Shown here: positions 1-64,000 of the stretch, piece after piece
Layout: every line of letters starts with the position of its first letter
How positions within the stretch are numbered: position 1 is the stretch's first letter
Assembly (NCBI GenBank): GCA_019638845.1
Contig: JAHBSZ010000005.1
Location: 62,001-126,000 of the forward strand
From: Salinibacterium sp.
Lineage (GTDB): Bacteria; Actinomycetota; Actinomycetes; Actinomycetales; Microbacteriaceae
Direction: 5' to 3'
DNA: 64,000 bases
Program-made: the position numbers and the translations under genes
The notes under the pieces: model-generated
Told to the model about the DNA's origin: nothing
The model's database searches: none
The model's input: the letters and a program-made list of their open reading frames with translations, nothing else

Positions 1-327
1 GATGGCCGGAATCCGTTCCCGGGCGTGCAACGTCGCGAGCTGGCTCCACGTGAAGTCTTCGGTGAACCAGCCCGTGAGGGTTCGACCATCGATGACCTTG
101 GTCGTGCGGAGATGCGCGAACTCCGGATGCTCGGCCACATCGGTCGTGCCCGAGACCTCATTCTCGTGCCGCAAGACCAGTACGCCGTCTTTCGTGGCGA
201 CGATGTCCGGCTCGACAGCATCGGCACCGAGGGCGAAGGCCAGCTCATAGGCAGAGCGGGTGTGTTCGGGCCGATAACCGCTCGCCCCACGGTGGCCGAT
301 CACCATCGGGCGGGAAGGGATTCTCAC
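1..327 (-). CDS. Glycerophosphodiester phosphodiesterase, 3' end outside window
   Basis: Only the first 109 or so residues are present; the C-terminus lies beyond position 1. The translation has the hallmark [14 protein letters not shown] start of the GDPD TIM barrel, then a [18 protein letters not shown] segment with the metal and substrate residues. GDPD enzymes hydrolyse glycerophosphodiesters to glycerol-3-phosphate and an alcohol, in phospholipid turnover. I chose the GTG at 327; an ATG at 306, immediately before the conserved motif, is an equally good start. No signal peptide is visible, so a cytoplasmic form is likely. The family call is secure and the substrate is not known. Confidence 0.9.
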
Positions 328-368
328 CCCTCAAGGCTAGGCGGTCGGCATCCCGGTACCATTCGAAC

Positions 369-689
369 ATGGCCACGTGCGCGACCTGCTCTGGGGAACT
401 GAGTCCCGAGTGGCGCTTCTGCGTCTTCTGCGGCACGGCCGTCACCCCAACGGCAGTGGACGACGCGGCCGCCGAGGCCCCTGCTCGCGTCAACTCGATT
501 GCGATTATCGCGCTCATCCTCGCGTTCGTTGGCGGTATCCCCGCGATCGCCTTCGGGCACATTGCGCTGGGTCAGATCAAGAAGACGCACGAACGCGGCA
601 GGATCATCGCAATCATCGCCACCGCGCTCGGCTACGCGTGGCTCGCAGTTGGCATCGTGCTCCTCCTGAGATTCGCCAATGGACTCTGA
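369..689 (+). CDS. Zinc-ribbon DUF4190-type small membrane protein
   Basis: A 106-residue protein. The N-terminus has two CxxC pairs (C4/C7 and C18/C21) that look like a zinc ribbon. After a short Ala/Pro linker there are two hydrophobic segments (about residues 44-65 and 78-103) separated by a basic turn containing GQIKKTHERGR. This arrangement matches DUF4190 proteins, which have no established function. The stop overlaps the next gene by 11 bases, so the two are probably co-transcribed. The start ATG is well placed and no upstream alternative looks better. Confidence 0.8.
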   Translation: MATCATCSGELSPEWRFCVFCGTAVTPTAVDDAAAEAPARVNSIAIIALILAFVGGIPAIAFGHIALGQIKKTHERGRIIAIIATALGYAWLAVGIVLLLRFANGL

Positions 690-1209
690 CCACCACTGGG
701 TGGAGCCGAGCCGGGCGCTCGAGCTGCGATGGGGTCGCTACAACGACCGCTATCTGGCCGGACTTGTACTCATCGTGGGCGGCGGGCTTCAACTACAAGG
801 CTCGAACACGTGGACCCTCCCGCTCCTGCTCATCGGATCCGTGGCGCACGCCACGGGTTGGGCGATCATGCCTGCCAGCGGATGGCGACGCTTCGTTGCG
901 GTCGTACCGGCATCCGGGCAACTGTGGTTGCTGCTCGCAGGGCCCTTCGCCGTGTGGAGTTTGACGGTTCCCTTCCTGTGCTGGCTGCTGGTGCGGCACC
1001 GTCCGCTGCGCAGCTATGTGACCGTTTTGTTTCCGCTCGCCAACGGATTCATCCTTCCCCAGTTCTTCACCGAGTACTCGGACATGCTTCCTGCTCTGGC
1101 GATCTCATCCGTCGTGCTCGTCGCGTCGGCGTGGGTGGCGCGAATGCTCGCCGTGAGCCCTGAGCGAACGAAGCCGAAATCCCTGCCATCGCCCAGCCAG
1201 TCCCGCTAG
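679..1209 (+). CDS. Hypothetical four- to five-TM membrane protein
   Basis: A 176-residue protein whose first 25 residues are hydrophilic. Four or five hydrophobic segments follow (around 27-40, 46-62, 72-100, 110-125 and 135-152), and the tail is basic and rich in Pro and Ser. I do not recognise the family and see no catalytic motif. It starts 11 bases inside the preceding zinc-ribbon protein gene, so translational coupling is likely and the two may work together in the membrane. The frame is supported by its length, hydrophobic periodicity and GC-rich third positions. Confidence 0.7.
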   Translation: MDSDHHWVEPSRALELRWGRYNDRYLAGLVLIVGGGLQLQGSNTWTLPLLLIGSVAHATGWAIMPASGWRRFVAVVPASGQLWLLLAGPFAVWSLTVPFLCWLLVRHRPLRSYVTVLFPLANGFILPQFFTEYSDMLPALAISSVVLVASAWVARMLAVSPERTKPKSLPSPSQSR

Positions 1210-1241
1210 TTTTGTAGTACTTCACCGAAAGGCAGAACCTC

Positions 1242-2048
1242 ATGGCGAAATTCGCATTCAGCCGCAACCCAGCGTTCGCGACTACTGCGCAGGGTGGCGT
1301 TGCCGCTGCTCAGAACATCTCGAGCCAGCAGCTCGACGAAATCTACAACCGCGCATCTGCACCCGTCGAGGGCGAGGTGATGACTGTCGAAGACACCATC
1401 GCGAAGACCGTCGGCGCGTTCGCGTTGCTGCTCGTGGGGGCCGGCGTCGGGTGGATCCTCGCTCCGACCATCCCCTTGCTGTGGATCGGCGCTGCAGTCG
1501 TGGGGCTCGTTCTCGGGCTGATCAACGCATTCAAGAAGGAACCGTCTCCCCCGCTGATCCTCAGCTATGCGGCCGTACAAGGCGTGTTCGTTGGTGGAAT
1601 CTCCGCCTTCTACGAGTCGCTGTTCTCCGGGATCGTCATCCAGGCAGTCATCGCGTCGCTCGTCGTCGTGGGCGTGACGCTCGCGTTGTTCGCGAGCGGG
1701 AAGATCCGGGCGTCCAAGCGGGCCACCAAGGTCTTCCTCATCGCGATCGTCGGCTACCTCGTGTTCTCTGTCGTGAACTTCGGCCTCGTCGCGTTCGGCG
1801 TCAACAGCGACCCCTACGGCTTGCGCGGCAGCGTCGAGATCTTCGGGATTCCGCTCGGCATCGTGTTGGGTGTCTTCGTCGTGATCCTCGCCGCGTACTC
1901 GCTCGTGCTCGACTTCGACTTCATCCAACGCGGCGTGCAGAACAAGGCTCCTCGCAAGTACGGCTGGACCGGCGCCTTCGGCATCATGGCCACCGTCATC
2001 TGGCTGTACCTCGAGATCCTGCGGATGCTCGCCATCGCGCGACGCTAG
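1242..2048 (+). CDS. Bax inhibitor-1/YccA family membrane protein
   Basis: A 268-residue protein with a polar N-terminal 60 residues and seven hydrophobic segments. It has the actinobacterial BI-1 family features: an N-terminal block FSRNPAF, the VQGVFVGGISAFYES motif in TM3, and an acidic late segment LDFDFIQRGV. Family members such as B. subtilis YetJ are pH-sensitive calcium leak channels; that role is family knowledge and is not shown here. An AAAGG Shine-Dalgarno lies about 8 bases before the ATG. It appears to be a single-gene unit, ended by the strong hairpin at 2067-2097. Confidence 0.88.
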   Translation: MAKFAFSRNPAFATTAQGGVAAAQNISSQQLDEIYNRASAPVEGEVMTVEDTIAKTVGAFALLLVGAGVGWILAPTIPLLWIGAAVVGLVLGLINAFKKEPSPPLILSYAAVQGVFVGGISAFYESLFSGIVIQAVIASLVVVGVTLALFASGKIRASKRATKVFLIAIVGYLVFSVVNFGLVAFGVNSDPYGLRGSVEIFGIPLGIVLGVFVVILAAYSLVLDFDFIQRGVQNKAPRKYGWTGAFGIMATVIWLYLEILRMLAIARR

Positions 2049-2066
2049 CCGCTGCACCGCGAGTCA

Positions 2067-2097
2067 CGAAGGCCGTCCCTGTGGGGGCGGCCTTCGT
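2067..2097. terminator. Stem-loop terminator after the Bax inhibitor gene
   Basis: A 10-bp perfect stem (2067-2076 pairing with 2088-2097, ACGAAGGCCG/CGGCCTTCGT) closes an 11-base loop. It lies 19 bases after the stop codon of the BI-1 gene. There is no long T run, as is common in high-GC actinobacteria. The stem is symmetric and could also serve the converging reverse-strand gene that ends at 2177. Confidence 0.75.
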
Positions 2098-2176
2098 CGT
2101 CTGTAGGCACGGCGCGTGGGCATTCGGATCTCCCGTCGGCGGGATCAGGCAGCCCGGCTCATAGCGTGCCCGCACC

Positions 2177-2980
2177 CTACCGCTGAAGGTGATCGCCGTT
2201 CTCGCTGTCTTCTCTGAGTTCTGAATCGACACCCCGTGCCGAGCCGGCATGCGACAGCTCGATAGCGAGTCGCTCCGCTATCAATTCCCCGATCGCTTTG
2301 TAGGCCTTTGAATTCCAGTCCGCAACAACCTTGTCGGCCGGACTCGTGAGGAGGGGCAGGAACTCGACGCCCGCCTCGCGACACACGTTCTCGGTGATCT
2401 GGTTCATCCGACGGGCATGCACATTTACCACCGCATCGACAATGTCGTTCGCAGCGTTCGTCGATCGCAGCGGGGGCATCCCTGTGAATACGGCCACTGC
2501 GTTCGGCGCGCTCGCTGTGACCTGCGCCACGACCCGAGCGAAATCACGCTTCCACACTCTCAGCGATACGAGGCGGAATGCCCTATACGTGCCGAGGGTC
2601 ACGACGACCGCGGCGTACGGCGATAGGTCCGCTCGTTTGAGACCTGCGATCGCGTCGAGTGGCCCTACGGTGAGCCCCACGCGGGCATCGACGTCGGTGC
2701 CCCGACCGGTGAGTGCCGTCAGCGCTCGTGCCAGTGCGCCAGCAAGCGCCAGATGGTGAGTCATCACTCCCCACCCGACGGAGATGCCCCCGCCGATCAG
2801 GAATACCCGCTGCGGATCGGGACCAAGAGCATGTCCCTCTGGTGCATCACGAGGCAAGGGCACATCGTTCGGATCTAGCAGTCGCGCTCGGGCGAATGAC
2901 CGCACGAACCACACCAAAATCCAACGAATTGGACCACGCATCAGTCTCACCCCAGCTCGAGACATATTGATCTTTGACAC
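2177..2980 (-). CDS. SGNH/GDSL-hydrolase-like protein lacking usual catalytic residues
   Basis: Up to 267 residues. One hydrophobic segment near the N-terminus (about 16-30) suggests membrane anchoring. The fold resembles actinobacterial SGNH hydrolases: a first-strand block IGGGISVGWG (62-71), a block III strand VVVTLGTYRAF (125-135) and a C-terminal helix after VADWNSKAY. The nucleophile Ser of GDS, the Asn-Asp of GxND and the His of block V are not in the expected places. Start choice is uncertain: the GTG at 2980 falls inside a hairpin, and an ATG at 2965 is an alternative. No strong Shine-Dalgarno is visible for either. Activity is doubtful. Confidence 0.6.
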   Translation of the reverse strand: MSKINMSRAGVRLMRGPIRWILVWFVRSFARARLLDPNDVPLPRDAPEGHALGPDPQRVFLIGGGISVGWGVMTHHLALAGALARALTALTGRGTDVDARVGLTVGPLDAIAGLKRADLSPYAAVVVTLGTYRAFRLVSLRVWKRDFARVVAQVTASAPNAVAVFTGMPPLRSTNAANDIVDAVVNVHARRMNQITENVCREAGVEFLPLLTSPADKVVADWNSKAYKAIGELIAERLAIELSHAGSARGVDSELREDSENGDHLQR

Positions 2981-2994
2981 CCGCTAACGGGTGT
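2977..2994. other. Hairpin between the SGNH-like gene and the lipoprotein gene
   Basis: A perfect 7-bp stem (ACACCCG 2977-2983 with CGGGTGT 2988-2994) with a 4-base loop, about 90 bases downstream of the reverse-strand lipoprotein gene. It could be that gene's terminator or an operator. It overlaps the GTG start candidate of the SGNH-like gene. There is no T run. Confidence 0.4.
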
Positions 2995-3084
2995 TGGTCA
3001 CGTTTCAACGTACCCAAGTACGTCTTAGGTCCGCAACCAGAGGGAACAGATCTCGATTCCGCGCAGAGAAGGGTGGGTGATCTG

Positions 3085-3903
3085 CTAGCCCGCGAGCGCC
3101 GCCTGAGCGTGCTGCTTGAGTTCGACGATCTCGGGGTAGCTGTCGAAGAAGCGCAACTTGTCATCGACGACGCCGGATCCGGCCGGCTCGGACTTCTCCC
3201 GCACCCACGCGTCGAAAGTCTCCGCCACATCTTCGAGGGGATTCTTCGCCGCGTACTCCGTGACGAAGTCGCCCGTGGCGAATCGATCGGCCGCGGCAGT
3301 ATCACCTTCGCTGTCGGCCTCGGAATCGACGTATCCCGGCCAGAACTCGTCAAGCCAGGCGCGAAGGTACGACCCTTCCGGCGGGCAGCGATCGTTGTAG
3401 GTGATGACCTCGCAGGTGTCGGCCCCGCCGATGTCCAGCGGAATCTGCCCGGGGTTCAGAGTCACCAAGTGGCCGAACTCGTGAATCATTGTCGAATCCA
3501 ACTCCGCCGCAGGCTCGACGCCGGTGACGTCGAGAGCGACGTAATAAAGCGAAGGGTCGGTCGCCAGTGGGCCGACAGCACCCTCGGTTCCCCCCGGGGA
3601 GGCGTCGCGGTCGAGGGCGACGAAAAGCGTGATCTGTGGCCACTGAGTCACATCGACGAGTTCCGTGAAACGCGTCCAGACGGCTTCGTATGCAGGATCG
3701 ATCTCGGCGACGACATCCGTTCCATCGACCTCATAAACCCCGAGGATCGCGAGCGCGTCATCGGCAATACGGTCATCGGTGATGAACGACGGGGCGCTGG
3801 TCTCGATAACGTCGGGGGTTGCCGCCGCGGCGCATCCCGCCAGCATGAGGGCGGTGAGCAGGATGCTGACGCTCGCCACACTGGCACGGGGGTTGGAAGG
3901 CAT
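3085..3903 (-). CDS. Putative zinc metallopeptidase lipoprotein
   Basis: A 272-residue protein from the ATG at 3903; a GTG at 3924 in frame is less likely. It has a lipoprotein signal with lipobox LAGC (Cys24), so it should be anchored outside the membrane. The central HEFGH sequence fits an HExxH zinc-protease motif. A downstream ETFDAWV segment within NPLEDVAETFDAW could supply the third ligand Glu, as in gluzincins. A cysteine pair in the DTCEV...DRCPP region may form a disulfide. I cannot name the peptidase family or substrate. It is on its own transcription unit, with the hairpin at 2977-2994 downstream. Confidence 0.7.
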   Translation of the reverse strand: MPSNPRASVASVSILLTALMLAGCAAAATPDVIETSAPSFITDDRIADDALAILGVYEVDGTDVVAEIDPAYEAVWTRFTELVDVTQWPQITLFVALDRDASPGGTEGAVGPLATDPSLYYVALDVTGVEPAAELDSTMIHEFGHLVTLNPGQIPLDIGGADTCEVITYNDRCPPEGSYLRAWLDEFWPGYVDSEADSEGDTAAADRFATGDFVTEYAAKNPLEDVAETFDAWVREKSEPAGSGVVDDKLRFFDSYPEIVELKQHAQAALAG

Positions 3904-3976
3904 GGGAGTCCGATCGACACGCAAAACGCGTGAGACGCCACGCAGGCTCAGAATACTGGGTGGAGCGAGGGTGGAA

Positions 3977-5566
3977 TTACCGTGCGATCTTCAGCGCAGC
4001 GGAGAAGTCGCGGGCTCGGTCGAGGTCGGCAAGTAGTGGCGCAACTGCGGTCTTCCTGACGACCTCCCCCACCGATGCGAGCAACAGCTTGCGGGTGCGA
4101 CGGCGGCGGGCAGCCGCGGTCGCTGCGGCGAATGCTGCACCCAGCAGACCGAGCAGAATGCCGAGGGCAACTCCCCCGGCGATCAACAGAGTGGGGACAG
4201 CCCAGCCCTCGATTTTCGGCACCTCGAAGGCGGGAAGCCCGAAGTTGGGCAGGAAGGCCGCACCGAGCAGCCAGCCGATCCCGACGAGAGCGGCGAGTAT
4301 CGACACCCACTGCAGCACGCTGAAGATCACCCACCACCACGATCCCTTCGCCGGCAATGGGGTGCGAGCGATCGCGAGGTCCAGCTGGGGCGGCAACTCC
4401 GCAATAGCGCGATCGGCGGTGGACCGGATGCCCGCCCGCCAAGTGTCCGTGAGGCCTGCGGCCGCGGCATCCGCGAACCCCCGCACGGCGAGGGATGCAC
4501 GTGCCGCAGCACCCGCGTCCAGGGCGGGCATGCTCGTGCGGTGCACTGCGGGATCTTGACCCGCGCGCTGGGGACCGATGCCAAGGCGGGCCAGGGGGTC
4601 GGGACGAAGACGCAGCAGCCACGAGACGACGGGCCAGCCGGTGGCTTGGCCGGCACGCTTGCGGTACGAGCGAGCTACGGCGTTGGCGACGACTTCGACG
4701 CCTGCCGCAGAGCCGAGGTCGGTCACGAGCGTGTCGATCGCGCGCTTGGTGGGACGAGTGGCGGTACCGGCATCCGGCACGGTAGCCGCGACCGTCGTCG
4801 CGTCCGCGGCGAGACGGGCCTCCCGCACTTCGGTTGCCGCGGCAAGGTCCCCGAGCGCTGTCCGGAGGGCCGGGATACCGTCACCGGTGCGGGCGCTGAC
4901 CGTGAGAACACGGGCTTTGGGAATGCCGTCACGTTCGACGATCCCGCGCAGGGAGTCAACGACGTGGGGGAGGTCGGCGGCGGGAAGGAGGTCGATCTGA
5001 TTGAGCACGATAAGGGTCACCGCCGAGTGCTTCGCGTGCGGAGCGATGAACTGAGCGTGGAGCACCTCGTCGGCGTACTTCTGCGGGTCGACGACCCAGA
5101 CGAGCGCGTCGACTTGACCGGCAAGTCGTTCGGCGATCTCGCGGTTGGCTCGATCGACGGAATCGAAGTCCGGCAGGTCGAGCAGGAGTAGTTTCACCGC
5201 GCGAGGGTCGAGTGGGGTTTCGAGAACGGTACGTTCGCGCACCTGCAACCAGTCGAGTAGATCGCTGGCGCCGACCGGGTCCCACGTGACCGAGTGGGCC
5301 TCCGACGTGGTGGGTCGCCGCACATGCGTCTTCGCGACCTCCGAGCCGACGAGCGCGTTGACGAGGCTGGACTTGCCGGAACCGGTGGCCCCAAAGATGC
5401 CGATCACCGTGTGATCGGGAGATCGTCTCCGTCGTTCCGTGGCATGACTCAATACGGCATCGAGAGTGCTGCGCAGTGCATCCGGGAGCTGGTCTGCTCC
5501 TGTCTCCCGCACGGCTCGCAGGGCGGCGAGCCGGTCATCGAGGCTGATGGTGTTCTTGGAGCTCAC
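3977..5566 (-). CDS. Dynamin-like membrane GTPase, second of a coupled pair
   Basis: A 529-residue protein. The true start is the GTG at 5566, which forms a 4-base GTGA overlap with the upstream GTPase gene; the reading frame is open further upstream but that part is not coding. The G domain has the P-loop FGATGSGKSS, a switch I RPTTSE, a G3-like DLPDFDS and a G4 LNQID. Two transmembrane segments are predicted in the C-terminal third, one beginning at the WWWVIF sequence and one at the GWAVPTLL sequence, before a basic Arg-rich stretch. Family members act on membranes; paired dynamin-like GTPases are common in actinobacteria. It probably hetero-oligomerises with its partner. Confidence 0.8.
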   Translation of the reverse strand: MSSKNTISLDDRLAALRAVRETGADQLPDALRSTLDAVLSHATERRRRSPDHTVIGIFGATGSGKSSLVNALVGSEVAKTHVRRPTTSEAHSVTWDPVGASDLLDWLQVRERTVLETPLDPRAVKLLLLDLPDFDSVDRANREIAERLAGQVDALVWVVDPQKYADEVLHAQFIAPHAKHSAVTLIVLNQIDLLPAADLPHVVDSLRGIVERDGIPKARVLTVSARTGDGIPALRTALGDLAAATEVREARLAADATTVAATVPDAGTATRPTKRAIDTLVTDLGSAAGVEVVANAVARSYRKRAGQATGWPVVSWLLRLRPDPLARLGIGPQRAGQDPAVHRTSMPALDAGAAARASLAVRGFADAAAAGLTDTWRAGIRSTADRAIAELPPQLDLAIARTPLPAKGSWWWVIFSVLQWVSILAALVGIGWLLGAAFLPNFGLPAFEVPKIEGWAVPTLLIAGGVALGILLGLLGAAFAAATAAARRRRTRKLLLASVGEVVRKTAVAPLLADLDRARDFSAALKIAR

Positions 5567-7344
5567 GAGGCATCCCCACTTTCGCTCGCTCGGCGGACAT
5601 CTTCGAGCAAGGCGGCAGACTCGCGGCGCAGAGCCTCCGGCGACGAACCGAAGCTCGCGTCTGTGAGAGCTGCTGTAACCCGTGCGGCTTCGCCATCGAA
5701 CAGTGCGGTGACTCGCGTGGCGAGATCCTTGCGCGCTTCGCTGGCAAGACGACGCACGGCGTCCTCGCCGAAGATCGTTTCGAGAAGCTTCTGACCGACA
5801 ACCGCCGAGCCCCCCGCGATGACGAGCTCGCCACCGGTGAGACCTCCCGTGGACGCAAAGACGACGATCATGAGGGCGACCGTGACGACGTTGAGGCCCG
5901 CCGAGAGAACGCGCGCCTTGATGCGCTTCGAGCCGGCGTTCTCCTGAATGAGGCGCAGCAGCGCGCCCTGCCAATCACGGATCATCGCAGCGGCCTGGTC
6001 GACAAAACCTGCGCTCTCTGTGCCGAGTTCCGGATGCGCCTGGGCGATCGACCGCCCGGCCTCGCTGCGCTGCAACCCTGCCCAGGATGCCGCTGCCGCC
6101 CGGCCCGCCTGATCGACGATGACCGCATGCAGTCCATGCTCGATGCGCACCTCGACGTCGATGACCGGTTGCGGACGGCCCATCACCCAGGCCGTCGCTG
6201 TGTCACGGGCGCGGGAGAACCAGCGCTCGACACTGCGGAACAGGTCGGATGTGCCCACGAAGTCTTGCCAGCGGGCGAGCACTTCACCGCGGAGGAGGGC
6301 GCCATCCCGAGTCGCGTCGTCGACGGCTTCCGCCGCGCTGGAGTAGTCGTGCGCAACGGTCTTGGTAGTGCCGCTCACCCAATCAAGTTGTTGTTGGCGT
6401 GCCGTGGCGATCGACGCGACTCGAATGTCGAGGTCGACGATCGCGCCGCGAAGAGTGCGTGCCGCGATCCGGGTGCGCTCGGCTCGATTCGCAGCGATTC
6501 CGGTGAGCCACGCGCGCGGGCCCGCGACGGCCTCCGCGGGCAGCATGCCGAGGTCATCCAGCGGCTGTTCCTCGATGACGAACACGGGGGCGTCGGCGAG
6601 CCCGCGCGTGGTGAGCATCGACTGCAGGTCGGGCAGCACCTCGGCGGCGGCACCCGGCGGAACCCGGTTGAGCACGACAGCGACAGTAATGGAGCGGGAT
6701 GCCGCGCCGTCAAGCAGCTTCCACGGCACCGCGTCGGCGTACCGGTTCGCCGTGGTGACGAACAGCCACAGGTCGGCCGCCGCGAGTAACTGGGCGGCGA
6801 GCGCACGATTGTCGTCCGCGACCGAGTCGATGTCGGGTGCGTCGATGATGGCGAGCGAGGTCGGCACTTTGTCGTGCCCGAGCAGCATCAGTTCGTTGAT
6901 GCGAGTTGAGGTCGGAGCATCCCCCGCTGAGGAAGCCGGGGTTCCGGGTTCGGTGATGCGACCACGCACCCGGGCCAGACCGGGCAGGATGCGGTCGGTC
7001 GCGAACCAGCCGGCGTCCACCGGTGCATGCACGAGAATCGGCTGCCGCGTCGTGGGCCGGATGACCCCGGCACGGGTCGTGGGCGTGCCGATGAGCGCGT
7101 TGACGATCGTTGACTTGCCCGAGCCGGTCGAGCCGCCGACCACGGCCAGCAGGGGCGCGTCGAGATCGGCCAGTCGCGGGCGGACGTAGTCATCGATCTG
7201 CCGCACAGCAGCGGCGGCCGCCTCCCGCTGTGCGGCCGCACCATCGAGCGGCAACGACAGCCCGACATCGGCGAGGGACGCACGCAGCCGCTCGAGGGAG
7301 GTGAGCGCCGTCGCGGAATCAGTCACGTGAACAGCATGCCGCAC
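5563..7344 (-). CDS. Dynamin-like membrane GTPase, first of a coupled pair
   Basis: A 593-residue protein. The G domain starts near residue 65, with the P-loop VVGGSTGSGKST, switch I RPTTRQP and a G3-like DAPDIDS. The expected G4 N/TKxD reads LNRVP, with no Asp to select guanine. A long helical middle region follows. A hydrophobic segment beginning LNVVTVALMIV and another containing GGELVIAGG suggest two membrane passes. Start is GTG 7344, with AGGGG just upstream; GTG 7326 is an alternative. The stop overlaps the next GTPase start by 4 bases, so translation is coupled. Confidence 0.8.
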   Translation of the reverse strand: MRHAVHVTDSATALTSLERLRASLADVGLSLPLDGAAAQREAAAAAVRQIDDYVRPRLADLDAPLLAVVGGSTGSGKSTIVNALIGTPTTRAGVIRPTTRQPILVHAPVDAGWFATDRILPGLARVRGRITEPGTPASSAGDAPTSTRINELMLLGHDKVPTSLAIIDAPDIDSVADDNRALAAQLLAAADLWLFVTTANRYADAVPWKLLDGAASRSITVAVVLNRVPPGAAAEVLPDLQSMLTTRGLADAPVFVIEEQPLDDLGMLPAEAVAGPRAWLTGIAANRAERTRIAARTLRGAIVDLDIRVASIATARQQQLDWVSGTTKTVAHDYSSAAEAVDDATRDGALLRGEVLARWQDFVGTSDLFRSVERWFSRARDTATAWVMGRPQPVIDVEVRIEHGLHAVIVDQAGRAAAASWAGLQRSEAGRSIAQAHPELGTESAGFVDQAAAMIRDWQGALLRLIQENAGSKRIKARVLSAGLNVVTVALMIVVFASTGGLTGGELVIAGGSAVVGQKLLETIFGEDAVRRLASEARKDLATRVTALFDGEAARVTAALTDASFGSSPEALRRESAALLEDVRRASESGDAS

Positions 7345-7371
7345 AATCCCCTGTCGTTGAGATCCTCACCA

Positions 7372-7402
7372 TTGCCATGTTTCCGCTTTCCTGCCATAGA
7401 AT
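7372..7402 (+). promoter_or_regulatory. Probable leaderless promoter of the toxin-antitoxin pair
   Basis: TTGCCA at 7372-7377 and TAGAAT at 7397-7402, separated by 19 bases. The -10 element ends 7 bases before the antitoxin ATG at 7410, so transcription would begin at the start codon. No Shine-Dalgarno is present, consistent with a leaderless message. The spacer is longer than ideal. Confidence 0.45.
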
Positions 7403-7409
7403 TCATTTC

Positions 7410-7682
7410 ATGGTAACTGTGCTGCGCAAGGAGACGTCAGTTCTGAGCTCTGAGGGGCGGGTGGTGATCCCCGCGAGCATCCGCAAGCAACTCGGTCTCG
7501 AACCAGGGGTCACCCTGACCTTCCACACGGAGAACGGCCAGGTCATCATGAGCACCAGAGAGACTGCGATCGCAGAACTTCAACGGATGTTCGCCGCTCA
7601 CCCGAATCCTTCCGGATTGCGTGCGTCTGACGAACTCATCGCTGAACGACGGCTCGAGGCAGCACGAGAGGCCGCGGAGTGA
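7410..7682 (+). CDS. vapB: AbrB/MazE-type antitoxin of a VapBC pair
   Basis: A 90-residue protein from ATG 7410; an in-frame upstream ATG at 7377 is less likely because the promoter lies there. Residues 5-50 match a SpoVT/AbrB swapped-hairpin DNA-binding domain: a strand pair around SSEGRVVIPASIRKQLGL and a TLTFHTENGQVIM segment. The C-terminal 40 residues are charged and helical and would wrap around the toxin. It overlaps the toxin gene by 4 bases (GTGA). Such antitoxins normally repress their own promoter together with the toxin. Confidence 0.88.
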   Translation: MVTVLRKETSVLSSEGRVVIPASIRKQLGLEPGVTLTFHTENGQVIMSTRETAIAELQRMFAAHPNPSGLRASDELIAERRLEAAREAAE

Positions 7683-8062
7683 ACGTGCTCGACGCTTCGG
7701 CCGTGATCGCGTTTGTCGACCGCGAAGAAGGTGCTCAAGAAGTAGCCCGATACCTCGACAATGCGCTCATCAGCACCGTCAACCTCGCGGAGATTCTGCA
7801 GAAGGCCGACCATCGCGGCATGTCCGCGTCATCGGTGCAGACACTTCTGGAGAAGTTGGAGATCGGGGTGGTGCCCTTCGACAGCGACATGGCGCTACGC
7901 ACCGCCGAACTCTGGAACGTCACGCACCACAAAGGGCTTTCCCTTGCCGATCGGGCCTGCCTTGCTCTCACAGAAGCCATCGGCGGAGTCGCCGTCACCA
8001 CCGACACCGGATGGAGCGGTATCGAACTCGACGGCGCAGCCATCCACGTTGTTAAGCGCTAG
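7679..8062 (+). CDS. vapC: VapC-type PIN-domain ribonuclease toxin
   Basis: A 127-residue PIN-domain protein starting at a GTG inside the antitoxin stop. The acidic metal-binding residues are all visible: D5 in the LDAS motif, E38 in NLAEIL, D91 in SLADRACL and D109 in TTDTGW. VapC toxins are magnesium-dependent endonucleases, often cleaving tRNA or rRNA; the target here cannot be told. The gene ends 19 bases before the converging guaA stop. The pair is intact and probably active. Confidence 0.92.
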   Translation: MNVLDASAVIAFVDREEGAQEVARYLDNALISTVNLAEILQKADHRGMSASSVQTLLEKLEIGVVPFDSDMALRTAELWNVTHHKGLSLADRACLALTEAIGGVAVTTDTGWSGIELDGAAIHVVKR

Positions 8063-8081
8063 CGCGTCCGTCCCGAGCGCG

Positions 8082-9671
8082 CTATTCCCACTCGATGGTT
8101 CCCGGCGGCTTCGACGTGATGTCGAGCACCACGCGGTTCACGCCGGGCACCTCGTTAGTGATGCGGTTGGAGATCTTCGCGAGAACTTCATAGGGCACGC
8201 GCGTCCAGTCGGCAGTCATCGCGTCTTCGGACGACACCGGGCGAAGGACTATCGGATGCCCGTAGGTGCGCCCGTCGCCCTGCACGCCCACGCTGCGCAC
8301 GTCTGCGAGGAGCACGACGGGGCACTGCCAGATCGCGACATCCTGCCCAGCGACTGTCAACTCGGCGCGCACGATGGCGTCGGCCGCACGAAGCAGGTCG
8401 AGCCGCTCGCGCGTAACCTCGCCGACGATGCGGATACCGAGGCCCGGGCCCGGGAACGGCTGACGGGAGACGATGACTTCGGGCAAGCCCAACTCGCGGC
8501 CGATGGCGCGCACCTCGTCTTTGAACAGGGTGCGCAGCGGTTCGACGAGCGCGAACTGAAGGTCTTCGGGGAGCCCTCCCACGTTGTGGTGGCTCTTGAT
8601 GTTCGCGGTGCCGGTTCCGCCGCCAGACTCGACGACATCGGGGTAGAGGGTGCCTTGCACGAGGAACTCGATGGGGGCGCCGTCAGATGCCGCCTCGGCG
8701 ACGAGATCGGCGGCGGCCGCCTCGAAGCTGCGGATGAACTCCCGCCCGATGATCTTGCGCTTGGCCTCGGGGTCGGTGACGCCAGCCAGCGCGTCGAGGA
8801 ACTGGTCGACTGCGTCAACAGTGACGAGACGCACGCCCGTCGACGCTACATAGTCCTCTTCGACCTGGCGGCGCTCGTCCTGGCGAAGCAACCCGTGGTC
8901 GACGAAGATGCAGGTGAGCTGGTCGCCGACCGCCTTGTGCACGATCGCTGCCGCGACCGCCGAGTCGACGCCGCCGGAGAGACCGCAGATGACCTTCGCG
9001 GTTCCGACCTGCGCACGGATGCGCTCAACCTGCTCGGCGATGACGCTGCCGCTGTTCCAGTCCGCCGGGATGCCCGCCGCCGTGTGTAGGAAGTTCTCGA
9101 GTACGCGCTGCCCGAACTCCGAATGCTTGACCTCTGGGTGCCACTGCACGCCATAGAGCCGACGCTCGTCTGAGGCGAACGCGGCGACCGGGGTCGCCCC
9201 GCTCATGGCGAGCACAGTGAAGCCCTCGGGAGCTCTGGACACGGAGTCACCGTGGCTCATCCATACGGTCTGGCCCTCCGGCTGGCCCGCCAACAGGTAA
9301 CCACCATCGCCAGTTACCGTGAGATCCGTGGCTCCATATTCGCGCAGGCCGGTCTTGGCGACTTCGCCGCCCAATTGCTGCGCCATCACTTGAAATCCGT
9401 AGCAAATGCCCAACACCGGGATGCCCAGCTCAAGAATGCCTGGATCGAGGCTCGGCGAACCCGCCTCGTAGACGCTCGAGGGGCCACCGCTCAGCACGAT
9501 GCCCACCGGATGCTTCGCCGCAACCTCTGCAGCAGTGATCGTGTGCGGCACGATCTCGCTGTAGACACTCGCCTCACGTACGCGGCGCGCGATGAGCTGA
9601 GCATACTGAGCGCCAAAGTCGACGACGAGAACCGGGCTGGCCTCGGTGGTTTTCGGCTGAGCGGTTGTCAT
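8082..9671 (-). CDS. guaA: GMP synthase (glutamine-hydrolysing)
   Basis: A 529-residue protein of full family length. The class I glutamine amidotransferase domain has the nucleophile C90 in GICYGF. The ATP pyrophosphatase domain has the PP-loop SGGVDSA (about 230-237) and ends with the conserved GTIEWE. It converts XMP to GMP using glutamine and ATP. The ATG overlaps the stop of the DUF3817 gene by 4 bases (ATGA), making it the last gene of a five-gene reverse-strand run with KhtTU and SURF1. Confidence 0.98.
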
Positions 9672-10084
9672 GCGTCAGCTTTCTCCAGGTGGGCGATCGC
9701 GGCGAGCGCCTCGCGCGGCACACGGCGCTCGAGGAAGAACGAGAGCAGCGGGATGATGCCGCCGAGCGCGATGAACAGAAACTTGCCGAACGACCACCGG
9801 ATGCTGCGCCACAGCACGAAGTCGGTGCCAAGGTACAGCACGTAAAGCCAACCGTGCAGGATCAGGATCGCGGTCGAGACGTTGACCCCGGTAATCAGCT
9901 CTTTGGGGGTCAGGAGCAGGCCGTAGACCGGGTTGAGTTCGATGTCCACACCAAACCCGTAGCGCAGCACCATCATGAGCACGAGCAGCAGCAGGAAGGT
10001 TCCTGTGATGATCGAGGACACCTTGTACACGGAGACCGTGCGCCTGATCCTGAGAACGTCTTGTGGCCGGGGTCCGAGGGGCAT
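9668..10084 (-). CDS. DUF3817 family membrane protein
   Basis: A 138-residue protein with three or four hydrophobic segments (about 22-43, 62-82, 98-118). It has the DUF3817 pattern: a [10 protein letters not shown] turn, an HGWLYVLYL helix and a C-terminal [14 protein letters not shown] segment. The family has no firm function. It is typical in actinobacteria next to cytochrome oxidase assembly or guaA genes. It starts 4 bases after the SURF1 stop and overlaps guaA by 4 bases. Confidence 0.88.
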
Positions 10085-10088
10085 GGGC

Positions 10089-10856
10089 CTATTCTACGGT
10101 CGCCTCGGCACCCGCTTCGGCGGCGTTCTCTTCCTCCCATGCGTCCTTCACGAGGCGGTACCAGAGGAAGATCGCGAAGCCCGCGAAGATCACCCATTCC
10201 ACCGCGTAGAAGACGTTGAGCAGGTTCAAACTCACCTCGGTGATGGGGGCGGGAGCGTCGATGAGCTCGAGCCCTGCAGGGGCATCGTCGAGGATGAGGT
10301 AGCCGCCGTAGACCCCGGCCGGTGCCTCCGTCCACAGGTTGATGAGCTCGGGTACCGCCATCGAGCTGCGGACACCGTGCTCGAAGTCGCTCTCCTGCGG
10401 CGACTCCGTCGGCAGGTACCTGCCGGTGAGCGTGCCGTCGGGGGGTGACTGCTCAAGCGACCGGATCGCCTCGGCCGCGGCATCCGTGGTCGCTGCCCAC
10501 CCCAGCGCGACCGCGAGACTCGCGCCATTAGGGACCACCGCATGCCCGACCACCCAGTAGCCCGGCGCCGCGAGGTTGATCCGATCCGAGAGAACGGTGT
10601 AGTCGCCGACCACGAAGTCCGCGCGCACGGTCACGAGTTGTCCCGTCGCGGAATCGGGTACGAACCGCTGCGGCTGCGACACGTCGTCGAGCGGAACAAC
10701 GACCTCGGTCTGCTCATCGCGCGGGGCTGCGGCCTCGAAGCTGCGAGCGAGTTGCCATTGACCGAGAGCCGCGAACCCGCCCGCAATCGCGAGCGAGAGC
10801 ACGAGGGCTGCGATCCACCTAGGGCGTCGTGCGACTGCCCACACTGTCGTGCTCAA
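10089..10856 (-). CDS. SURF1 family cytochrome c oxidase assembly protein
   Basis: A 255-residue protein with the SURF1 layout: an N-terminal TM (about 15-33) ending in LGQWQLAR, a soluble extracytoplasmic domain, and a C-terminal TM (about 215-235) with NLLNVFYAVEWVIFAGFAIFLWYR. SURF1 proteins help insert heme a into oxidase subunit I. The likely start is TTG 10856, which forms a TTGA overlap with the antiporter stop; GTG 10844 is an alternative. The tail is acidic. Confidence 0.88.
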   Translation of the reverse strand: MSTTVWAVARRPRWIAALVLSLAIAGGFAALGQWQLARSFEAAAPRDEQTEVVVPLDDVSQPQRFVPDSATGQLVTVRADFVVGDYTVLSDRINLAAPGYWVVGHAVVPNGASLAVALGWAATTDAAAEAIRSLEQSPPDGTLTGRYLPTESPQESDFEHGVRSSMAVPELINLWTEAPAGVYGGYLILDDAPAGLELIDAPAPITEVSLNLLNVFYAVEWVIFAGFAIFLWYRLVKDAWEEENAAEAGAEATVE

Positions 10857-12244
10857 TATTCTGGATCCCTCTTGCGCTCGTACTGCACGTCTGACTGTTG
10901 CGATGCTTGTTCCTCGAGGGGGCCTGTCGGCTCCACCTCGTCCAGCTCGCTCAGAGGATAAGTCTGAACGATGTCATCGGGGATTGCCGACTCTGGCACC
11001 TCCGTGCCCGCCATCACTGATTCGACGAGAGCGATCTCCTCTGCCCTCATCCGATCGCGCTCGATGTCGACCGGCTTCGTTCGGGTACGGAACAGGGCTC
11101 TGCCCATCTTCTCCGAGTTCACGGCGAGCACGGGACCGACAATCGCCATCGACAGCACGTAGAGGCCGGCGAACGGTGTCAGCCGGGAGTCGAGCCTCGC
11201 ACCCGTGGCGAGGGTCGCGAGGATCAGAGCGAACTCGCCGCGGTTCTGCAACATCGCACTCGCGTTGAGGCCCTCGGCTGGAGTGAGCCGGTTCTGCCAG
11301 GCAATGAGTTGGCCGCCCAGAGTGTTGACCACGAGTGTGAGGACGACCGCGACCGCGACCGGCCAGAGCACCGAGCCGAAAGTCGAGATATCGAGTGCGA
11401 GACCGAAGTTAAGGAAGAAGAACGCCCCGAATACGTCACGCAGCGGGAGTGCGAGCTGCTCAATGCGAGCGCGGTACCGGGATGCCCCGAGAACCAGACC
11501 AATGAGGAACGCCCCGATCGCATCCGAGACGCCGAGCAGCTCGCCAATACCGCCAAACGCGACGGCAAGGCCAAAGAACAGAATCGTGAAGAGCTCGTCG
11601 TCTTTCGTCTGGACCAGGCGCGAGACCGCCTTGCCGCCCCATCGGGCGAGAGCGAACATCGCGATGAGGAAAGTGAACGAGATCGCGAGCTGAAGCACGA
11701 TCGCCCAGCCGTTCGTCAGCCCGCCCAGGATCACCCCGACGATCGCGAGGTAGACCGCGACGAAGACATCTTCGAGCACCATGATCCCGAGGATCGTCGG
11801 CGTCTCTCGGTTGGCGAGTCGACGCAACTCGATCAGCAACTTCGTCACGATAGCGCTGGACGAGGTAGCGGTGATGCCCGCGATGATCAACGCTTCGCGG
11901 GTGCCCCAGCCGACCCACAGCCCGAGCCCAAATCCGACGGCGAGGTTTATTGCGATTCTCGTGCCCCCCGAGATGACGAGCTTGCCAGCGTTGCCGTAGA
12001 ACTCGTCCTGATCGAATTCAAGACCGAGGCTAAACAGGAGCATGATGAGCCCGAAGACGGCGATGAGTTCGACATCCGCTGATTCGAAACTGATCGGGAA
12101 GAGCGTCGTGTGCGGACTCGCGATGAGACCCACGAGCATGTAGATCGGGATTGCCGGCAAGCCGATGAGCTTGCCCAGCCGACCGAGCGCATACGCGATA
12201 ACGAAGAGGACACCAAGGATGAGGAGATCTTCGGCTATGTGCAC
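10853..12244 (-). CDS. CPA2-family cation/proton antiporter (KhtU-like)
   Basis: A 463-residue protein with about 12 TM segments. It has CPA2 features: an early LIGLPAIPIYMLVGL helix, the GLEFDQDEF loop and a SSSAIVTKLL discontinuous helix that typically lies in the ion path. The cytoplasmic tail of about 80 residues is acidic. It follows KhtT by 3 bases, which is the arrangement of the K+/H+ antiporter KhtTU of Bacillus, with KhtT acting as the gating subunit. Ion selectivity (K+ or Na+) is inferred from the partner only. Confidence 0.85.
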   Translation of the reverse strand: MHIAEDLLILGVLFVIAYALGRLGKLIGLPAIPIYMLVGLIASPHTTLFPISFESADVELIAVFGLIMLLFSLGLEFDQDEFYGNAGKLVISGGTRIAINLAVGFGLGLWVGWGTREALIIAGITATSSSAIVTKLLIELRRLANRETPTILGIMVLEDVFVAVYLAIVGVILGGLTNGWAIVLQLAISFTFLIAMFALARWGGKAVSRLVQTKDDELFTILFFGLAVAFGGIGELLGVSDAIGAFLIGLVLGASRYRARIEQLALPLRDVFGAFFFLNFGLALDISTFGSVLWPVAVAVVLTLVVNTLGGQLIAWQNRLTPAEGLNASAMLQNRGEFALILATLATGARLDSRLTPFAGLYVLSMAIVGPVLAVNSEKMGRALFRTRTKPVDIERDRMRAEEIALVESVMAGTEVPESAIPDDIVQTYPLSELDEVEPTGPLEEQASQQSDVQYERKRDPEY

Positions 12245-12247
12245 TGC

Positions 12248-12775
12248 CTAGCCGCCCGGGGGTGCGTCAACGGGCGCCTTATGCATCTCCCCCGTGCGGT
12301 AGAACAAGAACGCCTTTGCGACCTTTTCCGGGGAGCCGGCCACGACAAGCGTGTCACCGGGAAAGACTGTGAAGTCATCGGCGGGGGCCGGGTTTGCCGA
12401 CTCGCCACGCACCACGGCGACCACCGTCAAACCGACGATGCCACGGGCGGGAAGCTCGCCGAGCTTCTTGCCTGCGATGTGGTCTTCGTAACCCACCGGG
12501 AACCAGTCGATTGACAATCCGGGGATGCTCTCGAGGCTCGACAGCGACTCGGTGATGCGGGTGCCACCGAGCAGCTCGGCGAGAGTGTGGGCCTCGTCCT
12601 CGTCGAGCCGCAACGAAACCTTGCTCTTTTCGGAGGCCCCTTCGGCGTCCGCGAAGGTAATGAGATCGCTGTGTCCCGACCGGTGGGTGATGACGCCGAC
12701 CTTGCCGCCATCATCGGTGACGAAAGTGTGCAGCACGCCGACTCCGGGGAGCTTCACACGTCGGACGTCAACCAT
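12248..12775 (-). CDS. KhtT-like antiporter regulatory subunit with TrkA-C domain
   Basis: A 175-residue cytoplasmic protein from ATG 12775; the longer open frame upstream to 13201 is not coding. The N-terminal half (1-80) has the KhtT-type VRRVKLPGVGVLHTF and HRSGHSDLI sequences. The C-terminal half (about 95-165) is a TrkA-C/RCK_C domain with GKKLGELPARGIVG and FPGDTLVVAGSPEKV. In the Bacillus system the RCK_C domain binds nucleotide and gates the channel. It is the first gene of the reverse-strand run to guaA. Confidence 0.88.
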   Translation of the reverse strand: MVDVRRVKLPGVGVLHTFVTDDGGKVGVITHRSGHSDLITFADAEGASEKSKVSLRLDEDEAHTLAELLGGTRITESLSSLESIPGLSIDWFPVGYEDHIAGKKLGELPARGIVGLTVVAVVRGESANPAPADDFTVFPGDTLVVAGSPEKVAKAFLFYRTGEMHKAPVDAPPGG

Positions 12776-12847
12776 GCCACCAGTGTAGGCGCGCGCTGTC
12801 GGCGTGGCCGGACCTGCGCCGAGGGCGAACGTGAACATGAGGTGGCG

Positions 12848-12861
12848 CCCCCGAACGGGGG
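12848..12861 (+). promoter_or_regulatory. Small G/C hairpin covering the ribosome-binding site
   Basis: CCCCC (12848-12852) and GGGGG (12857-12861) with a GAAC loop. The second arm is the likely Shine-Dalgarno of the next gene (ATG 12870, spacing 8). The hairpin could reduce translation unless melted. It is short and may be chance in GC-rich DNA. Confidence 0.35.
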
Positions 12862-12869
12862 TCCCTACA

Positions 12870-13229
12870 ATGGGGGCCATGACTCTCGGCAACCCGACGA
12901 GCGTCGCATCTACCCGTAGCCTGCGTTTCGGCGCGTTCGTGATCGTAGCGAACCTGCTTCTGGCCGCCGCGTCGATCGCCGCCCTGTTCTTCATCGTTGA
13001 CAGCACGCGGCTGCCCGAAATGGCGGTCGTCCTCGACAGCGTCAAGTTCCTCGTCGTGGGTGGGCTCGCCGCGATGGCAATTCGCTCGGGAGTCCTCGGG
13101 CTTCGCGAGACCGCTGACGGAAGTCTGCGGCGACGCGGCTGGGCAATCGCCGGCATCGTGATCGGTGCCGTCTTCGGCGCGCTCACCGCCGGTTCGCTCA
13201 TCGCGACAACAGTGCTCGCGCTGGTCTAG
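12870..13229 (+). CDS. Small hypothetical membrane protein
   Basis: A 119-residue protein from ATG 12870 (a second ATG at 12879 is possible). Three hydrophobic segments (about 18-42, 52-70, 90-115) are separated by Arg-rich turns, one being LRRRGWAIAGI. I do not recognise the family; the pattern resembles DUF4190-like or other small actinobacterial membrane proteins. It is alone on the forward strand, with guaB3 converging 8 bases after its stop. Confidence 0.65.
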   Translation: MGAMTLGNPTSVASTRSLRFGAFVIVANLLLAAASIAALFFIVDSTRLPEMAVVLDSVKFLVVGGLAAMAIRSGVLGLRETADGSLRRRGWAIAGIVIGAVFGALTAGSLIATTVLALV

Positions 13230-13237
13230 CTCTCGGT

Positions 13238-14359
13238 TCAGACCGCGCTGTATGGCGCTACGACAACCTCGACGCGCTGGAACTCCTTGAGATCGGAGTA
13301 GCCCGTGGTGGCCATTGATCGGCGCAGCGCACCGATCAGGTTGACTCGGCCGTCGGCGACGGTGGACGGGCCGTAGAGAATCTCCGCGAGCGGCGCGACC
13401 GAGCCCACCTCGACGCGATGGCCTCGGGGCAACTCGGGGTGGCGGGCCTCGGCCCCCCAGTGCCAGCCTCCGCCTGGGGCATCCGTGGCTCTCGCCAGCG
13501 TGCTGCCGAGCATGACCGCGTCCGCCCCCACCGAGATCGCCTTCACGATGTCCCCGCTCGTGCCGAGCCCACCATCGGCGATGACATGCACGTAACGGCC
13601 GCCCGACTCATCCATGTAGTCGCGACGCGCGCCAGCGACATCGGCAACAGCCGTCGCCATGGGTGCATGGATGCCCAAGCTCGCGCGCGTCGTCGATGCC
13701 GCACCGCCTCCGAAGCCGACGAGCACACCCGCTGCACCGGTGCGCATCAGGTGGAGCGCCGCCGTGTAGGTTGCAGCGCCACCCACGATCACGGGCACAT
13801 CGAGCTCGTAAATGAATTCCTTGAGGTTGAGCGGTTCGACGGTCTTGGAGACGTGCTCTGCGCTCACCGTCGTTCCGCGGATGACGAACAGGTCGACGCC
13901 AGCATCGACAACCGTCTTGTGGAGCTCCTTCGTGCGCTGAGGGCTCAACGCCCCGGCAACAGGAACCCCCGCGGCGCGGATCTCGGCCAGACGAGCAGCA
14001 ACCAACTCGGGCTTGATCGGCTCGGCGTAGATCTCTTGCATGCGCTTCGTCGCGCCCTCGACCGAGAGCGACCGGATCTCCTCGAGAAGCGGCTCCGGGT
14101 CGTCATAGCGCGTCCAGAGACCCTCAAGATCGAGGACACCCAGACCGCCGAGTTTGCCCATCGCGATGGCCGTGGTCGGGCTCACCACCGAGTCCATCGG
14201 GGCCGCGAGGACCGGGATTTCGAAGGTGTATGCGTCGATGGTCCAACTCACCGACACATCCTGCGGGTCACGGGTGCGCCGCGAGGGCACGATCGCGATG
14301 TCGTCAAATGCGTACACGCGTCTGGCCCGCTTGGCGCGGCCGATCTCGATGTCACTCAC
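13238..14359 (-). CDS. guaB3: GuaB3 family IMP dehydrogenase-related protein
   Basis: A 373-residue TIM-barrel protein without the CBS domains of IMP dehydrogenase. Typical features are AAPMDSVVSP near residue 54, RYVHVIADGGLGTSGD for the phosphate-binding region, and a C-terminal GYSDLKEFQRVEV. The catalytic-loop region reads GFGGGAASTTR (about 218-228), with Ser where IMPDH and GMP reductase have the Cys nucleophile. Related enzymes interconvert IMP and XMP or GMP; the reaction here is uncertain. It lies 3.6 kb from guaA, on the same strand but in another unit. Confidence 0.9.
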   Translation of the reverse strand: MSDIEIGRAKRARRVYAFDDIAIVPSRRTRDPQDVSVSWTIDAYTFEIPVLAAPMDSVVSPTTAIAMGKLGGLGVLDLEGLWTRYDDPEPLLEEIRSLSVEGATKRMQEIYAEPIKPELVAARLAEIRAAGVPVAGALSPQRTKELHKTVVDAGVDLFVIRGTTVSAEHVSKTVEPLNLKEFIYELDVPVIVGGAATYTAALHLMRTGAAGVLVGFGGGAASTTRASLGIHAPMATAVADVAGARRDYMDESGGRYVHVIADGGLGTSGDIVKAISVGADAVMLGSTLARATDAPGGGWHWGAEARHPELPRGHRVEVGSVAPLAEILYGPSTVADGRVNLIGALRRSMATTGYSDLKEFQRVEVVVAPYSAV

Positions 14360-14401
14360 TCGTCAAGTCTAGGCCGCGCCGTTCGGTGCGAAGCTTGACC
14401 C

Positions 14402-15544
14402 ATGACAAAGGTGACCGCCGATTCGTTGCCGCTGCTGCGCACCCGCACGAGCGCCAAGTGGACGACCTACCCTCCCGACGTGCTGCCACTGTGGGTAGCC
14501 GAGATGGACTACCCGCTTGCTCCCGTCGTCGCCGAGGCGATCATCAATCGAGTGCGCGCATCCGACACCGGCTACGTCTCGAGTCCCATCGAACTGGGCA
14601 CCGCGTTTGCCGGGTTTGCCCGGCGATCGTGGGGGTGGAGGCTTGATCCTTCCGGTGTGCTGATGACAACCGATGTGAGTGTTGCCATCGTCGAGACGCT
14701 GCGCGTCGCGATTTCGCCGGGTGACGGAGTCGTCATCACTCCGCCCGTCTATCCGCCATTCTTCGACCTCATACCCGAGGCCGGCGGTGTCGCCGTCGAG
14801 GTTCCCCTCGTCGACTCCCGGCTGGATCTCGAAGGCCTCGAGCGTGCCTTCGCTGCCGGCGCCAAAGGCTTCCTGCTGTGCAACCCACACAACCCACTCG
14901 GCGTCGTGCATTCCGCCCTAGAACTCGAGGCAGTAGCTGCCCTTGCCGATCGCTACGGGGTGATCGTCGTCAGCGACGAGATCCATGGACCTCTTGTGCA
15001 CTCCGGCGTCACGTTCACGCCGTACCTCAGTGTTTCAGCCGAGTCGCGCGACCACGGAGTCGCCGTCAGTTCGGCAAGCAAGGCGTGGAATCTCGCCGGC
15101 GTCAAGTGTGCGCTCATGGTGACAGCCAGCGACCGGATGGGGGGTCTTCTCGCCACCCTGCCCTACGAGGTCGGCTTCCGCACGAGCTTGCTCGGGTTTC
15201 ACGCGAGTGTCGCCGCGTTTGAGCATGGCTCCGACTGGCTCGCGGGCGCCACCAGCTCGATCGAGGAGTCGTCGCGGTTGCTCACCGACCTGCTTGCCCA
15301 ACGCTTGCCGGACGTCGGCTTCGTGCCACCTCGCGCGAGCTATCTCGCGTGGCTCAACTTCCGCGACGCACCGGGGTGGGGCGACGACCCGAGCGTACGA
15401 GCGCTTGCCGCCGGGGTCGCGCTCAACCCGGGACCGACATTCGGATCACAGGGCGCAGGCTTCGCGAGACTCAACCTTGCCTGCGGCCCGGAGGTACTCA
15501 CCGAGGCCATCGAACGACTCAAAAACTCCGCACCGTCGAACTGA
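14402..15544 (+). CDS. PatB/MalY-type PLP aminotransferase, putative cystathionine beta-lyase
   Basis: A 380-residue fold-type I PLP enzyme. It has the MalY/PatB start LPLWVAEMDYPLAPVV, the NPHNPLG motif, the cofactor Asp in VVSDEIHG and the PLP lysine K227 in SSASKAWNLAG. These enzymes cleave C-S bonds in cystathionine or cysteine conjugates. It is divergent from guaB3 with a 42-base gap. Its last 26 bases overlap the converging TadB-like gene. Specificity is not resolved. Confidence 0.9.
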   Translation: MTKVTADSLPLLRTRTSAKWTTYPPDVLPLWVAEMDYPLAPVVAEAIINRVRASDTGYVSSPIELGTAFAGFARRSWGWRLDPSGVLMTTDVSVAIVETLRVAISPGDGVVITPPVYPPFFDLIPEAGGVAVEVPLVDSRLDLEGLERAFAAGAKGFLLCNPHNPLGVVHSALELEAVAALADRYGVIVVSDEIHGPLVHSGVTFTPYLSVSAESRDHGVAVSSASKAWNLAGVKCALMVTASDRMGGLLATLPYEVGFRTSLLGFHASVAAFEHGSDWLAGATSSIEESSRLLTDLLAQRLPDVGFVPPRASYLAWLNFRDAPGWGDDPSVRALAAGVALNPGPTFGSQGAGFARLNLACGPEVLTEAIERLKNSAPSN

Positions 15545-16403
15545 TTACGGTCACGAGCAGGGGCACCACTCCTAGCGCGAGAAACGCGGGAAGTACACAC
15601 AGGCCGAGCGGCAGCATGAGTTTCACCGCAAGAGCTGCGGCGCGTTCGCGGGCCATCGCTCGCGCAGCAGCACGCAGCTCGACCGCTTCGGCGCGGAGCA
15701 GTTCAGCAGCGGGCACCCCGGCCGCACGAGAAAGCCGCAGTACCTCGTCAACGTGGCCCTCGGGCTCGATACCGAACTGCACGAGGGCGCTATCGACGAT
15801 CGATCGCGTCCGGTCGAGCGACGCCCCACCCGCCATACCGATCGCGGTGAGTTCGCAGGCGAGGCCCGGCGTCGCGCGCACCGGGCGAGCCGCCGCCACC
15901 AGTCGTCGGTTCCAGCGGGCCGCGAGCACGAGGAGGCTGCCGCCGACAACGAGGCACCCCCAGCCGATGGGGGTGCCGACGAGGGTGCCGAGGGTATTGA
16001 AGCCGAGCGCGAGGCCGAAGAGCACGCCGACTGCCGGAAGCATCATCACCATTCGGGCCGTCGCGACGGGGCCCGCGAGCGCCACCTGAGCGTCGCGCTG
16101 CGCATCGCCGAGGTCACGAAGGGACACGGCATAGTCCCGGAGGGCCGGAGCTAGCGGTGAGCCGCACTCGGTGGCGACCGACCATGCTGCGGCGAGCCCC
16201 TGCCACGCTTCGCGCTGAAGACCGGTCGTGCCGCCCGCAGCCGCCGCTAGATCGACTCCGGTCGCGACTCTGCGAGCGATCTGGGAATCGGTGGATGCCG
16301 CGACGTGACCCCAGGCAGAGGCCGGGGCAACTCCTGCCGCGAGCAGCACGGCGAGACGCTGGGTGACCGTGGCGACCTCGGCGAGGTTGGGAGACCCGCT
16401 CAC
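15519..16403 (-). CDS. Type II secretion F-domain protein, TadB/TadC-like
   Basis: A 294-residue membrane protein. An N-terminal helical stretch (about 8-95, with LAVLLAAGVAPASAW) resembles half of a T2SSF domain. Two hydrophobic segments follow (about 112-155). A second T2SSF-like stretch has CELTAIGMAGGASLDRTRS and the closing MLPLGLCVLPAFLALGVVPLL membrane helix. It is probably the inner-membrane platform for the TadA ATPase, whose gene overlaps by 4 bases (ATGA). A single gene appears to replace separate tadB and tadC. Confidence 0.82.
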   Translation of the reverse strand: MSGSPNLAEVATVTQRLAVLLAAGVAPASAWGHVAASTDSQIARRVATGVDLAAAAGGTTGLQREAWQGLAAAWSVATECGSPLAPALRDYAVSLRDLGDAQRDAQVALAGPVATARMVMMLPAVGVLFGLALGFNTLGTLVGTPIGWGCLVVGGSLLVLAARWNRRLVAAARPVRATPGLACELTAIGMAGGASLDRTRSIVDSALVQFGIEPEGHVDEVLRLSRAAGVPAAELLRAEAVELRAAARAMARERAAALAVKLMLPLGLCVLPAFLALGVVPLLVTVISSTVRSF

Positions 16404-17377
16404 GCCGACCCCCTCACGATCAGGCGATCGCGGGCGTCGAGCTCAAGTGTCCCGAGGCCGGTGAGCCGCCGCATCCCTTCTCGGCGTTCGAGGTGCAGCA
16501 CCGCGCCGATCGCACTCACCGCCTGCCGCGCAACTGCTGTCGGCCCCAGCCCCGCGAGCGCTCCGAGTGCCTCCAGTCGGGCTGGAACATCGTCGAGCGA
16601 GTTAGCGTGCAGGGTTCCCGCTCCGCCATCGTGACCTGTGTTGAGCGCGGCGAGCAGTTCGCGGATCTCCTCGCCCCGGCATTCCCCCAAGACCAGCCGA
16701 TCGGGGCGCATACGCAGTGCCTCCCGCACCAAACGTGCCAGCCCGATCTCGCCGGCGCCCTCGAGATTTGCCTGCCGCGCTTCAAGCGAAACAAAGTGCG
16801 GATGCTGCACACGAAGTTCGGCGACATCCTCGATCGCGACGATCCTCTCGATCGAGGAGGCGGCCGAGAGCACAGCGGACAGCAGGGTAGTTTTTCCCGT
16901 CCCTGCGGCGCCCGTGATGAGCAGATTCGTTCGCCGTTCGATAAGTGTCGTCACCGCGGCCACCGGCACCGGATCGAAGAACCCTGACCGCTCCAACTCC
17001 GTGAGCGTGAAGGGCGTCGCATTCGGTACCCGGATCGACAAGAGCGTGCCGCGCGGGGAGACGGGAGGCAGAACCGCGTGCACCCGGATTCCGTCGTGCA
17101 GCCTGGTGTCGACGCACGGCGTCGCCTCGTCAACATGCCGCCCACCGAGGGCAAGGAGCCGCACGGCGAGCGCACGGATCTCCGGCTCGTCGAGCTCGGC
17201 GACCGCTTGTCGTGCTGGCCCCGCTGCGCCATCCACCCAGACCTCGTGCGGCCCGTTCACGAAGACGTCCGTGACCGCGGGGTCTGCGAGATAGCGCGCG
17301 AGCACCCCGAACTCCGGATGCACGGCTCGCGCGACGCGCGCACCTGCGCGACGCGCAACGAACTGGGCCACATCCAT
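16400..17377 (-). CDS. tadA: TadA/CpaF family secretion ATPase
   Basis: A 325-residue ATPase, shorter than many CpaF proteins because the N-terminal domain is small. It has the Walker A ITGAAGTGKTTLLSAV, an acidic Asp box VAIEDVAEL, a Walker B-type LVLGECRGEEI and the His box GHDGGAGTLHANS. It would power assembly of a Tad/Flp-type pilus or a related secretion process. The TadB-like gene follows with a 4-base overlap. No pilin, TadE or TadG gene is nearby. Confidence 0.92.
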   Translation of the reverse strand: MDVAQFVARRAGARVARAVHPEFGVLARYLADPAVTDVFVNGPHEVWVDGAAGPARQAVAELDEPEIRALAVRLLALGGRHVDEATPCVDTRLHDGIRVHAVLPPVSPRGTLLSIRVPNATPFTLTELERSGFFDPVPVAAVTTLIERRTNLLITGAAGTGKTTLLSAVLSAASSIERIVAIEDVAELRVQHPHFVSLEARQANLEGAGEIGLARLVREALRMRPDRLVLGECRGEEIRELLAALNTGHDGGAGTLHANSLDDVPARLEALGALAGLGPTAVARQAVSAIGAVLHLERREGMRRLTGLGTLELDARDRLIVRGSA

Positions 17378-17521
17378 GCGGCCACGCTACGAATCGATGC
17401 CGACCCGTTCTGCATGTGATGGTCGACCAGTGAGTTACCGTCGCCGATCACACTGCCGGGAGGAGCCGCCGGAACCCGCGAAGACCACCGATCACCTGTC
17501 TTCGAAGGCCGGGCCGGGCCT

Positions 17522-17563
17522 AAAAAAGAGGGGCGGCGCCTATTGGGGGGAACAGGCGCCGCC
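17522..17563 (-). terminator. Rho-independent terminator of the 6C RNA
   Basis: A 10-bp GC-rich stem (17554-17563 with 17532-17541) is followed on the reverse strand by a short CCTC spacer and six T residues (17527-17522). It is one of the few classic intrinsic terminators in the window, and also forms the second 6C hairpin. Confidence 0.85.
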
Positions 17564-17621
17564 ACAGCCGTGCGGGATTGGGGGGAATCACGAGCACGGC
17601 CAGCCAAATTTGCATTTGACG
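17522..17621 (-). ncRNA. 6C small regulatory RNA
   Basis: On the reverse strand there are two consecutive stem-loops, each presenting six C residues in its loop. The 5' hairpin pairs 17594-17600 with 17567-17573 and has its C6 at 17580-17585. The 3' hairpin pairs 17554-17563 with 17532-17541, has its C6 at 17545-17550, and is followed by six T residues at 17527-17522. This matches the actinobacterial 6C RNA family; the mycobacterial member acts on mRNAs through its C-rich loops. The 5' end is inferred from the promoter at 17628-17655. Length is about 100 nt. Confidence 0.92.
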
Positions 17622-17627
17622 GGACTT

Positions 17628-17655
17628 AGTGTATCGCACGGTGCCTCGGGGTCAA
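17628..17655 (-). promoter_or_regulatory. Sigma-A-type promoter of the 6C RNA
   Basis: On the reverse strand a -35 TTGACC (17655-17650) and a -10 TACACT (17633-17628) are separated by 16 bases. A start about 7 bases on, near 17621, gives an RNA of about 100 nt that begins just before the first hairpin. The rest of this 360-base gap (17656-17737) should hold the acs promoter, which I could not define. Confidence 0.65.
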
Positions 17656-17737
17656 TGACCGGTTCTGTAGGATCGGATGGTTCACCTGTACACACAGTTC
17701 GCGGTTCCTGGCAGTCCGCGAGATCGACGAGGATCTG

Positions 17738-19702
<1,965 letters not shown>

Positions 19703-19705
19703 GGG

Positions 19706-21229
19706 TCACAGCTCCGGCGCGCGCTCCCGCAACAGCCGTTCGGCAGTCTCGATGTCACTGAACGGTACTCGCTTGCCGCCCGCGACGATCTGGTACGGCT
19801 CGTGCCCCTTACCCTGCAGCAAGACGACGTCCTCGGGGCCGGCGGCATCGATCGCGTAGGCGATAGCTGTCTCTCGGTCCCGGATCTCGATCACACGTTC
19901 CGGGTGCTCGAAGCCGCCACGGATGTCATCAAGGATTTCGTCGCCGTCCTCGTCGTGCACATCGTCGTCAGTGACCACGACAAGATCGGAACCCCCCTCG
20001 ATGATGCGGGCCATCTCCGGTCGCTTGCCGGGGTCCCGGCTACCGGTCGCCCCGAACACCGTCACGATGCGGGCGTGTCCGGACTCGCGCAACGCGGTGA
20101 CGGCCTGCTTCATCGCGTCGGGAGTGTGCCCCGCGTCGACCACGACCAGGGGCAGCGAAGCCGAGGGCTGGATGCGGGTCATCCGTCCGAAGACCGGCTG
20201 CAACGGCCCGAGCAGCTCAGCCACTCGCCCTACCGGCACTCCCTGCGACCACAACACTGCGGCGCACGCGAGCAGGTTGTCCGCGTTGAATCTCCCGATA
20301 AGCGAGCTGGCTACCGGATGCCGCGACCCCTCGATCACGAGTTCGAACTCGATGCCGTTGGGGGTGAGACGCACATTCTCTCCATGGACGATCGCCGACT
20401 CGTGGCCGCGTGAGCTGACTCCGATTCGCCGCATCGACTCCGGCAGCTTCTCGAAGTGCTCGTACCCGAAATCGTCGTCAACATTGACAATGGCGGTGGT
20501 CACGCCGGGTAACGTGAAAATCTTCGCCTTCTGTCGGGCGTACTCCTCCATCGTGCCGTGGTAGTCGAGGTGGTCGCGGGTGAGGTTCGTGAACACCACG
20601 GTGTCGAACTTCACGTTCGCTATGCGCTTCTGGTGCAAGGCGTGCGAACTGACCTCCATGGCGACGGCCTCGACTCCACCCGCCACAAAGTCGGCGAGGT
20701 ATTGGTGCACGGTGGTGACCTGTGGCGTGGTCATGCCCATGTTGATGCGAGGCTCGCCCGTGATTCCCGCACCCAGAGTGCCGATCGTTGCCGACTTCAC
20801 GCCGATGGCCTCCCACGCTTGCGTCAACAAGAACGAGGTCGAGGTCTTCCCATTGGTCCCCGTGATCCCGACCATCAGCAGCCGATCGGAAGGATGCCCG
20901 GTGAAATCGTCCGCCATCGCTCCCAGTACTGACGCGAGTTCCGCAACTCGATAGACGTCGGGCAGCGTGACCCGGCCGACCGCCTCGGCAGCGTCAATGA
21001 GCACCGCGGCGGCTCCTCGACCTAATGCATCCTCGACGAACGGGAGGGCTGGGGCCTCCGGCCTTCCCATAGCGACGAAGATGTCCCCCGGCTCAAGTTC
21101 GCGGGTGTCTTGCACGAGGCGGCGGCCGTGCACCGAAAAACCGACGAGGTCGGGGTCGTATGCGCCGAGGTCTAGGTCATGCGGGACTGCGCTGGTGCCG
21201 GACTTGCCGTCCGACCATACTTCGGTCAC
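19706..21229 (-). CDS. murE: UDP-N-acetylmuramyl-tripeptide synthetase (MurE type)
   Basis: A 507-residue Mur ligase with three domains. The N-terminal domain has VQDTRELEPGDIFVAM, the central domain has the P-loop GITGTNGKTST and the lysine-bearing YARQKAKIF, and the C-terminal domain includes VVDAGHTPDAM. The residues that read DNPR in diaminopimelate-adding MurE are here DDDVH (421-425), so a different third-position diamine is likely. It forms an operon with RidA (4-base overlap) and DUF4177, outside any dcw cluster. It could be the main MurE or a second paralogue. Confidence 0.9.
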   Translation of the reverse strand: MTEVWSDGKSGTSAVPHDLDLGAYDPDLVGFSVHGRRLVQDTRELEPGDIFVAMGRPEAPALPFVEDALGRGAAAVLIDAAEAVGRVTLPDVYRVAELASVLGAMADDFTGHPSDRLLMVGITGTNGKTSTSFLLTQAWEAIGVKSATIGTLGAGITGEPRINMGMTTPQVTTVHQYLADFVAGGVEAVAMEVSSHALHQKRIANVKFDTVVFTNLTRDHLDYHGTMEEYARQKAKIFTLPGVTTAIVNVDDDFGYEHFEKLPESMRRIGVSSRGHESAIVHGENVRLTPNGIEFELVIEGSRHPVASSLIGRFNADNLLACAAVLWSQGVPVGRVAELLGPLQPVFGRMTRIQPSASLPLVVVDAGHTPDAMKQAVTALRESGHARIVTVFGATGSRDPGKRPEMARIIEGGSDLVVVTDDDVHDEDGDEILDDIRGGFEHPERVIEIRDRETAIAYAIDAAGPEDVVLLQGKGHEPYQIVAGGKRVPFSDIETAERLLRERAPEL

Positions 21230-21687
21230 GCGAACTCGAAGACGAACTCAATCTCGACGGGCGCGTCGAGCGGCAGCACTGCCACGCCCACCGCGCTGCG
21301 CGCGTGGGCGCCAGCCTCACCGAAGATCTCGCCGAGCAGCTCTGACGCGCCGTTGATCACTCCAGGTTGCCCGGTGAAACTGGGGTCGGAAGCGACGAAG
21401 CCCACGACCTTCACGACGCGCGTGATGCGCTCGAGGGATCCGATGACCCCATGGGCGGCCGCGAGGCCGTTCAGCACGCACGTACGGGCCATGAGCTTCG
21501 CGGCATCCGCATCAACCTCGGCACCGACCTTGCCGGTCGCCGGAAGTGCGCCGTCGACGAACGGCAACTGGCCAGCGGTAAAGACGAGGTTGCCGGTGAC
21601 GACTGCCGGCAGGTACGCGGCAACGGGCTTGGACACCGTGGGGATGGTGATTCCCAACTCGGCGAGGCGCTCATCAAGTTTCGACAT
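21226..21687 (-). CDS. RidA/YjgF family enamine/imine deaminase-like protein
   Basis: A 153-residue protein from ATG 21687, which overlaps the DUF4177 stop as ATGA. It has RidA features: a VFTAGQLPF strand, the conserved Arg in HARSAVGVAVLPLDAP and the closing VEIEFVFEF strand. RidA proteins hydrolyse reactive enamine intermediates; this longer subgroup with a TGKVGAEVD segment is common in actinobacteria and less well studied. It is co-transcribed with murE. Confidence 0.88.
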   Translation of the reverse strand: MSKLDERLAELGITIPTVSKPVAAYLPAVVTGNLVFTAGQLPFVDGALPATGKVGAEVDADAAKLMARTCVLNGLAAAHGVIGSLERITRVVKVVGFVASDPSFTGQPGVINGASELLGEIFGEAGAHARSAVGVAVLPLDAPVEIEFVFEFA

Positions 21688-21845
21688 CAAGACTCCGTCT
21701 TCTCACGCTTGAGGTAGGCGACCAGCCCACCCTCGGGGCCCGTGACGATTTGCACGAGCTCCCAACCCTCCGAGCCCCAGTTGTTCAGGATGGCGGAAGT
21801 ATTGTGGATCATGAGCGGGGTTGTGAGGTACTCCCACTGGGGCAT
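21687..21845 (-). CDS. DUF4177 family small protein
   Basis: A 52-residue protein from ATG 21845. It has the pattern QWEYLTTPL...ILNNWGSEGWELVQIV...LVAYLKRE of DUF4177, a short beta-alpha-beta unit of unknown function. It leads the DUF4177-RidA-murE operon with 4-base overlaps. It is divergent from the penicillin-binding protein, sharing a 52-base intergenic gap. This order is common in actinobacteria. Confidence 0.85.
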   Translation of the reverse strand: MPQWEYLTTPLMIHNTSAILNNWGSEGWELVQIVTGPEGGLVAYLKREKTES

Positions 21846-21897
21846 TTGTCGGCTTCCGTTCAGCTTGGGGCACGGGTTCATCCCGTACCCTGATTCT

Positions 21898-24483
21898 ATG
21901 TCTGCCCAAAAAACTCCGCGTCGAGGTGTGTTCTCCGCGATCGCCGGGATTCTCGGTTTCAGCGTCCTTTCCGGCCTCCTTGTCACCGTCATGGTTGCGC
22001 CGGCGCTCGCCGTCACAGGCATCACCGCGTCGAGCACGATCGGAATCTTCGACAGCCTCCCCGAATACATCGAAATCGGGCAGCAGCCGGAACGCAACGA
22101 ACTGTGGGCGAACTACACGGGCCCAGGCAACGTTGACGGCAAATACCTCATCGCCACCATTTACGACCAGAACCGCCAGGAGGTCCCGTACAGCGAGATC
22201 TCCACCTTCGCGCTCGACGCGACGGTCGATGGCGAGGATGCTCGTTTCTTCGAGCACGGTGGCGTGGACGTGGCCTCGGTCATTCGTGCTGCGGTGGACA
22301 ACGTGGTGTCCAGCGGCGTGGAGAGTGGTGCATCCACTCTGTCGATGCAGCTCGTGAAGAACATCTTCGTGCAGCAAGCGCTCGATCAGCCGACCGAGGA
22401 ACTGCGACAGGCTGCCTACGACAAAGCGACCGCGACCTCGTTCGACCGCAAGCTCAGCGAGATGAAGCTCGCTATCGGGCTTGAGAAGAAGTACACCAAG
22501 AAGGAAATCCTCACCGCGTACCTCAACATCGCGAACTTCGGCAACGCGACCTACGGAATCCAAGCCGCCGCGCAGCGCTATTACAGCGTCGACGCCAAAG
22601 ACCTCACTCTCGCGCAGGCCGCGAGCCTGATCGCGATCGTGCAGTACCCCAACCAGCGCAACCTGGGGAATCCGGACAACTTCTCGGCAAACCAAGACCG
22701 CCGCGACTACATCCTCAGCGCAATGCTGGGCGTCGGCGACATCACGAAGGCCCAATATGACGAGGCCATCGCCATCCCTGTCGACGAGACGACCATCGTG
22801 CCGTCCGACCCGCGCAATGGATGCATCGCCGCCGAGCAGTACGCGACCTGGTTCTGCGACTATGTCGTCAAAAGCGTGAAGGACTTTACGTTCTTGGGGG
22901 CCAACGAGCAGGAGCGCGAGGCGAACTGGAAGCGCGGCGGGTACAAGCTCTACACGACGCTCGACCTCGACGTTCAGATTCCCGTTCAGAACGCGGTCTG
23001 GACCTACGCCCCGAACACTGAGACCGCATTCTCTCTGGGCAGCGCCGTCGACACGGTTCAACCCGGCACGGGTCGGGTGCTCGTCATGGCCGAGAACATG
23101 ATCTTCAACGACACACTTGAGGGTGGTGGGCCCACCACCTCGGCGGTCAACTACTCCACGAGCTATCACTACGGCGGATCGAGCGGTATCCAGCCTGGCT
23201 CGACCTACAAGGTCTTCACTCTCCTTGACTGGCTCATGCACGGCAAGGGAACCGAAGAGCGAGTGAGCGGTGACCCCGACTCGAAGGCCCCGTACTCCAA
23301 GTTCACCGTGTGCGGTGAGCCCTCCGGCAGCGGCACCTTCTCCTATAAGAACAACGCTGGAGAAAAGGGGATCTATACGATCCGCGACGGCACCGTTAAC
23401 TCCATCAACGGCGTCTTCTTCTCGATGGCAAAACAGCTCGACCTGTGCGACATCCGAGATGTCGCGGTGAGCCTCGGCGTCGAGCGCGCTGACGGCGATC
23501 CACTCGCCGTCGTTCCATCGTCGATCATCGGTACGAACGAGGTCACGCCCTTGAGCATGGCCTCTGCCTACGCGGGGATCGCGGCTCTCGGAAAGTGGTG
23601 CAAGCCCATCATCGTCGACACGTACTACGACCCCTCCACTGAGGAGACGAAGGTCGCGCAGACGCCACAGTGCAAGCAAGCGGTCCCGCAGAACATCGCC
23701 GCCACGGCCATCGACGTCATGAAGGGCGTCATGACGTCGGGCAACCAGATCTACGGCAACCCAGAAGATGGCATCCCCCTGTTCGGTAAGACGGGAACTA
23801 CCGACTCCGCGAACCAGACCTGGGTGGCGTCCGGTACGACGTCCGGTGGATCGGTGGTGTGGGTTGGTAACAGCATTGGCGACTACAACATCCTGAGCAC
23901 CGAATATGCGGGGGTCTCGGGCATCCGCTTACGGCACTACATCTCACTTGCTCTCGTTACGGCACTCAACAACAAGTACGGCGGCACCGACTGGCCCGCG
24001 CCAGACCCTGCCCTCGTTACGGGTGGTGGCCTCAACGTGCCGGACGGTCTCATCGGGCTGAGCCCGGAGTCGGTCAAGGCGCTGCTCGAGGGGCTCGGCT
24101 TCAGCTACGCCGACGGCGGCCCCATCGACTCCGAGCTCCCAGCGGGGAAGGTTGCGGCAACCGACCCCCCTGCCGGCGCAAACTCGGCCAAGGGCGCAAC
24201 CATCACGGTGTTCACGAGCAAGGGCAACAAGGTCGCGTTCCCCGATGTCGTCTTGGACGGGCAAACAAATGACTTCACGACCGCGCAGGGCGACCTGAAT
24301 ACGGCCGGCTACACAACGGTCAGCCAGTCGTGTGTGGTGCTCCAGCCGACGGGAGGAAACCCGGCTGTACTGCCGGGTGACCCTCGCATCGACAAGGTGC
24401 AGTCCTCGACCCCGGCAGCCGGTCAATACACGCTGCCCAACGCACCGGTGACACTCGCCGTCGGAAAGATCGCCTGCCCTTGA
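21898..24483 (+). CDS. Bifunctional penicillin-binding protein (class A) with PASTA domains
   Basis: An 861-residue protein from ATG 21898. It has one N-terminal TM (about 14-38), then a GT51 transglycosylase domain with EDARFFEHGGVD and QLVKNIF. The transpeptidase domain has the Ser-x-x-Lys motif S435-TYK438, SxN at 502-504 and K631-TGT. Two PASTA-like repeats end the protein and may sense peptidoglycan fragments. It polymerises and crosslinks cell-wall glycan. No Shine-Dalgarno is visible and the message may be leaderless. Its stop overlaps the next gene by 4 bases. Confidence 0.95.
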   Translation: MSAQKTPRRGVFSAIAGILGFSVLSGLLVTVMVAPALAVTGITASSTIGIFDSLPEYIEIGQQPERNELWANYTGPGNVDGKYLIATIYDQNRQEVPYSEISTFALDATVDGEDARFFEHGGVDVASVIRAAVDNVVSSGVESGASTLSMQLVKNIFVQQALDQPTEELRQAAYDKATATSFDRKLSEMKLAIGLEKKYTKKEILTAYLNIANFGNATYGIQAAAQRYYSVDAKDLTLAQAASLIAIVQYPNQRNLGNPDNFSANQDRRDYILSAMLGVGDITKAQYDEAIAIPVDETTIVPSDPRNGCIAAEQYATWFCDYVVKSVKDFTFLGANEQEREANWKRGGYKLYTTLDLDVQIPVQNAVWTYAPNTETAFSLGSAVDTVQPGTGRVLVMAENMIFNDTLEGGGPTTSAVNYSTSYHYGGSSGIQPGSTYKVFTLLDWLMHGKGTEERVSGDPDSKAPYSKFTVCGEPSGSGTFSYKNNAGEKGIYTIRDGTVNSINGVFFSMAKQLDLCDIRDVAVSLGVERADGDPLAVVPSSIIGTNEVTPLSMASAYAGIAALGKWCKPIIVDTYYDPSTEETKVAQTPQCKQAVPQNIAATAIDVMKGVMTSGNQIYGNPEDGIPLFGKTGTTDSANQTWVASGTTSGGSVVWVGNSIGDYNILSTEYAGVSGIRLRHYISLALVTALNNKYGGTDWPAPDPALVTGGGLNVPDGLIGLSPESVKALLEGLGFSYADGGPIDSELPAGKVAATDPPAGANSAKGATITVFTSKGNKVAFPDVVLDGQTNDFTTAQGDLNTAGYTTVSQSCVVLQPTGGNPAVLPGDPRIDKVQSSTPAAGQYTLPNAPVTLAVGKIACP

Positions 24484-25445
24484 CGCCCTCGTCCGCGCGG
24501 ACGGCCGGCACGGTACTCGGTGCCGTGGCGGCCGTCGGCGCGGCAGCCTTCGCGTACGGCTCGCTCATCGAGCGCAATCGGTTCACCATTCGACATGAGT
24601 CGGTGCCGGTGCTCGACCCCGGAGCGCGGTCGCTGACCGTGCTCCACATCTCAGACCTGCACATGGCGCCGTGGCAGGGCCGAAAGCAGGAGTGGGTGCG
24701 TTCGCTCGCCCTTCTCGAACCCGACCTCATCATCAACACAGGCGACAATCTCGGGCACCCCGACGGCATCGAAGGACTCGAGAAAGCCCTCCGGGTGTTC
24801 GCGGGAGTGCCTGGCGTCTTCGTCCACGGCTCCAATGATGTCTACGGTCCGCAGTTCAAGAACCCGTTCACCTACTTTGGTGGTCCATCGCGCAAGCTCG
24901 AAAAGCCGAAGAAGCTCGACACCGAGCGCATGGAACGCTTCTTCGAGAACTCCCTTGGCTGGCTTTCGCTGAACAACGCTGCGCAATCGCTCGAGGTTCG
25001 CGGTTCGCGGTTGGAACTATTCGGCACCAACGACGCTCACCGCAACTGGGATCGCTTGGAGGCGCTCCCGGGAGCTATCGATGACATGCGAGAAAATGCG
25101 GGCTGGGATGACACCTCCGGTCCCGACCCTGTAGCCATCGGGGTCACGCATGCGCCCTATCGGCGAGTGCTCGATTCGTTCGTAAATCATGGTGCCGAGG
25201 TGATTTTCGCCGGACACACCCATGGCGGCCAGGTCCGGATTCCGGGACTGCCGGCGCTGGTGACCAACTGCGACATCCCACGCGAACAAGCGCAGGGCCT
25301 GAGCGTGTGGTCTCGCGGTCGCCGATCCGCATTCCTCGAGGTGAGCGCGGGTATCGGAACCTCGATCTACGCGCCTGTGCGGTTCGCTTGCGCCCCCGAG
25401 GCAGTGGTCGTGACACTGGCACCCGGAGATTTCAGCTATTCTTGA
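24480..25445 (+). CDS. Metallophosphoesterase
   Basis: A 321-residue calcineurin-like phosphoesterase starting at TTG (TTGA overlap with the PBP gene). An N-terminal hydrophobic stretch (about 8-28) may anchor it. The metal motifs are all visible: HISDLHM, NTGDN, GSNDVYG and FAGHTHGGQ, with a GVTHAPY segment between. It is a conserved neighbour of the class A PBP in actinobacteria and may act in cell-envelope metabolism; the substrate is unknown. Confidence 0.9.
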
Positions 25446-25474
25446 TGAGGTTCACGCCGCAAGGTGCGAGCGAT

Positions 25475-25548
<74 letters not shown>

Positions 25549-25554
25549 CAGAGT

Positions 25555-25586
25555 AAGAAGGACCGCCCAGCGAGGCGGTCCTTCTT
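25555..25586. terminator. Bidirectional terminator between tRNA-Pro and tdk
   Basis: A 13-bp perfect stem (25555-25567 with 25574-25586) with a 6-base loop. The arms begin and end with AAGAAGG/CCTTCTT, giving T-rich tails on both strands. It serves the forward tRNA and the converging tdk. Confidence 0.85.
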
Positions 25587-25605
25587 CGGTTAAGCTGCAG
25601 CCGAG

Positions 25606-26271
25606 CTATGCGAAGTCGGGGTCCGGCGCGGAGCCATAGCTGAACTCCGCTCTCGGACGGTACCCGTTGTTGAGCACACCATCGCTCTCCTCGAGGTAGC
25701 ACGAACCGCACAGCGACTCATAAGTGACGTCCACGCCGTCAATGGCAACCTGATCGCCGTCGAAGATATACCGATCACCGACCTTCCGAGCGTTGAACAC
25801 CGCTTTGCGGCCACATCGGCAGATGGTCTTGAGCTCCTCCAACGAGTGCGCGATTTCGAGTAATCGGCGACTGCCGGGAAATGCCACAGTCTGAAAATCC
25901 GTGCGGATGCCGTAAGCGAGCACCGGGACGCCCTCAAGGATCGCGATGCGAAGCAGGTCGTCGACCTGGCCCTCGGTGAGGAACTGCGCCTCGTCGACGA
26001 GCAAACAGCTCACGGGAGACTCGGTCCGTTCGAGAACGAGCGCTCGCATCATCCGGAACTTCTCATAGATGTCCTCGTCAGGGGCCACCGTGAAATCGAC
26101 CGAGCGGGTCATCCCCAGGCGCGAAACAATGGTCGCCTCACCCTTGGTGTCGATCGCAGGCTTGGCCAGCAACACCTGCTGGCCGCGCTCCTCATAGTTG
26201 AAGGCGGCCTGCAGCAGAGCGGTGCTCTTGCCACTATTCATCGCGCCGTAGCGGAAATACAGCTTGCTCAT
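25606..26271 (-). CDS. tdk: Thymidine kinase
   Basis: A 221-residue type II thymidine kinase. The P-loop is GAMNSGKST, the Walker B region LVDEAQFL, and a zinc site is formed by CRCG and CGSC pairs. The lasso-like DGDQVAIDG segment precedes a substrate loop ending VTYES. It phosphorylates thymidine in the salvage pathway. The ATG overlaps the stop of the upstream response regulator gene by one base (TGATG), so both are probably translated together. Confidence 0.96.
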   Translation of the reverse strand: MSKLYFRYGAMNSGKSTALLQAAFNYEERGQQVLLAKPAIDTKGEATIVSRLGMTRSVDFTVAPDEDIYEKFRMMRALVLERTESPVSCLLVDEAQFLTEGQVDDLLRIAILEGVPVLAYGIRTDFQTVAFPGSRRLLEIAHSLEELKTICRCGRKAVFNARKVGDRYIFDGDQVAIDGVDVTYESLCGSCYLEESDGVLNNGYRPRAEFSYGSAPDPDFA

Positions 26272-26960
26272 CAGGCGAGATAGCCGTCCTCGGCCGCCCG
26301 CCTGATCAATTCCGCCTTCTTGCTTGCCGGTCGATTGGCTCTCGCGTATTTTTCTCTCACCCGACGAAGATACGTCTTGGCGGTCTCATATTGCACATTC
26401 ATGCGCTCCGCGACCTCCGGTGTACTCAATCCGGAGACGTACAGGGTCAGCGCCTGTACCTCTCCCGCGCTCAACTTGGGGCGGGCTTGGGTCGTAACAC
26501 CGACGGGCGGTGGACGCCAGTCACGCTGATATGACGGGCCCGCTTCGAGACCCATCACGGTGCGAGCGGCATCCATTACATCGCGCATCGGCAGTGATTT
26601 GGAGAGGAATGTGGCAGCACCGGCCGCGAGGGCACGATCACGCGACTCGCGAGTGTCGAGACTCGAGAGCACGATCACCTTGGCCCCAGCCGCGCGGCAC
26701 GTGCGCACCCGCGCTTCGATGGAGACTGGTTCACGGAGTTGAAAATCGATGAACACGAGGTCTGTCGGGAAGTTGTCGGAGTGCACCAGTTGGAGCCACG
26801 TGCTCGCGCTCAGCACGAGGTCAAAGTCGGGAGCGTTCGTCGAGATCCAACTACTCAGGCTGTCGAGCAACACCTCGTGGTCGTCGAGGATGGCGAGACG
26901 TACGCGGTTTATTGCCATCGTTTCCGCGGGGTACGTCGGCGAGACGGGATCTGCAGTCAT
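26271..26960 (-). CDS. NarL/LuxR-type response regulator, orphan
   Basis: A 229-residue protein. The receiver domain (about 20-135) has the acidic pair LDDHE, the phosphoacceptor Asp in LVFIDFQL and the Lys in FLSKSLP. The C-terminal LuxR-type HTH (about 160-225) has LSAGEVQALTLYVSGLS and TAKTYLRRVREKY. No sensor kinase gene is adjacent. An internal ATG at 26918 with GGAAAC upstream is a possible start. The 1-base overlap with tdk suggests a shared transcript. Confidence 0.9.
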   Translation of the reverse strand: MTADPVSPTYPAETMAINRVRLAILDDHEVLLDSLSSWISTNAPDFDLVLSASTWLQLVHSDNFPTDLVFIDFQLREPVSIEARVRTCRAAGAKVIVLSSLDTRESRDRALAAGAATFLSKSLPMRDVMDAARTVMGLEAGPSYQRDWRPPPVGVTTQARPKLSAGEVQALTLYVSGLSTPEVAERMNVQYETAKTYLRRVREKYARANRPASKKAELIRRAAEDGYLA

Positions 26961-26993
26961 AAGAGAACTATGTCACCCGGTCTACCCCTATTT

Positions 26994-27013
26994 GTACCCC
27001 ACAACCGGGGTAC
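26994..27013. other. Perfect hairpin between mqo and the response regulator
   Basis: GTACCCC (26994-27000) and GGGGTAC (27007-27013) form a 7-bp stem with a 6-base loop. A third TACCCC copy lies at 26983-26988. It is either the mqo terminator or an operator in the promoter of the response regulator. Confidence 0.45.
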
Positions 27014-27041
27014 GCATCGGCGCGATCCGAGCAAGGAGCCG

Positions 27042-28517
27042 TTAAGCCTTGATCTTCAGGGACTTCGCCGTGCGCGCGAGAGTCTTTTCCGCGAGCTTCG
27101 GGTTGTCAGTGAGTTGCGTGCCGTAGCTCGGAATCATCTGGACCAGCTGGGGTTTCCAAGCATCCATACGATCCGGGAAACACTTCTCGATGAGGCTCAA
27201 CATGATGGGTACAGCGGTTGACGCGCCCGGGGAGGCACCGAGTAGTCCGGCGATAGTGCCGTCTTTCGCAGCGACAACCTCAGTGCCGAACTGCAGGACC
27301 CCGATCTTCTTCTTATCCTTCTTGATGACCTGAACGCGCTGGCCAGCCGTGATCGGATACCAGTCCTCGGGCTTGGCGTCTGGATAGAACCGCGTCAGCT
27401 CAGCAAACTTGGTCTGCTTCGACGCGACGAGCTGGCTAATCAAATACTTCACGAGGCCAAGGTTGCCGAGGCCCGCTGCGACCATGGGGAACAGGTTGTG
27501 CCAGCGGATCGAGGCGAACAGATCGAGGATCGATCCGCTCTTGAGGAACTTGGGGCTGAAGCCAGCGTACGGGCCAAACATGAGGCTCCCCGTGCCGTCC
27601 ACGACGCGAAGGTCGAGGTGCGGGACCGACATGGGGGGAGATCCGACGGCTGCCTTGCCATAGACCTTTGCGCGGTGACGCGCAACGAGGTCAGGGTTGT
27701 CGGTGCGCAGGAACTCGCCACTTACCGGGAACCCGCCGAAGCCCCGAATCTCCTTGATGCCCGACTTTTGCAGGAGGCCGAGGGCGTAGCCACCCGCGCC
27801 AACGAATACGAAGCGTGCAGCAACCGGCGCCACGGGGGTTCCGCCGATCGCGCGGCGCATCGTCAGGCGCCACAGTCCGTCGCGCTGGCGCGTGAGGTTC
27901 TTTACGACGACCTCGGTGGTGAGGCCCGCACCACCCTCGACAAGATTCCGCGTCAGGAGGTGAGAGAGCGCTCCGAAGTCGACGTCGGTGCCCGCCGCGA
28001 TACGAGTAGCGGCGATGGGCTCGTTCTTGGATCGGCCAGGGATCATGAGGGGGGCCCATTGGCGAATGGTGCGGGCATCCGTGCTGAATTCCATGCCCTG
28101 AAACAACGGGTGGTCCTTGAGTGCCTCGTAGCGCTTGCGGAGATACTCGACGTTGGACTCGCCCCACACGAAGCTCATGTGCGGGGTCGCGGTGATGAAC
28201 GCCGCCGGATCCGGCAGCGCGCCCGAATCGACGAGGTGCGACCAGAACTGGCGAGACACCTGAAACTGCTCGTTGACCTTGACGGCGCCTGCAATGTCGA
28301 TGCTGCCATCGGCCCGCTGGGGGGTGTAGTTGAGTTCGCAGAGTGCGGAGTGGCCCGTACCAGCGTTGTTCCACGGATTCGAGCTCTCGAGTGCGAGGTC
28401 ACCCAAGCGCTCGTAGATCTGGATATTCCAGTCGGGCTGAAGTTGGCGAATGAGCGCACCGAGGGTGGCGCTCATGATTCCGCCGCCGATGAGTGCGACG
28501 TCGACGGTTTTGTTCAC
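27042..28517 (-). CDS. mqo: Malate:quinone oxidoreductase
   Basis: A 491-residue FAD enzyme starting at GTG 28517. It has the Rossmann motif ALIGGGIMSATLG, the Mqo block LESSNPWNNAGTGHSALCELNYTP and the later LLGASPGASTAV. It oxidises malate to oxaloacetate and passes electrons to quinone at the inner face of the membrane, as the main TCA malate step in many actinobacteria. It has no obvious operon partner; ugd lies 63 bases downstream of its start, on the same strand and upstream in transcription. Confidence 0.96.
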   Translation of the reverse strand: MNKTVDVALIGGGIMSATLGALIRQLQPDWNIQIYERLGDLALESSNPWNNAGTGHSALCELNYTPQRADGSIDIAGAVKVNEQFQVSRQFWSHLVDSGALPDPAAFITATPHMSFVWGESNVEYLRKRYEALKDHPLFQGMEFSTDARTIRQWAPLMIPGRSKNEPIAATRIAAGTDVDFGALSHLLTRNLVEGGAGLTTEVVVKNLTRQRDGLWRLTMRRAIGGTPVAPVAARFVFVGAGGYALGLLQKSGIKEIRGFGGFPVSGEFLRTDNPDLVARHRAKVYGKAAVGSPPMSVPHLDLRVVDGTGSLMFGPYAGFSPKFLKSGSILDLFASIRWHNLFPMVAAGLGNLGLVKYLISQLVASKQTKFAELTRFYPDAKPEDWYPITAGQRVQVIKKDKKKIGVLQFGTEVVAAKDGTIAGLLGASPGASTAVPIMLSLIEKCFPDRMDAWKPQLVQMIPSYGTQLTDNPKLAEKTLARTAKSLKIKA

Positions 28518-28580
28518 TAGTTCAGCTTAGCCGCGACACGCCAGCGAGCCGCGCGGACGGGTCGGCAAGAATGGTGGTTC

Positions 28581-29891
28581 TTATGGACGTCCGAGACCGA
28601 CATAGGTCCATCCCGCCGCACGCCAAGCCACGGGGTCGAGCGCGTTCCGCCCATCGATGATCGTGCGGCCGGACGTGTATGGCTCGACATCAGCGGGCAG
28701 CAGGTGACGAAACTCGTTCCATTCGGTCACGAGCACGATGACCTCAGCGTCGCGCAGGGCATCCTCGAGCTTCTCGGCGAAGGTGAGTTGCGGATGCATG
28801 CGGCGAGAATTGGGAATCGCTTCGGGATCGGTGGCCGTGACATCGGCGCCGAGACCATGCAGCCGAACCGCGACGTCGAGGGCTGGCGAATCACGGACGT
28901 CGTCAGAGAACGGCTTGAACGCAAGCCCCAGCACGGCGACCTTCTTTTCGAATGGCTCTCCCCCCAGCGCATCCACCACCAGATCGACAACGCGATCTCG
29001 GCGACGGAGGTTGATCTTGTCGACCTCCTTGAGAAAGGCGACGGATTCACCGCGCCCAAGCTCCTCCGCGCGCGCAGTGAACGCCCGGATGTCCTTGGGT
29101 AAACACCCACCGCCGAATCCGACTCCGGCCCCGAGGAACCGGCGACCGATGCGTGCATCGAAGCCGAGCGCGTCGGCTAGCTGAGTCACATCGGCACCCG
29201 TGACTTCGGCTATTTCGGCCATCGCATTGATGAACGAGATCTTCGTCGCGAGAAACGCGTTAGCGGAGACCTTGACGAGCTCGGCAGTCGCGTAATCGGT
29301 GACGACAAGTGGGGTGTCGTTCGCGAGCGTCGTCGCGTAGACCTCATCCAGTTGCGCCTTGGCTCGCTCTCCCGCGGCACCGGCCGGCAGTCCGTACACC
29401 AGTCTGTCGGGCGAGATCGTGTCTTTGACGGCGAACCCCTCCCGCAAGAATTCGGGGTTCCAGGCGAGTTGGGCTCCGGACGCTGCGGTGATCATCCCCG
29501 CAAGCCTTTCGGCAGTACCAACCGGAACCGTCGACTTTCCCACGACCAAGTCGCCGTCGGAGAGAAAGGGAATGAGGGCATTCACTGCGGCATCGACATA
29601 GGTAAGGTCTGCCGCGTAGCTACCGCGCTGCTGCGGAGTACCTACAGCAACGAAATGCACGGATGCCCCTGCCGCATCGCTCATCTCTGTGCTGAAGCGA
29701 AGGCGGCCGGTCGCGATCGCGCTTGCGAGTATCTCGGGCAGGCCGGGCTCGAAGAACGTGGCCTCTCCCCGGGTGAGAGAGGCGATCTTGGCCTCGTCTA
29801 CATCGATCCCGACCACCTCATGGCCGAGCTGGGCCATGGACGCCGCGTGCACAGCGCCGAGATAGCCACAGCCGATGACGGACAGTTTCAT
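28581..29891 (-). CDS. ugd: UDP-glucose 6-dehydrogenase
   Basis: A 436-residue NAD-dependent enzyme. It has the Rossmann motif VIGCGYLGAVHA, the STVPVGTAER substrate loop and the catalytic Cys in GVGFGGGCLPKD. The C-terminal domain contains VAVLGLAFKP and DSPALDV. It makes UDP-glucuronate for cell-surface polysaccharides. The start ATG at 29891 is clear, and no overlapping neighbour exists; the 91 bases to the VanZ-like gene hold no clear signal. Confidence 0.95.
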   Translation of the reverse strand: MKLSVIGCGYLGAVHAASMAQLGHEVVGIDVDEAKIASLTRGEATFFEPGLPEILASAIATGRLRFSTEMSDAAGASVHFVAVGTPQQRGSYAADLTYVDAAVNALIPFLSDGDLVVGKSTVPVGTAERLAGMITAASGAQLAWNPEFLREGFAVKDTISPDRLVYGLPAGAAGERAKAQLDEVYATTLANDTPLVVTDYATAELVKVSANAFLATKISFINAMAEIAEVTGADVTQLADALGFDARIGRRFLGAGVGFGGGCLPKDIRAFTARAEELGRGESVAFLKEVDKINLRRRDRVVDLVVDALGGEPFEKKVAVLGLAFKPFSDDVRDSPALDVAVRLHGLGADVTATDPEAIPNSRRMHPQLTFAEKLEDALRDAEVIVLVTEWNEFRHLLPADVEPYTSGRTIIDGRNALDPVAWRAAGWTYVGLGRP

Positions 29892-29982
29892 GAGGGCTCA
29901 CATTCGAATGACGTCGATAGGTGCGACTTTACCGGGAGGGCGCGGCGAGATTCCGGTATGTCACCTGATGTTCAGCTGCTGG

Positions 29983-30360
29983 CTATTCGCCGCGTCGAAG
30001 CCTGCGGGTTGCCCACGCCATACCACGGATGATCGCAGCGATGACCACGCCGATCACACCGCCGGTGCTATTGGCGATCACGTCGCCAACAGAAGCAACG
30101 CGCCCGGGGAGGAAGGTGGCCTGTCCCAACTCGATGCAGATCGAGACGAGAACCAGCCCGACAATCACCGCCCACCACCAGCGGGTCGGCGAGAGCAGGG
30201 CGATCAGGAGTCCGAATGGAACGAACAGCAGGACGTTCGCGAACGACTCGAGCTGCGTGTACGTCACCCAGCCCAAGCCAGTCGAGTCGAGCTCTTGACT
30301 GAGGTCGACACCTCGGATGGGGCTCACCGGCGAGAGCGCGATGATGGCCAGCGCAATCAC
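29983..30360 (-). CDS. VanZ-like family membrane protein
   Basis: About 125 residues with four hydrophobic segments and the VanZ pattern: an ESFANVLLFVPFGLLIALL block, ICIELGQATFLPGR and GDVIANSTGGVIGV. The first canonical start codon is GTG 30360, but this leaves TM1 only about 12 residues long. The in-frame sequence upstream encodes hydrophobic residues back to the asd stop codon with no ATG, GTG or TTG. The N-terminus is therefore uncertain. VanZ relatives can affect teicoplanin resistance; no such role can be claimed. Confidence 0.75.
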   Translation of the reverse strand: MIALAIIALSPVSPIRGVDLSQELDSTGLGWVTYTQLESFANVLLFVPFGLLIALLSPTRWWWAVIVGLVLVSICIELGQATFLPGRVASVGDVIANSTGGVIGVVIAAIIRGMAWATRRLRRGE

Positions 30361-30402
30361 GTAGAGACCGAGGAGGACTCCCGTGACGATACGACCGGCG
30401 AT

Positions 30403-32857
<2,455 letters not shown>

Positions 32858-32861
<4 letters not shown>

Positions 32862-33376
32862 CGGCCGGTGCCGCCGTGCACGATGGCATCGGATTCGCCG
32901 TCGAGGTCGAACGCGGTATGGACGACGCGGACAGCATCGTTAACGGTGTCCGCGCGCGTGACAACCGAGATTCGGATCTCACTCGTGGAGATCATCTCAA
33001 TATTGATACCGGCTTCAAACAGTGCAGTGAAGAGGCGGGCGGAGACGCCAGCATTCGTGCGCATACCAGCACCTACGACCGCGAGCTTAGCGATCTGGTC
33101 GTCGTGTTGGAGCGACTCGAAACCAATGTCTTCCTTCTCGGCGTTGAGCGCGGCCATGGCCTTCTGTGCGTCGTTCTTCGGAAGCGTGAACGAAATGTCG
33201 GTCAGGCCGGTCGACGCCGACGACACGTTCTGCACGATCATGTCGATGTTCACGTTTGCGCGTGCGACGAGGGTAAAGATCTGCGCGGCTTTACCCGGCA
33301 TGTCGGGAACGCCCACAACGGTGATCTTCGCTTCGCTGAGGTCGGCGGCGACACCGGTGACGATCGGCTCTTCCAC
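32858..33376 (-). other. Possible internal start for the regulatory (beta) subunit of aspartate kinase
   Basis: Within lysC a GTG at 33376 (codon 250, before EEPIVTGVA) is preceded by GGAG with a 5-base spacing. Translation from it would give a 172-residue ACT-domain protein. Corynebacterium and Bacillus make such an in-frame beta subunit and form an alpha2-beta2 enzyme. The sequence supports the start, but it is inferred and not shown. Confidence 0.5.
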
Positions 33377-34123
33377 GATTTCTCCATCCTTGGGGTTCAC
33401 GACGAGCGTGCCCTCGTTGTTGTTGAACGACGATCGAACGTGGATCGTGACGCCGTGACGTCGCGCATATTCCACTGCACGGATATACAGCACTTTGGCG
33501 CCGGTGGCAGCGAGTTCCAGCATCTCTTCGCTCGTGATGCGGTCAAGCTTTCGCGCGGAAGGCACCACCCGCGGGTCGGCGGTGAAGACGCCATCGACAT
33601 CGGTGTAGATCTCGCAGACATCGGCCCCGAGAGCAGCAGCGAGAGCGACCGCGGTTGTGTCGGATCCACCTCGGCCGAGGGTGGTGATGTCACCGGTTCC
33701 ACGATTGAACCCCTGAAACCCCGCGACGATAGCAACTGCACCATCGTCGAGCGCTTCGCGTACTCGCTTCGGCGAGACTTCTACAATTCGCGCGGACCCG
33801 TGCTGGGCATCCGTGACCATGCCTGCCTGGCTGCCGGTGTAGCTGCGAGCCTCAATGCCGAGGCTACGGATGGCCATTGCCAAGAGGGCCATCGAGATAC
33901 GCTCACCAGCCGTGAGTAGCATGTCGAGCTCGCGACCGGACGGCAACGGCACTACCTGCTCGGCGAGATCGAGCAGCTCGTCGGTCGTGTCGCCCATCGC
34001 AGAGACGACGACAACGACTTCGTTGCCCGCCTTGCGCGTTTCGACGATGCGCTTCGCCACGCGTTTGATGCTCTCAGCGTCGGCGACCGACGAGCCCCCG
34101 AACTTCTGGACAATGAGGCTCAC
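32858..34123 (-). CDS. lysC: Aspartate kinase
   Basis: A 421-residue enzyme. The kinase domain starts with [11 protein letters not shown] and includes [17 protein letters not shown]. Two ACT domains follow, with a [14 protein letters not shown] start and [10 protein letters not shown], as in lysine- and threonine-sensitive enzymes. It makes aspartyl phosphate for the aspartate amino-acid family. It lies 70 bases after recR in a dnaX-recR-lysC string. An internal start at 33376 could give a beta subunit. Confidence 0.97.
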
Positions 34124-34193
34124 GTGGTTCTCCTGCGGGCTGGCTTGGAGCCTGTATTCAGACCCAACGAGCGAGTTTAGCGGCTATGGATGC

Positions 34194-34793
34194 CTAGTTC
34201 TCGACGAGCCTGCGCCCCTCGAAGGCGCGACCGAGAGTGACCTCGTCGGCATACTCGAGGTCACCGCCGACCGGAAGCCCCGAAGCAAGACGGGTGACGC
34301 GCAAATTCGGGTAGTTGAGCAGACGAGTGAGGTAGGTCGCGGTCGCCTCGCCCTCAAGGTTCGGATCCGTAGCGATGATGACCTCGGTCACAGTACCGTC
34401 GGCGAGGCGACCGACGAGCTGCTTCATCCGCAGGTCGTCGGGCCCGATGCCATCGATAGGACTTATCGCTCCGCCGAGCACGTGGTAGAGGCCCTTGAAC
34501 TCTCGTGTTCGCTCAATCGCGACCACATCCTTCGCCTCCTCCACGACGCAGATAGTCGCGTGGGACCGACGGGGATCACGGCAGATCGAGCACGTCTCTT
34601 GTTCGGTGACGTTTCCGCAGATCGAACAGAACCGCACTTTGTCGCGGACCTCACGCAACACCTCAGAAAGACGAGTTACGTCGAAACTCTGTGTCTGCAG
34701 AATATGGAAAGCGATACGCTGCGCCGACTTGGGCCCGATACCCGGAAGGCGACCCAGTTCGTCGATGAGTTCCTGAACAATTCCGTCGTACAC
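34194..34793 (-). CDS. recR: Recombination mediator protein RecR
   Basis: A 199-residue protein of standard length. It has the helix-hairpin-helix [18 protein letters not shown], a Cys4 zinc finger (CSICGNVT...CSICRD), and a Toprim domain with CVVEEAKD and [13 protein letters not shown]. It helps load RecA at gaps with RecF/RecO. It starts 4 bases after the dnaX stop and lies before lysC, the conserved actinobacterial order. Confidence 0.97.
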
Positions 34794-34796
34794 GCT

Positions 34797-36884
34797 TTAC
34801 TCGTCCCGAGCCGTTGGGACAACACGCGGCGCGACGGACTGCTCCTCGATGAAGCTCGCCCCGAGAAGCTCGCGCACCACCGACTCGCCGTACCGCGCAT
34901 TCTCGGCAGCAGTCCGTGACGGCGTGGCTGCCGCGGTCGGCGCGTGCTGCTCGGGATTGGTCTTCTCAGGATTGGCCCGCACTGGCTGGGTCTGCCTAGG
35001 TACTTCCGAGGCAGAATCTTCCGGCGCAGGTGCGTCCGTAGCAAGAACCTCTGGGGCGTGCTTTGGCTGCGCTACAGGCTGTCCTGATGCCGCATCCGGG
35101 TTGGCGGGCCTGTTGCGGGCGGGCACCCGAGTCGGGGCCGGTGCATCGGCAGGTTCGGATTCGGGGATCGCGGCGACTGCCCATCCACCTTCAGTGGGCG
35201 GAAACTCGTCGACGGGAGGTGCATCCTCGACTGGAGGTGCATCATCGACTGACGAGGACCGATCAGCCGAAACCGCGTCAGCGGGGCGCGCAGGAGGCGC
35301 GGAACTCGTGTCCACCCGGGCGATGAATGCCGGCTCTAGCCCTAGGACCGTGACGAATGCCTTCTTCAGGATGTCGCCGACACCTTGGCCAGGTGACGCA
35401 GGCTTCTTGAGCTCGACGACATCTTTCTGGCTGGGGAACGAAAGAACCAGAATCTTGCCGTCCCGCAATTCGAGCGGCTGCGCCGTGTAGACGACCAACC
35501 ACGCGTTGAGTTTCGCGTTCTTGACGACCTCGAGAATCTCGGGCCATGCGTCTTTGACCTGCTGGAGCGTGACGGGGCCAATGGGCTTCTCGCGGGCGGG
35601 GGCGGGAGTTTCGGGGGTCGCGGCGGTGGAGGTCGGATCAGCCGAAGTCGCAGAGCCCGAAGTGACGACAGACGCGACCCGCGCGGGCGGCTCGACCCGC
35701 CCAGAAGTGACGGCCGTGCCTTCGACACCGACACGGCGCTCGAGTCGTTCCACGCGAGCAAGAGCACCACGCTCGGAGTCATCGCTCGCCGGGACCAAGA
35801 TACGCGCGACCATGAGCTCGAGATGCAATCGGGGTGATGTCGCTCCCGTCATCTCAGAAAGAGCAGCATTCGCAACATCGGCAGCCCGCGACAACTCCGC
35901 GGTACCGAACGTCGACGCCTGCTTCGCCATGCGATCGAGCTGGTCTTGCGGAACACCCCGAAGTACGGATGCCGCGTTCCCCGAGGTCGCGGCGACGATG
36001 ATCAGGTCGCGCAGACGCTCCAGCAGGTCTTCAACGAACCGACGGGGGTCTTGCCCGGTCTGAATCACCCTGTCGACGGAACCGAAAGCCGCCGCAGCAT
36101 CCCGCCCACCGATCGCCTCGACAACGTCATCAAGCAACGCTCCATGCGTGTAGCCGAGCAAAGCTACCGCTCGTTCGTACTCGATCGTGTTCGTCTCGGA
36201 ACCGGCGATGAGCTGGTCGAGCAACGACAGGGTGTCCCGGACGGAACCGCCACCCGCACGCACCACGAGCGGGAGCACTCCCGGTTCGACCTCGACACCC
36301 TCTGACGTGCACAACTGCTGCACGTAGTCGAGCATCTGTGCTGGGGGCACGAGCCTAAACGGATAGTGGTGTGTACGGGATCGGATTGTGCCGATGACCT
36401 TCTCAGGCTCCGTTGTCGCGAAGATGAACTTCACGTGATCCGGCGGCTCCTCCACGATCTTGAGGAGAGCGTTGAACCCCTGCGGCGTCACCATGTGCGC
36501 TTCGTCGAGGATGAAGATCTTGAATCGATCACGCGCGGGAGCGAAGACCGCTCGCTCGCGCAAGTCCCGCGCGTCATCGACGCCATTGTGCGATGCGGCG
36601 TCGATCTCGACAACATCGAGCGAACCACTGCCGTCGCGGGAGAGCTCCACACACGACGGGCAGACACCGCACGGGGTATCCGTCGGGCCTTCAACGCAGT
36701 TGAGACAACGGGCGAGGATGCGAGCTGACGTGGTCTTGCCGCAGCCGCGTGGCCCGCTGAACAAGTAGGCGTGGCTCACCCGGTCGGTGCGAAGAGCCGT
36801 GCGCAGCGGATCCGTCACCTGAGACTGGCCGATCAATTCGGCAAACGTCTCCGGCCGATAACGGCGATACAGGGCAGCGACCAC
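34797..36884 (-). CDS. dnaX: DNA polymerase III subunit gamma/tau
   Basis: A 695-residue protein starting at GTG 36884. The AAA+ domain has Walker A SGPRGCGKTT, a zinc module (CLNC and CGVCPSC), Walker B FILDEAHM and the sensor FATTEPEKV. The helical collar region ends near 360. The last 300 residues are Pro/Ala/Ser-rich, with a folded tau-like segment around residues 440-530. It is the clamp-loader ATPase and holds the replisome together. I did not find an obvious frameshift site. Confidence 0.96.
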   Translation of the reverse strand: MVAALYRRYRPETFAELIGQSQVTDPLRTALRTDRVSHAYLFSGPRGCGKTTSARILARCLNCVEGPTDTPCGVCPSCVELSRDGSGSLDVVEIDAASHNGVDDARDLRERAVFAPARDRFKIFILDEAHMVTPQGFNALLKIVEEPPDHVKFIFATTEPEKVIGTIRSRTHHYPFRLVPPAQMLDYVQQLCTSEGVEVEPGVLPLVVRAGGGSVRDTLSLLDQLIAGSETNTIEYERAVALLGYTHGALLDDVVEAIGGRDAAAAFGSVDRVIQTGQDPRRFVEDLLERLRDLIIVAATSGNAASVLRGVPQDQLDRMAKQASTFGTAELSRAADVANAALSEMTGATSPRLHLELMVARILVPASDDSERGALARVERLERRVGVEGTAVTSGRVEPPARVASVVTSGSATSADPTSTAATPETPAPAREKPIGPVTLQQVKDAWPEILEVVKNAKLNAWLVVYTAQPLELRDGKILVLSFPSQKDVVELKKPASPGQGVGDILKKAFVTVLGLEPAFIARVDTSSAPPARPADAVSADRSSSVDDAPPVEDAPPVDEFPPTEGGWAVAAIPESEPADAPAPTRVPARNRPANPDAASGQPVAQPKHAPEVLATDAPAPEDSASEVPRQTQPVRANPEKTNPEQHAPTAAATPSRTAAENARYGESVVRELLGASFIEEQSVAPRVVPTARDE

Positions 36885-36947
36885 GTGTACAGGTTAGTCG
36901 CTGCAACTGACCCGAGCGGGGCGGAGGGCGCGGGCAGGGACAGGCAG

Positions 36948-37556
36948 CTAGGTCGCGTAGGTGGTGAGCAGAAGTTCGTCGAACATCGCGATCTCAAAAG
37001 CCTGAGTGGCCGAGGCCTGCTTGGCGATGTGGCGAACCGGAGCAGTCGCGGCTCCGGTCGCGGCATCTGCCATGTGCACGCCGCCGACATGGTGTGAGCG
37101 CATGAGCGTCAGAAACAGTCGGCCCTGAGCGAGCCCTTCTGCGGTCGCGAGCTCCCGCATCTGCTCGACGGTCGCAAGGCCCGGCATGTCGGCAGCGGGC
37201 ATCCCCATGCCCATCCACCCCATAACCGTTGTGGGCGGCGCCGTGCTCTCGCCCCACGACTGAAGCCAGGTATGCATCATGCCGCGTTCGTACGACTGGT
37301 TTTGCAGGATGTCTGCCGCAGCCGTTTGCACGGACGAACCGGTAGCTCGGCCGAGCACCCGCTGGCACATCGCGAGGGCCTGCTCGTGGTGGAAAGCCAT
37401 GTCCTGGCAGAACCCAATGTCGACCTCATTGGGAGCGACAGCCGTCTGCGTCGGCGCGCACGCGGCGAGTGCCGCACCCGCCATCGCGAACGCTGCACCA
37501 CCCAGAAGTGCGCGACGCGTCGACCCGCCAGCGCCCACCGGAGTGTGCCCCGTCAC
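36948..37556 (-). CDS. DUF305 family ferritin-like lipoprotein
   Basis: A 202-residue protein from GTG 37556, 2 bases after the upstream gene's stop; the longer open frame to 37703 is not coding. The N-terminus has twin Arg (R14-R15) before a hydrophobic stretch and lipobox LAAC (C33), suggesting a Tat-exported lipoprotein. The DUF305 core has FCQDMAFHHEQALAM and LMRSHHVGGVHM. A Met-rich loop, MGWMGMGMPAADMPG, may bind copper or silver. Function is not established. Confidence 0.85.
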   Translation of the reverse strand: MTGHTPVGAGGSTRRALLGGAAFAMAGAALAACAPTQTAVAPNEVDIGFCQDMAFHHEQALAMCQRVLGRATGSSVQTAAADILQNQSYERGMMHTWLQSWGESTAPPTTVMGWMGMGMPAADMPGLATVEQMRELATAEGLAQGRLFLTLMRSHHVGGVHMADAATGAATAPVRHIAKQASATQAFEIAMFDELLLTTYAT

Positions 37557-37558
37557 GG

Positions 37559-38473
37559 TTAGCCGCGTCCGGGCGGTCCGCCGGCCCCGGAGCCGACAAT
37601 TGCGCCATCGGCCACCACGCCGTGGTAGCACCCCAGGAAGTACGGGAACGTCGTCGTCGTGTAGTAGCGGTACTGTCCATCGGCATCCACCCGACCGTTG
37701 CACTGATCGAGGTCACCCGATCCGGCGACATAGCTGTGTGCTGACCACGTGTCTGACGCGAACAAGGAGGAGTCGGTGAGCTGCCAGCTGCTTGTCAGTT
37801 GCGTCGTCGAGGTGCACGCGGCATCCGCGCAGACTAGGCCCGACATGATCGGGTAGCCGTCGGGAGACCAGCCCACCACTATCGATTTTCCGGATTCGGC
37901 CTCGGTCGCGGAATAGAGGCAATCCACCCCGTCAGCCCAACCGAAGAGGTGCAGGTGGAACTGGACGGGGCTCGAGTGACTGCCGCACTCGGAGAGCGCA
38001 CCGACCAGCGACAAGACATCGCCACCGGTTGCTTCGGTAGGCCCGTAGATGGCGACGCCATCAACAGCAACGGCAATCGTGCCGAGCATCGGGACGGCGG
38101 AGGGAGTCGCTGCCTCGACCGGGTTCACCGCAATCGACACCGTCTGCTCCGACGCCCGCAGCACCTCAGGAGTGGTTGCCACATAGAGGTAGTCGGGAAT
38201 GCTGTTGCTCGCGACCACCAAGGTCTCGCCGCTGCAGTCGGCACTCAGCGTCGGAGCCTCGTCGCCTGGGTTCGCACTGACCACGCTGCGGAAGGTCGCG
38301 GCCATCGCCGCGCAGTCCCCTGACGAGGCGGCGAACTCACCCGATGCTGCCGCGGTCGCCGTGGGCGCCGTCGTGGGCGTATCGGTGGTGTCGGCTTGAG
38401 TAGTACAACCGGCGGCAAGCATCACGCCAGCGATGAGGAGCGCGCTGCGCGCGACCACTGTGTTGAGAATCAT
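37559..38473 (-). CDS. YHYH domain lipoprotein
   Basis: A 304-residue protein with lipobox LAAGC (Cys near 23) and a Thr/Ala-rich linker. The C-terminal half matches the YHYH domain, which is named for a motif here seen as QYRYYTTTTFPYFLGCYHG. It also has AIYGPTEATGG and FHLHLFGWADGVDC. Four or more cysteines suggest disulfides in an extracytoplasmic protein. It is followed at 2 bases by the DUF305 gene, so the two probably work together, perhaps on a metal. Confidence 0.85.
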   Translation of the reverse strand: MILNTVVARSALLIAGVMLAAGCTTQADTTDTPTTAPTATAAASGEFAASSGDCAAMAATFRSVVSANPGDEAPTLSADCSGETLVVASNSIPDYLYVATTPEVLRASEQTVSIAVNPVEAATPSAVPMLGTIAVAVDGVAIYGPTEATGGDVLSLVGALSECGSHSSPVQFHLHLFGWADGVDCLYSATEAESGKSIVVGWSPDGYPIMSGLVCADAACTSTTQLTSSWQLTDSSLFASDTWSAHSYVAGSGDLDQCNGRVDADGQYRYYTTTTFPYFLGCYHGVVADGAIVGSGAGGPPGRG

Positions 38474-38517
38474 GTGTCTATCGTTCCAGCGCGCCTTCTC
38501 TCACAGATTTGTTCCGG

Positions 38518-39642
38518 CTATGAATCGGGTAACAATCCCACCAGTGCGGCCGCCTGCCGTGCGATCTCGAATTCCTCGTTGGTGGGCACCACGAGCACGG
38601 CAACAGGCGAGTCGGCGGATGACACGAACCGAGCATCCTTCGATGGCGCCGCGTTGAGCGCCTCATCGAGCACGATGCCGAACGATTCGAGCCCCCGCAC
38701 GGTTGCCGCTCGAGTCGCCGGACTATTCTCGCCCGCCCCTGCCGTGAACACGATCGCGTCGGCCCCGCCCAGCAGAACGAGGTATGCGCCCAGATAGTGG
38801 CGTAGGCGGTGGTCGTAAACCTCGAGTGCAAGCACAGCGGTCGCGTCACCGCTCGCCGCCGCCTTGGCCACATCGCGCATGTCGCGCATCCCGGTGAGCC
38901 CGAGAAGCCCACTGCGGCGGTTGAGGAGAACGTCGAGCTCCTCGAGGGTCGCGCCAGCGCGGCCGAGGTGGAACAGCACGCCAGGGTCGATATCGCCCGA
39001 GCGGGTGCCCATGACGAGACCCTCGAGAGGCGTCATGCCCATCGACGTCTCGACGGATCTCCCGGCATTGATGGCCGCAACCGACGCTCCGTTGCCCAGG
39101 TGGAACACGATGAGCTTGGCGTCGTCGCGCCCGAGGAGCCGCGCAGCAACCCCCGACACGAACTGGTAGGACGTGCCGTGGAAGCCATAGCGCCGGATGC
39201 CGTGCTCGTGTGCCGTCGCGGCGTCGACTGCGTAGGTGAACGCCTCCGGCGCCAAGGTCTGGTGAAAAGCCGTATCGAAGACCGCGACGTTGGGTACCCC
39301 GGGAAAGGCCGCGAGCGCGGCACGGATCCCCGCAAGGTTCGCTGGATTGTGCAGGGGAGCAAGGGCGGAAAGCTCGTCGATCGCGGCGATAACGTCATCG
39401 GTGACGAGGGTCGCTGCGGTGAACACGCTCCCCCCGTGCACGACACGATGACCGATGACCGATGGATGCACGTCGCCGAGTTCACCAAGGATCGACTGCA
39501 TCGCCGCGTCATGGTCGGGAGAATTGCCGCTCTCGCCGATACGCTCCACGATCCCGCCACGCAGCTTCGCACCTGACTCGGCGTCGAGAAGCTCCCACTT
39601 GATAGATGATGAGCCCGAGTTAACGATGAACGCGACGGTCAC
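38518..39642 (-). CDS. ackA: Acetate kinase
   Basis: A 374-residue protein with the family signatures VNSGSSSIKWELL, HRVVHGG and HLGNGASVAAINAG. It moves phosphate between acetyl phosphate and ADP to make acetate and ATP. The GTG start at 39642 overlaps the pta stop by 4 bases (GTGA). It is slightly shorter than E. coli AckA, which is common for actinobacteria. Confidence 0.97.
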   Translation of the reverse strand: MTVAFIVNSGSSSIKWELLDAESGAKLRGGIVERIGESGNSPDHDAAMQSILGELGDVHPSVIGHRVVHGGSVFTAATLVTDDVIAAIDELSALAPLHNPANLAGIRAALAAFPGVPNVAVFDTAFHQTLAPEAFTYAVDAATAHEHGIRRYGFHGTSYQFVSGVAARLLGRDDAKLIVFHLGNGASVAAINAGRSVETSMGMTPLEGLVMGTRSGDIDPGVLFHLGRAGATLEELDVLLNRRSGLLGLTGMRDMRDVAKAAASGDATAVLALEVYDHRLRHYLGAYLVLLGGADAIVFTAGAGENSPATRAATVRGLESFGIVLDEALNAAPSKDARFVSSADSPVAVLVVPTNEEFEIARQAAALVGLLPDS

Positions 39643-41729
39643 TTCGTCTCAACCGCCTGAGCCTGAATCGCCGTGATCGCGACCGTGTTGACGATGTCGC
39701 GCACAAGGGCACCGCGCGAAAGATCGTTGACGGGTTTGCGCAAGCCCTGCAACACCGGCCCGATCGCGACAGCTCCGGAGCTTCGTTGCACAGCTTTGTA
39801 GGTGTTGTTGCCCGTATTGAGGTCGGGAAAGATGAACACCGTTGCACGCCCTGCGACCTGGGATTCCGGCATCTTCGCCTTCGCGACCGCAGCGTCTGCC
39901 GCCGCGTCGTATTGGATAGGTCCCTCGACGAGGAGGTCGGGGCGACGCTCCCGCACGAAGGCGGTGGCTGCGCGGACCTTGTCCACGTCGACGCCAGAGC
40001 CCGACTCACCCGTCGAATAGGACAGCATCGCGATGCGCGGTTCGATGCCGAATTGCACACTGGTTTCGGCAGCCGAGATCGCGATGTCGGCGAGTTGTTC
40101 GGCTGTGGGATCCGGGACTATCGCGCAGTCGCCGTAGACCAGCACCCGGTCGTCGAGCGCCATGAAGAACACGCTCGAGACGATGTTGACGCCCTCGACG
40201 GTCTTGATGAACTGCAGTGCAGGCGTGATGGTGTGCGCCGTGGTGTGCGCAGCGCCGGAGACCATGCCGTCGGCGAGGCCCAGATGCACCATCATGGTGC
40301 CGAAATATGAGACATCCGTCACGATGTCTCGCGCGTTGTCGAGGGTCATTCCCTTGTGGGCCCGGAGCCGGGCGTACTCCACGGCGAATTGTTCGCGAAG
40401 GTCTGGATCTGTCGGGCTCAGCACGGTCGCCGCAGTGAGGTCGACGCCGAGGCCGGCCGCTCGCTTGCGTATCTCCGTGTCGTCGCCGAGGATCGTCAGC
40501 TCCACGACACCGCGGCTGAGCAGCGTTCCCGCGGCCTGCAGAATGCGGTCGTCAGTACCCTCTGGCAGGACTATCCGCTTTTTGTCCGACCGGGCACGCT
40601 CCAATAGCCCGTACTCGAACATGAGCGGTGTCACGGCGGTCGACTCCTCCGCCCCCAGTTCGGTGAGAAGTCGTTCGGTGTCGATGTACTGCTCGAACAG
40701 GGCAAGGGCCGTGTCGACCTTGCGTTGTGACGTCGCCGAGAGCCTGCCTCTCGTCTGACCGATGCGCTGAGCAGTTTCGTAGGACCCAAGGTTGGTCGAG
40801 ATGATCGGGATCGTGGGATCGAGCCCATCGATGAGTCTTTCGATGACCGGCGCAAGGTCGAAACCACCGTTGAGCACTATCGCCGAGAGCGACGGAAAGG
40901 TGCCAGAGGCGTGCGCGGTGAGGGCGGCGATCAGCACTTCGCTGCGGTCCCCCGGGATGACCACCAAGCTGCCCTCCGTCAATCGCGGCAGAACGTTCTC
41001 CATCGACATGGCGGCGAGCACGACGCCAACGACTTCGCGCCCAAGGAGCGCCGCATCACCCTTGATGAGAGTGCCATCGACGGCCGCCATCACGGCCTCC
41101 ACCGTGGGCGCTACGAGGTAGGGGTCTTCGGGGATCGCCCAAGCGGGAACAGGAACTACTGCACCAATGGCAGCGATGATCTCGTCGAGCTTGTTGGAGT
41201 CGGCACGGTTGACGATCACTGCGAACAGGGCGGCGTGGGCAGTCGACAACTCGGGAATGCTGAGCTCGGCGACTTGCCTGAGCTCGTCCGCGGTGCGCGC
41301 ACGGGTTTCCTCAGGTTCGCGCCCGGTGAGCACGAGCAGCACGGGTGCGCCAAGGTTTGCCGCGATGCGCGCGTTGTACGCGAGTTCGGTGGGAGTCGCG
41401 ACATCCGTGTAGTCGGAACCGATGATGACGACCGTGTCGCACTGGCGCTCGACAGCCTTGAATCGCTCGACGATGCGCGAGAGCGCGGCATCCGGATTCT
41501 CGTGCACCTCTTCGTACGTGACGCCGACGCACTCGTCGTAATCGAGAGCGACGCCCTCGTGCGCGAGCAGGAGTTCGAGCACAAAGTCGCGTTCGACCGT
41601 GGACCGGGCGACCGGACGAAAGACTCCCACTCGTTCCACGCCGCGCAGAAGCGTGTCAAGCACGCCCAAAGCCACTGTCGACTTGCCCGAATGCCCTTCG
41701 GCCGAGGTGATGTAGATGCTGCGAGCCAC
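39639..41729 (-). CDS. pta: Phosphate acetyltransferase
   Basis: A 696-residue long-form Pta starting at GTG 41729. The N-terminal CobQ/BioD-like P-loop domain begins TSAEGHSGKSTVALG. A DRTGG domain lies in the middle, and the C-terminal PTA domain starts near residue 370 with KKRIVLPEGTDDRILQ and ends with LNTGNNTYKAVQRSSGA. It makes acetyl phosphate from acetyl-CoA. It is translationally coupled to ackA. The SRP RNA gene lies 34 bases upstream, on the same strand. Confidence 0.97.
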   Translation of the reverse strand: MARSIYITSAEGHSGKSTVALGVLDTLLRGVERVGVFRPVARSTVERDFVLELLLAHEGVALDYDECVGVTYEEVHENPDAALSRIVERFKAVERQCDTVVIIGSDYTDVATPTELAYNARIAANLGAPVLLVLTGREPEETRARTADELRQVAELSIPELSTAHAALFAVIVNRADSNKLDEIIAAIGAVVPVPAWAIPEDPYLVAPTVEAVMAAVDGTLIKGDAALLGREVVGVVLAAMSMENVLPRLTEGSLVVIPGDRSEVLIAALTAHASGTFPSLSAIVLNGGFDLAPVIERLIDGLDPTIPIISTNLGSYETAQRIGQTRGRLSATSQRKVDTALALFEQYIDTERLLTELGAEESTAVTPLMFEYGLLERARSDKKRIVLPEGTDDRILQAAGTLLSRGVVELTILGDDTEIRKRAAGLGVDLTAATVLSPTDPDLREQFAVEYARLRAHKGMTLDNARDIVTDVSYFGTMMVHLGLADGMVSGAAHTTAHTITPALQFIKTVEGVNIVSSVFFMALDDRVLVYGDCAIVPDPTAEQLADIAISAAETSVQFGIEPRIAMLSYSTGESGSGVDVDKVRAATAFVRERRPDLLVEGPIQYDAAADAAVAKAKMPESQVAGRATVFIFPDLNTGNNTYKAVQRSSGAVAIGPVLQGLRKPVNDLSRGALVRDIVNTVAITAIQAQAVETK

Positions 41730-41762
41730 CCCTGCAGCCTACGGGCCGTGTAACGCAAGTGA

Positions 41763-41848
41763 CCCCTCGCGCACCCGCCAGAGCCCGGTTACCCTTGCTA
41801 CGTTTCCGTCCTGGGGGAGTTGGCCTGGATGGCGCCACGCGAGGAGCC
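41763..41848 (-). ncRNA. ffs: Signal recognition particle small RNA
   Basis: On the reverse strand the conserved domain IV is readable: CCCCCAGGACGGAAACGTAG followed by CAAGGGTAAC. Flanking arms pair to make a long hairpin, with the ends CCTCGCG (41844-41838) and CGCGAGG (41771-41765). It binds Ffh and directs membrane proteins to the translocon. The exact ends are approximate. It is 107 bases from tRNA-Ser, the usual actinobacterial neighbourhood. Confidence 0.9.
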
Positions 41849-41954
41849 ATGACGATTGTAGCCCGCTCGCGCGAGGCGCGGGTGGGGCGATTCGCTCGCG
41901 AGAGCGGTTATGATTCCCTGAGGTCATCAGTCACGTGCGGTCTGAGACCGGCCA

Positions 41955-42042
41955 GGAGAATTCGCCTAGTGGCCTATGGCGCACGCTTGGAAAGCGTGTT
42001 GGGTGAAAGCCCTCGGGGGTTCGAATCCCCCATTCTCCGCCA
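41955..42042 (+). tRNA. tRNA-Ser (GGA)
   Basis: An 88-base tRNA. The acceptor GGAGAAT pairs with ATTCTCC, the anticodon stem CACGC/GCGTG encloses TTGGAAA (anticodon GGA), the variable arm is long, and the T loop reads TTCGAAT. Discriminator G and CCA are encoded at 42039-42042. It is divergent from the SRP RNA. Confidence 0.97.
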
Positions 42043-42079
42043 GATCAATACCGAGATGGACGGACCCGTGGGGGGGACT

Positions 42080-42700
42080 GTGACCAGACCGAGCGATACC
42101 GACAGCGTCAAGCTTCGTCCGCACGTCAGCGTCCTGCGCCAGGGGCTGTTGGGAGTGGTCGCCTTCAGCACCCCCGTCTTCATCGTGCTGTACTTCCTCA
42201 CCGTGCCCCACGGACCGTGGAAAGCAGTGTTGGCGACGCAGGTTCTCGCCAGCATCGTCGTCGTGGTGGCCCTGATCTTGTACCTTCGGGTCGGCATCTG
42301 GGTGAACCGCACGAGCATCACCGAGATCGGCATCCTGGGCCGCATCAAGCGGGTTGAGGCCGACGAGATCGGGTCGGTGTTCGTGGCGACCGTCTTCGAG
42401 GCATCCGGCACCACATCGCTGCCGCAACTCTTCGTTCGCGACAAGCAGGGCAAGCAGGTAGTCAGGATGCGCGGCCAATACTGGTCCAAGGCCAGCATGG
42501 ACATCGTGGTCGCGACTCTGGACGTACCCAAGCACACTCGACAGGATTCCGTGTCTACGCGGGAGTTGCGCGACAGCTATCCAGGCTTGCTCTACTGGTT
42601 CGAACGGCGTCCGGTAATTGCCGCGCTCGCCTTCGTGGCGCTCGTCGGGCTGGTGGGCCTCGTCATCTGGGCACTCTTCGACATTTCCGGGATGACCTAG
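42080..42700 (+). CDS. PH-domain-like membrane protein
   Basis: About 206 residues from GTG 42080, which has GGGGGG just upstream; ATG 42056 in frame is the alternative. Two hydrophobic segments (about 20-65) are followed by a beta-rich region that resembles bacterial PH domains: WVNRTSITEIGILGRIKRVEADEI and LFVRDKQGKQVVRMRG. A C-terminal TM (about 178-200) ends the protein. Function unknown. It lies 14-38 bases after tRNA-Ser and may be read from the same promoter. Confidence 0.7.
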   Translation: MTRPSDTDSVKLRPHVSVLRQGLLGVVAFSTPVFIVLYFLTVPHGPWKAVLATQVLASIVVVVALILYLRVGIWVNRTSITEIGILGRIKRVEADEIGSVFVATVFEASGTTSLPQLFVRDKQGKQVVRMRGQYWSKASMDIVVATLDVPKHTRQDSVSTRELRDSYPGLLYWFERRPVIAALAFVALVGLVGLVIWALFDISGMT

Positions 42701-42706
42701 AGCGGC

Positions 42707-44446
42707 CTACTTCCGCTTGAGAGTGGAGAAGATTCCACGCAACACTTCTCGAACGATGGTTTGGCCGGTACGCGACCCGAGCATGTCTCCGATGGGGTTG
42801 TCGGGCTTCCGGGTGCTTCTCCGGGCAGTAGTTCGCGTCGTGGTCTTCGGGCGCGAGGTTTGTTCCGACTTTCTCATGTCCCGAATCATTCGGTCATAGT
42901 CGGCTTTGTTCTGCTTCGCCGCCGCTTCCGCCTCGGCGGAGGCGTCAGCCTGCGCGGCGGCGTTCATCTTGACCGAGAGAATCTCGTAGGCCGACTGCCG
43001 GTCGATGGCGGTGCCGTACGTCTTCAGGAGCGGGCTGGCACTCACAGTCGCGGCTATTGCCTCGGCCGCGGTGGGAGACATCGATCCTTGGGGGGCCCGC
43101 AGGCGAGTCCAGGCGACCGGCGAAGGCGCGCCCTTCTCATTCATGACGGTGATGATGGCCTCGCCGATCGCGAGTTCCTGAAGCACCTCGCCGAGCTCGT
43201 ATCCAGACGTCGGATAGGTGGAGACCGTCGCCCTGAGGGCACGTGCGTCGTCGGGTGTGTGCGCTCGGAGTTGGTGCTGCACGCGCGATCCGATCTGGGC
43301 GAGCACGTCGCTCGGGACATCCTTCGGCGTCTGAGTGACGAAGAACACCCCCACCCCCTTCGAGCGGATAAGGCGCACAGTTTGAGTAATAGAGGCGATG
43401 AAGTCCTTCGAGGCATCCTTGAACAACAGATGCGCCTCGTCGAAGAAGAACACGAGTTTGGGCTTGTCGATGTCGCCAACCTCGGGAAGGTCGTTGAACA
43501 GGTCTGCCAGCAGCCACATCAGGAAGGTGGAGAAAACGGCCGGGCGATCCTGCACGCCGGGAATCTCGAGCAGGCTCACCATGCCGCGCCCATCGGCTGT
43601 CGTGCGCAGGAACAGAGACGTGTCTATCTCCGGCTCGCCGAAAAACACATCCGCACCTTGATCGGAGAACCCGATGAGTTCGCGCAGGATGACCCCGGTA
43701 GTCGCTCCAGAGAGCCCACCGAGGTTTTTGAGTTCAGGCTTGCCCTCGTCACTGACGAGCCACTGAAGTACGGCCCGGAGGTCGTCCAGACCGACGAGCG
43801 GCAAACCAGCCCGGTCTGCGTAGTGGAAGACGAGCCCGAGGCTCGACTCCTGAGTGTTGTTGAGACCCAGCACTTTCGACAGCAGAAGCGGCCCGAAACT
43901 TGAGACCGTCGCCCTGACCGGGATGCCGGTGCCGACGCCGCCGAGAGTGAAGAACTCGGTGGGGCTCGCGGTCGCCACCCAGTGCTGGCCGACGCTCTTC
44001 GTTCGTTCAAGGAGCTTGTCACTGGACACCCCTGGAGTGGCGATACCCGAAAGGTCGCCTTTGATGTCCGCGGCGAAGACCGGCACGCCGTTCGCGGAGA
44101 GTTGCTCGGCCAAGACCTGCAGAGTCTTCGTTTTGCCCGTACCGGTTGCCCCTGCAACAAGACCGTGCCGGTTGACCATCGCGAGCGGGATACGTACCGG
44201 TACTTCGGCGATCGGATCGCCGTTGACGAGCGCGCCCATCTCGAGCGCTGGCGCATCGAAACTGTAACCAGCCTTGATGGTTTCGACCTGCTCCTCGGTG
44301 AGTGGTCCGCGGATCGAGCCGGCGTCGTGGGCAGCCGAGGCCACGACGGGCTCTGCCCGCGAGGCATCCCGTTCGGCGGCGAGCGCGGCCTCGGCCTCGG
44401 CGAGGGCTTTCTTCGCTGCTTCGACCTGGGCTGCTGCGTCCGTCAT
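42707..44446 (-). CDS. HerA-like helicase/ATPase (DUF853, YjgR type)
   Basis: A 579-residue cytoplasmic protein. A short coiled-coil N-terminus is rich in Ala and Glu (1-40). The ATPase has Walker A VAGATGTGKTKTLQVL, a DIKGDLSGIA segment and Walker B LVFFFDEAHLLF, followed by the arginine-finger region RLIRSKGVGVFFVTQ. A basic tail rich in Arg/Thr follows, before a final LGSRTGQTIVREVLRG. It is related to the HerA/FtsK superfamily; its role is unknown. Confidence 0.9.
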   Translation of the reverse strand: MTDAAAQVEAAKKALAEAEAALAAERDASRAEPVVASAAHDAGSIRGPLTEEQVETIKAGYSFDAPALEMGALVNGDPIAEVPVRIPLAMVNRHGLVAGATGTGKTKTLQVLAEQLSANGVPVFAADIKGDLSGIATPGVSSDKLLERTKSVGQHWVATASPTEFFTLGGVGTGIPVRATVSSFGPLLLSKVLGLNNTQESSLGLVFHYADRAGLPLVGLDDLRAVLQWLVSDEGKPELKNLGGLSGATTGVILRELIGFSDQGADVFFGEPEIDTSLFLRTTADGRGMVSLLEIPGVQDRPAVFSTFLMWLLADLFNDLPEVGDIDKPKLVFFFDEAHLLFKDASKDFIASITQTVRLIRSKGVGVFFVTQTPKDVPSDVLAQIGSRVQHQLRAHTPDDARALRATVSTYPTSGYELGEVLQELAIGEAIITVMNEKGAPSPVAWTRLRAPQGSMSPTAAEAIAATVSASPLLKTYGTAIDRQSAYEILSVKMNAAAQADASAEAEAAAKQNKADYDRMIRDMRKSEQTSRPKTTTRTTARRSTRKPDNPIGDMLGSRTGQTIVREVLRGIFSTLKRK

Positions 44447-44471
44447 GGAGCAAGCCTAAGGCGCGGGCAGA

Positions 44472-45131
44472 TCATGGTGACTGTGATGCTCGTGACCACT
44501 CCTTCTGCAGACGAGCGGCGAGCGGTGCCCAGACGAACACCGCACCCGCGCCCCCGAGAAGGAGGCCACCGACGGTGTCGCTCAACCAGTGGGCGCCGAG
44601 ATAGGTGCGGCTGAAGATCATCAACGCCGTCCACGCGGCGCCGGCAAACCACACCCAACGACGCTGAAGCAGGATCGCCAATGCCACCGATATCGTCGCT
44701 GCATTCGCCACATGGCCGGAGGGAAACGAACCGAAGTCAGCCGAGATCAAGATCTCTTCGGGGCGGGCTCGTGCGAACAGGCTCTTGAGCAGCTGGACGG
44801 TCCCGGCGCTGAGCGCCGATGCAACCACGAAGTACAGGGCCGACCATGGCTTGCGCGCTATGAGCAGCGCAATCGCGACCCCCACCGGGACCAGGATCAC
44901 CCCGAACCATCCCCCACCCAGGAAACTCATCACGTACGCGGGTACATCCCAGACCGGACTGCGGTGCTCCACGAGCTCTTCGAGCCACTCGGTGTCGATA
45001 CCGTATTGCCCACTCCGCACACCGACGATGACTCCCAATGCCAGCGCGACGAGAACCGCGGTTCCACCACTCACGAGCGGCCACAAGCGCGAGATTCGAT
45101 GAGCGATTGGCGCGGAGATCGGCTGGCTCAT
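44472..45131 (-). CDS. PAP2 superfamily membrane phosphatase
   Basis: A 219-residue protein from ATG 45131 (an in-frame GTG at 45137 is possible). It has five or six TM segments and the three PAP2 motifs: KSLFARARP, PSGHVANA and SRTYLGAHWLSD. Members dephosphorylate lipid pyrophosphates or phosphatidic acid on the outer side of the membrane, for example undecaprenyl pyrophosphate recycling. Substrate is not determined. It ends 25 bases from the HerA-like gene. Confidence 0.93.
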   Translation of the reverse strand: MSQPISAPIAHRISRLWPLVSGGTAVLVALALGVIVGVRSGQYGIDTEWLEELVEHRSPVWDVPAYVMSFLGGGWFGVILVPVGVAIALLIARKPWSALYFVVASALSAGTVQLLKSLFARARPEEILISADFGSFPSGHVANAATISVALAILLQRRWVWFAGAAWTALMIFSRTYLGAHWLSDTVGGLLLGGAGAVFVWAPLAARLQKEWSRASQSP

Positions 45132-45153
45132 GGTCACACGCTATCTCGTCAGA

Positions 45154-46383
45154 TCATCGGGTGAGAGCCGGCACCGTCCACGGGCGTACGAGGGACAACA
45201 GGATGGTGATCGAGACGAGCGCTGTGCACGCCATGATCACCCCCATCGGAATCGCGGTGTCGATCCCGAACAGTCCGACTATGGGAGAGATCGCTCCTGC
45301 GAGTCCGAAGTTGAGCGCGCCAAGGAGCGACGCGGCAGTTCCCGCTTCACTGCCGTGGTTGGCCAGCGCGAGCACCTGTGTACAGGGAAAGCTGAACCCG
45401 CACGCCGTGATGAAGAACCACAGCGGCACCAAGATGCCGATGAGTCCGGCGTGCAACGAGTCGAGCACGACGATTGCCGAGGCCGACAGCAACAGTGCTA
45501 CCAGTGTGCCCGCCAGAATCCATTGCGGACCAATAAATCTGGCAAGGAACGCACTCGCTTGAACGCCGCCGACGATGCCGAGGGAATTGATGGCGAAGAG
45601 GAACCCGAATTGCTGTGGATTCAATCCATAAATCTGCTGGAACAAGAACGACGACGACGACAGGTACGCGAACAGCCCCGAGAAGGTCATGCCCGCGATG
45701 ATCGCTACTCCCACGAAGATTCGATCGGAGAACAGCGCCCGGTATCGCTCCCGCGCCGTACTGTGCCCAAGGTCGACACGACGGGCAGGCGGCAGAGTTT
45801 CGACGAGGAAGATGGCCGACGCGGTCAGGCTGATCGCGCCGTAGATGGCCAGGAACACGAACATGCCACGCCACGGCATGAGCAAGAGAAGCTGCGAGCC
45901 GATGACCGGCGCGAGGATGGGCGCTAGGCCGTTAACGAGAGCGAGGCGCGAGAGCATCCGCACCAGAGGAAGCCCACCGAACAGGTCGCGCACGATGGCC
46001 ATCGCCACGACGGCGCCGGCCGCTGACCCGACGCCCTGCAGCACCCTGAACACGAATAACCATTCGATGCCCGGCGCTAGTGCGACACCGATACTCGCGA
46101 TGACATGGATGCTCGTCGCCACGAGCAGCGGAAGCCGTCGGCCCACGCGGTCGCTCCACGGGCCGACAAGCAGTTGACCCACAGCGAAGCCGATCGTGGT
46201 CGCCGTCAGCGTTAGCTGGATCAGTGCCGTCGATACGTCCAACTCTCCCTCGATCACGGGGAACGCAGGCAGATACAGGTCGATTGTGAACGACCCGAGC
46301 GCGGTCAGCCCACCCAGTACGAGCACATAGACGAGACGCTGGCGGGGCGCGAGGGAGTCCCCCGGATGTAGGACGGTTGTCAA
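45154..46383 (-). CDS. Bcr/CflA-type MFS multidrug exporter
   Basis: A 409-residue, 12-TM protein. It has the DHA1 features: FTIDLYLPAFPVI in TM1, the GPWSDRVGRRLPLL loop between TM2 and TM3, RVLQGVGSAAGAVVAMAIVRD in TM4, and a middle loop ARERYRALFSD. It probably exports a drug or small metabolite with protons. It is divergent from the ABC operon across a 325-base gap. Confidence 0.92.
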   Translation of the reverse strand: MTTVLHPGDSLAPRQRLVYVLVLGGLTALGSFTIDLYLPAFPVIEGELDVSTALIQLTLTATTIGFAVGQLLVGPWSDRVGRRLPLLVATSIHVIASIGVALAPGIEWLFVFRVLQGVGSAAGAVVAMAIVRDLFGGLPLVRMLSRLALVNGLAPILAPVIGSQLLLLMPWRGMFVFLAIYGAISLTASAIFLVETLPPARRVDLGHSTARERYRALFSDRIFVGVAIIAGMTFSGLFAYLSSSSFLFQQIYGLNPQQFGFLFAINSLGIVGGVQASAFLARFIGPQWILAGTLVALLLSASAIVVLDSLHAGLIGILVPLWFFITACGFSFPCTQVLALANHGSEAGTAASLLGALNFGLAGAISPIVGLFGIDTAIPMGVIMACTALVSITILLSLVRPWTVPALTR

Positions 46384-46561
46384 GTAATCAATCCTAGGGT
46401 CCCCTCGCGAGTCCTCCTAATAGCGGATTGATTCAATTCCAAAAATATTTGAGAGCCCGTCGTTTCGGTGAGTTTGTGGCGCACGGGTACTCAGCGTCGG
46501 GGCTGCCGATACGCGACTTTTCGCCTTATTTTTCAGGCTTAGCGCGCTCTTTTCGGGGCGA

Positions 46562-46598
46562 ATCGGCATAACCGATAAGTACTCATATAGGTGTACTT
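46562..46598. promoter_or_regulatory. Two adjacent inverted repeats, candidate operators of the ABC operon
   Basis: ATCGG-N5-CCGAT (46562-46576) is followed at once by AAGTAC-N10-GTACTT (46577-46598), the second matching its reverse complement at 18 of 22 positions. They lie just upstream of the predicted -35. A repressor or activator of the operon may bind here; no regulator gene is adjacent to it. Confidence 0.5.
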
Positions 46599-46610
46599 GG
46601 GAGATAACTC

Positions 46611-46639
46611 TTGCTATTTCGGCTGAAGTGTGGATTATT
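46611..46639 (+). promoter_or_regulatory. Candidate promoter of the ABC/oxidoreductase operon
   Basis: TTGCTA (46611-46616), a 17-base spacer and ATTATT (46634-46639), about 70 bases before the first start codon. A second -10-like TATAGC follows nearby. The match is fair and the assignment depends on position. Confidence 0.4.
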
Positions 46640-46708
46640 TGTATAGCTGGCCACTTGGGTATCTCAACCCAACGCCCCACGACCCGCCCATGGCAAAGGA
46701 GCTATGAC

Positions 46709-48301
46709 ATGACAGACCGCGCTGAAACACCGTCGGCACAGTCATTGGTGCTCGAAGCACGAGGCGTTACGAAGCACTACGAAGGCGTCACCGCGCTCGA
46801 CCATGCGACCCTCGCCGTGGGCCCGGGCGAGGTTCACGCGCTGCTCGGCGGCAACGGCGCCGGCAAATCCACCCTCATCAGCATCATCTCAGGGGTGACC
46901 AAGCCCGACAGCGGAAAAATCTTACTCGGCGGCGAGGTCATGCCGGCTTCCGGCCCGCTCGCCGCGATCTCCGCGGGCATCTCGACGATCTACCAAGAGC
47001 TCTCGCTCGTCCCCGCACTTTCGGTACTCGACAACATATTCCTCGGCCGCGAGATCAAGCGGAAGACGCTCGGCCTCCCCCTCACATCGGACCGCCGCAG
47101 TATGGAACTTGCAGTGCGTGACCTCGCCGCAGATTTCGGAGTTACCGCAAATGAGCTTCACACTCCGGTCTCCGAGTTCGGTGCTCTCAAAAAGCGTTCC
47201 ATAGAGATCGTTAAGGCTCTCGCCTTCGACCCCAAGGTGCTCATCCTCGACGAGCCGACTTCGGGCCTTGAGGACGCCGAGCGTCAAGTGCTATTCGGTT
47301 ACATGCGCTCCATGCGCGAGCGTGGTGTCTCGCTCGTGTGGGTTACGCACCATCTGGAGGAACTGTTCGGGCTCGCCGACAAGGCGACAGTCTTCAAGGA
47401 TGGCCGTACGGTCGCGACGGTCGCGACGGAGTCGACCTCGATCGACAAGCTCATCACGCTCATGTTCGGCGCCGACCGCGAGGAGTTCGGCGGCGGTGAT
47501 ACCCGCAAGATCGCGCACCTCCAGCCGAGCAGCGAACGCCCTGTGATACTCAGGGCCCGCAATCTCACACGCGGTTCGGTCGTACGCGACATCTCGCTCG
47601 ACGTGCACGAGGGAGAGATCGTCGGGCTCGCCGGGCTCGCAGGCGCGGGACGCACAGAGGTCGTCCGAACGCTCATGGGCCTGGACGCCCTCACTTCCGG
47701 ATCGGTCGAACTCAACGGGCGGCGACTGTCGCTGCGTAACTCGACTGCCGCCTACCGTGCGGGTTTGGCAATGCTCCCGGAGGACCGCAAGCAGCTAGGC
47801 ATACTCGCCGACCTGTCGACGGCGCAGAACATCTCGATCTCGCGCCTCTCCACTGTCACCGCGGCCGGATTCTGGATGAGCCGTCGCAAGGAACTCGCCC
47901 TCGCGGAAAGCTACCGTGGTCAACTCGGCATCAAGACCCCCGATGTCAATGCCCGAATCGGAAACCTGAGCGGTGGCAACCAGCAGAAGGCCATCGTGGC
48001 CCGCTGCCTCAATACCTCCCCCAAACTGCTCATCTTCGACGAGCCGACCCAGGGCATCGACGTGTCGGCGAAGGTCGAAGTGCACGCCCTCGTGCGCGAC
48101 TACGCCGCTAACGGCGGTGCGGCGATCCTCATCGCCTCGGAGATCGAGGAGTTACTCGAACTGAGCCATCGCGTGCTCGTGTTGAAGAAAGGACAGATCG
48201 TCGGCGAAGTACGGAACATCCCGGCTGCAATCGAGGCTGGCGAGTTCGCCCGCATCAAGTCGGAAGTTCTCACCCTGAGCGCGGCGGGACAAGCCTCATG
48301 A
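46709..48301 (+). CDS. Sugar ABC transporter ATP-binding protein (RbsA/MglA type)
   Basis: A 530-residue protein with two fused ABC domains. The first has Walker A GGNGAGKST, Q-loop TIYQELSLV and Walker B LILDEPTSGLE. The second has an imperfect P-loop, GLAGAGRTE, plus LSGGNQQKAIVAR and LIFDEPTQGID, as usual in this family. It energises import through the two downstream permeases. It starts the operon, with AAAGGAG upstream, and overlaps the first permease by 4 bases. The substrate class is ribose-type sugars or polyols, by family. Confidence 0.95.
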   Translation: MTDRAETPSAQSLVLEARGVTKHYEGVTALDHATLAVGPGEVHALLGGNGAGKSTLISIISGVTKPDSGKILLGGEVMPASGPLAAISAGISTIYQELSLVPALSVLDNIFLGREIKRKTLGLPLTSDRRSMELAVRDLAADFGVTANELHTPVSEFGALKKRSIEIVKALAFDPKVLILDEPTSGLEDAERQVLFGYMRSMRERGVSLVWVTHHLEELFGLADKATVFKDGRTVATVATESTSIDKLITLMFGADREEFGGGDTRKIAHLQPSSERPVILRARNLTRGSVVRDISLDVHEGEIVGLAGLAGAGRTEVVRTLMGLDALTSGSVELNGRRLSLRNSTAAYRAGLAMLPEDRKQLGILADLSTAQNISISRLSTVTAAGFWMSRRKELALAESYRGQLGIKTPDVNARIGNLSGGNQQKAIVARCLNTSPKLLIFDEPTQGIDVSAKVEVHALVRDYAANGGAAILIASEIEELLELSHRVLVLKKGQIVGEVRNIPAAIEAGEFARIKSEVLTLSAAGQAS

Positions 48302-49359
48302 AATCCTCATCCCCCCTTGCCAGGATCATGGCGATCCGCGGCATGCCCATGACACTCGTGCTCATCCTGACTGTCGTGATCTTTCAGGTGCTCAATCCGG
48401 TGTTCCTCGACGGCAAGACGGTCGGCAATTACATCACTAACGGCATCCCGATCATGCTCATCACGCTCGGTGTCGCGATTGTAATCATCGGCGGCGGAAT
48501 CGACCTCTCGGTCGGGACAGTCGCGGGCCTCAGCGCGGGAACTACGATGTTCACACTCGTCCAGGGCGCACCGCTCGTTGCCGGCATCGCTGTCGGCTGC
48601 GGGACCGGTCTTCTGTTCGGTCTCATCAACGGTTTCCTCGTCGCCTACATGCGAATCAACGACTTCATCGTGACTCTGGCCACGTTGAACATCGCCGCCG
48701 GCCTGCTCGTGGTGCTTTCCCAGGTGCAGCCGCTGCAGGGTGTGAGCGTACCGGGATTCGCTGAGCTCACAAAGGGGGACCTGTTCGGCATCCCGACCTC
48801 GTTCTTCATCGCAGGAGCGCTGTTTGTCATTGCGCAGATCATGCTCGCTAAGACGATCATTGGGCGCCGCCTCTACGCTGTGGGTATCTCGAGCCAAGCC
48901 TCGAACGTCGCTGGCGTTAGCGTGCCTCACCTCCGTCTCTTCACTTTCGCCGCATCCGGACTGCTGGCCGGCGTCGCGGGCGTGCTGCTCGCCTCGCGCC
49001 TCGGTGCGGTGCAGGCCTTCCTCGGTATCGGGTACGAGTTCATCGCCATCGCGGGCGCGGTCATCGGTGGTATCAGCCTCGCAGGGGGCGGCGGAAGCGT
49101 CTGGGCCGCCTTTGTCGGAGGGCTATTTCTTGCGACACTGCAACAGGGACTGCGACTAAACAACGTCGACCCCGTCTACTTCAGCATCGTTACCGCGCTT
49201 GCCATCGTCTTTGGTGTGGTGTTCGAGCGCCAGGTGCGCCGGGTCATCCTCCGAGCCGCGCTACATCGAACCGCATTGTTCTCCACCGACCAACCACGGG
49301 CCACCGAGGATGAGTCTGTGGTCGCCAGTTCCGAGGGGAGCAATAACAATGACAAGTAA
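48298..49359 (+). CDS. Sugar ABC transporter permease 1 (RbsC type)
   Basis: A 353-residue protein with about ten TM helices. It has the BPD_transp_2 motif VIIGGGIDLSVGTVAGLSAG, FIVTLATLNIAAGL, and the GVSVPHLRLFTFAASGLLAGVAG loop that contacts the ATPase. The C-terminus is a 35-residue polar tail. It overlaps the ATPase gene (ATGA) and the second permease by 11 bases. Two non-identical permeases imply a heterodimeric channel, as in the YtfT/YjfF and LsrC/LsrD importers. Confidence 0.95.
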   Translation: MKSSSPLARIMAIRGMPMTLVLILTVVIFQVLNPVFLDGKTVGNYITNGIPIMLITLGVAIVIIGGGIDLSVGTVAGLSAGTTMFTLVQGAPLVAGIAVGCGTGLLFGLINGFLVAYMRINDFIVTLATLNIAAGLLVVLSQVQPLQGVSVPGFAELTKGDLFGIPTSFFIAGALFVIAQIMLAKTIIGRRLYAVGISSQASNVAGVSVPHLRLFTFAASGLLAGVAGVLLASRLGAVQAFLGIGYEFIAIAGAVIGGISLAGGGGSVWAAFVGGLFLATLQQGLRLNNVDPVYFSIVTALAIVFGVVFERQVRRVILRAALHRTALFSTDQPRATEDESVVASSEGSNNNDK

Positions 49360-50383
49360 GCCCCGGTCTGCCACGGAGACGATCCGCAACCTCTGGGAAC
49401 GACTGCTTGTCGACCCCACACTGGGCGTGATCTCGCTCCTGCTGATCTTCGCGCTCATCGCTGCCTTCGCTCTCCCTGTCTTCTACGCAGGCAACAACAT
49501 CTACAACCTAGTCGGCAGCAGCATCACGGTCATGATTCTCTCCATCGGGATGACCGTCGTACTTATCTCCGGGGGCATCGACCTCTCCGTTGGCGCTGTC
49601 ATGGCACTATGCGCGGGAGTCGCTGCGACGGTCCTCAAGATGGGTGCCCCTTTGTTCGTAGCGTTCGTCTGTGCGATCCTCGTCGGCATCGCGGCGGGCT
49701 TGCTCAACGGACTTCTCGTAACCAGGGTCGGCCTTCCCGACTTCATCGCGACCCTCGCGATGTTGGGGTTCGCGAGCGGCGTGCTGTACATAGCGACTCA
49801 GGGCGTTCCGATTATCGGATACATGACGAGCGAGTACTACATCGTTGGCGGGCTCGACCCCCTTGTCGGCCCAGTGACCTTCCCGATCCTCGTGGCGGTA
49901 GTGCTCGCGCTCATCGTGGGGTGGGTCCTCAGCCGTACGAAGCTGGGCACCCACTTCTTCGCGGTAGGCAGCAACGCCGTCGCCTCCCGCCAGTCGGGCA
50001 TCCCGGTCCGGTGGGTCAAGACGCAGGCGTACATGCTGAGCGGCACCTGCGCGGCGGTCGCTGGCATCATCCTCGCGGGCCGCAATAACAACGTTCCCGC
50101 CGACCTCGGCACCGGCTACGAAATCCAGGCCATCTCAGCAGCGATCATCGGCGGCGCATCCCTCATGGGCGGTCGCGGCCGGGTGCTTGGCGCAGTGCTT
50201 GGCGCACTGACCCTCGCCCTCGCGATCAACATCATCAACCTAGCGGGGGTGCCTTCGAGCTTTCAGAAAATCGTGATCGGCGTCATCCTCATCCTCGCCG
50301 TCATTGCCAACTACCTGAGCGAACTCGCCCGGGGCGCGACCCAGCGCCGAAGGGCCAAACGACTCTCAAGCATCGACGCTTGA
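49349..50383 (+). CDS. Sugar ABC transporter permease 2 (RbsC type)
   Basis: A 344-residue permease from ATG 49349, with GAGGGGAG 9 bases upstream and an 11-base overlap with permease 1. It has TVVLISGGIDLSVGAVMALCAG, LPDFIATLAMLGFASG and SGIPVRWVKTQAYMLSGTCAAVAG. It is related to permease 1 in the conserved blocks but clearly distinct, so a heterodimer is likely. A hairpin at 50403-50426 separates it from the binding-protein gene. Confidence 0.95.
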   Translation: MTSKPRSATETIRNLWERLLVDPTLGVISLLLIFALIAAFALPVFYAGNNIYNLVGSSITVMILSIGMTVVLISGGIDLSVGAVMALCAGVAATVLKMGAPLFVAFVCAILVGIAAGLLNGLLVTRVGLPDFIATLAMLGFASGVLYIATQGVPIIGYMTSEYYIVGGLDPLVGPVTFPILVAVVLALIVGWVLSRTKLGTHFFAVGSNAVASRQSGIPVRWVKTQAYMLSGTCAAVAGIILAGRNNNVPADLGTGYEIQAISAAIIGGASLMGGRGRVLGAVLGALTLALAINIINLAGVPSSFQKIVIGVILILAVIANYLSELARGATQRRRAKRLSSIDA

Positions 50384-50402
50384 GTGCACCAAGAAACCGA
50401 AA

Positions 50403-50426
50403 GCGCCAGCGTTTCAGCGCTGGCGC
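50403..50426 (+). other. Intercistronic stem-loop between permease 2 and the binding protein
   Basis: GCGCCAGC (50403-50410) pairs with GCTGGCGC (50419-50426), extendable by one G-C pair, around a 6-base loop. There is no T run. It lies in the 62-base gap before the binding-protein gene. It may protect mRNA from decay or cause partial termination to adjust expression. Confidence 0.65.
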
Positions 50427-50445
50427 CCATCGAGAGGAAATGCAG

Positions 50446-51627
50446 ATGTCTCAACAGAATGCTAGTCCCACAACGATGACGATCACACGACCCTGGCGTC
50501 GCGCGATCGCGCTGGGTGCCAGCGCCGTGCTCCTGGCTGGCTTGGCTGCGTGTTCCACAGTGACTGGATCCACCGATACCGGCACCGGCACCGGCACCGC
50601 CGGTTCCACGAACTGTGGCAGTGCCGATGAGCAAGCGGCAATCACCGCTGCCGTCAACGGCCGCACGCTGAAAGTCGGCTTCACCCCGCCAATCCTTTCC
50701 GAGTTCTACACTCAGGTCGAGAAGGCCGCCTTCAACCGGATGAATGAACTCGAGACCTGCTACGGCATCAAGTGGGAGTGGTCCCGTCAGGGCGCCCTCA
50801 ATGACGCTCACTCGGGCGTGGAGGCCGTCGGTATCGTCGAGAACTTCATCTCGAACGGGTTCGACGCCGTCTTCGTGTGCTCCGCAGCACCGCACGCCAC
50901 GATGCAGGAGATCTTCAAGGCAGGCGAGGCCGCCGGAGTAAATTTCTACCAGTTCAACTCGACGGAAGAGCTCGAGAATCCGTCGCAGGCCACTGATCCC
51001 ACCGCCGGCCTCTCCACGATCTCGAACATTGGCTACGACGACCGCTGGCAGTCGGGTTACATCGCGGGCCAGTACCTCGCGAAGGCGCTGAGCGGTAAGG
51101 GTCAGATCATCCAGATCCTCGGCCCGTCGGGCTCCGACTGGACCAAGTTGCGCCAGCAAGGCTTCGAGGCCGCGATCGGCGAGTTCCCGGGCATGACCAT
51201 CGTCGGTTCCGCCGACGGCGGCTACGTTCGCGACAAGGGCCTGACTGCCGCGCAGGATCTCTTGACCAAGTTCCCAGACATCGCAGCCATCTACGGTGAG
51301 AACGAAGACATGGCGTTGGGTGCCTCGCAAGCGATCGATCTCGCCGGCCTCAAGCATTGGGACGGTACCTCGGGAATCATCACAATCGGCGCTGACGGTC
51401 TGATCTCAGGTATGGACTCGATCCGCCAGGGCAAGCTCACCGCCACCGTCGATGTCAACTCCGTCGACATGGGCACGACGATGGTCAACACGCTGTTCCA
51501 GCACGAGATCCTCGGCATGACCGTCGCACAGTTCATCTCCGTCCCCACGGTCGTCGTCGACAAGACGAATGTGGACTGGGCCGAGGCGAAGATCGCCGCG
51601 TCGCAGGCCGGACCGGGCAAGTACTAA
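50446..51627 (+). CDS. Substrate-binding lipoprotein of the ABC importer
   Basis: A 393-residue periplasmic-binding-type protein from ATG 50446 (GAGAGG 8 bases upstream; ATG 50440 is also possible). The signal has lipobox LAAC (C36), followed by a Thr/Gly linker. The fold resembles the RbsB/Peripla_BP_4 family, with LKVGFTPPILSEFY and IGADGLISGMDSIRQG. Homology to galactofuranose- and ribose-type binders is general. The ligand cannot be named. It is placed last in the transport block. Confidence 0.93.
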   Translation: MSQQNASPTTMTITRPWRRAIALGASAVLLAGLAACSTVTGSTDTGTGTGTAGSTNCGSADEQAAITAAVNGRTLKVGFTPPILSEFYTQVEKAAFNRMNELETCYGIKWEWSRQGALNDAHSGVEAVGIVENFISNGFDAVFVCSAAPHATMQEIFKAGEAAGVNFYQFNSTEELENPSQATDPTAGLSTISNIGYDDRWQSGYIAGQYLAKALSGKGQIIQILGPSGSDWTKLRQQGFEAAIGEFPGMTIVGSADGGYVRDKGLTAAQDLLTKFPDIAAIYGENEDMALGASQAIDLAGLKHWDGTSGIITIGADGLISGMDSIRQGKLTATVDVNSVDMGTTMVNTLFQHEILGMTVAQFISVPTVVVDKTNVDWAEAKIAASQAGPGKY

Positions 51628-51641
51628 CAACCAGCACCATC

Positions 51642-51671
51642 GGGGTGCCCCGCCAGCCGGCGGGGCACCCC
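51642..51671 (+). other. Strong intercistronic stem-loop between binding protein and GMC gene
   Basis: A 13-bp perfect stem (51642-51654 with 51659-51671) closes a 4-base AGCC loop. It begins 15 bases after the binding-protein stop. The absence of a T run and the continuing operon suggest mRNA stabilisation or partial termination, giving more transporter than enzyme. Confidence 0.7.
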
Positions 51672-51721
51672 ACCCCACCAGAGCACCGTCGAAGAGACGC
51701 GGATGAAAGGACTCGATTCTC

Positions 51722-53407
51722 ATGGTGAAAAAGAATGACCCAGTGGACGTCGTGATCGTCGGGCTAGGAGCCGGAGGAGGTCCGGCCGCAAAGGTACTGT
51801 CGGAGGCTGGTTACTCTGTAGTCGGCTTCGACAAGGGCCCTTGGCTACGCAATAGCGAGCACTACTCGGGCGACGAGCTCAAGTTCCAGAACCGCAGCTA
51901 TCTGTGGCCGGACGTCGATCTCATGCCACGTACAGTGCGCAGCGACGAGACCACCGAGGGCCGCATCTTCAACTTTTCCCCCGTGCCTTCCGCGGTCGGC
52001 GGCGGAACTACCCACATGGCGGGCTGGACCCCCCGCCCTCGCCCTTCCGACTTCATCATGCAGTCGCTGCACGGCGACATCGAGGGCGCGAGCCTCGCTG
52101 ACTGGCCCTATCGCTATGAGCACCTCGAGCCCTACCTCACCAAGGTCGAGTGGAGCTACGGCATCTCGGGCCTTGATGGTGCCGAGGTGGGTGCCGGGTT
52201 CCGGTCCAAGCGCTATCCGAGCGGCCCCCTGGAGCCCACTAAGTTCGGCGAGAAGTTCTACGAGGGATGCCGAAAGCTCGGCATCAACGCGATGCCACTC
52301 CCGATGAGTCACCTCACCGAGAGAAACGAGCTCGGTCGCAAGGCCGTCAACCGCACGAGCTTCTGGAACCAGTACGGCGACCCGACCGAGACGCGCTCGA
52401 CGGTCGCTACGACGTACATCCCCGAGGCTCTCTCCACCGGTAATTTCGAGGTGCGAGCCGACTCCTTCGTCAAGGAAGTGACCGTCGACCGCGACGGTAA
52501 GGCGACGGGCGTGGTGTATATCGCGCCCGACGGCTCGGAGCACGAACAGCAGGCGAGGGTCGTCATCCTCGCTCTCGGCGCCATCGAATCTTCGCGCCTC
52601 ATGCTGCTATCGAAGTCGCCGCGTTTCCCCGACGGGCTTGCCAACGACTCAGGCCTCGTAGGTAAGAACGCGACGTTCCACGAATACCTATTCGCCGTCG
52701 GCCTCTTCGACCGCGAAGTGTCGCCTGCCCTCAACGGGTTCACGGGCAACTACCAGAGCGGCGGGTCGATGCACTTCTACGAGACTGACCCTGACCGAGG
52801 CCATATCGGTGGCGGCATCATTGCCACCACACAGATCGGCCAGCCCATCAACCCGATCCTGCCCGGAAAACCCGTGTGGGGCGAAGCGGCCAAGGACGCG
52901 GACCGCGACTACTTCCTGCACTCAATGAAGATCGGAATGATCCTGCAGGATCTTCCGCAGGAGACGAATCGCGTCGACCTCGACCCAACTGTCAAGGACC
53001 GCTGGGGAATGCCCGTCGCGCGCATCACCAACAAGCCACATGCCAACGACACAGCAATGAGCAAGTGGCAGATCGACAAGAATGTGGAAATCTTAGAGGC
53101 CGCCGGAGCGGTGCGCACCATGCCGGTCTATTTGGGCAAGGAGTTCACGGGGAACGCCTGCCACCAACACGGAACGGTGCGCATGGGGACCGACCCGAAC
53201 AGGTCCGTACTGAACGAGTGGGCTCAAGCTCATTCGGTGGACAACCTTTTTGTACTCGACGGTTCTGGCTTCGCCACGGCAATGGGGGTCAACCCGACGC
53301 TCACGATCATGGCGCACTCGTGGCGTGCAGCCGACTACATCGCAAACACCTATCTCAAGGGACGGAGCGAGCGCCTCGTGCTCGACCCGATCTCTGCCTC
53401 GAAGTAA
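51722..53407 (+). CDS. GMC family FAD oxidoreductase, gluconate-2-dehydrogenase-like
   Basis: A 561-residue flavoenzyme. The N-terminus has the FAD motif VDVVIVGLGAGGGPAAKVL. The GMC signature region includes PSAVGGGTTHMAGW and RYEHLEPYLTKVEW. The C-terminal catalytic His lies in NACHQHGT (H481/H483), with N524 in NPTLT as partner. It should oxidise an alcohol, pyranose or sugar acid. No signal peptide is present. The next gene encodes a subunit-3-like partner 15 bases on, so the two probably form a complex. The electron acceptor is unknown. Confidence 0.92.
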   Translation: MVKKNDPVDVVIVGLGAGGGPAAKVLSEAGYSVVGFDKGPWLRNSEHYSGDELKFQNRSYLWPDVDLMPRTVRSDETTEGRIFNFSPVPSAVGGGTTHMAGWTPRPRPSDFIMQSLHGDIEGASLADWPYRYEHLEPYLTKVEWSYGISGLDGAEVGAGFRSKRYPSGPLEPTKFGEKFYEGCRKLGINAMPLPMSHLTERNELGRKAVNRTSFWNQYGDPTETRSTVATTYIPEALSTGNFEVRADSFVKEVTVDRDGKATGVVYIAPDGSEHEQQARVVILALGAIESSRLMLLSKSPRFPDGLANDSGLVGKNATFHEYLFAVGLFDREVSPALNGFTGNYQSGGSMHFYETDPDRGHIGGGIIATTQIGQPINPILPGKPVWGEAAKDADRDYFLHSMKIGMILQDLPQETNRVDLDPTVKDRWGMPVARITNKPHANDTAMSKWQIDKNVEILEAAGAVRTMPVYLGKEFTGNACHQHGTVRMGTDPNRSVLNEWAQAHSVDNLFVLDGSGFATAMGVNPTLTIMAHSWRAADYIANTYLKGRSERLVLDPISASK

Positions 53408-53422
53408 GGAAGGAGAACCACC

Positions 53423-54127
53423 ATGGCCTCAAAATCCGAATGGCAAAAGCTCGATCTCGTGATCGACCCCGACTCGAATGAAAAGTTGTTCTTCAGCGAC
53501 CACGAATGGGACACCATCGAGGCGGCTGCGGCGCGGATCATCCCGACGGACCAGGATCCTGGTGCCCGCGAGGCACGAGTGATCGTCTTCATCGACAGGT
53601 ACCTGTCGGGGATCGACTACCACTACGCGGCTGCAGACGGCAGCGGCTTCCTCCGCATGGAAGGCGAGGAGGCACGGGCCGCGCGCGCACGAACCAACGA
53701 CTTCCAGCGAATGTACCGCGAGGGAGTGGGTGAGCTCGATGCGGTAGCAATGCGCCACGGCGCCGCCGACTTCGTGAGCGCCGACGAGGCGACGCAGGAC
53801 AAGATCCTCGTCGAGGTCAGCGGTGCGCCGAAGCCGAGCCACGTACGCCTCGACGAGCATGAGGTGTTCTACTCGCGATTGCAAGGGAACACCGACACGG
53901 GCAAGAGTTTCTTCGACACTCTCGCTTTCCATGTGCGGCAAGGGTTCTACGCGGATCCAGTCTACGGCGGCAACAAGGACCAGGTCGGCTGGAAGGTGAT
54001 CGGGTTCCCGGGGCCGAGTTCGCTCAAGGACACCATGGACGGCACCTATACGACGGCGCCGTATTTCGTGCAGGAGTACGACTGGCGCGACCTGCTGCTC
54101 TCCTACGACGGGCCAGAAACAGCCTAA
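53423..54127 (+). CDS. Gluconate 2-dehydrogenase subunit 3-like protein
   Basis: A 234-residue protein with the PF13618-type core FFSDHEWDTIEAAAARIIPTD and GAREARVIVFIDRYL, and a C-terminal FVRQGFYADPVYGGN-like segment (here HVRQGFYADPVYGGN). Classical gamma subunits have a Tat signal; this one has none and begins with a short hydrophilic leader. It probably partners the GMC oxidoreductase in the cytoplasm. GGAGAA precedes the ATG. No cytochrome c subunit is nearby. Confidence 0.88.
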   Translation: MASKSEWQKLDLVIDPDSNEKLFFSDHEWDTIEAAAARIIPTDQDPGAREARVIVFIDRYLSGIDYHYAAADGSGFLRMEGEEARAARARTNDFQRMYREGVGELDAVAMRHGAADFVSADEATQDKILVEVSGAPKPSHVRLDEHEVFYSRLQGNTDTGKSFFDTLAFHVRQGFYADPVYGGNKDQVGWKVIGFPGPSSLKDTMDGTYTTAPYFVQEYDWRDLLLSYDGPETA

Positions 54128-54188
54128 CTACCAAATCAACGCGGACCTACTCCGCGTCGTGACCACCTCCAGAAAGGAAGAAGAATCA

Positions 54189-54917
54189 ATGTCGAACTTC
54201 GAAGAAAAACTCAACAAATGGGTCGACCGCACCTACCGGTACACCCCAAACAAGATCGACCTGTCCCGCACCGTCGTGCACATGCTCGACGTGCAGAACC
54301 TGTGCCTCGACAAGCGCGGCGCCGACTATGTGCAGAGCGTGGGCGGTGCCCCTTCGGGCGAAGAAACTCTCGTTCAGGCCAAGAAGGTCCTCGACGCCGC
54401 ACGTGCCAAAGGCGTGAAGGTCAACTGGTCGATGTGGGGAATGGACCCGAACGGCTACGATATCGGCCTGTGGGGCGAGAAGTACCCCGCCTGGAAGAAC
54501 GCGGATTCCCCGTTCAATCACGGTACGTTTGACGGCGCCCTGTGCGACGGCTTTGTGCCCGAGGAAGGCGAGGCGGTACTCCGAAAGCACCGCAACAGCA
54601 GCTTCTTCGAAAGCCCGTTCAACTCGTGGCTCAAGCAGGACGACTGCAAGTATCTCGTGATCGTCGGGTCATCGACCGGCAACTGTGTGCCGACGACGGC
54701 CCGTGACGGTTTCGAGCAAGGCTACAAGGTCATCGTTGTCGCCGACTCCGGCACTGCGATTCCGCTCAACTCGCACGGCCGCAACCCCGAGTACGACCAC
54801 GAGGTCCCCGAAGGATACGGACAGTACTGGGAGGGCCTGCGAAACATGCAGGCTCAGTACGCCGACGTGATGTCGACGCGCGAGTTCCTCGAGTTGATGG
54901 AGAACTCCTCTAAATAG
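54189..54917 (+). CDS. Isochorismatase-like cysteine hydrolase
   Basis: A 252-residue protein from ATG 54189, with an AAAGGAAG site upstream. The catalytic triad is visible: D34 in HMLDVQN, K133 in LRKHRNSSF and C166 in GSSTGNCVPTTARDG. A cis-peptide VGSST strand precedes the Cys. The family contains amidases such as nicotinamidase, N-carbamoylsarcosine amidohydrolase and ureidoacrylate hydrolase. The N-terminal extension of about 25 residues and the WGMDPNGYD loop are unusual. Its substrate is presumably an intermediate of the operon pathway. Confidence 0.88.
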   Translation: MSNFEEKLNKWVDRTYRYTPNKIDLSRTVVHMLDVQNLCLDKRGADYVQSVGGAPSGEETLVQAKKVLDAARAKGVKVNWSMWGMDPNGYDIGLWGEKYPAWKNADSPFNHGTFDGALCDGFVPEEGEAVLRKHRNSSFFESPFNSWLKQDDCKYLVIVGSSTGNCVPTTARDGFEQGYKVIVVADSGTAIPLNSHGRNPEYDHEVPEGYGQYWEGLRNMQAQYADVMSTREFLELMENSSK

Positions 54918-54925
54918 CACGGGGG

Positions 54926-54957
54926 GCGGGCGGGGGTGCGTAGACGCTCCCGCCCGC
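54926..54957 (+). other. Intercistronic stem-loop before the aldo/keto reductase gene
   Basis: GCGGGCGGG (54926-54934) pairs with CCCGCCCGC (54949-54957) around a 14-base loop. It is the third hairpin in gaps of this operon, 8 bases after the hydrolase stop and 20 bases before the next ATG. There is no T run. Confidence 0.6.
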
Positions 54958-54977
54958 GCCACGGTTATGGAGACCAC

Positions 54978-55973
54978 ATGACAACGCCACCAGCTACCCG
55001 CACCTTCGGACGCGTCGGGGTCGACGTGACCCTAGCGGGTCTGGGCACCGTCGCCCTAGGCAACATGGGCAGGATCGTTCCCACCACCGACTCCCGTGCC
55101 GTGATCGACGCAGCATGGGATGGCGGCGTGCGGCTCTTTGACACCGCTCCGATGTATGGCCACGGCCTCGCGGAGTACCGTCTCGCCGAGCAACTCCGCG
55201 ATCACCCGCGAGACTCCTACTTCCTGGTCAACAAGGTCGGCCGCACCCTGCGTCCTTCAGCCGACCCTGGCGACACCTCCCCCTGGCTCGCGACCCCGCC
55301 GATGGCGATGGGATTCGACTACAGCTACGACGGCGTGTTGCGCCAAGTGGAGGCGAGTCTGCAGCGGATGGGCACCGACTACTTCGACGCGCTACTCGTG
55401 CACGATACCGATCGCTTCACGCACGGCGACGCGCAACCCGAACGCTTCCGGGAGGCCGTCGATGGCGCGTTCCAAGCCTTGCTGCGATTGCGCGACGAGG
55501 GCGTGACCCGGAGCATTGGTATCGGCGTCAACGAGTCTGACGTGTGCCTCGCGGCTCTTGAGGCTGTCGATATCGACTGCATGCTCATCGCCGGCACTTA
55601 CAATTTGCTTTCCACTACCGCGCTTGACGAGTTACTCCCGGAGTGCGCCCGTCGCGGCGTAGCGGTCATCAACGGTCGGGCCTTCGGGTCAGGCATCCTC
55701 GCCACGGGCACCACGAAAGACGCCCGCTTCAACTACGCGACAGCACCTACCGACATCGTCGACCGGGTGCGCCGCATCGAGTTCCTCTGCGACGAGTTCG
55801 GAGTCGAGCTCGGCGCAGTTGCAATTCGTTTCGCAGGCTCGCACCCGGCGATCGCGAACGTCTGTCTCGGCGCGCGCACCGCCGAGCAACAGGAACGGAA
55901 CCTCCGCTGGATGGGCGCCGTTATCCCCGACGAACTCTGGCTCGCGCTCGCCGAGCTCGACGACACGCCGTAA
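54978..55973 (+). CDS. Aldo/keto reductase, aldose or pyridoxal dehydrogenase type
   Basis: A 331-residue protein from ATG 54978 (GGAG 5 bases upstream). The AKR tetrad is present: Asp in RLFDTAP, Tyr in MYGHGLAE, Lys in LVNKVGR and His in ALLVHDTDRF. It resembles the D-threo-aldose 1-dehydrogenase/L-fucose dehydrogenase and pyridoxal 4-dehydrogenase group, which oxidise cyclic hemiacetals to lactones with NAD. This fits a pathway with the GMC enzyme. Specificity is inferred from the general pattern. Confidence 0.9.
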   Translation: MTTPPATRTFGRVGVDVTLAGLGTVALGNMGRIVPTTDSRAVIDAAWDGGVRLFDTAPMYGHGLAEYRLAEQLRDHPRDSYFLVNKVGRTLRPSADPGDTSPWLATPPMAMGFDYSYDGVLRQVEASLQRMGTDYFDALLVHDTDRFTHGDAQPERFREAVDGAFQALLRLRDEGVTRSIGIGVNESDVCLAALEAVDIDCMLIAGTYNLLSTTALDELLPECARRGVAVINGRAFGSGILATGTTKDARFNYATAPTDIVDRVRRIEFLCDEFGVELGAVAIRFAGSHPAIANVCLGARTAEQQERNLRWMGAVIPDELWLALAELDDTP

Positions 55974-56001
55974 ACACCACCACCAGATACAGGAGATCGA
56001 G

Positions 56002-56400
56002 ATGTTCGAGGAACTGAAAACCATCGCCGCGCATGCAGAGGCCGAGGCGGCAGAAAGGGGACTCGCCGTCGTCGTGAGCATCGTCGATGTACACGGTAAC
56101 CCGGCTCTGCTACACAGGATGACCGGCGCACCCATGCATTCACTCGAGATGGCGTTCCGTAAGGCCTACACTGCCGCGACCTTCGCCGTAGCTACCGAGG
56201 AACTTACGAAAAAGGTCGAGCCGGGCGGACCACTCTTCGGCCTAGCCGTCAACTCCGGTTCGAAGCTCATCGGTTTTGGTGGCGGCGCACCGTTTGTGGT
56301 CTCAAGCGGCGAGCGGTTTGGCCTTGGCATCTCCGGCGGAACCACGGAAGAGGACATCGAGATCATGCGATCGGCAATTGCGAAGCACAACGCCGCCTAG
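56002..56400 (+). CDS. GlcG/HbpS family heme-binding-like protein
   Basis: A 132-residue protein from ATG 56002, with AGGAG 6 bases upstream. It has the GlcG/HbpS pattern: VVVSIVDVHGNPALLHRM, AFRKAYTAATF, the EPGGPLFGLAVN strand and a Gly-rich GGGAPFVV loop. Members bind heme, or sit in glycolate, propanediol and sugar operons with no firm function. It is the last gene of the operon; the converging galM ends 4 bases after. Confidence 0.88.
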   Translation: MFEELKTIAAHAEAEAAERGLAVVVSIVDVHGNPALLHRMTGAPMHSLEMAFRKAYTAATFAVATEELTKKVEPGGPLFGLAVNSGSKLIGFGGGAPFVVSSGERFGLGISGGTTEEDIEIMRSAIAKHNAA

Positions 56401-56404
56401 TGGT

Positions 56405-57397
56405 TTAGCGTACGCCCAGCCGCCACACGGTGCGCTGGGTGTACGCGTCTTGCGGCTGTAGGACAATTGACGGCCAGTCTGGCAGCGAGGGCGAGTCGGG
56501 CACCCGATGTGGCTCAAGACAGATCCCCTTGCCGGGGGAATGTTGCGCCCCGCGACGTCCGATTGATTCCGCAATGCGATTGCCGGTGTAGACCTGCAGC
56601 GTGGGCTCCGTGGTTGAGATCTCGAGCGTCCTGCCGCTCCTCGGATCCCACAAGCGCGCCACCGGACCGACAGCACGATCGAGCACGTAGGTGCTGTCAA
56701 TGCCGGGCCAAGGCTCACTACCCCCCAATGGCAAGTCGTCTCCGATGCGGCGCTCGGTGCGGAAGTCATATGGGGTACCCGCCACAGGCACGACTCCGCC
56801 ACGAGGCAGCAGCCTGTCGTCGGCGCCGAGAATAGCGCTGGCCTCGATGGCGAGCACATGGTCCACTATCGATCCGCTCGCGTCCCCGCTCAGGTTGATG
56901 TAGGAGTGGTTGACCAGATTCACCGGGGTCGGGGCATCCGTCGTCGCATGGAATTGGAAATCGACCTCATCCGACTCATTTAGTCGGTACGTAGATGCGA
57001 TCGAGAGGGTTCCGGGATAGCCCTCCTCACCCGCCGGACTCACGTAGCGGAAAGTCACGCTTTGCGCGTCCTCAGCCTGCTCGACGCTCCATTCGACGCG
57101 ATCGAGAGCGCGCGTGGGACCACCGTGGAGATGGGTCGACCCCTCGTTGGGCGTAACACGGAAGTCAAGTCCACCACCCACGAAGCGCGCGTCAGCGAGG
57201 CGACCTGCGACGCGACCGACCGTCGCCCCGAAATACGGGCCGGGATCGTTGCGGTACTCCTGCTCGGAAGTATGTCCGAGAACTACGTTGCCGGGCACGC
57301 CGTCGCGATCCCGGGCCATCAACTCGACCAGTCGGGCACCGAAGGTCGAGAGCAGCACTGATGTACCACGGTCATTGCTCAGAGCGACGAGGGCCAT
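56405..57397 (-). CDS. galM: Aldose 1-epimerase
   Basis: A 330-residue GalM-fold protein. The catalytic His is in VNLVNHSYINLSG, another His is in STHLHGG, and the catalytic Glu is in ICLEPHRVPD. It interconverts alpha and beta anomers of aldoses such as glucose, galactose or xylose. It starts 3 bases after the ROK gene stop, so the two are co-transcribed away from the oxidoreductase-xylAB unit. Confidence 0.95.
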   Translation of the reverse strand: MALVALSNDRGTSVLLSTFGARLVELMARDRDGVPGNVVLGHTSEQEYRNDPGPYFGATVGRVAGRLADARFVGGGLDFRVTPNEGSTHLHGGPTRALDRVEWSVEQAEDAQSVTFRYVSPAGEEGYPGTLSIASTYRLNESDEVDFQFHATTDAPTPVNLVNHSYINLSGDASGSIVDHVLAIEASAILGADDRLLPRGGVVPVAGTPYDFRTERRIGDDLPLGGSEPWPGIDSTYVLDRAVGPVARLWDPRSGRTLEISTTEPTLQVYTGNRIAESIGRRGAQHSPGKGICLEPHRVPDSPSLPDWPSIVLQPQDAYTQRTVWRLGVR

Positions 57398-57400
57398 CAG

Positions 57401-58672
57401 CTACATCTCGACCGAAGCGACTGGAAGCAGCGATGACTCTGCGACGACGTCGTAACCGGTCGGATCGCGCAGAAGTGCACCGAAGGCTAGTTCGGCGGCA
57501 CCCACTAACAGAATATTGTCGCGCAACTCTGGGCGCCTTATCTTCACTGCCGCATACTGCGGAGCGAGGGACTCTTGGGCGACAACGCGACGCAACCGCT
57601 CGGGTTCCGCATCAAGCAGGGATCCGAGGAATCCACCGAGCACGATGAGGTCCGGATTGAAAATCGTGACCATGCTGCCGAGTGCTGTTCCGAGGGCACG
57701 CACCTGGCGGTCGATCTCATCCTGCGCCTCGGGCGACCGGGGGGCTGCGAGGACCTCGTCAAGCCTCAGGACGTCGCGACCTTCAAGACCGAGGCTACGG
57801 AGCAAATCGTCGCGGCTTACCTCCGATTCCAGCGTGCCCTGAAGTCCTGCGGAGTCGCGCTTCCCTCCGCTGCGAATCCGGAAGTGTCCAAGCTCACCCG
57901 CAAAGCCCATCGCCCCCTTCAGCATGATCCCACCCGACACGACGCCACCACCGATACCGCTCGCTCCGCCGTTGAGGTACAGCGTGCTGCCAACGTGGGC
58001 CCCGCCGCCGAACACGGTCTCGGCAAGCACACCGAGGTGGGCGTCGTTAGCTGCCCAGACGGGCAGGCCGGTCTCCTCAGCGAGAACGCGCGCGAGTGGC
58101 TCCTGCCGCCAACCGAGGTGGGGCGCAAGAGCGACGGACCCGTCAATATCGTCAGTTAGACCGGGGACGGCGACACCGATACCCACGATCCGCGCGTCCG
58201 CAGGGAGCATCGCCTGAATCCCCTCAATGATCGCCTTAGTGATCTTAACCGCACGCCGCATGGTCGGGGCTTCATCGGTCTCGTAGCGGATAGTGCGCTG
58301 CAGCTGGCCGCCTAGGCTCACAACACCGACCGTGATGGCATCGATCTCCGGATTGACGGCGATTGCGAGGATCCGACCGCTGGGGTGCAGCGACATGCTG
58401 GGGCGGCCCACAGATTTCTTGGAGCCCTCATCGCTGCCGTTGGCCTCGACGACAAGCCCACGATCGATGAGCTCGTTGACGAGGATCGTGATGGTCGACC
58501 TGTTAAGCCCGCTGGCCGCAGCCAGGTCGCTGCGATAGAGCGGACCGTCGTGGTGAATGCGAGTGAGAATCGTGGACAGGTTGTGCACGCGGAGACTATC
58601 GAGGTTCGAGCCGAGTGTCTTACGGAAGCGATCGGGGACAGTTCCGTCTACTGCTTCGTCGGATATCGACAC
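57401..58672 (-). CDS. ROK family transcriptional regulator (XylR/NagC type)
   Basis: A 423-residue protein from GTG 58672, with GGAG 5 bases upstream; the longer open frame to 58738 has no better start. The N-terminal winged HTH (about 20-80) includes HDGPLYRSDLAAASGLNRSTITILVNEL. The ROK domain has VGIGVAVPGL, NDAHLGVLAE, the GELGHFRI strand and LIVLGGFLG. The Cys ligands of the usual CxCGxxGCxE zinc motif are replaced (AGLQGTLE). It probably represses the divergent xyl genes in the absence of sugar. Confidence 0.9.
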   Translation of the reverse strand: MSISDEAVDGTVPDRFRKTLGSNLDSLRVHNLSTILTRIHHDGPLYRSDLAAASGLNRSTITILVNELIDRGLVVEANGSDEGSKKSVGRPSMSLHPSGRILAIAVNPEIDAITVGVVSLGGQLQRTIRYETDEAPTMRRAVKITKAIIEGIQAMLPADARIVGIGVAVPGLTDDIDGSVALAPHLGWRQEPLARVLAEETGLPVWAANDAHLGVLAETVFGGGAHVGSTLYLNGGASGIGGGVVSGGIMLKGAMGFAGELGHFRIRSGGKRDSAGLQGTLESEVSRDDLLRSLGLEGRDVLRLDEVLAAPRSPEAQDEIDRQVRALGTALGSMVTIFNPDLIVLGGFLGSLLDAEPERLRRVVAQESLAPQYAAVKIRRPELRDNILLVGAAELAFGALLRDPTGYDVVAESSLLPVASVEM

Positions 58673-58756
58673 CTTTGCTCCGCATCCCTGTGAACAATTC
58701 CACCCTGCACTGGCAGCCTTCGCAGAAAACAATACCATCCGATATTTATTTCATGC

Positions 58757-58786
58757 TTGCCACAAATGAGCGTTCACGGGTAACAT
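58757..58786 (+). promoter_or_regulatory. Leaderless promoter of the oxidoreductase-xylA unit
   Basis: TTGCCA (58757-58762) and TAACAT (58781-58786), separated by 18 bases. The -10 ends 7 bases before the ATG at 58794, so the transcript should start at or next to the start codon. The 121-base divergent gap with the ROK gene is where its operator should be. No clear palindrome was found. Confidence 0.6.
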
Positions 58787-58793
58787 CACCTGC

Positions 58794-59870
58794 ATGGCCA
58801 ACAACGTCCCGCCCTCCACAGGTACGCTCATTCGAGCAGCGATCGTAGGATATGGGCTGTCTGGTCGTGTTTTTCACTCCCCGTTCCTCGAGTCGGACAG
58901 TAACTTTGAACTCGCGGCAATTGTTACCGGAGATGACGCTAGGCGCGCTCAGGCCTCGGGGGAGCATCGAAATGCGCGTATTTATCAAAGCTTTGAGGAA
59001 TTAGAGTCATCAGGCGAGTCGTTCGACCTTATTGTGTTGGCCGGACCACCTGACACCCATCGCGAACTCGCTCTCAAAGCACTCGCAATGGGGGCCGCGG
59101 TCATTGTCGACAAGCCCTTCGTCGCCTCGACCGAGGATGCCCAGCTCCTCATCGACGCCGCAACCGTCGCCGGTCGACCGCTCATGGTCTTCCACAACCG
59201 TCGCTGGGACGGCGACTTCGTCACCATTCAGTCACTGATTCGCAGTGGGCGTCTTGGTGATGTGTTCCACTTCGAATCAAATTTCGAGCACTGGTCACCG
59301 ACAACCACCCCAGGTTGGAAAGACCAACTCCCCGCCTCGCGCGCCGGGGGTGTTGCGTGGGATCTTGGTAGCCACCTCGTCGACCAAGCTCTGGTGCTCT
59401 TCGGCCCGACCGCATCGGTGACATCACGGTTGCGCACGGTCCGCGAGGGCGGCGGCAATGATGACCACGCCGAAATCCACATAGTCCACGAATCCGGCGT
59501 CGTCTCCCGACTGCTGATGAGTCGGTTGAGTGACGGCCATGGACCGCGTTTCCGCTTGCTCGGCACCCGTGGATCCTTCATCTCGTTCGGCCTTGACCCG
59601 CAAGAACCCGCGCTCGATGCAGGCGCACTGCCCACCGACGAGGGATTCGGGACGGTCTCGCCGCAGAACTACGGCACCCTCACCGAGCACACCGCGGGCG
59701 GCAGCATCACATCACAAATCCCCACAGAACCGGGCGACTACGCCGAGTTCTACCGGAGGGTCGCTGCTGCCGTCCGTGGCACGGGGCCGGAGCCGGTCCG
59801 CCCCGAGGAGGCGCTCGACGTTGTCGCCGTGCTCGAGCTGGCCACCCGCACTCCCACAAACGCTAACTAG
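58794..59870 (+). CDS. Gfo/Idh/MocA family oxidoreductase
   Basis: A 358-residue NAD(P)-dependent oxidoreductase. It has the nucleotide-binding GYGLSGRVFHSPFL, the cofactor/catalytic loop DKPFVASTED, and the GGVAWDLGSHLVDQAL helix with a conserved His for catalysis. It belongs to the YdgJ/YhhX-like group, in which the nucleotide-loop sequence YGLSG is typical. It probably oxidises or reduces a sugar. It is the first gene of the unit with xylA and xylB and is divergent from the ROK regulator. Confidence 0.92.
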   Translation: MANNVPPSTGTLIRAAIVGYGLSGRVFHSPFLESDSNFELAAIVTGDDARRAQASGEHRNARIYQSFEELESSGESFDLIVLAGPPDTHRELALKALAMGAAVIVDKPFVASTEDAQLLIDAATVAGRPLMVFHNRRWDGDFVTIQSLIRSGRLGDVFHFESNFEHWSPTTTPGWKDQLPASRAGGVAWDLGSHLVDQALVLFGPTASVTSRLRTVREGGGNDDHAEIHIVHESGVVSRLLMSRLSDGHGPRFRLLGTRGSFISFGLDPQEPALDAGALPTDEGFGTVSPQNYGTLTEHTAGGSITSQIPTEPGDYAEFYRRVAAAVRGTGPEPVRPEEALDVVAVLELATRTPTNAN

Positions 59871-59924
59871 CCCCGTCTGTCTAATACTCCCCAACCAGTC
59901 ACCACCACAACCAAGGAAACCACA

Positions 59925-61115
59925 ATGGCACTCACGCCCACCCCCGCCGACAAGTTCTCCTTCGGACTGTGGACGATCGGATACAACGGGGCCGATCCGT
60001 TCGGCGGACCCACTCGTGCGCCGCTCGACGTAGTGCACGCCGTCGAGAAGCTCGCCGAGCTCGGAGCATACGGCCTCACCTTCCACGACGACGACCTGTT
60101 CGCGTTCGGGTCTACCGACGCCGAGCGCCAGAAGCAGATCGACCGCCTCAAGCAGGTTCTCGCCGACACCGGACTGATCATCCCCATGGTGACGACCAAC
60201 CTGTTTAGCGCGCCCGTCTTCAAAGACGGGGGCTTCACATCGAACGACCGCGGCGTACGTCGCTTCGCCATGCGCAAGGCCATGCGTCAACTCGAGCTCG
60301 GAGTCGAGCTCGGCGCGAAGACTTTCGTCATGTGGGGTGGCCGCGAGGGCGCCGAGTATGACGCCGCCAAAGACATCCGCCAGGCCCTTGAGCGCTACCG
60401 CGAAGCTCTCAACGTGTTCGGCGACTACGTGACCGACAAGGGCTACGACATCCGGTTCGCGATCGAGCCCAAGCCCAACGAGCCCCGCGGTGACATCCTG
60501 CTTCCCACGGTCGGTCACGCTATGGCCTTCATCGAGACCCTCGAGCGCCCGGAACTTTTCGGACTCAACCCCGAGGTCGGCCATGAACAGATGGCCGGGC
60601 TGAACTTTGCCGCCGGAATCGCGCAGGCGCTCTACCAGGGCAAGCTCTTCCACATCGACCTGAACGGCCAGCGCGGCATCAAGTACGACCAAGACCTCGT
60701 CTTCGGGCACGGCGACCTGCACAACGCCTTCGCGCTTGTCGACCTGCTCGAGAACGGTGGCCCGCAGGGTGGTCGCTCCTACGACGGGCCGCGTCACTTC
60801 GACTACAAGCCGAGCCGCACGGAGGACGAGACCGGTGTCTGGGATTCCGCAGCCGCGAACATGCGCACCTATCTGTTCCTCAAGGAGCGGGCCGCCGCGT
60901 TCCGCGCAGATCCCGAGGTACAGGAGGCTCTCGTCGCTTCGCGCGTTCCCGAACTGTCGGTGCCGACGCTCGCCGAGGGGGAGACCTACGACGACCTGCT
61001 CGCCGACCGTGCATCGTTCGAGGACTTCGACCACCAGGCCTACTTCGACGGCAAGGGTTTCGGGTTCGTGCGTCTGCAGCAGCTCGCCACCGAGCACCTG
61101 CTCGGCGCACGCTGA
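59925..61115 (+). CDS. xylA: Xylose isomerase
   Basis: A 396-residue class I xylose isomerase. Active-site segments are H54 in [18 protein letters not shown] with the Glu and Lys metal and substrate ligands, [11 protein letters not shown], and HIDLNGQRG. The closing [10 protein letters not shown] is also present. It converts D-xylose to D-xylulose. AAGGAAA precedes the ATG. It is followed by xylB after a 125-base gap that has strong inverted repeats. Confidence 0.98.
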
Positions 61116-61134
61116 CACAGTCTGTCGATGTCGA

Positions 61135-61221
61135 TAACTCAGGACAAACGGCCTGAGTCGGTATGCCCTCGCCCGGATTTGCTGGGCGTCGGGAACCAAC
61201 CCGCGCCCGTCTCCTGAGTTA
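61135..61221. repeat. Inverted repeats in the xylA-xylB gap
   Basis: TAACTCAGGA (61135-61144) and TCCTGAGTTA (61212-61221) are perfect 10-base inverted copies. A further CCTGAGT at 61152-61158 pairs with the 5' copy as ACTCAGG-N8-CCTGAGT. The set could be operator half sites or mutually exclusive mRNA hairpins ahead of xylB; the downstream copy ends 8 bases before the AAAGG ribosome-binding site. Confidence 0.6.
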
Positions 61222-61240
61222 CCAACACGAAAGGTCACCG

Positions 61241-62620
61241 ATGACGCTCGTCGCCGGGGTCGACTCGTCGACCCAGTCCTGCAAGGTCGTCATCGTGGAT
61301 GCCGCAACCGGGGCCACTGTGCGCTCGGGCCGCGCTCCGCACCCCGCCGGCACCGAGGTCGACCCCGAGGCCTGGTGGGTGGCGCTCCACACCGCCATCA
61401 CCGACGCCGGCGGGCTCGACGACGTGGCGGCGATCTCCGTGGGCGGACAGCAGCACGGCATGGTCGTGCTCGACCATGCCGGTCGCGTTATCAGGCCCGC
61501 CCTACTGTGGAACGACACTCGGTCGGCGGCTGCAGCCGAGCAGCTCGCCACCGAGATCCCCGACATCGTCGACCGCACAGGCTCGCGACCCGTCGCGAGC
61601 TTCACGTCGACGAAGCTGCGCTGGCTACGCGACGCCGAGCCGGTCAACGCCGAGAATGTCGCGGCAGTCGCCCTCCCCCACGACTGGCTGACCTGGCGCC
61701 TGCGCGGGTTCGGGCCAGAGAATCCGCGACTCGACGCCCTCACCACGGATCGCTCGGATGCGAGCGGCACGGGCTACTGGAATCCCACGACCGGCGACTA
61801 CGACCTCGACGTGCTCGGGCTCGCCCTCGGGCATCAGGCAATCGTGCCGCGGGTGCTCGGCCCGGGCGACCGTGCCGGGCTCGCCGGTGAGCTCATCGTC
61901 GGCGTCGGCGCTGGCGACAACGCGGGCGCCGCGCTCGGCTTGGGCGCGGTGGCCGGAGATGTCGTCGTGTCGATCGGCACGAGCGGCACCGTGTTCGCGG
62001 TTACTGAATCCCCGACCCGCGACGCCTCGGGTACAGTCGCCGGATTCGCCGACGCGAGCGGGTTGTTCCTCCCCCTCGTCGCCACCCTCAACGCCGCGCG
62101 CGTACTCGACTCGATCGCTGGGCTTCTCGGAGTTGACCATTCCGGCCTCGGCGACCTTGCTCGTGAGGCGGAGCCCGGCGCCGACGGACTCGTACTGAAG
62201 CCCTACTTCGAGGGCGAGCGCACGCCCAATCTTCCGGATGCCACGGCCACCCTCTTCGGGATGACCCTCGCTTCGAGTACCCGCCCGAACCTCGCGCGCG
62301 CAGCGATCGAGGGGCTGCTGTGCGGCCTCGCCGATGGCTTGGACGCTCTTCGCGCACAGGGTGTCGACGCGCGCAGGATCCTACTCATCGGCGGTGCCGC
62401 GCAGAATCCGGCGGTCGCGGCCATCGCCGCGCAGGTCTTCGCGGAGCCTGTGGTGGTTCCGCAGCCGGGAGAGTACGTCGCGCTCGGCGCCGCAGCCCAG
62501 GCCGCGTGGGCCCTCAACGGCGTGCGCCCGACCTGGCTAGTGCCGCTGGCTGCCGAACCTGCGGTCGACTTCCGCAGCGTCATCCGTGAGCAATATCGAC
62601 ATGCAGGACACAGCAGCTAG
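61241..62620 (+). CDS. xylB: Xylulokinase
   Basis: A 459-residue FGGY kinase from ATG 61241 (AAAGG upstream). It has the start [16 protein letters not shown], the [13 protein letters not shown] segment, the catalytic-type [13 protein letters not shown] and the C-terminal [11 protein letters not shown]. It makes xylulose-5-phosphate. It overlaps the converging oxidoreductase gene by 4 bases at the 3' end. The actinobacterial XylB is shorter than the E. coli form. Confidence 0.97.
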
Positions 62621-63741
62621 ACGGCTAACCACGCACTCCCGTTGGCCGAACTAGCTTCCACTGCGGCGAGCACGCGCTGTACCTGGAGCCCGTCAGCAAA
62701 CGAGGGAGTCGGCTGGGTTCCCGATGTAATGCCGTCGACGAAGTCCTTCACCTGGTTCGAGAATCCATGCTCGTACCCGAGGATGTGGCCTGGCGGCCAC
62801 CATGCGTCGATGTACGGATGCACTGCCTCGGTGACGGAAATCGAGGTGAAGCCGCGCTCGCCTTCGGGCGCTGTCGCGTCGTAGTAGTTCAGCGAGTTCA
62901 TGTTCTCCAGGTCGAAGGAGATCGCCCCCTCCGAGCCCGACACCTCCACGCGCAGGGCGTTCTTGCGTCCGGTAGCGAACCGAGTCGCCTCGAAATTCGC
63001 CAGCACGCCGGTATCGAATCTCCCGGTGAACAGCGCGAGATCGTCTACGGTCACGGGCGCGGTCCCCCCACCAGGCGCTGAGCGCTCGGGTACGAGGGTT
63101 TCGATGATGCCCGACACCTGGGTCAGGCGCGAGCCGGTGATGAACTGGGACAGGTCAACGGCGTGCGCACCGATATCACCGAGGGCGCCGGAGCCCGCAC
63201 GTGACTTGTCGAGGCGCCAGACGAAGGGCGCGTTCGGATCGGCGAGCCAGTCCTGCAGATAGCTCGCGCGCACCTGGTAGATGCGGCCGAGCCTGCCGGA
63301 GGCGACGAGGTCGCGGGCGAAGGTCGCTGCGGGAACGCGGCGGAATGTGAACCCGGTCATGGCGAAGACTCCGCGGGCGGCGGCCCGGGTCGCGGCATCC
63401 GTCATCGCTTCTGCTTCGGCGACGGTGTTCGCGAGCGGCTTCTCGCAGAGAACGTGCTTGCCCGCGTCGAGCGCGGCGATGGCGATCTCGGCGTGCGAGT
63501 CGCCGGGGGTCACGATGTCGACGATGTCGATGTCGTCCCGCTCGATCGCTTCACGCCAGTCGGTGGCCGTCGAGTTCCAGCCCCATTGTGAGGCGGAGGC
63601 TTCCACGTTCGAACGCCCGACGACAAGTTCCATGACGGGCTGGGCATCCAGGTCGAAGAAGTGCGGGGCTACACGCCAGCCCTGGGAATGGGCCGCGCCC
63701 ATGAAACCGTGGCCGATCATCGCAACAGTGAGGGTGTTCAT
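62617..63741 (-). CDS. Gfo/Idh/MocA family oxidoreductase 2
   Basis: A 374-residue NAD(P)-dependent protein. The nucleotide-binding region is [15 protein letters not shown], the catalytic [11 protein letters not shown] is present, and the [17 protein letters not shown] helix carries the conserved Asp and His. A long C-terminal region has [14 protein letters not shown]. It belongs to the dehydrogenase group seen beside sugar ABC importers; the exact substrate is unknown. It follows the substrate-binding protein gene, from which a terminator separates it. Confidence 0.93.
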
Positions 63742-63768
63742 GATTCCTAAACGGTAGTGGGATGAGAA

Positions 63769-63799
63769 AGGCCGGTCGGGGCAGTCCCCCGACCGGCCT
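63769..63799 (-). terminator. Terminator of the sugar-binding protein gene
   Basis: A 13-bp perfect stem (63769-63781 with 63787-63799) and a 5-base loop, 16 bases after the reverse-strand stop at 63815. On that strand it is followed by TTTCTC. Genes downstream probably have their own promoter or depend on read-through. Confidence 0.8.
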
Positions 63800-63814
63800 C
63801 ACTGTGCCGACGAA

Positions 63815-64000
63815 TTAGCCCTTTGCGGCTGCCTCGAGGGTGGGGTTGTTGGCGTACGCCTGAACTGCGTTGTCCTTGGTCACGACGACCGGGGCGAGCA
63901 GGTAGGACGGAACGACCTTTACACCGTTGTCGTAGGACGTGGTGTCGTTGATCTCGGAAACGGCCTTGCCAGCCTGCAGCTCCTTGACCATGTCAACTGC
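63815..64000 (-). CDS. Sugar ABC transporter substrate-binding protein, C-terminal end only
   Basis: The last 61 residues are present; the start is beyond position 64000. The segment has the sequence [15 protein letters not shown] and the sugar-binder ending [22 protein letters not shown], typical of the ChvE/XylF-type binding proteins for xylose, glucose or galactose. It stops with TAA. It probably begins an importer beyond the window that supplies the xyl cluster. Confidence 0.85.

Follow-up and report, generated by a model that had tools for sequence, protein, structure and literature searches.

A recurrent nine-gene operon of Salinibacterium sp. combines a sugar-type importer, a GMC flavoenzyme without iron-sulfur cysteines and an amidohydrolase-like protein

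Which compound would be imported and oxidized by a gene set that couples a ribose-type transporter to a flavoenzyme and a cysteine hydrolase? This question is raised by a locus of Salinibacterium sp. at positions 46709-56400 of the 64,000-nucleotide stretch of DNA that we analyzed (the window). The nine-gene operon was confirmed as real: all nine open reading frames (ORFs) were uninterrupted, located on the + strand and tightly spaced, likely starts were assigned for each gene, and in a profile search the Pfam matches of the nine proteins were all above the curated cut-off. The ORFs and Pfam matches thus bore out an earlier, sequence-only reading, which had described nine close-set forward genes of these families.

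The importer consists of a two-domain ATPase of the ribose type (CUT2) (46709-48301, +; Pfam ABC_tran in two stretches of one protein), two permeases (48298-49359 and 49349-50383, both +; BPD_transp_2, 123.8 and 149.4 bits, the second with an in-frame ATG at 49349) and a substrate-binding lipoprotein (SBP; 50440-51627, +; start alternatives 50440 or 50446), which matched Peripla_BP_4 and carries a LAAC lipobox read by eye. The double ATPase, the PF02653 permeases and the Peripla_BP_4 lipoprotein identify a CUT2 importer with the same makeup as those for ribose, arabinose, xylose and allose; however, the window importer was below the cut-off of every equivalog listed, and the top NCBIfam model of the ATPase, AraG, scored 424.2 bits against a cut-off of 689. 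A fold search of the SBP also led to the CUT2 sugar-binding class and indicated no ligand. The SBP alignment (26 rows, from the type A and type B loci described below) contained 58 invariant columns, and several positions that we take to form the pocket of ribose-binding protein, aligned by eye, were not conserved in the window SBP. A xylose importer is unlikely here, as a XylF/G/H-like set was observed ~5.3-8.5 kb beyond the window end (L071). The XylF/G/H-like matches in L071 were likewise below their cut-offs.

Following the importer, the operon encodes a GMC flavoenzyme (51722-53407, +; GMC_oxred_N and GMC_oxred_C) and a subunit-3 partner (SU3; 53423-54127, +; Gluconate_2-dh3, 101.8 bits). 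An FAD fructose dehydrogenase complex is known from Gluconobacter, and the fructose/glucose dehydrogenase family is known for its iron-sulfur electron relay. Among chains of solved structure, the GMC protein was closest to fructose and glucose dehydrogenases (fructose dehydrogenase, 1.3e-32 over residues 8-544), and the alignment showed that His98, His481 and Asn524 are kept. The fructose dehydrogenase and BcGDH complexes (Gluconobacter; Burkholderia cepacia) share with the window operon a homologous GMC catalytic subunit that has the His-Asn pair, as well as a small subunit of the Gluconate_2-dh3 family; however, the operon lacks their [3Fe-4S] cysteine motif, the twin-arginine signal of SU3 and a cytochrome c gene. 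In particular, the [3Fe-4S] loop contained no Cys in 48 of 50 rows, including the window, and one Cys in two; the window SU3 has no twin-Arg pattern, no hydrophobic N-terminus and no Cys in its core; the twin-Arg pattern was found in 2 of 33 SU3 rows, both times ahead of the likely start Met of an over-long ORF; and Pfam detected no multi-haem cytochrome c gene among the nine operon genes. Because these cysteines, the export signal and the cytochrome are all missing, the GMC/SU3 pair is probably a cytosolic member of the fructose/glucose dehydrogenase kin. In FAD dehydrogenase complexes the [3Fe-4S] motif is of the Cys212/213/218/222 type, and His98 of the window GMC protein aligns with a fructose dehydrogenase histidine to which FAD is probably attached (PMC6719666).

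The importer, GMC, SU3 and isochorismatase-like hydrolase (ISO) genes, usually followed by those for an aldo/keto reductase (AKR) and an HbpS/GlcG-like protein (HBP), keep their order in other genera; the search of other genomes proposed in the sequence-only reading thus revealed an order that recurs beyond chance. Two types of loci were observed. Type A, with a window-like gene set, comprised 11 loci (L005 and L103, of 13050 bases each, are probably one contig and were counted once, as were L003 and the G668 contig), and its GMC proteins formed one clade with 100/100 support in a tree built without the truncated L040 and both L042 halves. Type B comprised 28 loci from three phyla, in which GMC, SU3 and ISO are retained and a DJ-1/PfpI protein is added; ISO was present in 28 of 32 type B-like loci. 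The distances of GMC, SU3, ISO, SBP and ATPase were correlated (Spearman 0.46-0.81 over 24 loci, omitting L001, L002, L048-L058 and L072 and L073, the second copies of L012 and L018), a level that none of 1000 permutations reached for any pair, the shared ancestry of the loci being uncontrolled.

The neighbors of type B point to the chemistry. Among the 28 loci, PfpI was found in 28, an enolase-superfamily dehydratase in 26, a KDG-type kinase in 20, a lactonase of the SMP-30 or metallo-beta-lactamase fold in 18, a KDPG aldolase in 17 and DhaK in 9; these counts omit L001, L002 and loci under 5.2 kb, and the families were verified on representatives, some kinase and aldolase matches being weak (35-38% identity). 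Because type B adjoins lactonase, dehydratase, kinase and aldolase genes, sugar or sugar-acid chemistry is well supported. The pathway for comparison is De Ley-Doudoroff/Entner-Doudoroff-like sugar oxidation, of which type B has these four enzymes, none of them encoded in the window operon. The 11 type A loci, the window included, yielded no match for an aldonate dehydratase, KDG kinase or KDPG aldolase. Moreover, the window genome (98.5% complete) contained no KDPG aldolase (PF01081), a family present in 8 of 14 control genomes, and therefore the type B route is not simply transferable; five enolase-superfamily matches of this genome lie elsewhere than the operon. Beside the Rhodobacter copy (L035), a TRAP transporter had been guessed from gene lengths; this guess was dropped after scans of three of these genes, one of which had no Pfam match, one was CoA-ligase-like and one menaquinone-type.

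ISO (54189-54917, +; Isochorismatase, 81.8 bits) was closest in sequence and fold to the amidohydrolases RutB, BiuH and NicF, with RutB nearest in fold; the fold search indicated the class and no ligand. Its triad is intact (Asp34-Lys133-Cys166, counted from the ATG), and in an alignment of 36 rows, obtained after removing ORFs of 320 aa or more, Asp and Cys were present in all rows, with Lys in 33 and Arg in 3. The fold and the Asp-Lys-Cys triad are common to RutB, biuret hydrolase, maleamate amidase and N-carbamoylsarcosine amidase; however, ISO showed only ~17-23% identity in its structural matches, was far below the RutB and biuret-hydrolase cut-offs (RutB equivalog, 66.7 of 377.95 bits), and differs from these relatives by its own SxGGAP signature and its sugar-gene context. 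Given the amidohydrolase kinship, the intact triad and the separate lactonase in 18 of 28 type B loci, ISO probably cleaves an amide. Since an amidohydrolase does not fit ordinary sugar oxidation, an unusual substrate is implied, unless the family resemblance is misleading. Two actinobacterial genomes as small as 1.3 and 1.5 Mb also encode the type B hydrolase; thus, the substrate may be common.

The remaining genes appear to accompany this core. AKR (54978-55973, +; Aldo_ket_red, 146 bits), present in 8 of 11 type A loci, has as its closest solved structures the L-galactose dehydrogenases (9w6y, 9.1e-31), which are lactone-forming enzymes, and HBP (56002-56400, +; HbpS-like, 93.5 bits), present in 10 of 11, has the solved relatives 5cx7, 2a2l and 6bws. 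Next to the operon lies a GalM-like aldose 1-epimerase (56405-57397, -; Aldose_epim, 249.4 bits), a member of the module, to which it is linked at nine of the 11 type A loci (10 when two partial matches of L006 are counted); it was upstream and co-directional in L006, L032 and L043. A ROK-family regulator (57401-58738, -; ROK/NagC/Mlc-type matches) was found in all 11 and probably serves this module specifically: among 27 congeners, only the 3 that have ISO possess a copy at 68% or more. A Gfo/Idh/MocA oxidoreductase (58794-59870, +; PRK11579, 232.1 of 330 bits) was present in 8 of 11.

On the route suggested by the sequence-only reading, GMC or AKR would convert an aldose to a sugar lactone, which ISO would then open to a plain aldonate. 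Lactone and aldonate enzymes do neighbor type B, 10 of whose 28 loci have no lactonase in the flanks examined, GalM would suit an anomer-specific aldose dehydrogenase, and AKR resembles L-galactose dehydrogenase; however, the amidohydrolase character of ISO, the separate lactonases at the other 18 loci, and the missing aldonate enzymes of the type A loci and KDPG aldolase of the window genome make this route rather unlikely. Sugar- or polyol-like uptake and alcohol oxidation, also suggested in that reading, are supported, with type B relatives lying among sugar-acid genes, but lactone hydrolysis by ISO is not. Another proposal, oxidation of a glycoside to a 3-keto glycoside by GMC with Gfo/Idh as partner, draws on the frequency of Gfo/Idh in type A and on a Mesorhizobium 49% GMC relative (L046) that adjoins a sugar phosphate isomerase/epimerase, ROK and Gfo/Idh. 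3-Keto glycosides arise in levoglucosan, trehalose and C-glycoside routes. A GMC oxidoreductase is likewise found in glycoside 3-oxidase/C-glycoside clusters of soil bacteria (PMC10646112), but no deglycosidase genes were found here. The recurrent neighbors included no 3-keto-glycoside lyase or C-deglycosidase candidate, chains named pyranose oxidase matched GMC far more weakly than fructose dehydrogenase did (1.7e-9 and weaker), and no matched chain bore the name glycoside 3-oxidase; we consider this proposal unlikely. A vitamin B6-like substrate, which had been offered as an alternative, is very improbable. GMC and AKR enzymes do take part in a known vitamin B6 route; however, the ATPase reached 367.1 of 670 bits with ABC_ATP_B6 and the permeases 30.5 and 37.5 of 400, the closest solved relatives of both enzymes are sugar enzymes, and type B has a sugar-acid context. 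As had been remarked earlier, the expected lactonase is missing: Pfam found no pyridoxolactonase or other lactonase family among the nine genes.

Next to the module lie a genus-core xylose isomerase gene, xylA (59925-61115, +; TIGR02631, 611.6 bits, above the 447 cut-off), and an FGGY kinase gene (61163-62620, +; FGGY_N and FGGY_C), a xylulokinase by context. At eight of the 11 type A loci, xylA lies beside the module, though variously arranged, and 23 of 27 congeners have the gene; at 2 of 4 congener xylA loci examined, other, xyloside-type genes fill the MFS-to-xylA slot (AXE1, GH43, GH3 beta-xylosidase and a CUT1-type importer in L104; a GH3 protein and a CUT1-type importer in L107). The adjacency of xylA and these xyloside-type genes hint that carbon enters via xylose/xylulose in type A; strict linkage is contradicted by L009, with no xylA within 10 kb of the module, and by G664, with the module on contig C142 and xylA on C94. 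The kinase beside xylA would also fit an arabitol- or xylitol-like polyol converted to a ketose by GMC and then phosphorylated, and a Sinorhizobium NGR234 61% GMC relative lies upstream of a tagatose kinase and a GatZ-like gene, a ketose route; nevertheless, this scheme leaves ISO, GalM and the type B lactonases unexplained and is decidedly unlikely.

Hairpins were predicted at the importer/enzyme boundary (51628-51721, +; -40.8 kcal/mol) and ahead of the AKR-HBP pair (54918-54977, +; -38.0 kcal/mol). A hairpin was present in the former gap at each of the 10 type A loci examined (z -1.4 to -5.8 vs mononucleotide shuffles), and in the latter gap at all 8 having AKR (z -0.9 to -5.9). Given this conservation, transcripts are likely to be processed internally or partly terminated at both, which qualifies the label of a single operon. 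A consensus promoter scan found 0 vs 2.2 in shuffles, and a terminator scan found 12 vs 6.6, those on the plus strand all lying within genes. A promoter-like pair 5' of the ATPase gene was noted by eye alone. The search for an 8-10-base word common to the regions upstream of the importer, ROK and xylA genes, as a shared operator, gave nothing convincing.

Taken together, we proposed, with a probability of about 0.4, that the locus is a self-contained catabolic module for sugar-like import, cytosolic oxidation and amide cleavage. SBP and the CUT2 importer would take up a small polyhydroxylated, sugar-like compound bearing or acquiring an amide; GMC/SU3 would oxidize a single hydroxyl, the likeliest being that on the anomeric carbon of an aldose or one on the ring, and hand the electrons, with no iron-sulfur relay, to a soluble acceptor or to oxygen; and the RutB-like ISO would cut an amide (C-N) bond, whether in the substrate itself or in its oxidized product. 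GalM may interconvert anomers, AKR and HBP may be accessory, and the ROK protein may repress the module until the substrate is present. The carbon would probably proceed through xylose isomerase and xylulokinase in type A, and through lactone, aldonate, 2-keto-3-deoxyaldonate and KDPG-type cleavage in type B. More tentatively, and with some doubt, the loci may represent an undescribed catabolic route, spread over three phyla, whose substrate is a sugar that is N-linked or bears an amide; it would be based on a soluble, Fe-S-free dehydrogenase and a RutB-like amidohydrolase, and in type A the hydrolase would have diverged and the product would have been rerouted from an aldonate pathway to xylose isomerase.

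The earlier statement that no characterized pathway has this exact set held: no described operon of this gene set was found in the literature searched, a scope outside which most subscription papers fell. SBP and ISO offer direct handles on the substrate, by ligand binding and amide panels. If true, the proposal would add a sugar-oxidation route with an amide-cleaving step and a cytosolic, relay-free branch of the fructose/glucose dehydrogenase family.

All nine genes described in the sequence-only reading were confirmed at 46709-56400 (+), in the same order: ATPase, permease 1, permease 2, lipoprotein, GMC oxidoreductase, subunit 3, isochorismatase-fold hydrolase, aldo/keto reductase (AKR) and HbpS/GlcG protein. 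Start refinement preferred 46709 over an earlier GTG at 46628 for the ATPase, and placed the likely starts of the permease 2, hydrolase, AKR and HbpS/GlcG genes at 49349, 54189, 54978 and 56002, respectively. Permease 1 overlaps both the ATPase and permease 2 genes; the gaps that follow, from permease 2-lipoprotein onward, are 56 (or 62), 94, 15, 61, 60 and 28 bases, and a convergent GalM gene lies 4 bases beyond the HbpS/GlcG end. Scanning contigs with the window GMC protein yielded 42 loci, 10 of which, with GMC identity of at least 80% (L003-L009, L032, L038 and L043), share the gene set and were grouped with the window as type A (n = 11). Subunit 3, the hydrolase and a ROK regulator were each present at all 11 loci, the importer at 10 (the exception, L003, begins at the GMC gene), HbpS/GlcG at 10, AKR and Gfo/Idh at 8 each, GalM at 9 and xylA at 7 (10 and 8, respectively, if partial L006 matches are counted). 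The flanking gene order varies by genus, and the linkage has therefore outlived rearrangement. We concluded that the operon is real and conserved, and, as far as the literature searched shows, it has no published description.

Hairpins were found in the lipoprotein-GMC gap at every one of the 10 type A loci inspected (window 51628-51721) and in the hydrolase-AKR gap at all eight type A loci with AKR (window 54918-54977), with little sequence similarity among them, and no consistent hairpin was found in the subunit 3-hydrolase gap. Neither window hairpin has a T tail. Because the z-scores against mononucleotide shuffles were -1.4 to -5.8 for the first gap and -0.9 to -5.9 for the second, some single-locus hairpins are unremarkable; the case for them is their repeated occurrence in the same gap, and it is weakened by the GC richness of the gaps. 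These hairpins split the operon into importer, core enzymes and an accessory AKR-HbpS/GlcG pair, a division that fits the lack of AKR at L005 and L009.

Among solved structures, the closest relative of the GMC protein was fructose dehydrogenase (1.3e-32), followed by FAD glucose dehydrogenase (3.2e-24), with choline and pyranose oxidases matching more weakly. The vitamin B6-like substrate once considered as an alternative was not supported. According to a glucose dehydrogenase study (PMC6719666), the [3Fe-4S] cluster of that enzyme is bound by Cys212, 218 and 222, a disulfide joins Cys213 to the small subunit, a TAT-system hitchhiker, and His105 may be the FAD linkage site. Unlike that enzyme, the window protein has an FWNQYGDP-type stretch where the cysteine loop would be, and 48 of 50 aligned rows have no cysteine there (two have one). 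His98 was found in 49/49 rows having a residue there, and His481 and Asn524 in 48/48; the roles we give these residues are putative, drawn from alignment. The window subunit 3 lacks both cysteines and an export signal; its 32 companion rows in the alignment have 0-5 cysteines and no convincing export signal, and no cytochrome gene occurs among the nine genes. Taken together, the missing loop, export signal and cytochrome gene argue that GMC and subunit 3 would form a cytosolic enzyme without an Fe-S cluster.

The remaining 32 loci were type B-like, with GMC proteins 60-69% identical to the window protein. The hydrolase was present at 28 and absent from L031, L034, L035 and L040, where the sequence of L031 and L035 starts just 5' of the GMC gene and that of L040 stops within it. 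Within the stretches analysed, a DJ-1/PfpI gene occurred at all 28 hydrolase-bearing loci, mostly immediately 3' of the hydrolase, together with an enolase-superfamily dehydratase (26), a lactonase (18; 13 SMP-30 and 5 metallo-beta-lactamase fold), DhaK (9), a KDG-type kinase (20) and a KDPG-type aldolase (17), several matches of these last two being weak (35-38% identity). Type B representatives passed the Eda (233.3 bits; cut-off 156.05) and PfpI (161.9 bits; cut-off 139.05) models and the Pfam cut-offs for SGL, Lactamase_B, PfkB, DJ-1_PfpI and MR_MLE, and matched the dehydratase, kinase, DhaK and AHL-lactonase models below cut-off. With lactonase, dehydratase, kinase and aldolase encoded at type B loci, the proposal of sugar oxidation is well supported. 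DJ-1/PfpI was found at 0/11 type A loci, and the lactonase, dehydratase, kinase, aldolase and DhaK queries had no match at any of them. At L013-L019, L022, L025, L033 and L039, the GMC gene is directly preceded by another, distant one whose product is about 31-34% identical to the window protein, that of L022 having its own Gluconate_2-dh3 gene (27.8 bits), and the GMC gene of L042 (9986-11598) appears as two ORFs in this assembly. On pNGR234b of Sinorhizobium fredii NGR234 (L045, 11980-19755), a 61% GMC relative is accompanied by subunit 3 and a CUT2 importer, with a second GMC, an SDR, a tagatose kinase (456.8; cut-off 420) and a GatZ-like gene (628.6; cut-off 568.8) downstream; the GMC-subunit 3 pair thus seems to be reused across different sugar pathways.

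The hydrolase belongs to Pfam Isochorismatase; its best NCBIfam match was RutB, at 66.7 bits against a cut-off of 377.95, and its solved relatives include RutB and N-carbamoylsarcosine amidohydrolase. A structure model (mean pLDDT 87.5) matched the folds of RutB, BiuH, maleamate amidase and N-carbamoylsarcosine amidohydrolase, with isochorismatases lower down. Asp34 and Cys166 were found in 36/36 rows; Lys133 is kept in 33, the other three, all from Bacillota, having Arg. Two further motifs, SxGGAP and a C-terminal QxWE, were near-invariant. From sequence and model, amide cleavage would be the expected chemistry; this amidohydrolase likeness and the separate lactonase at 18 of 28 type B loci weaken the idea that the cysteine hydrolase opens a lactone.

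Among congeners, xylA was present in 23/27 and the hydrolase in 3/25. The ROK protein, at 68% identity or more, occurred in 3/27, the same three in which a search of 25 congeners found the hydrolase; therefore, the regulator is probably part of the module. At two of four congener xylA loci examined, the interval from the same MFS gene to xylA carries other genes: an acetyl xylan esterase, GH43, GH3 (1258.9 against a beta-xylosidase/arabinosidase cut-off of 1050), a CUT1-type importer and a LacI regulator at L104, and a GH3 protein with a CUT1-type permease and binding protein at L107. L105 and L106 have a different importer next to xylA and no such MFS gene. The module thus sits in the xyloside-feeder slot of some relatives. 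Counting against a strict xylose link, the genome G664 has the module and xylA on different contigs (C142 and C94), and xylA was not found within 10 kb at L009. Near the window end, a Gfo/Idh gene at about 62617-63741 (-) (L071, 2618-3742) adjoins the FGGY kinase and is levoglucosan dehydrogenase-like (324.2 of 650 bits); past that end, L071 7998-12480 holds a XylF/XylG/XylH-like importer and a second ROK gene, whose closest counterpart among the locus ROK proteins is 27% identical.

A lipoprotein of the window family occurred at 15/28 hydrolase-bearing type B loci, and xylA at none. The lipoprotein model (mean pLDDT 83.2) has a CUT2 sugar-binding fold. Because 58 columns are invariant across types A and B (26 rows), both probably import one class of compound; several ribose-contact positions of the E. 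coli protein, compared by eye, are not kept. Distribution is patchy: a GMC relative (1e-120) was found in 11/297 genomes of the order, at 51-100% identity, and the type B hydrolase (1e-55) in 3/394 of the class. Maximum-likelihood analysis of 49 rows placed type A in a single clade (100/100 support) next to Actinomycetota type B lineages, with the Bacillota and Alphaproteobacteria type B rows outside under midpoint rooting. On this placement type A looks derived, the root being not established and long branches flagged by the tree program among outer rows. At 24 loci holding all five genes, mean identity between types was 67% for GMC, 57% for subunit 3, 52% for the lipoprotein, 49% for the ATPase and 41% for the hydrolase (for which it was 76% among type A and 65% among type B loci), so of the five proteins the hydrolase is the most changed at the split. 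Its positions 86 (Asp/Asn/His versus mostly Arg) and 136 (Asn versus Phe), for example, differ between the two types, and we infer that the hydrolase substrate changed.
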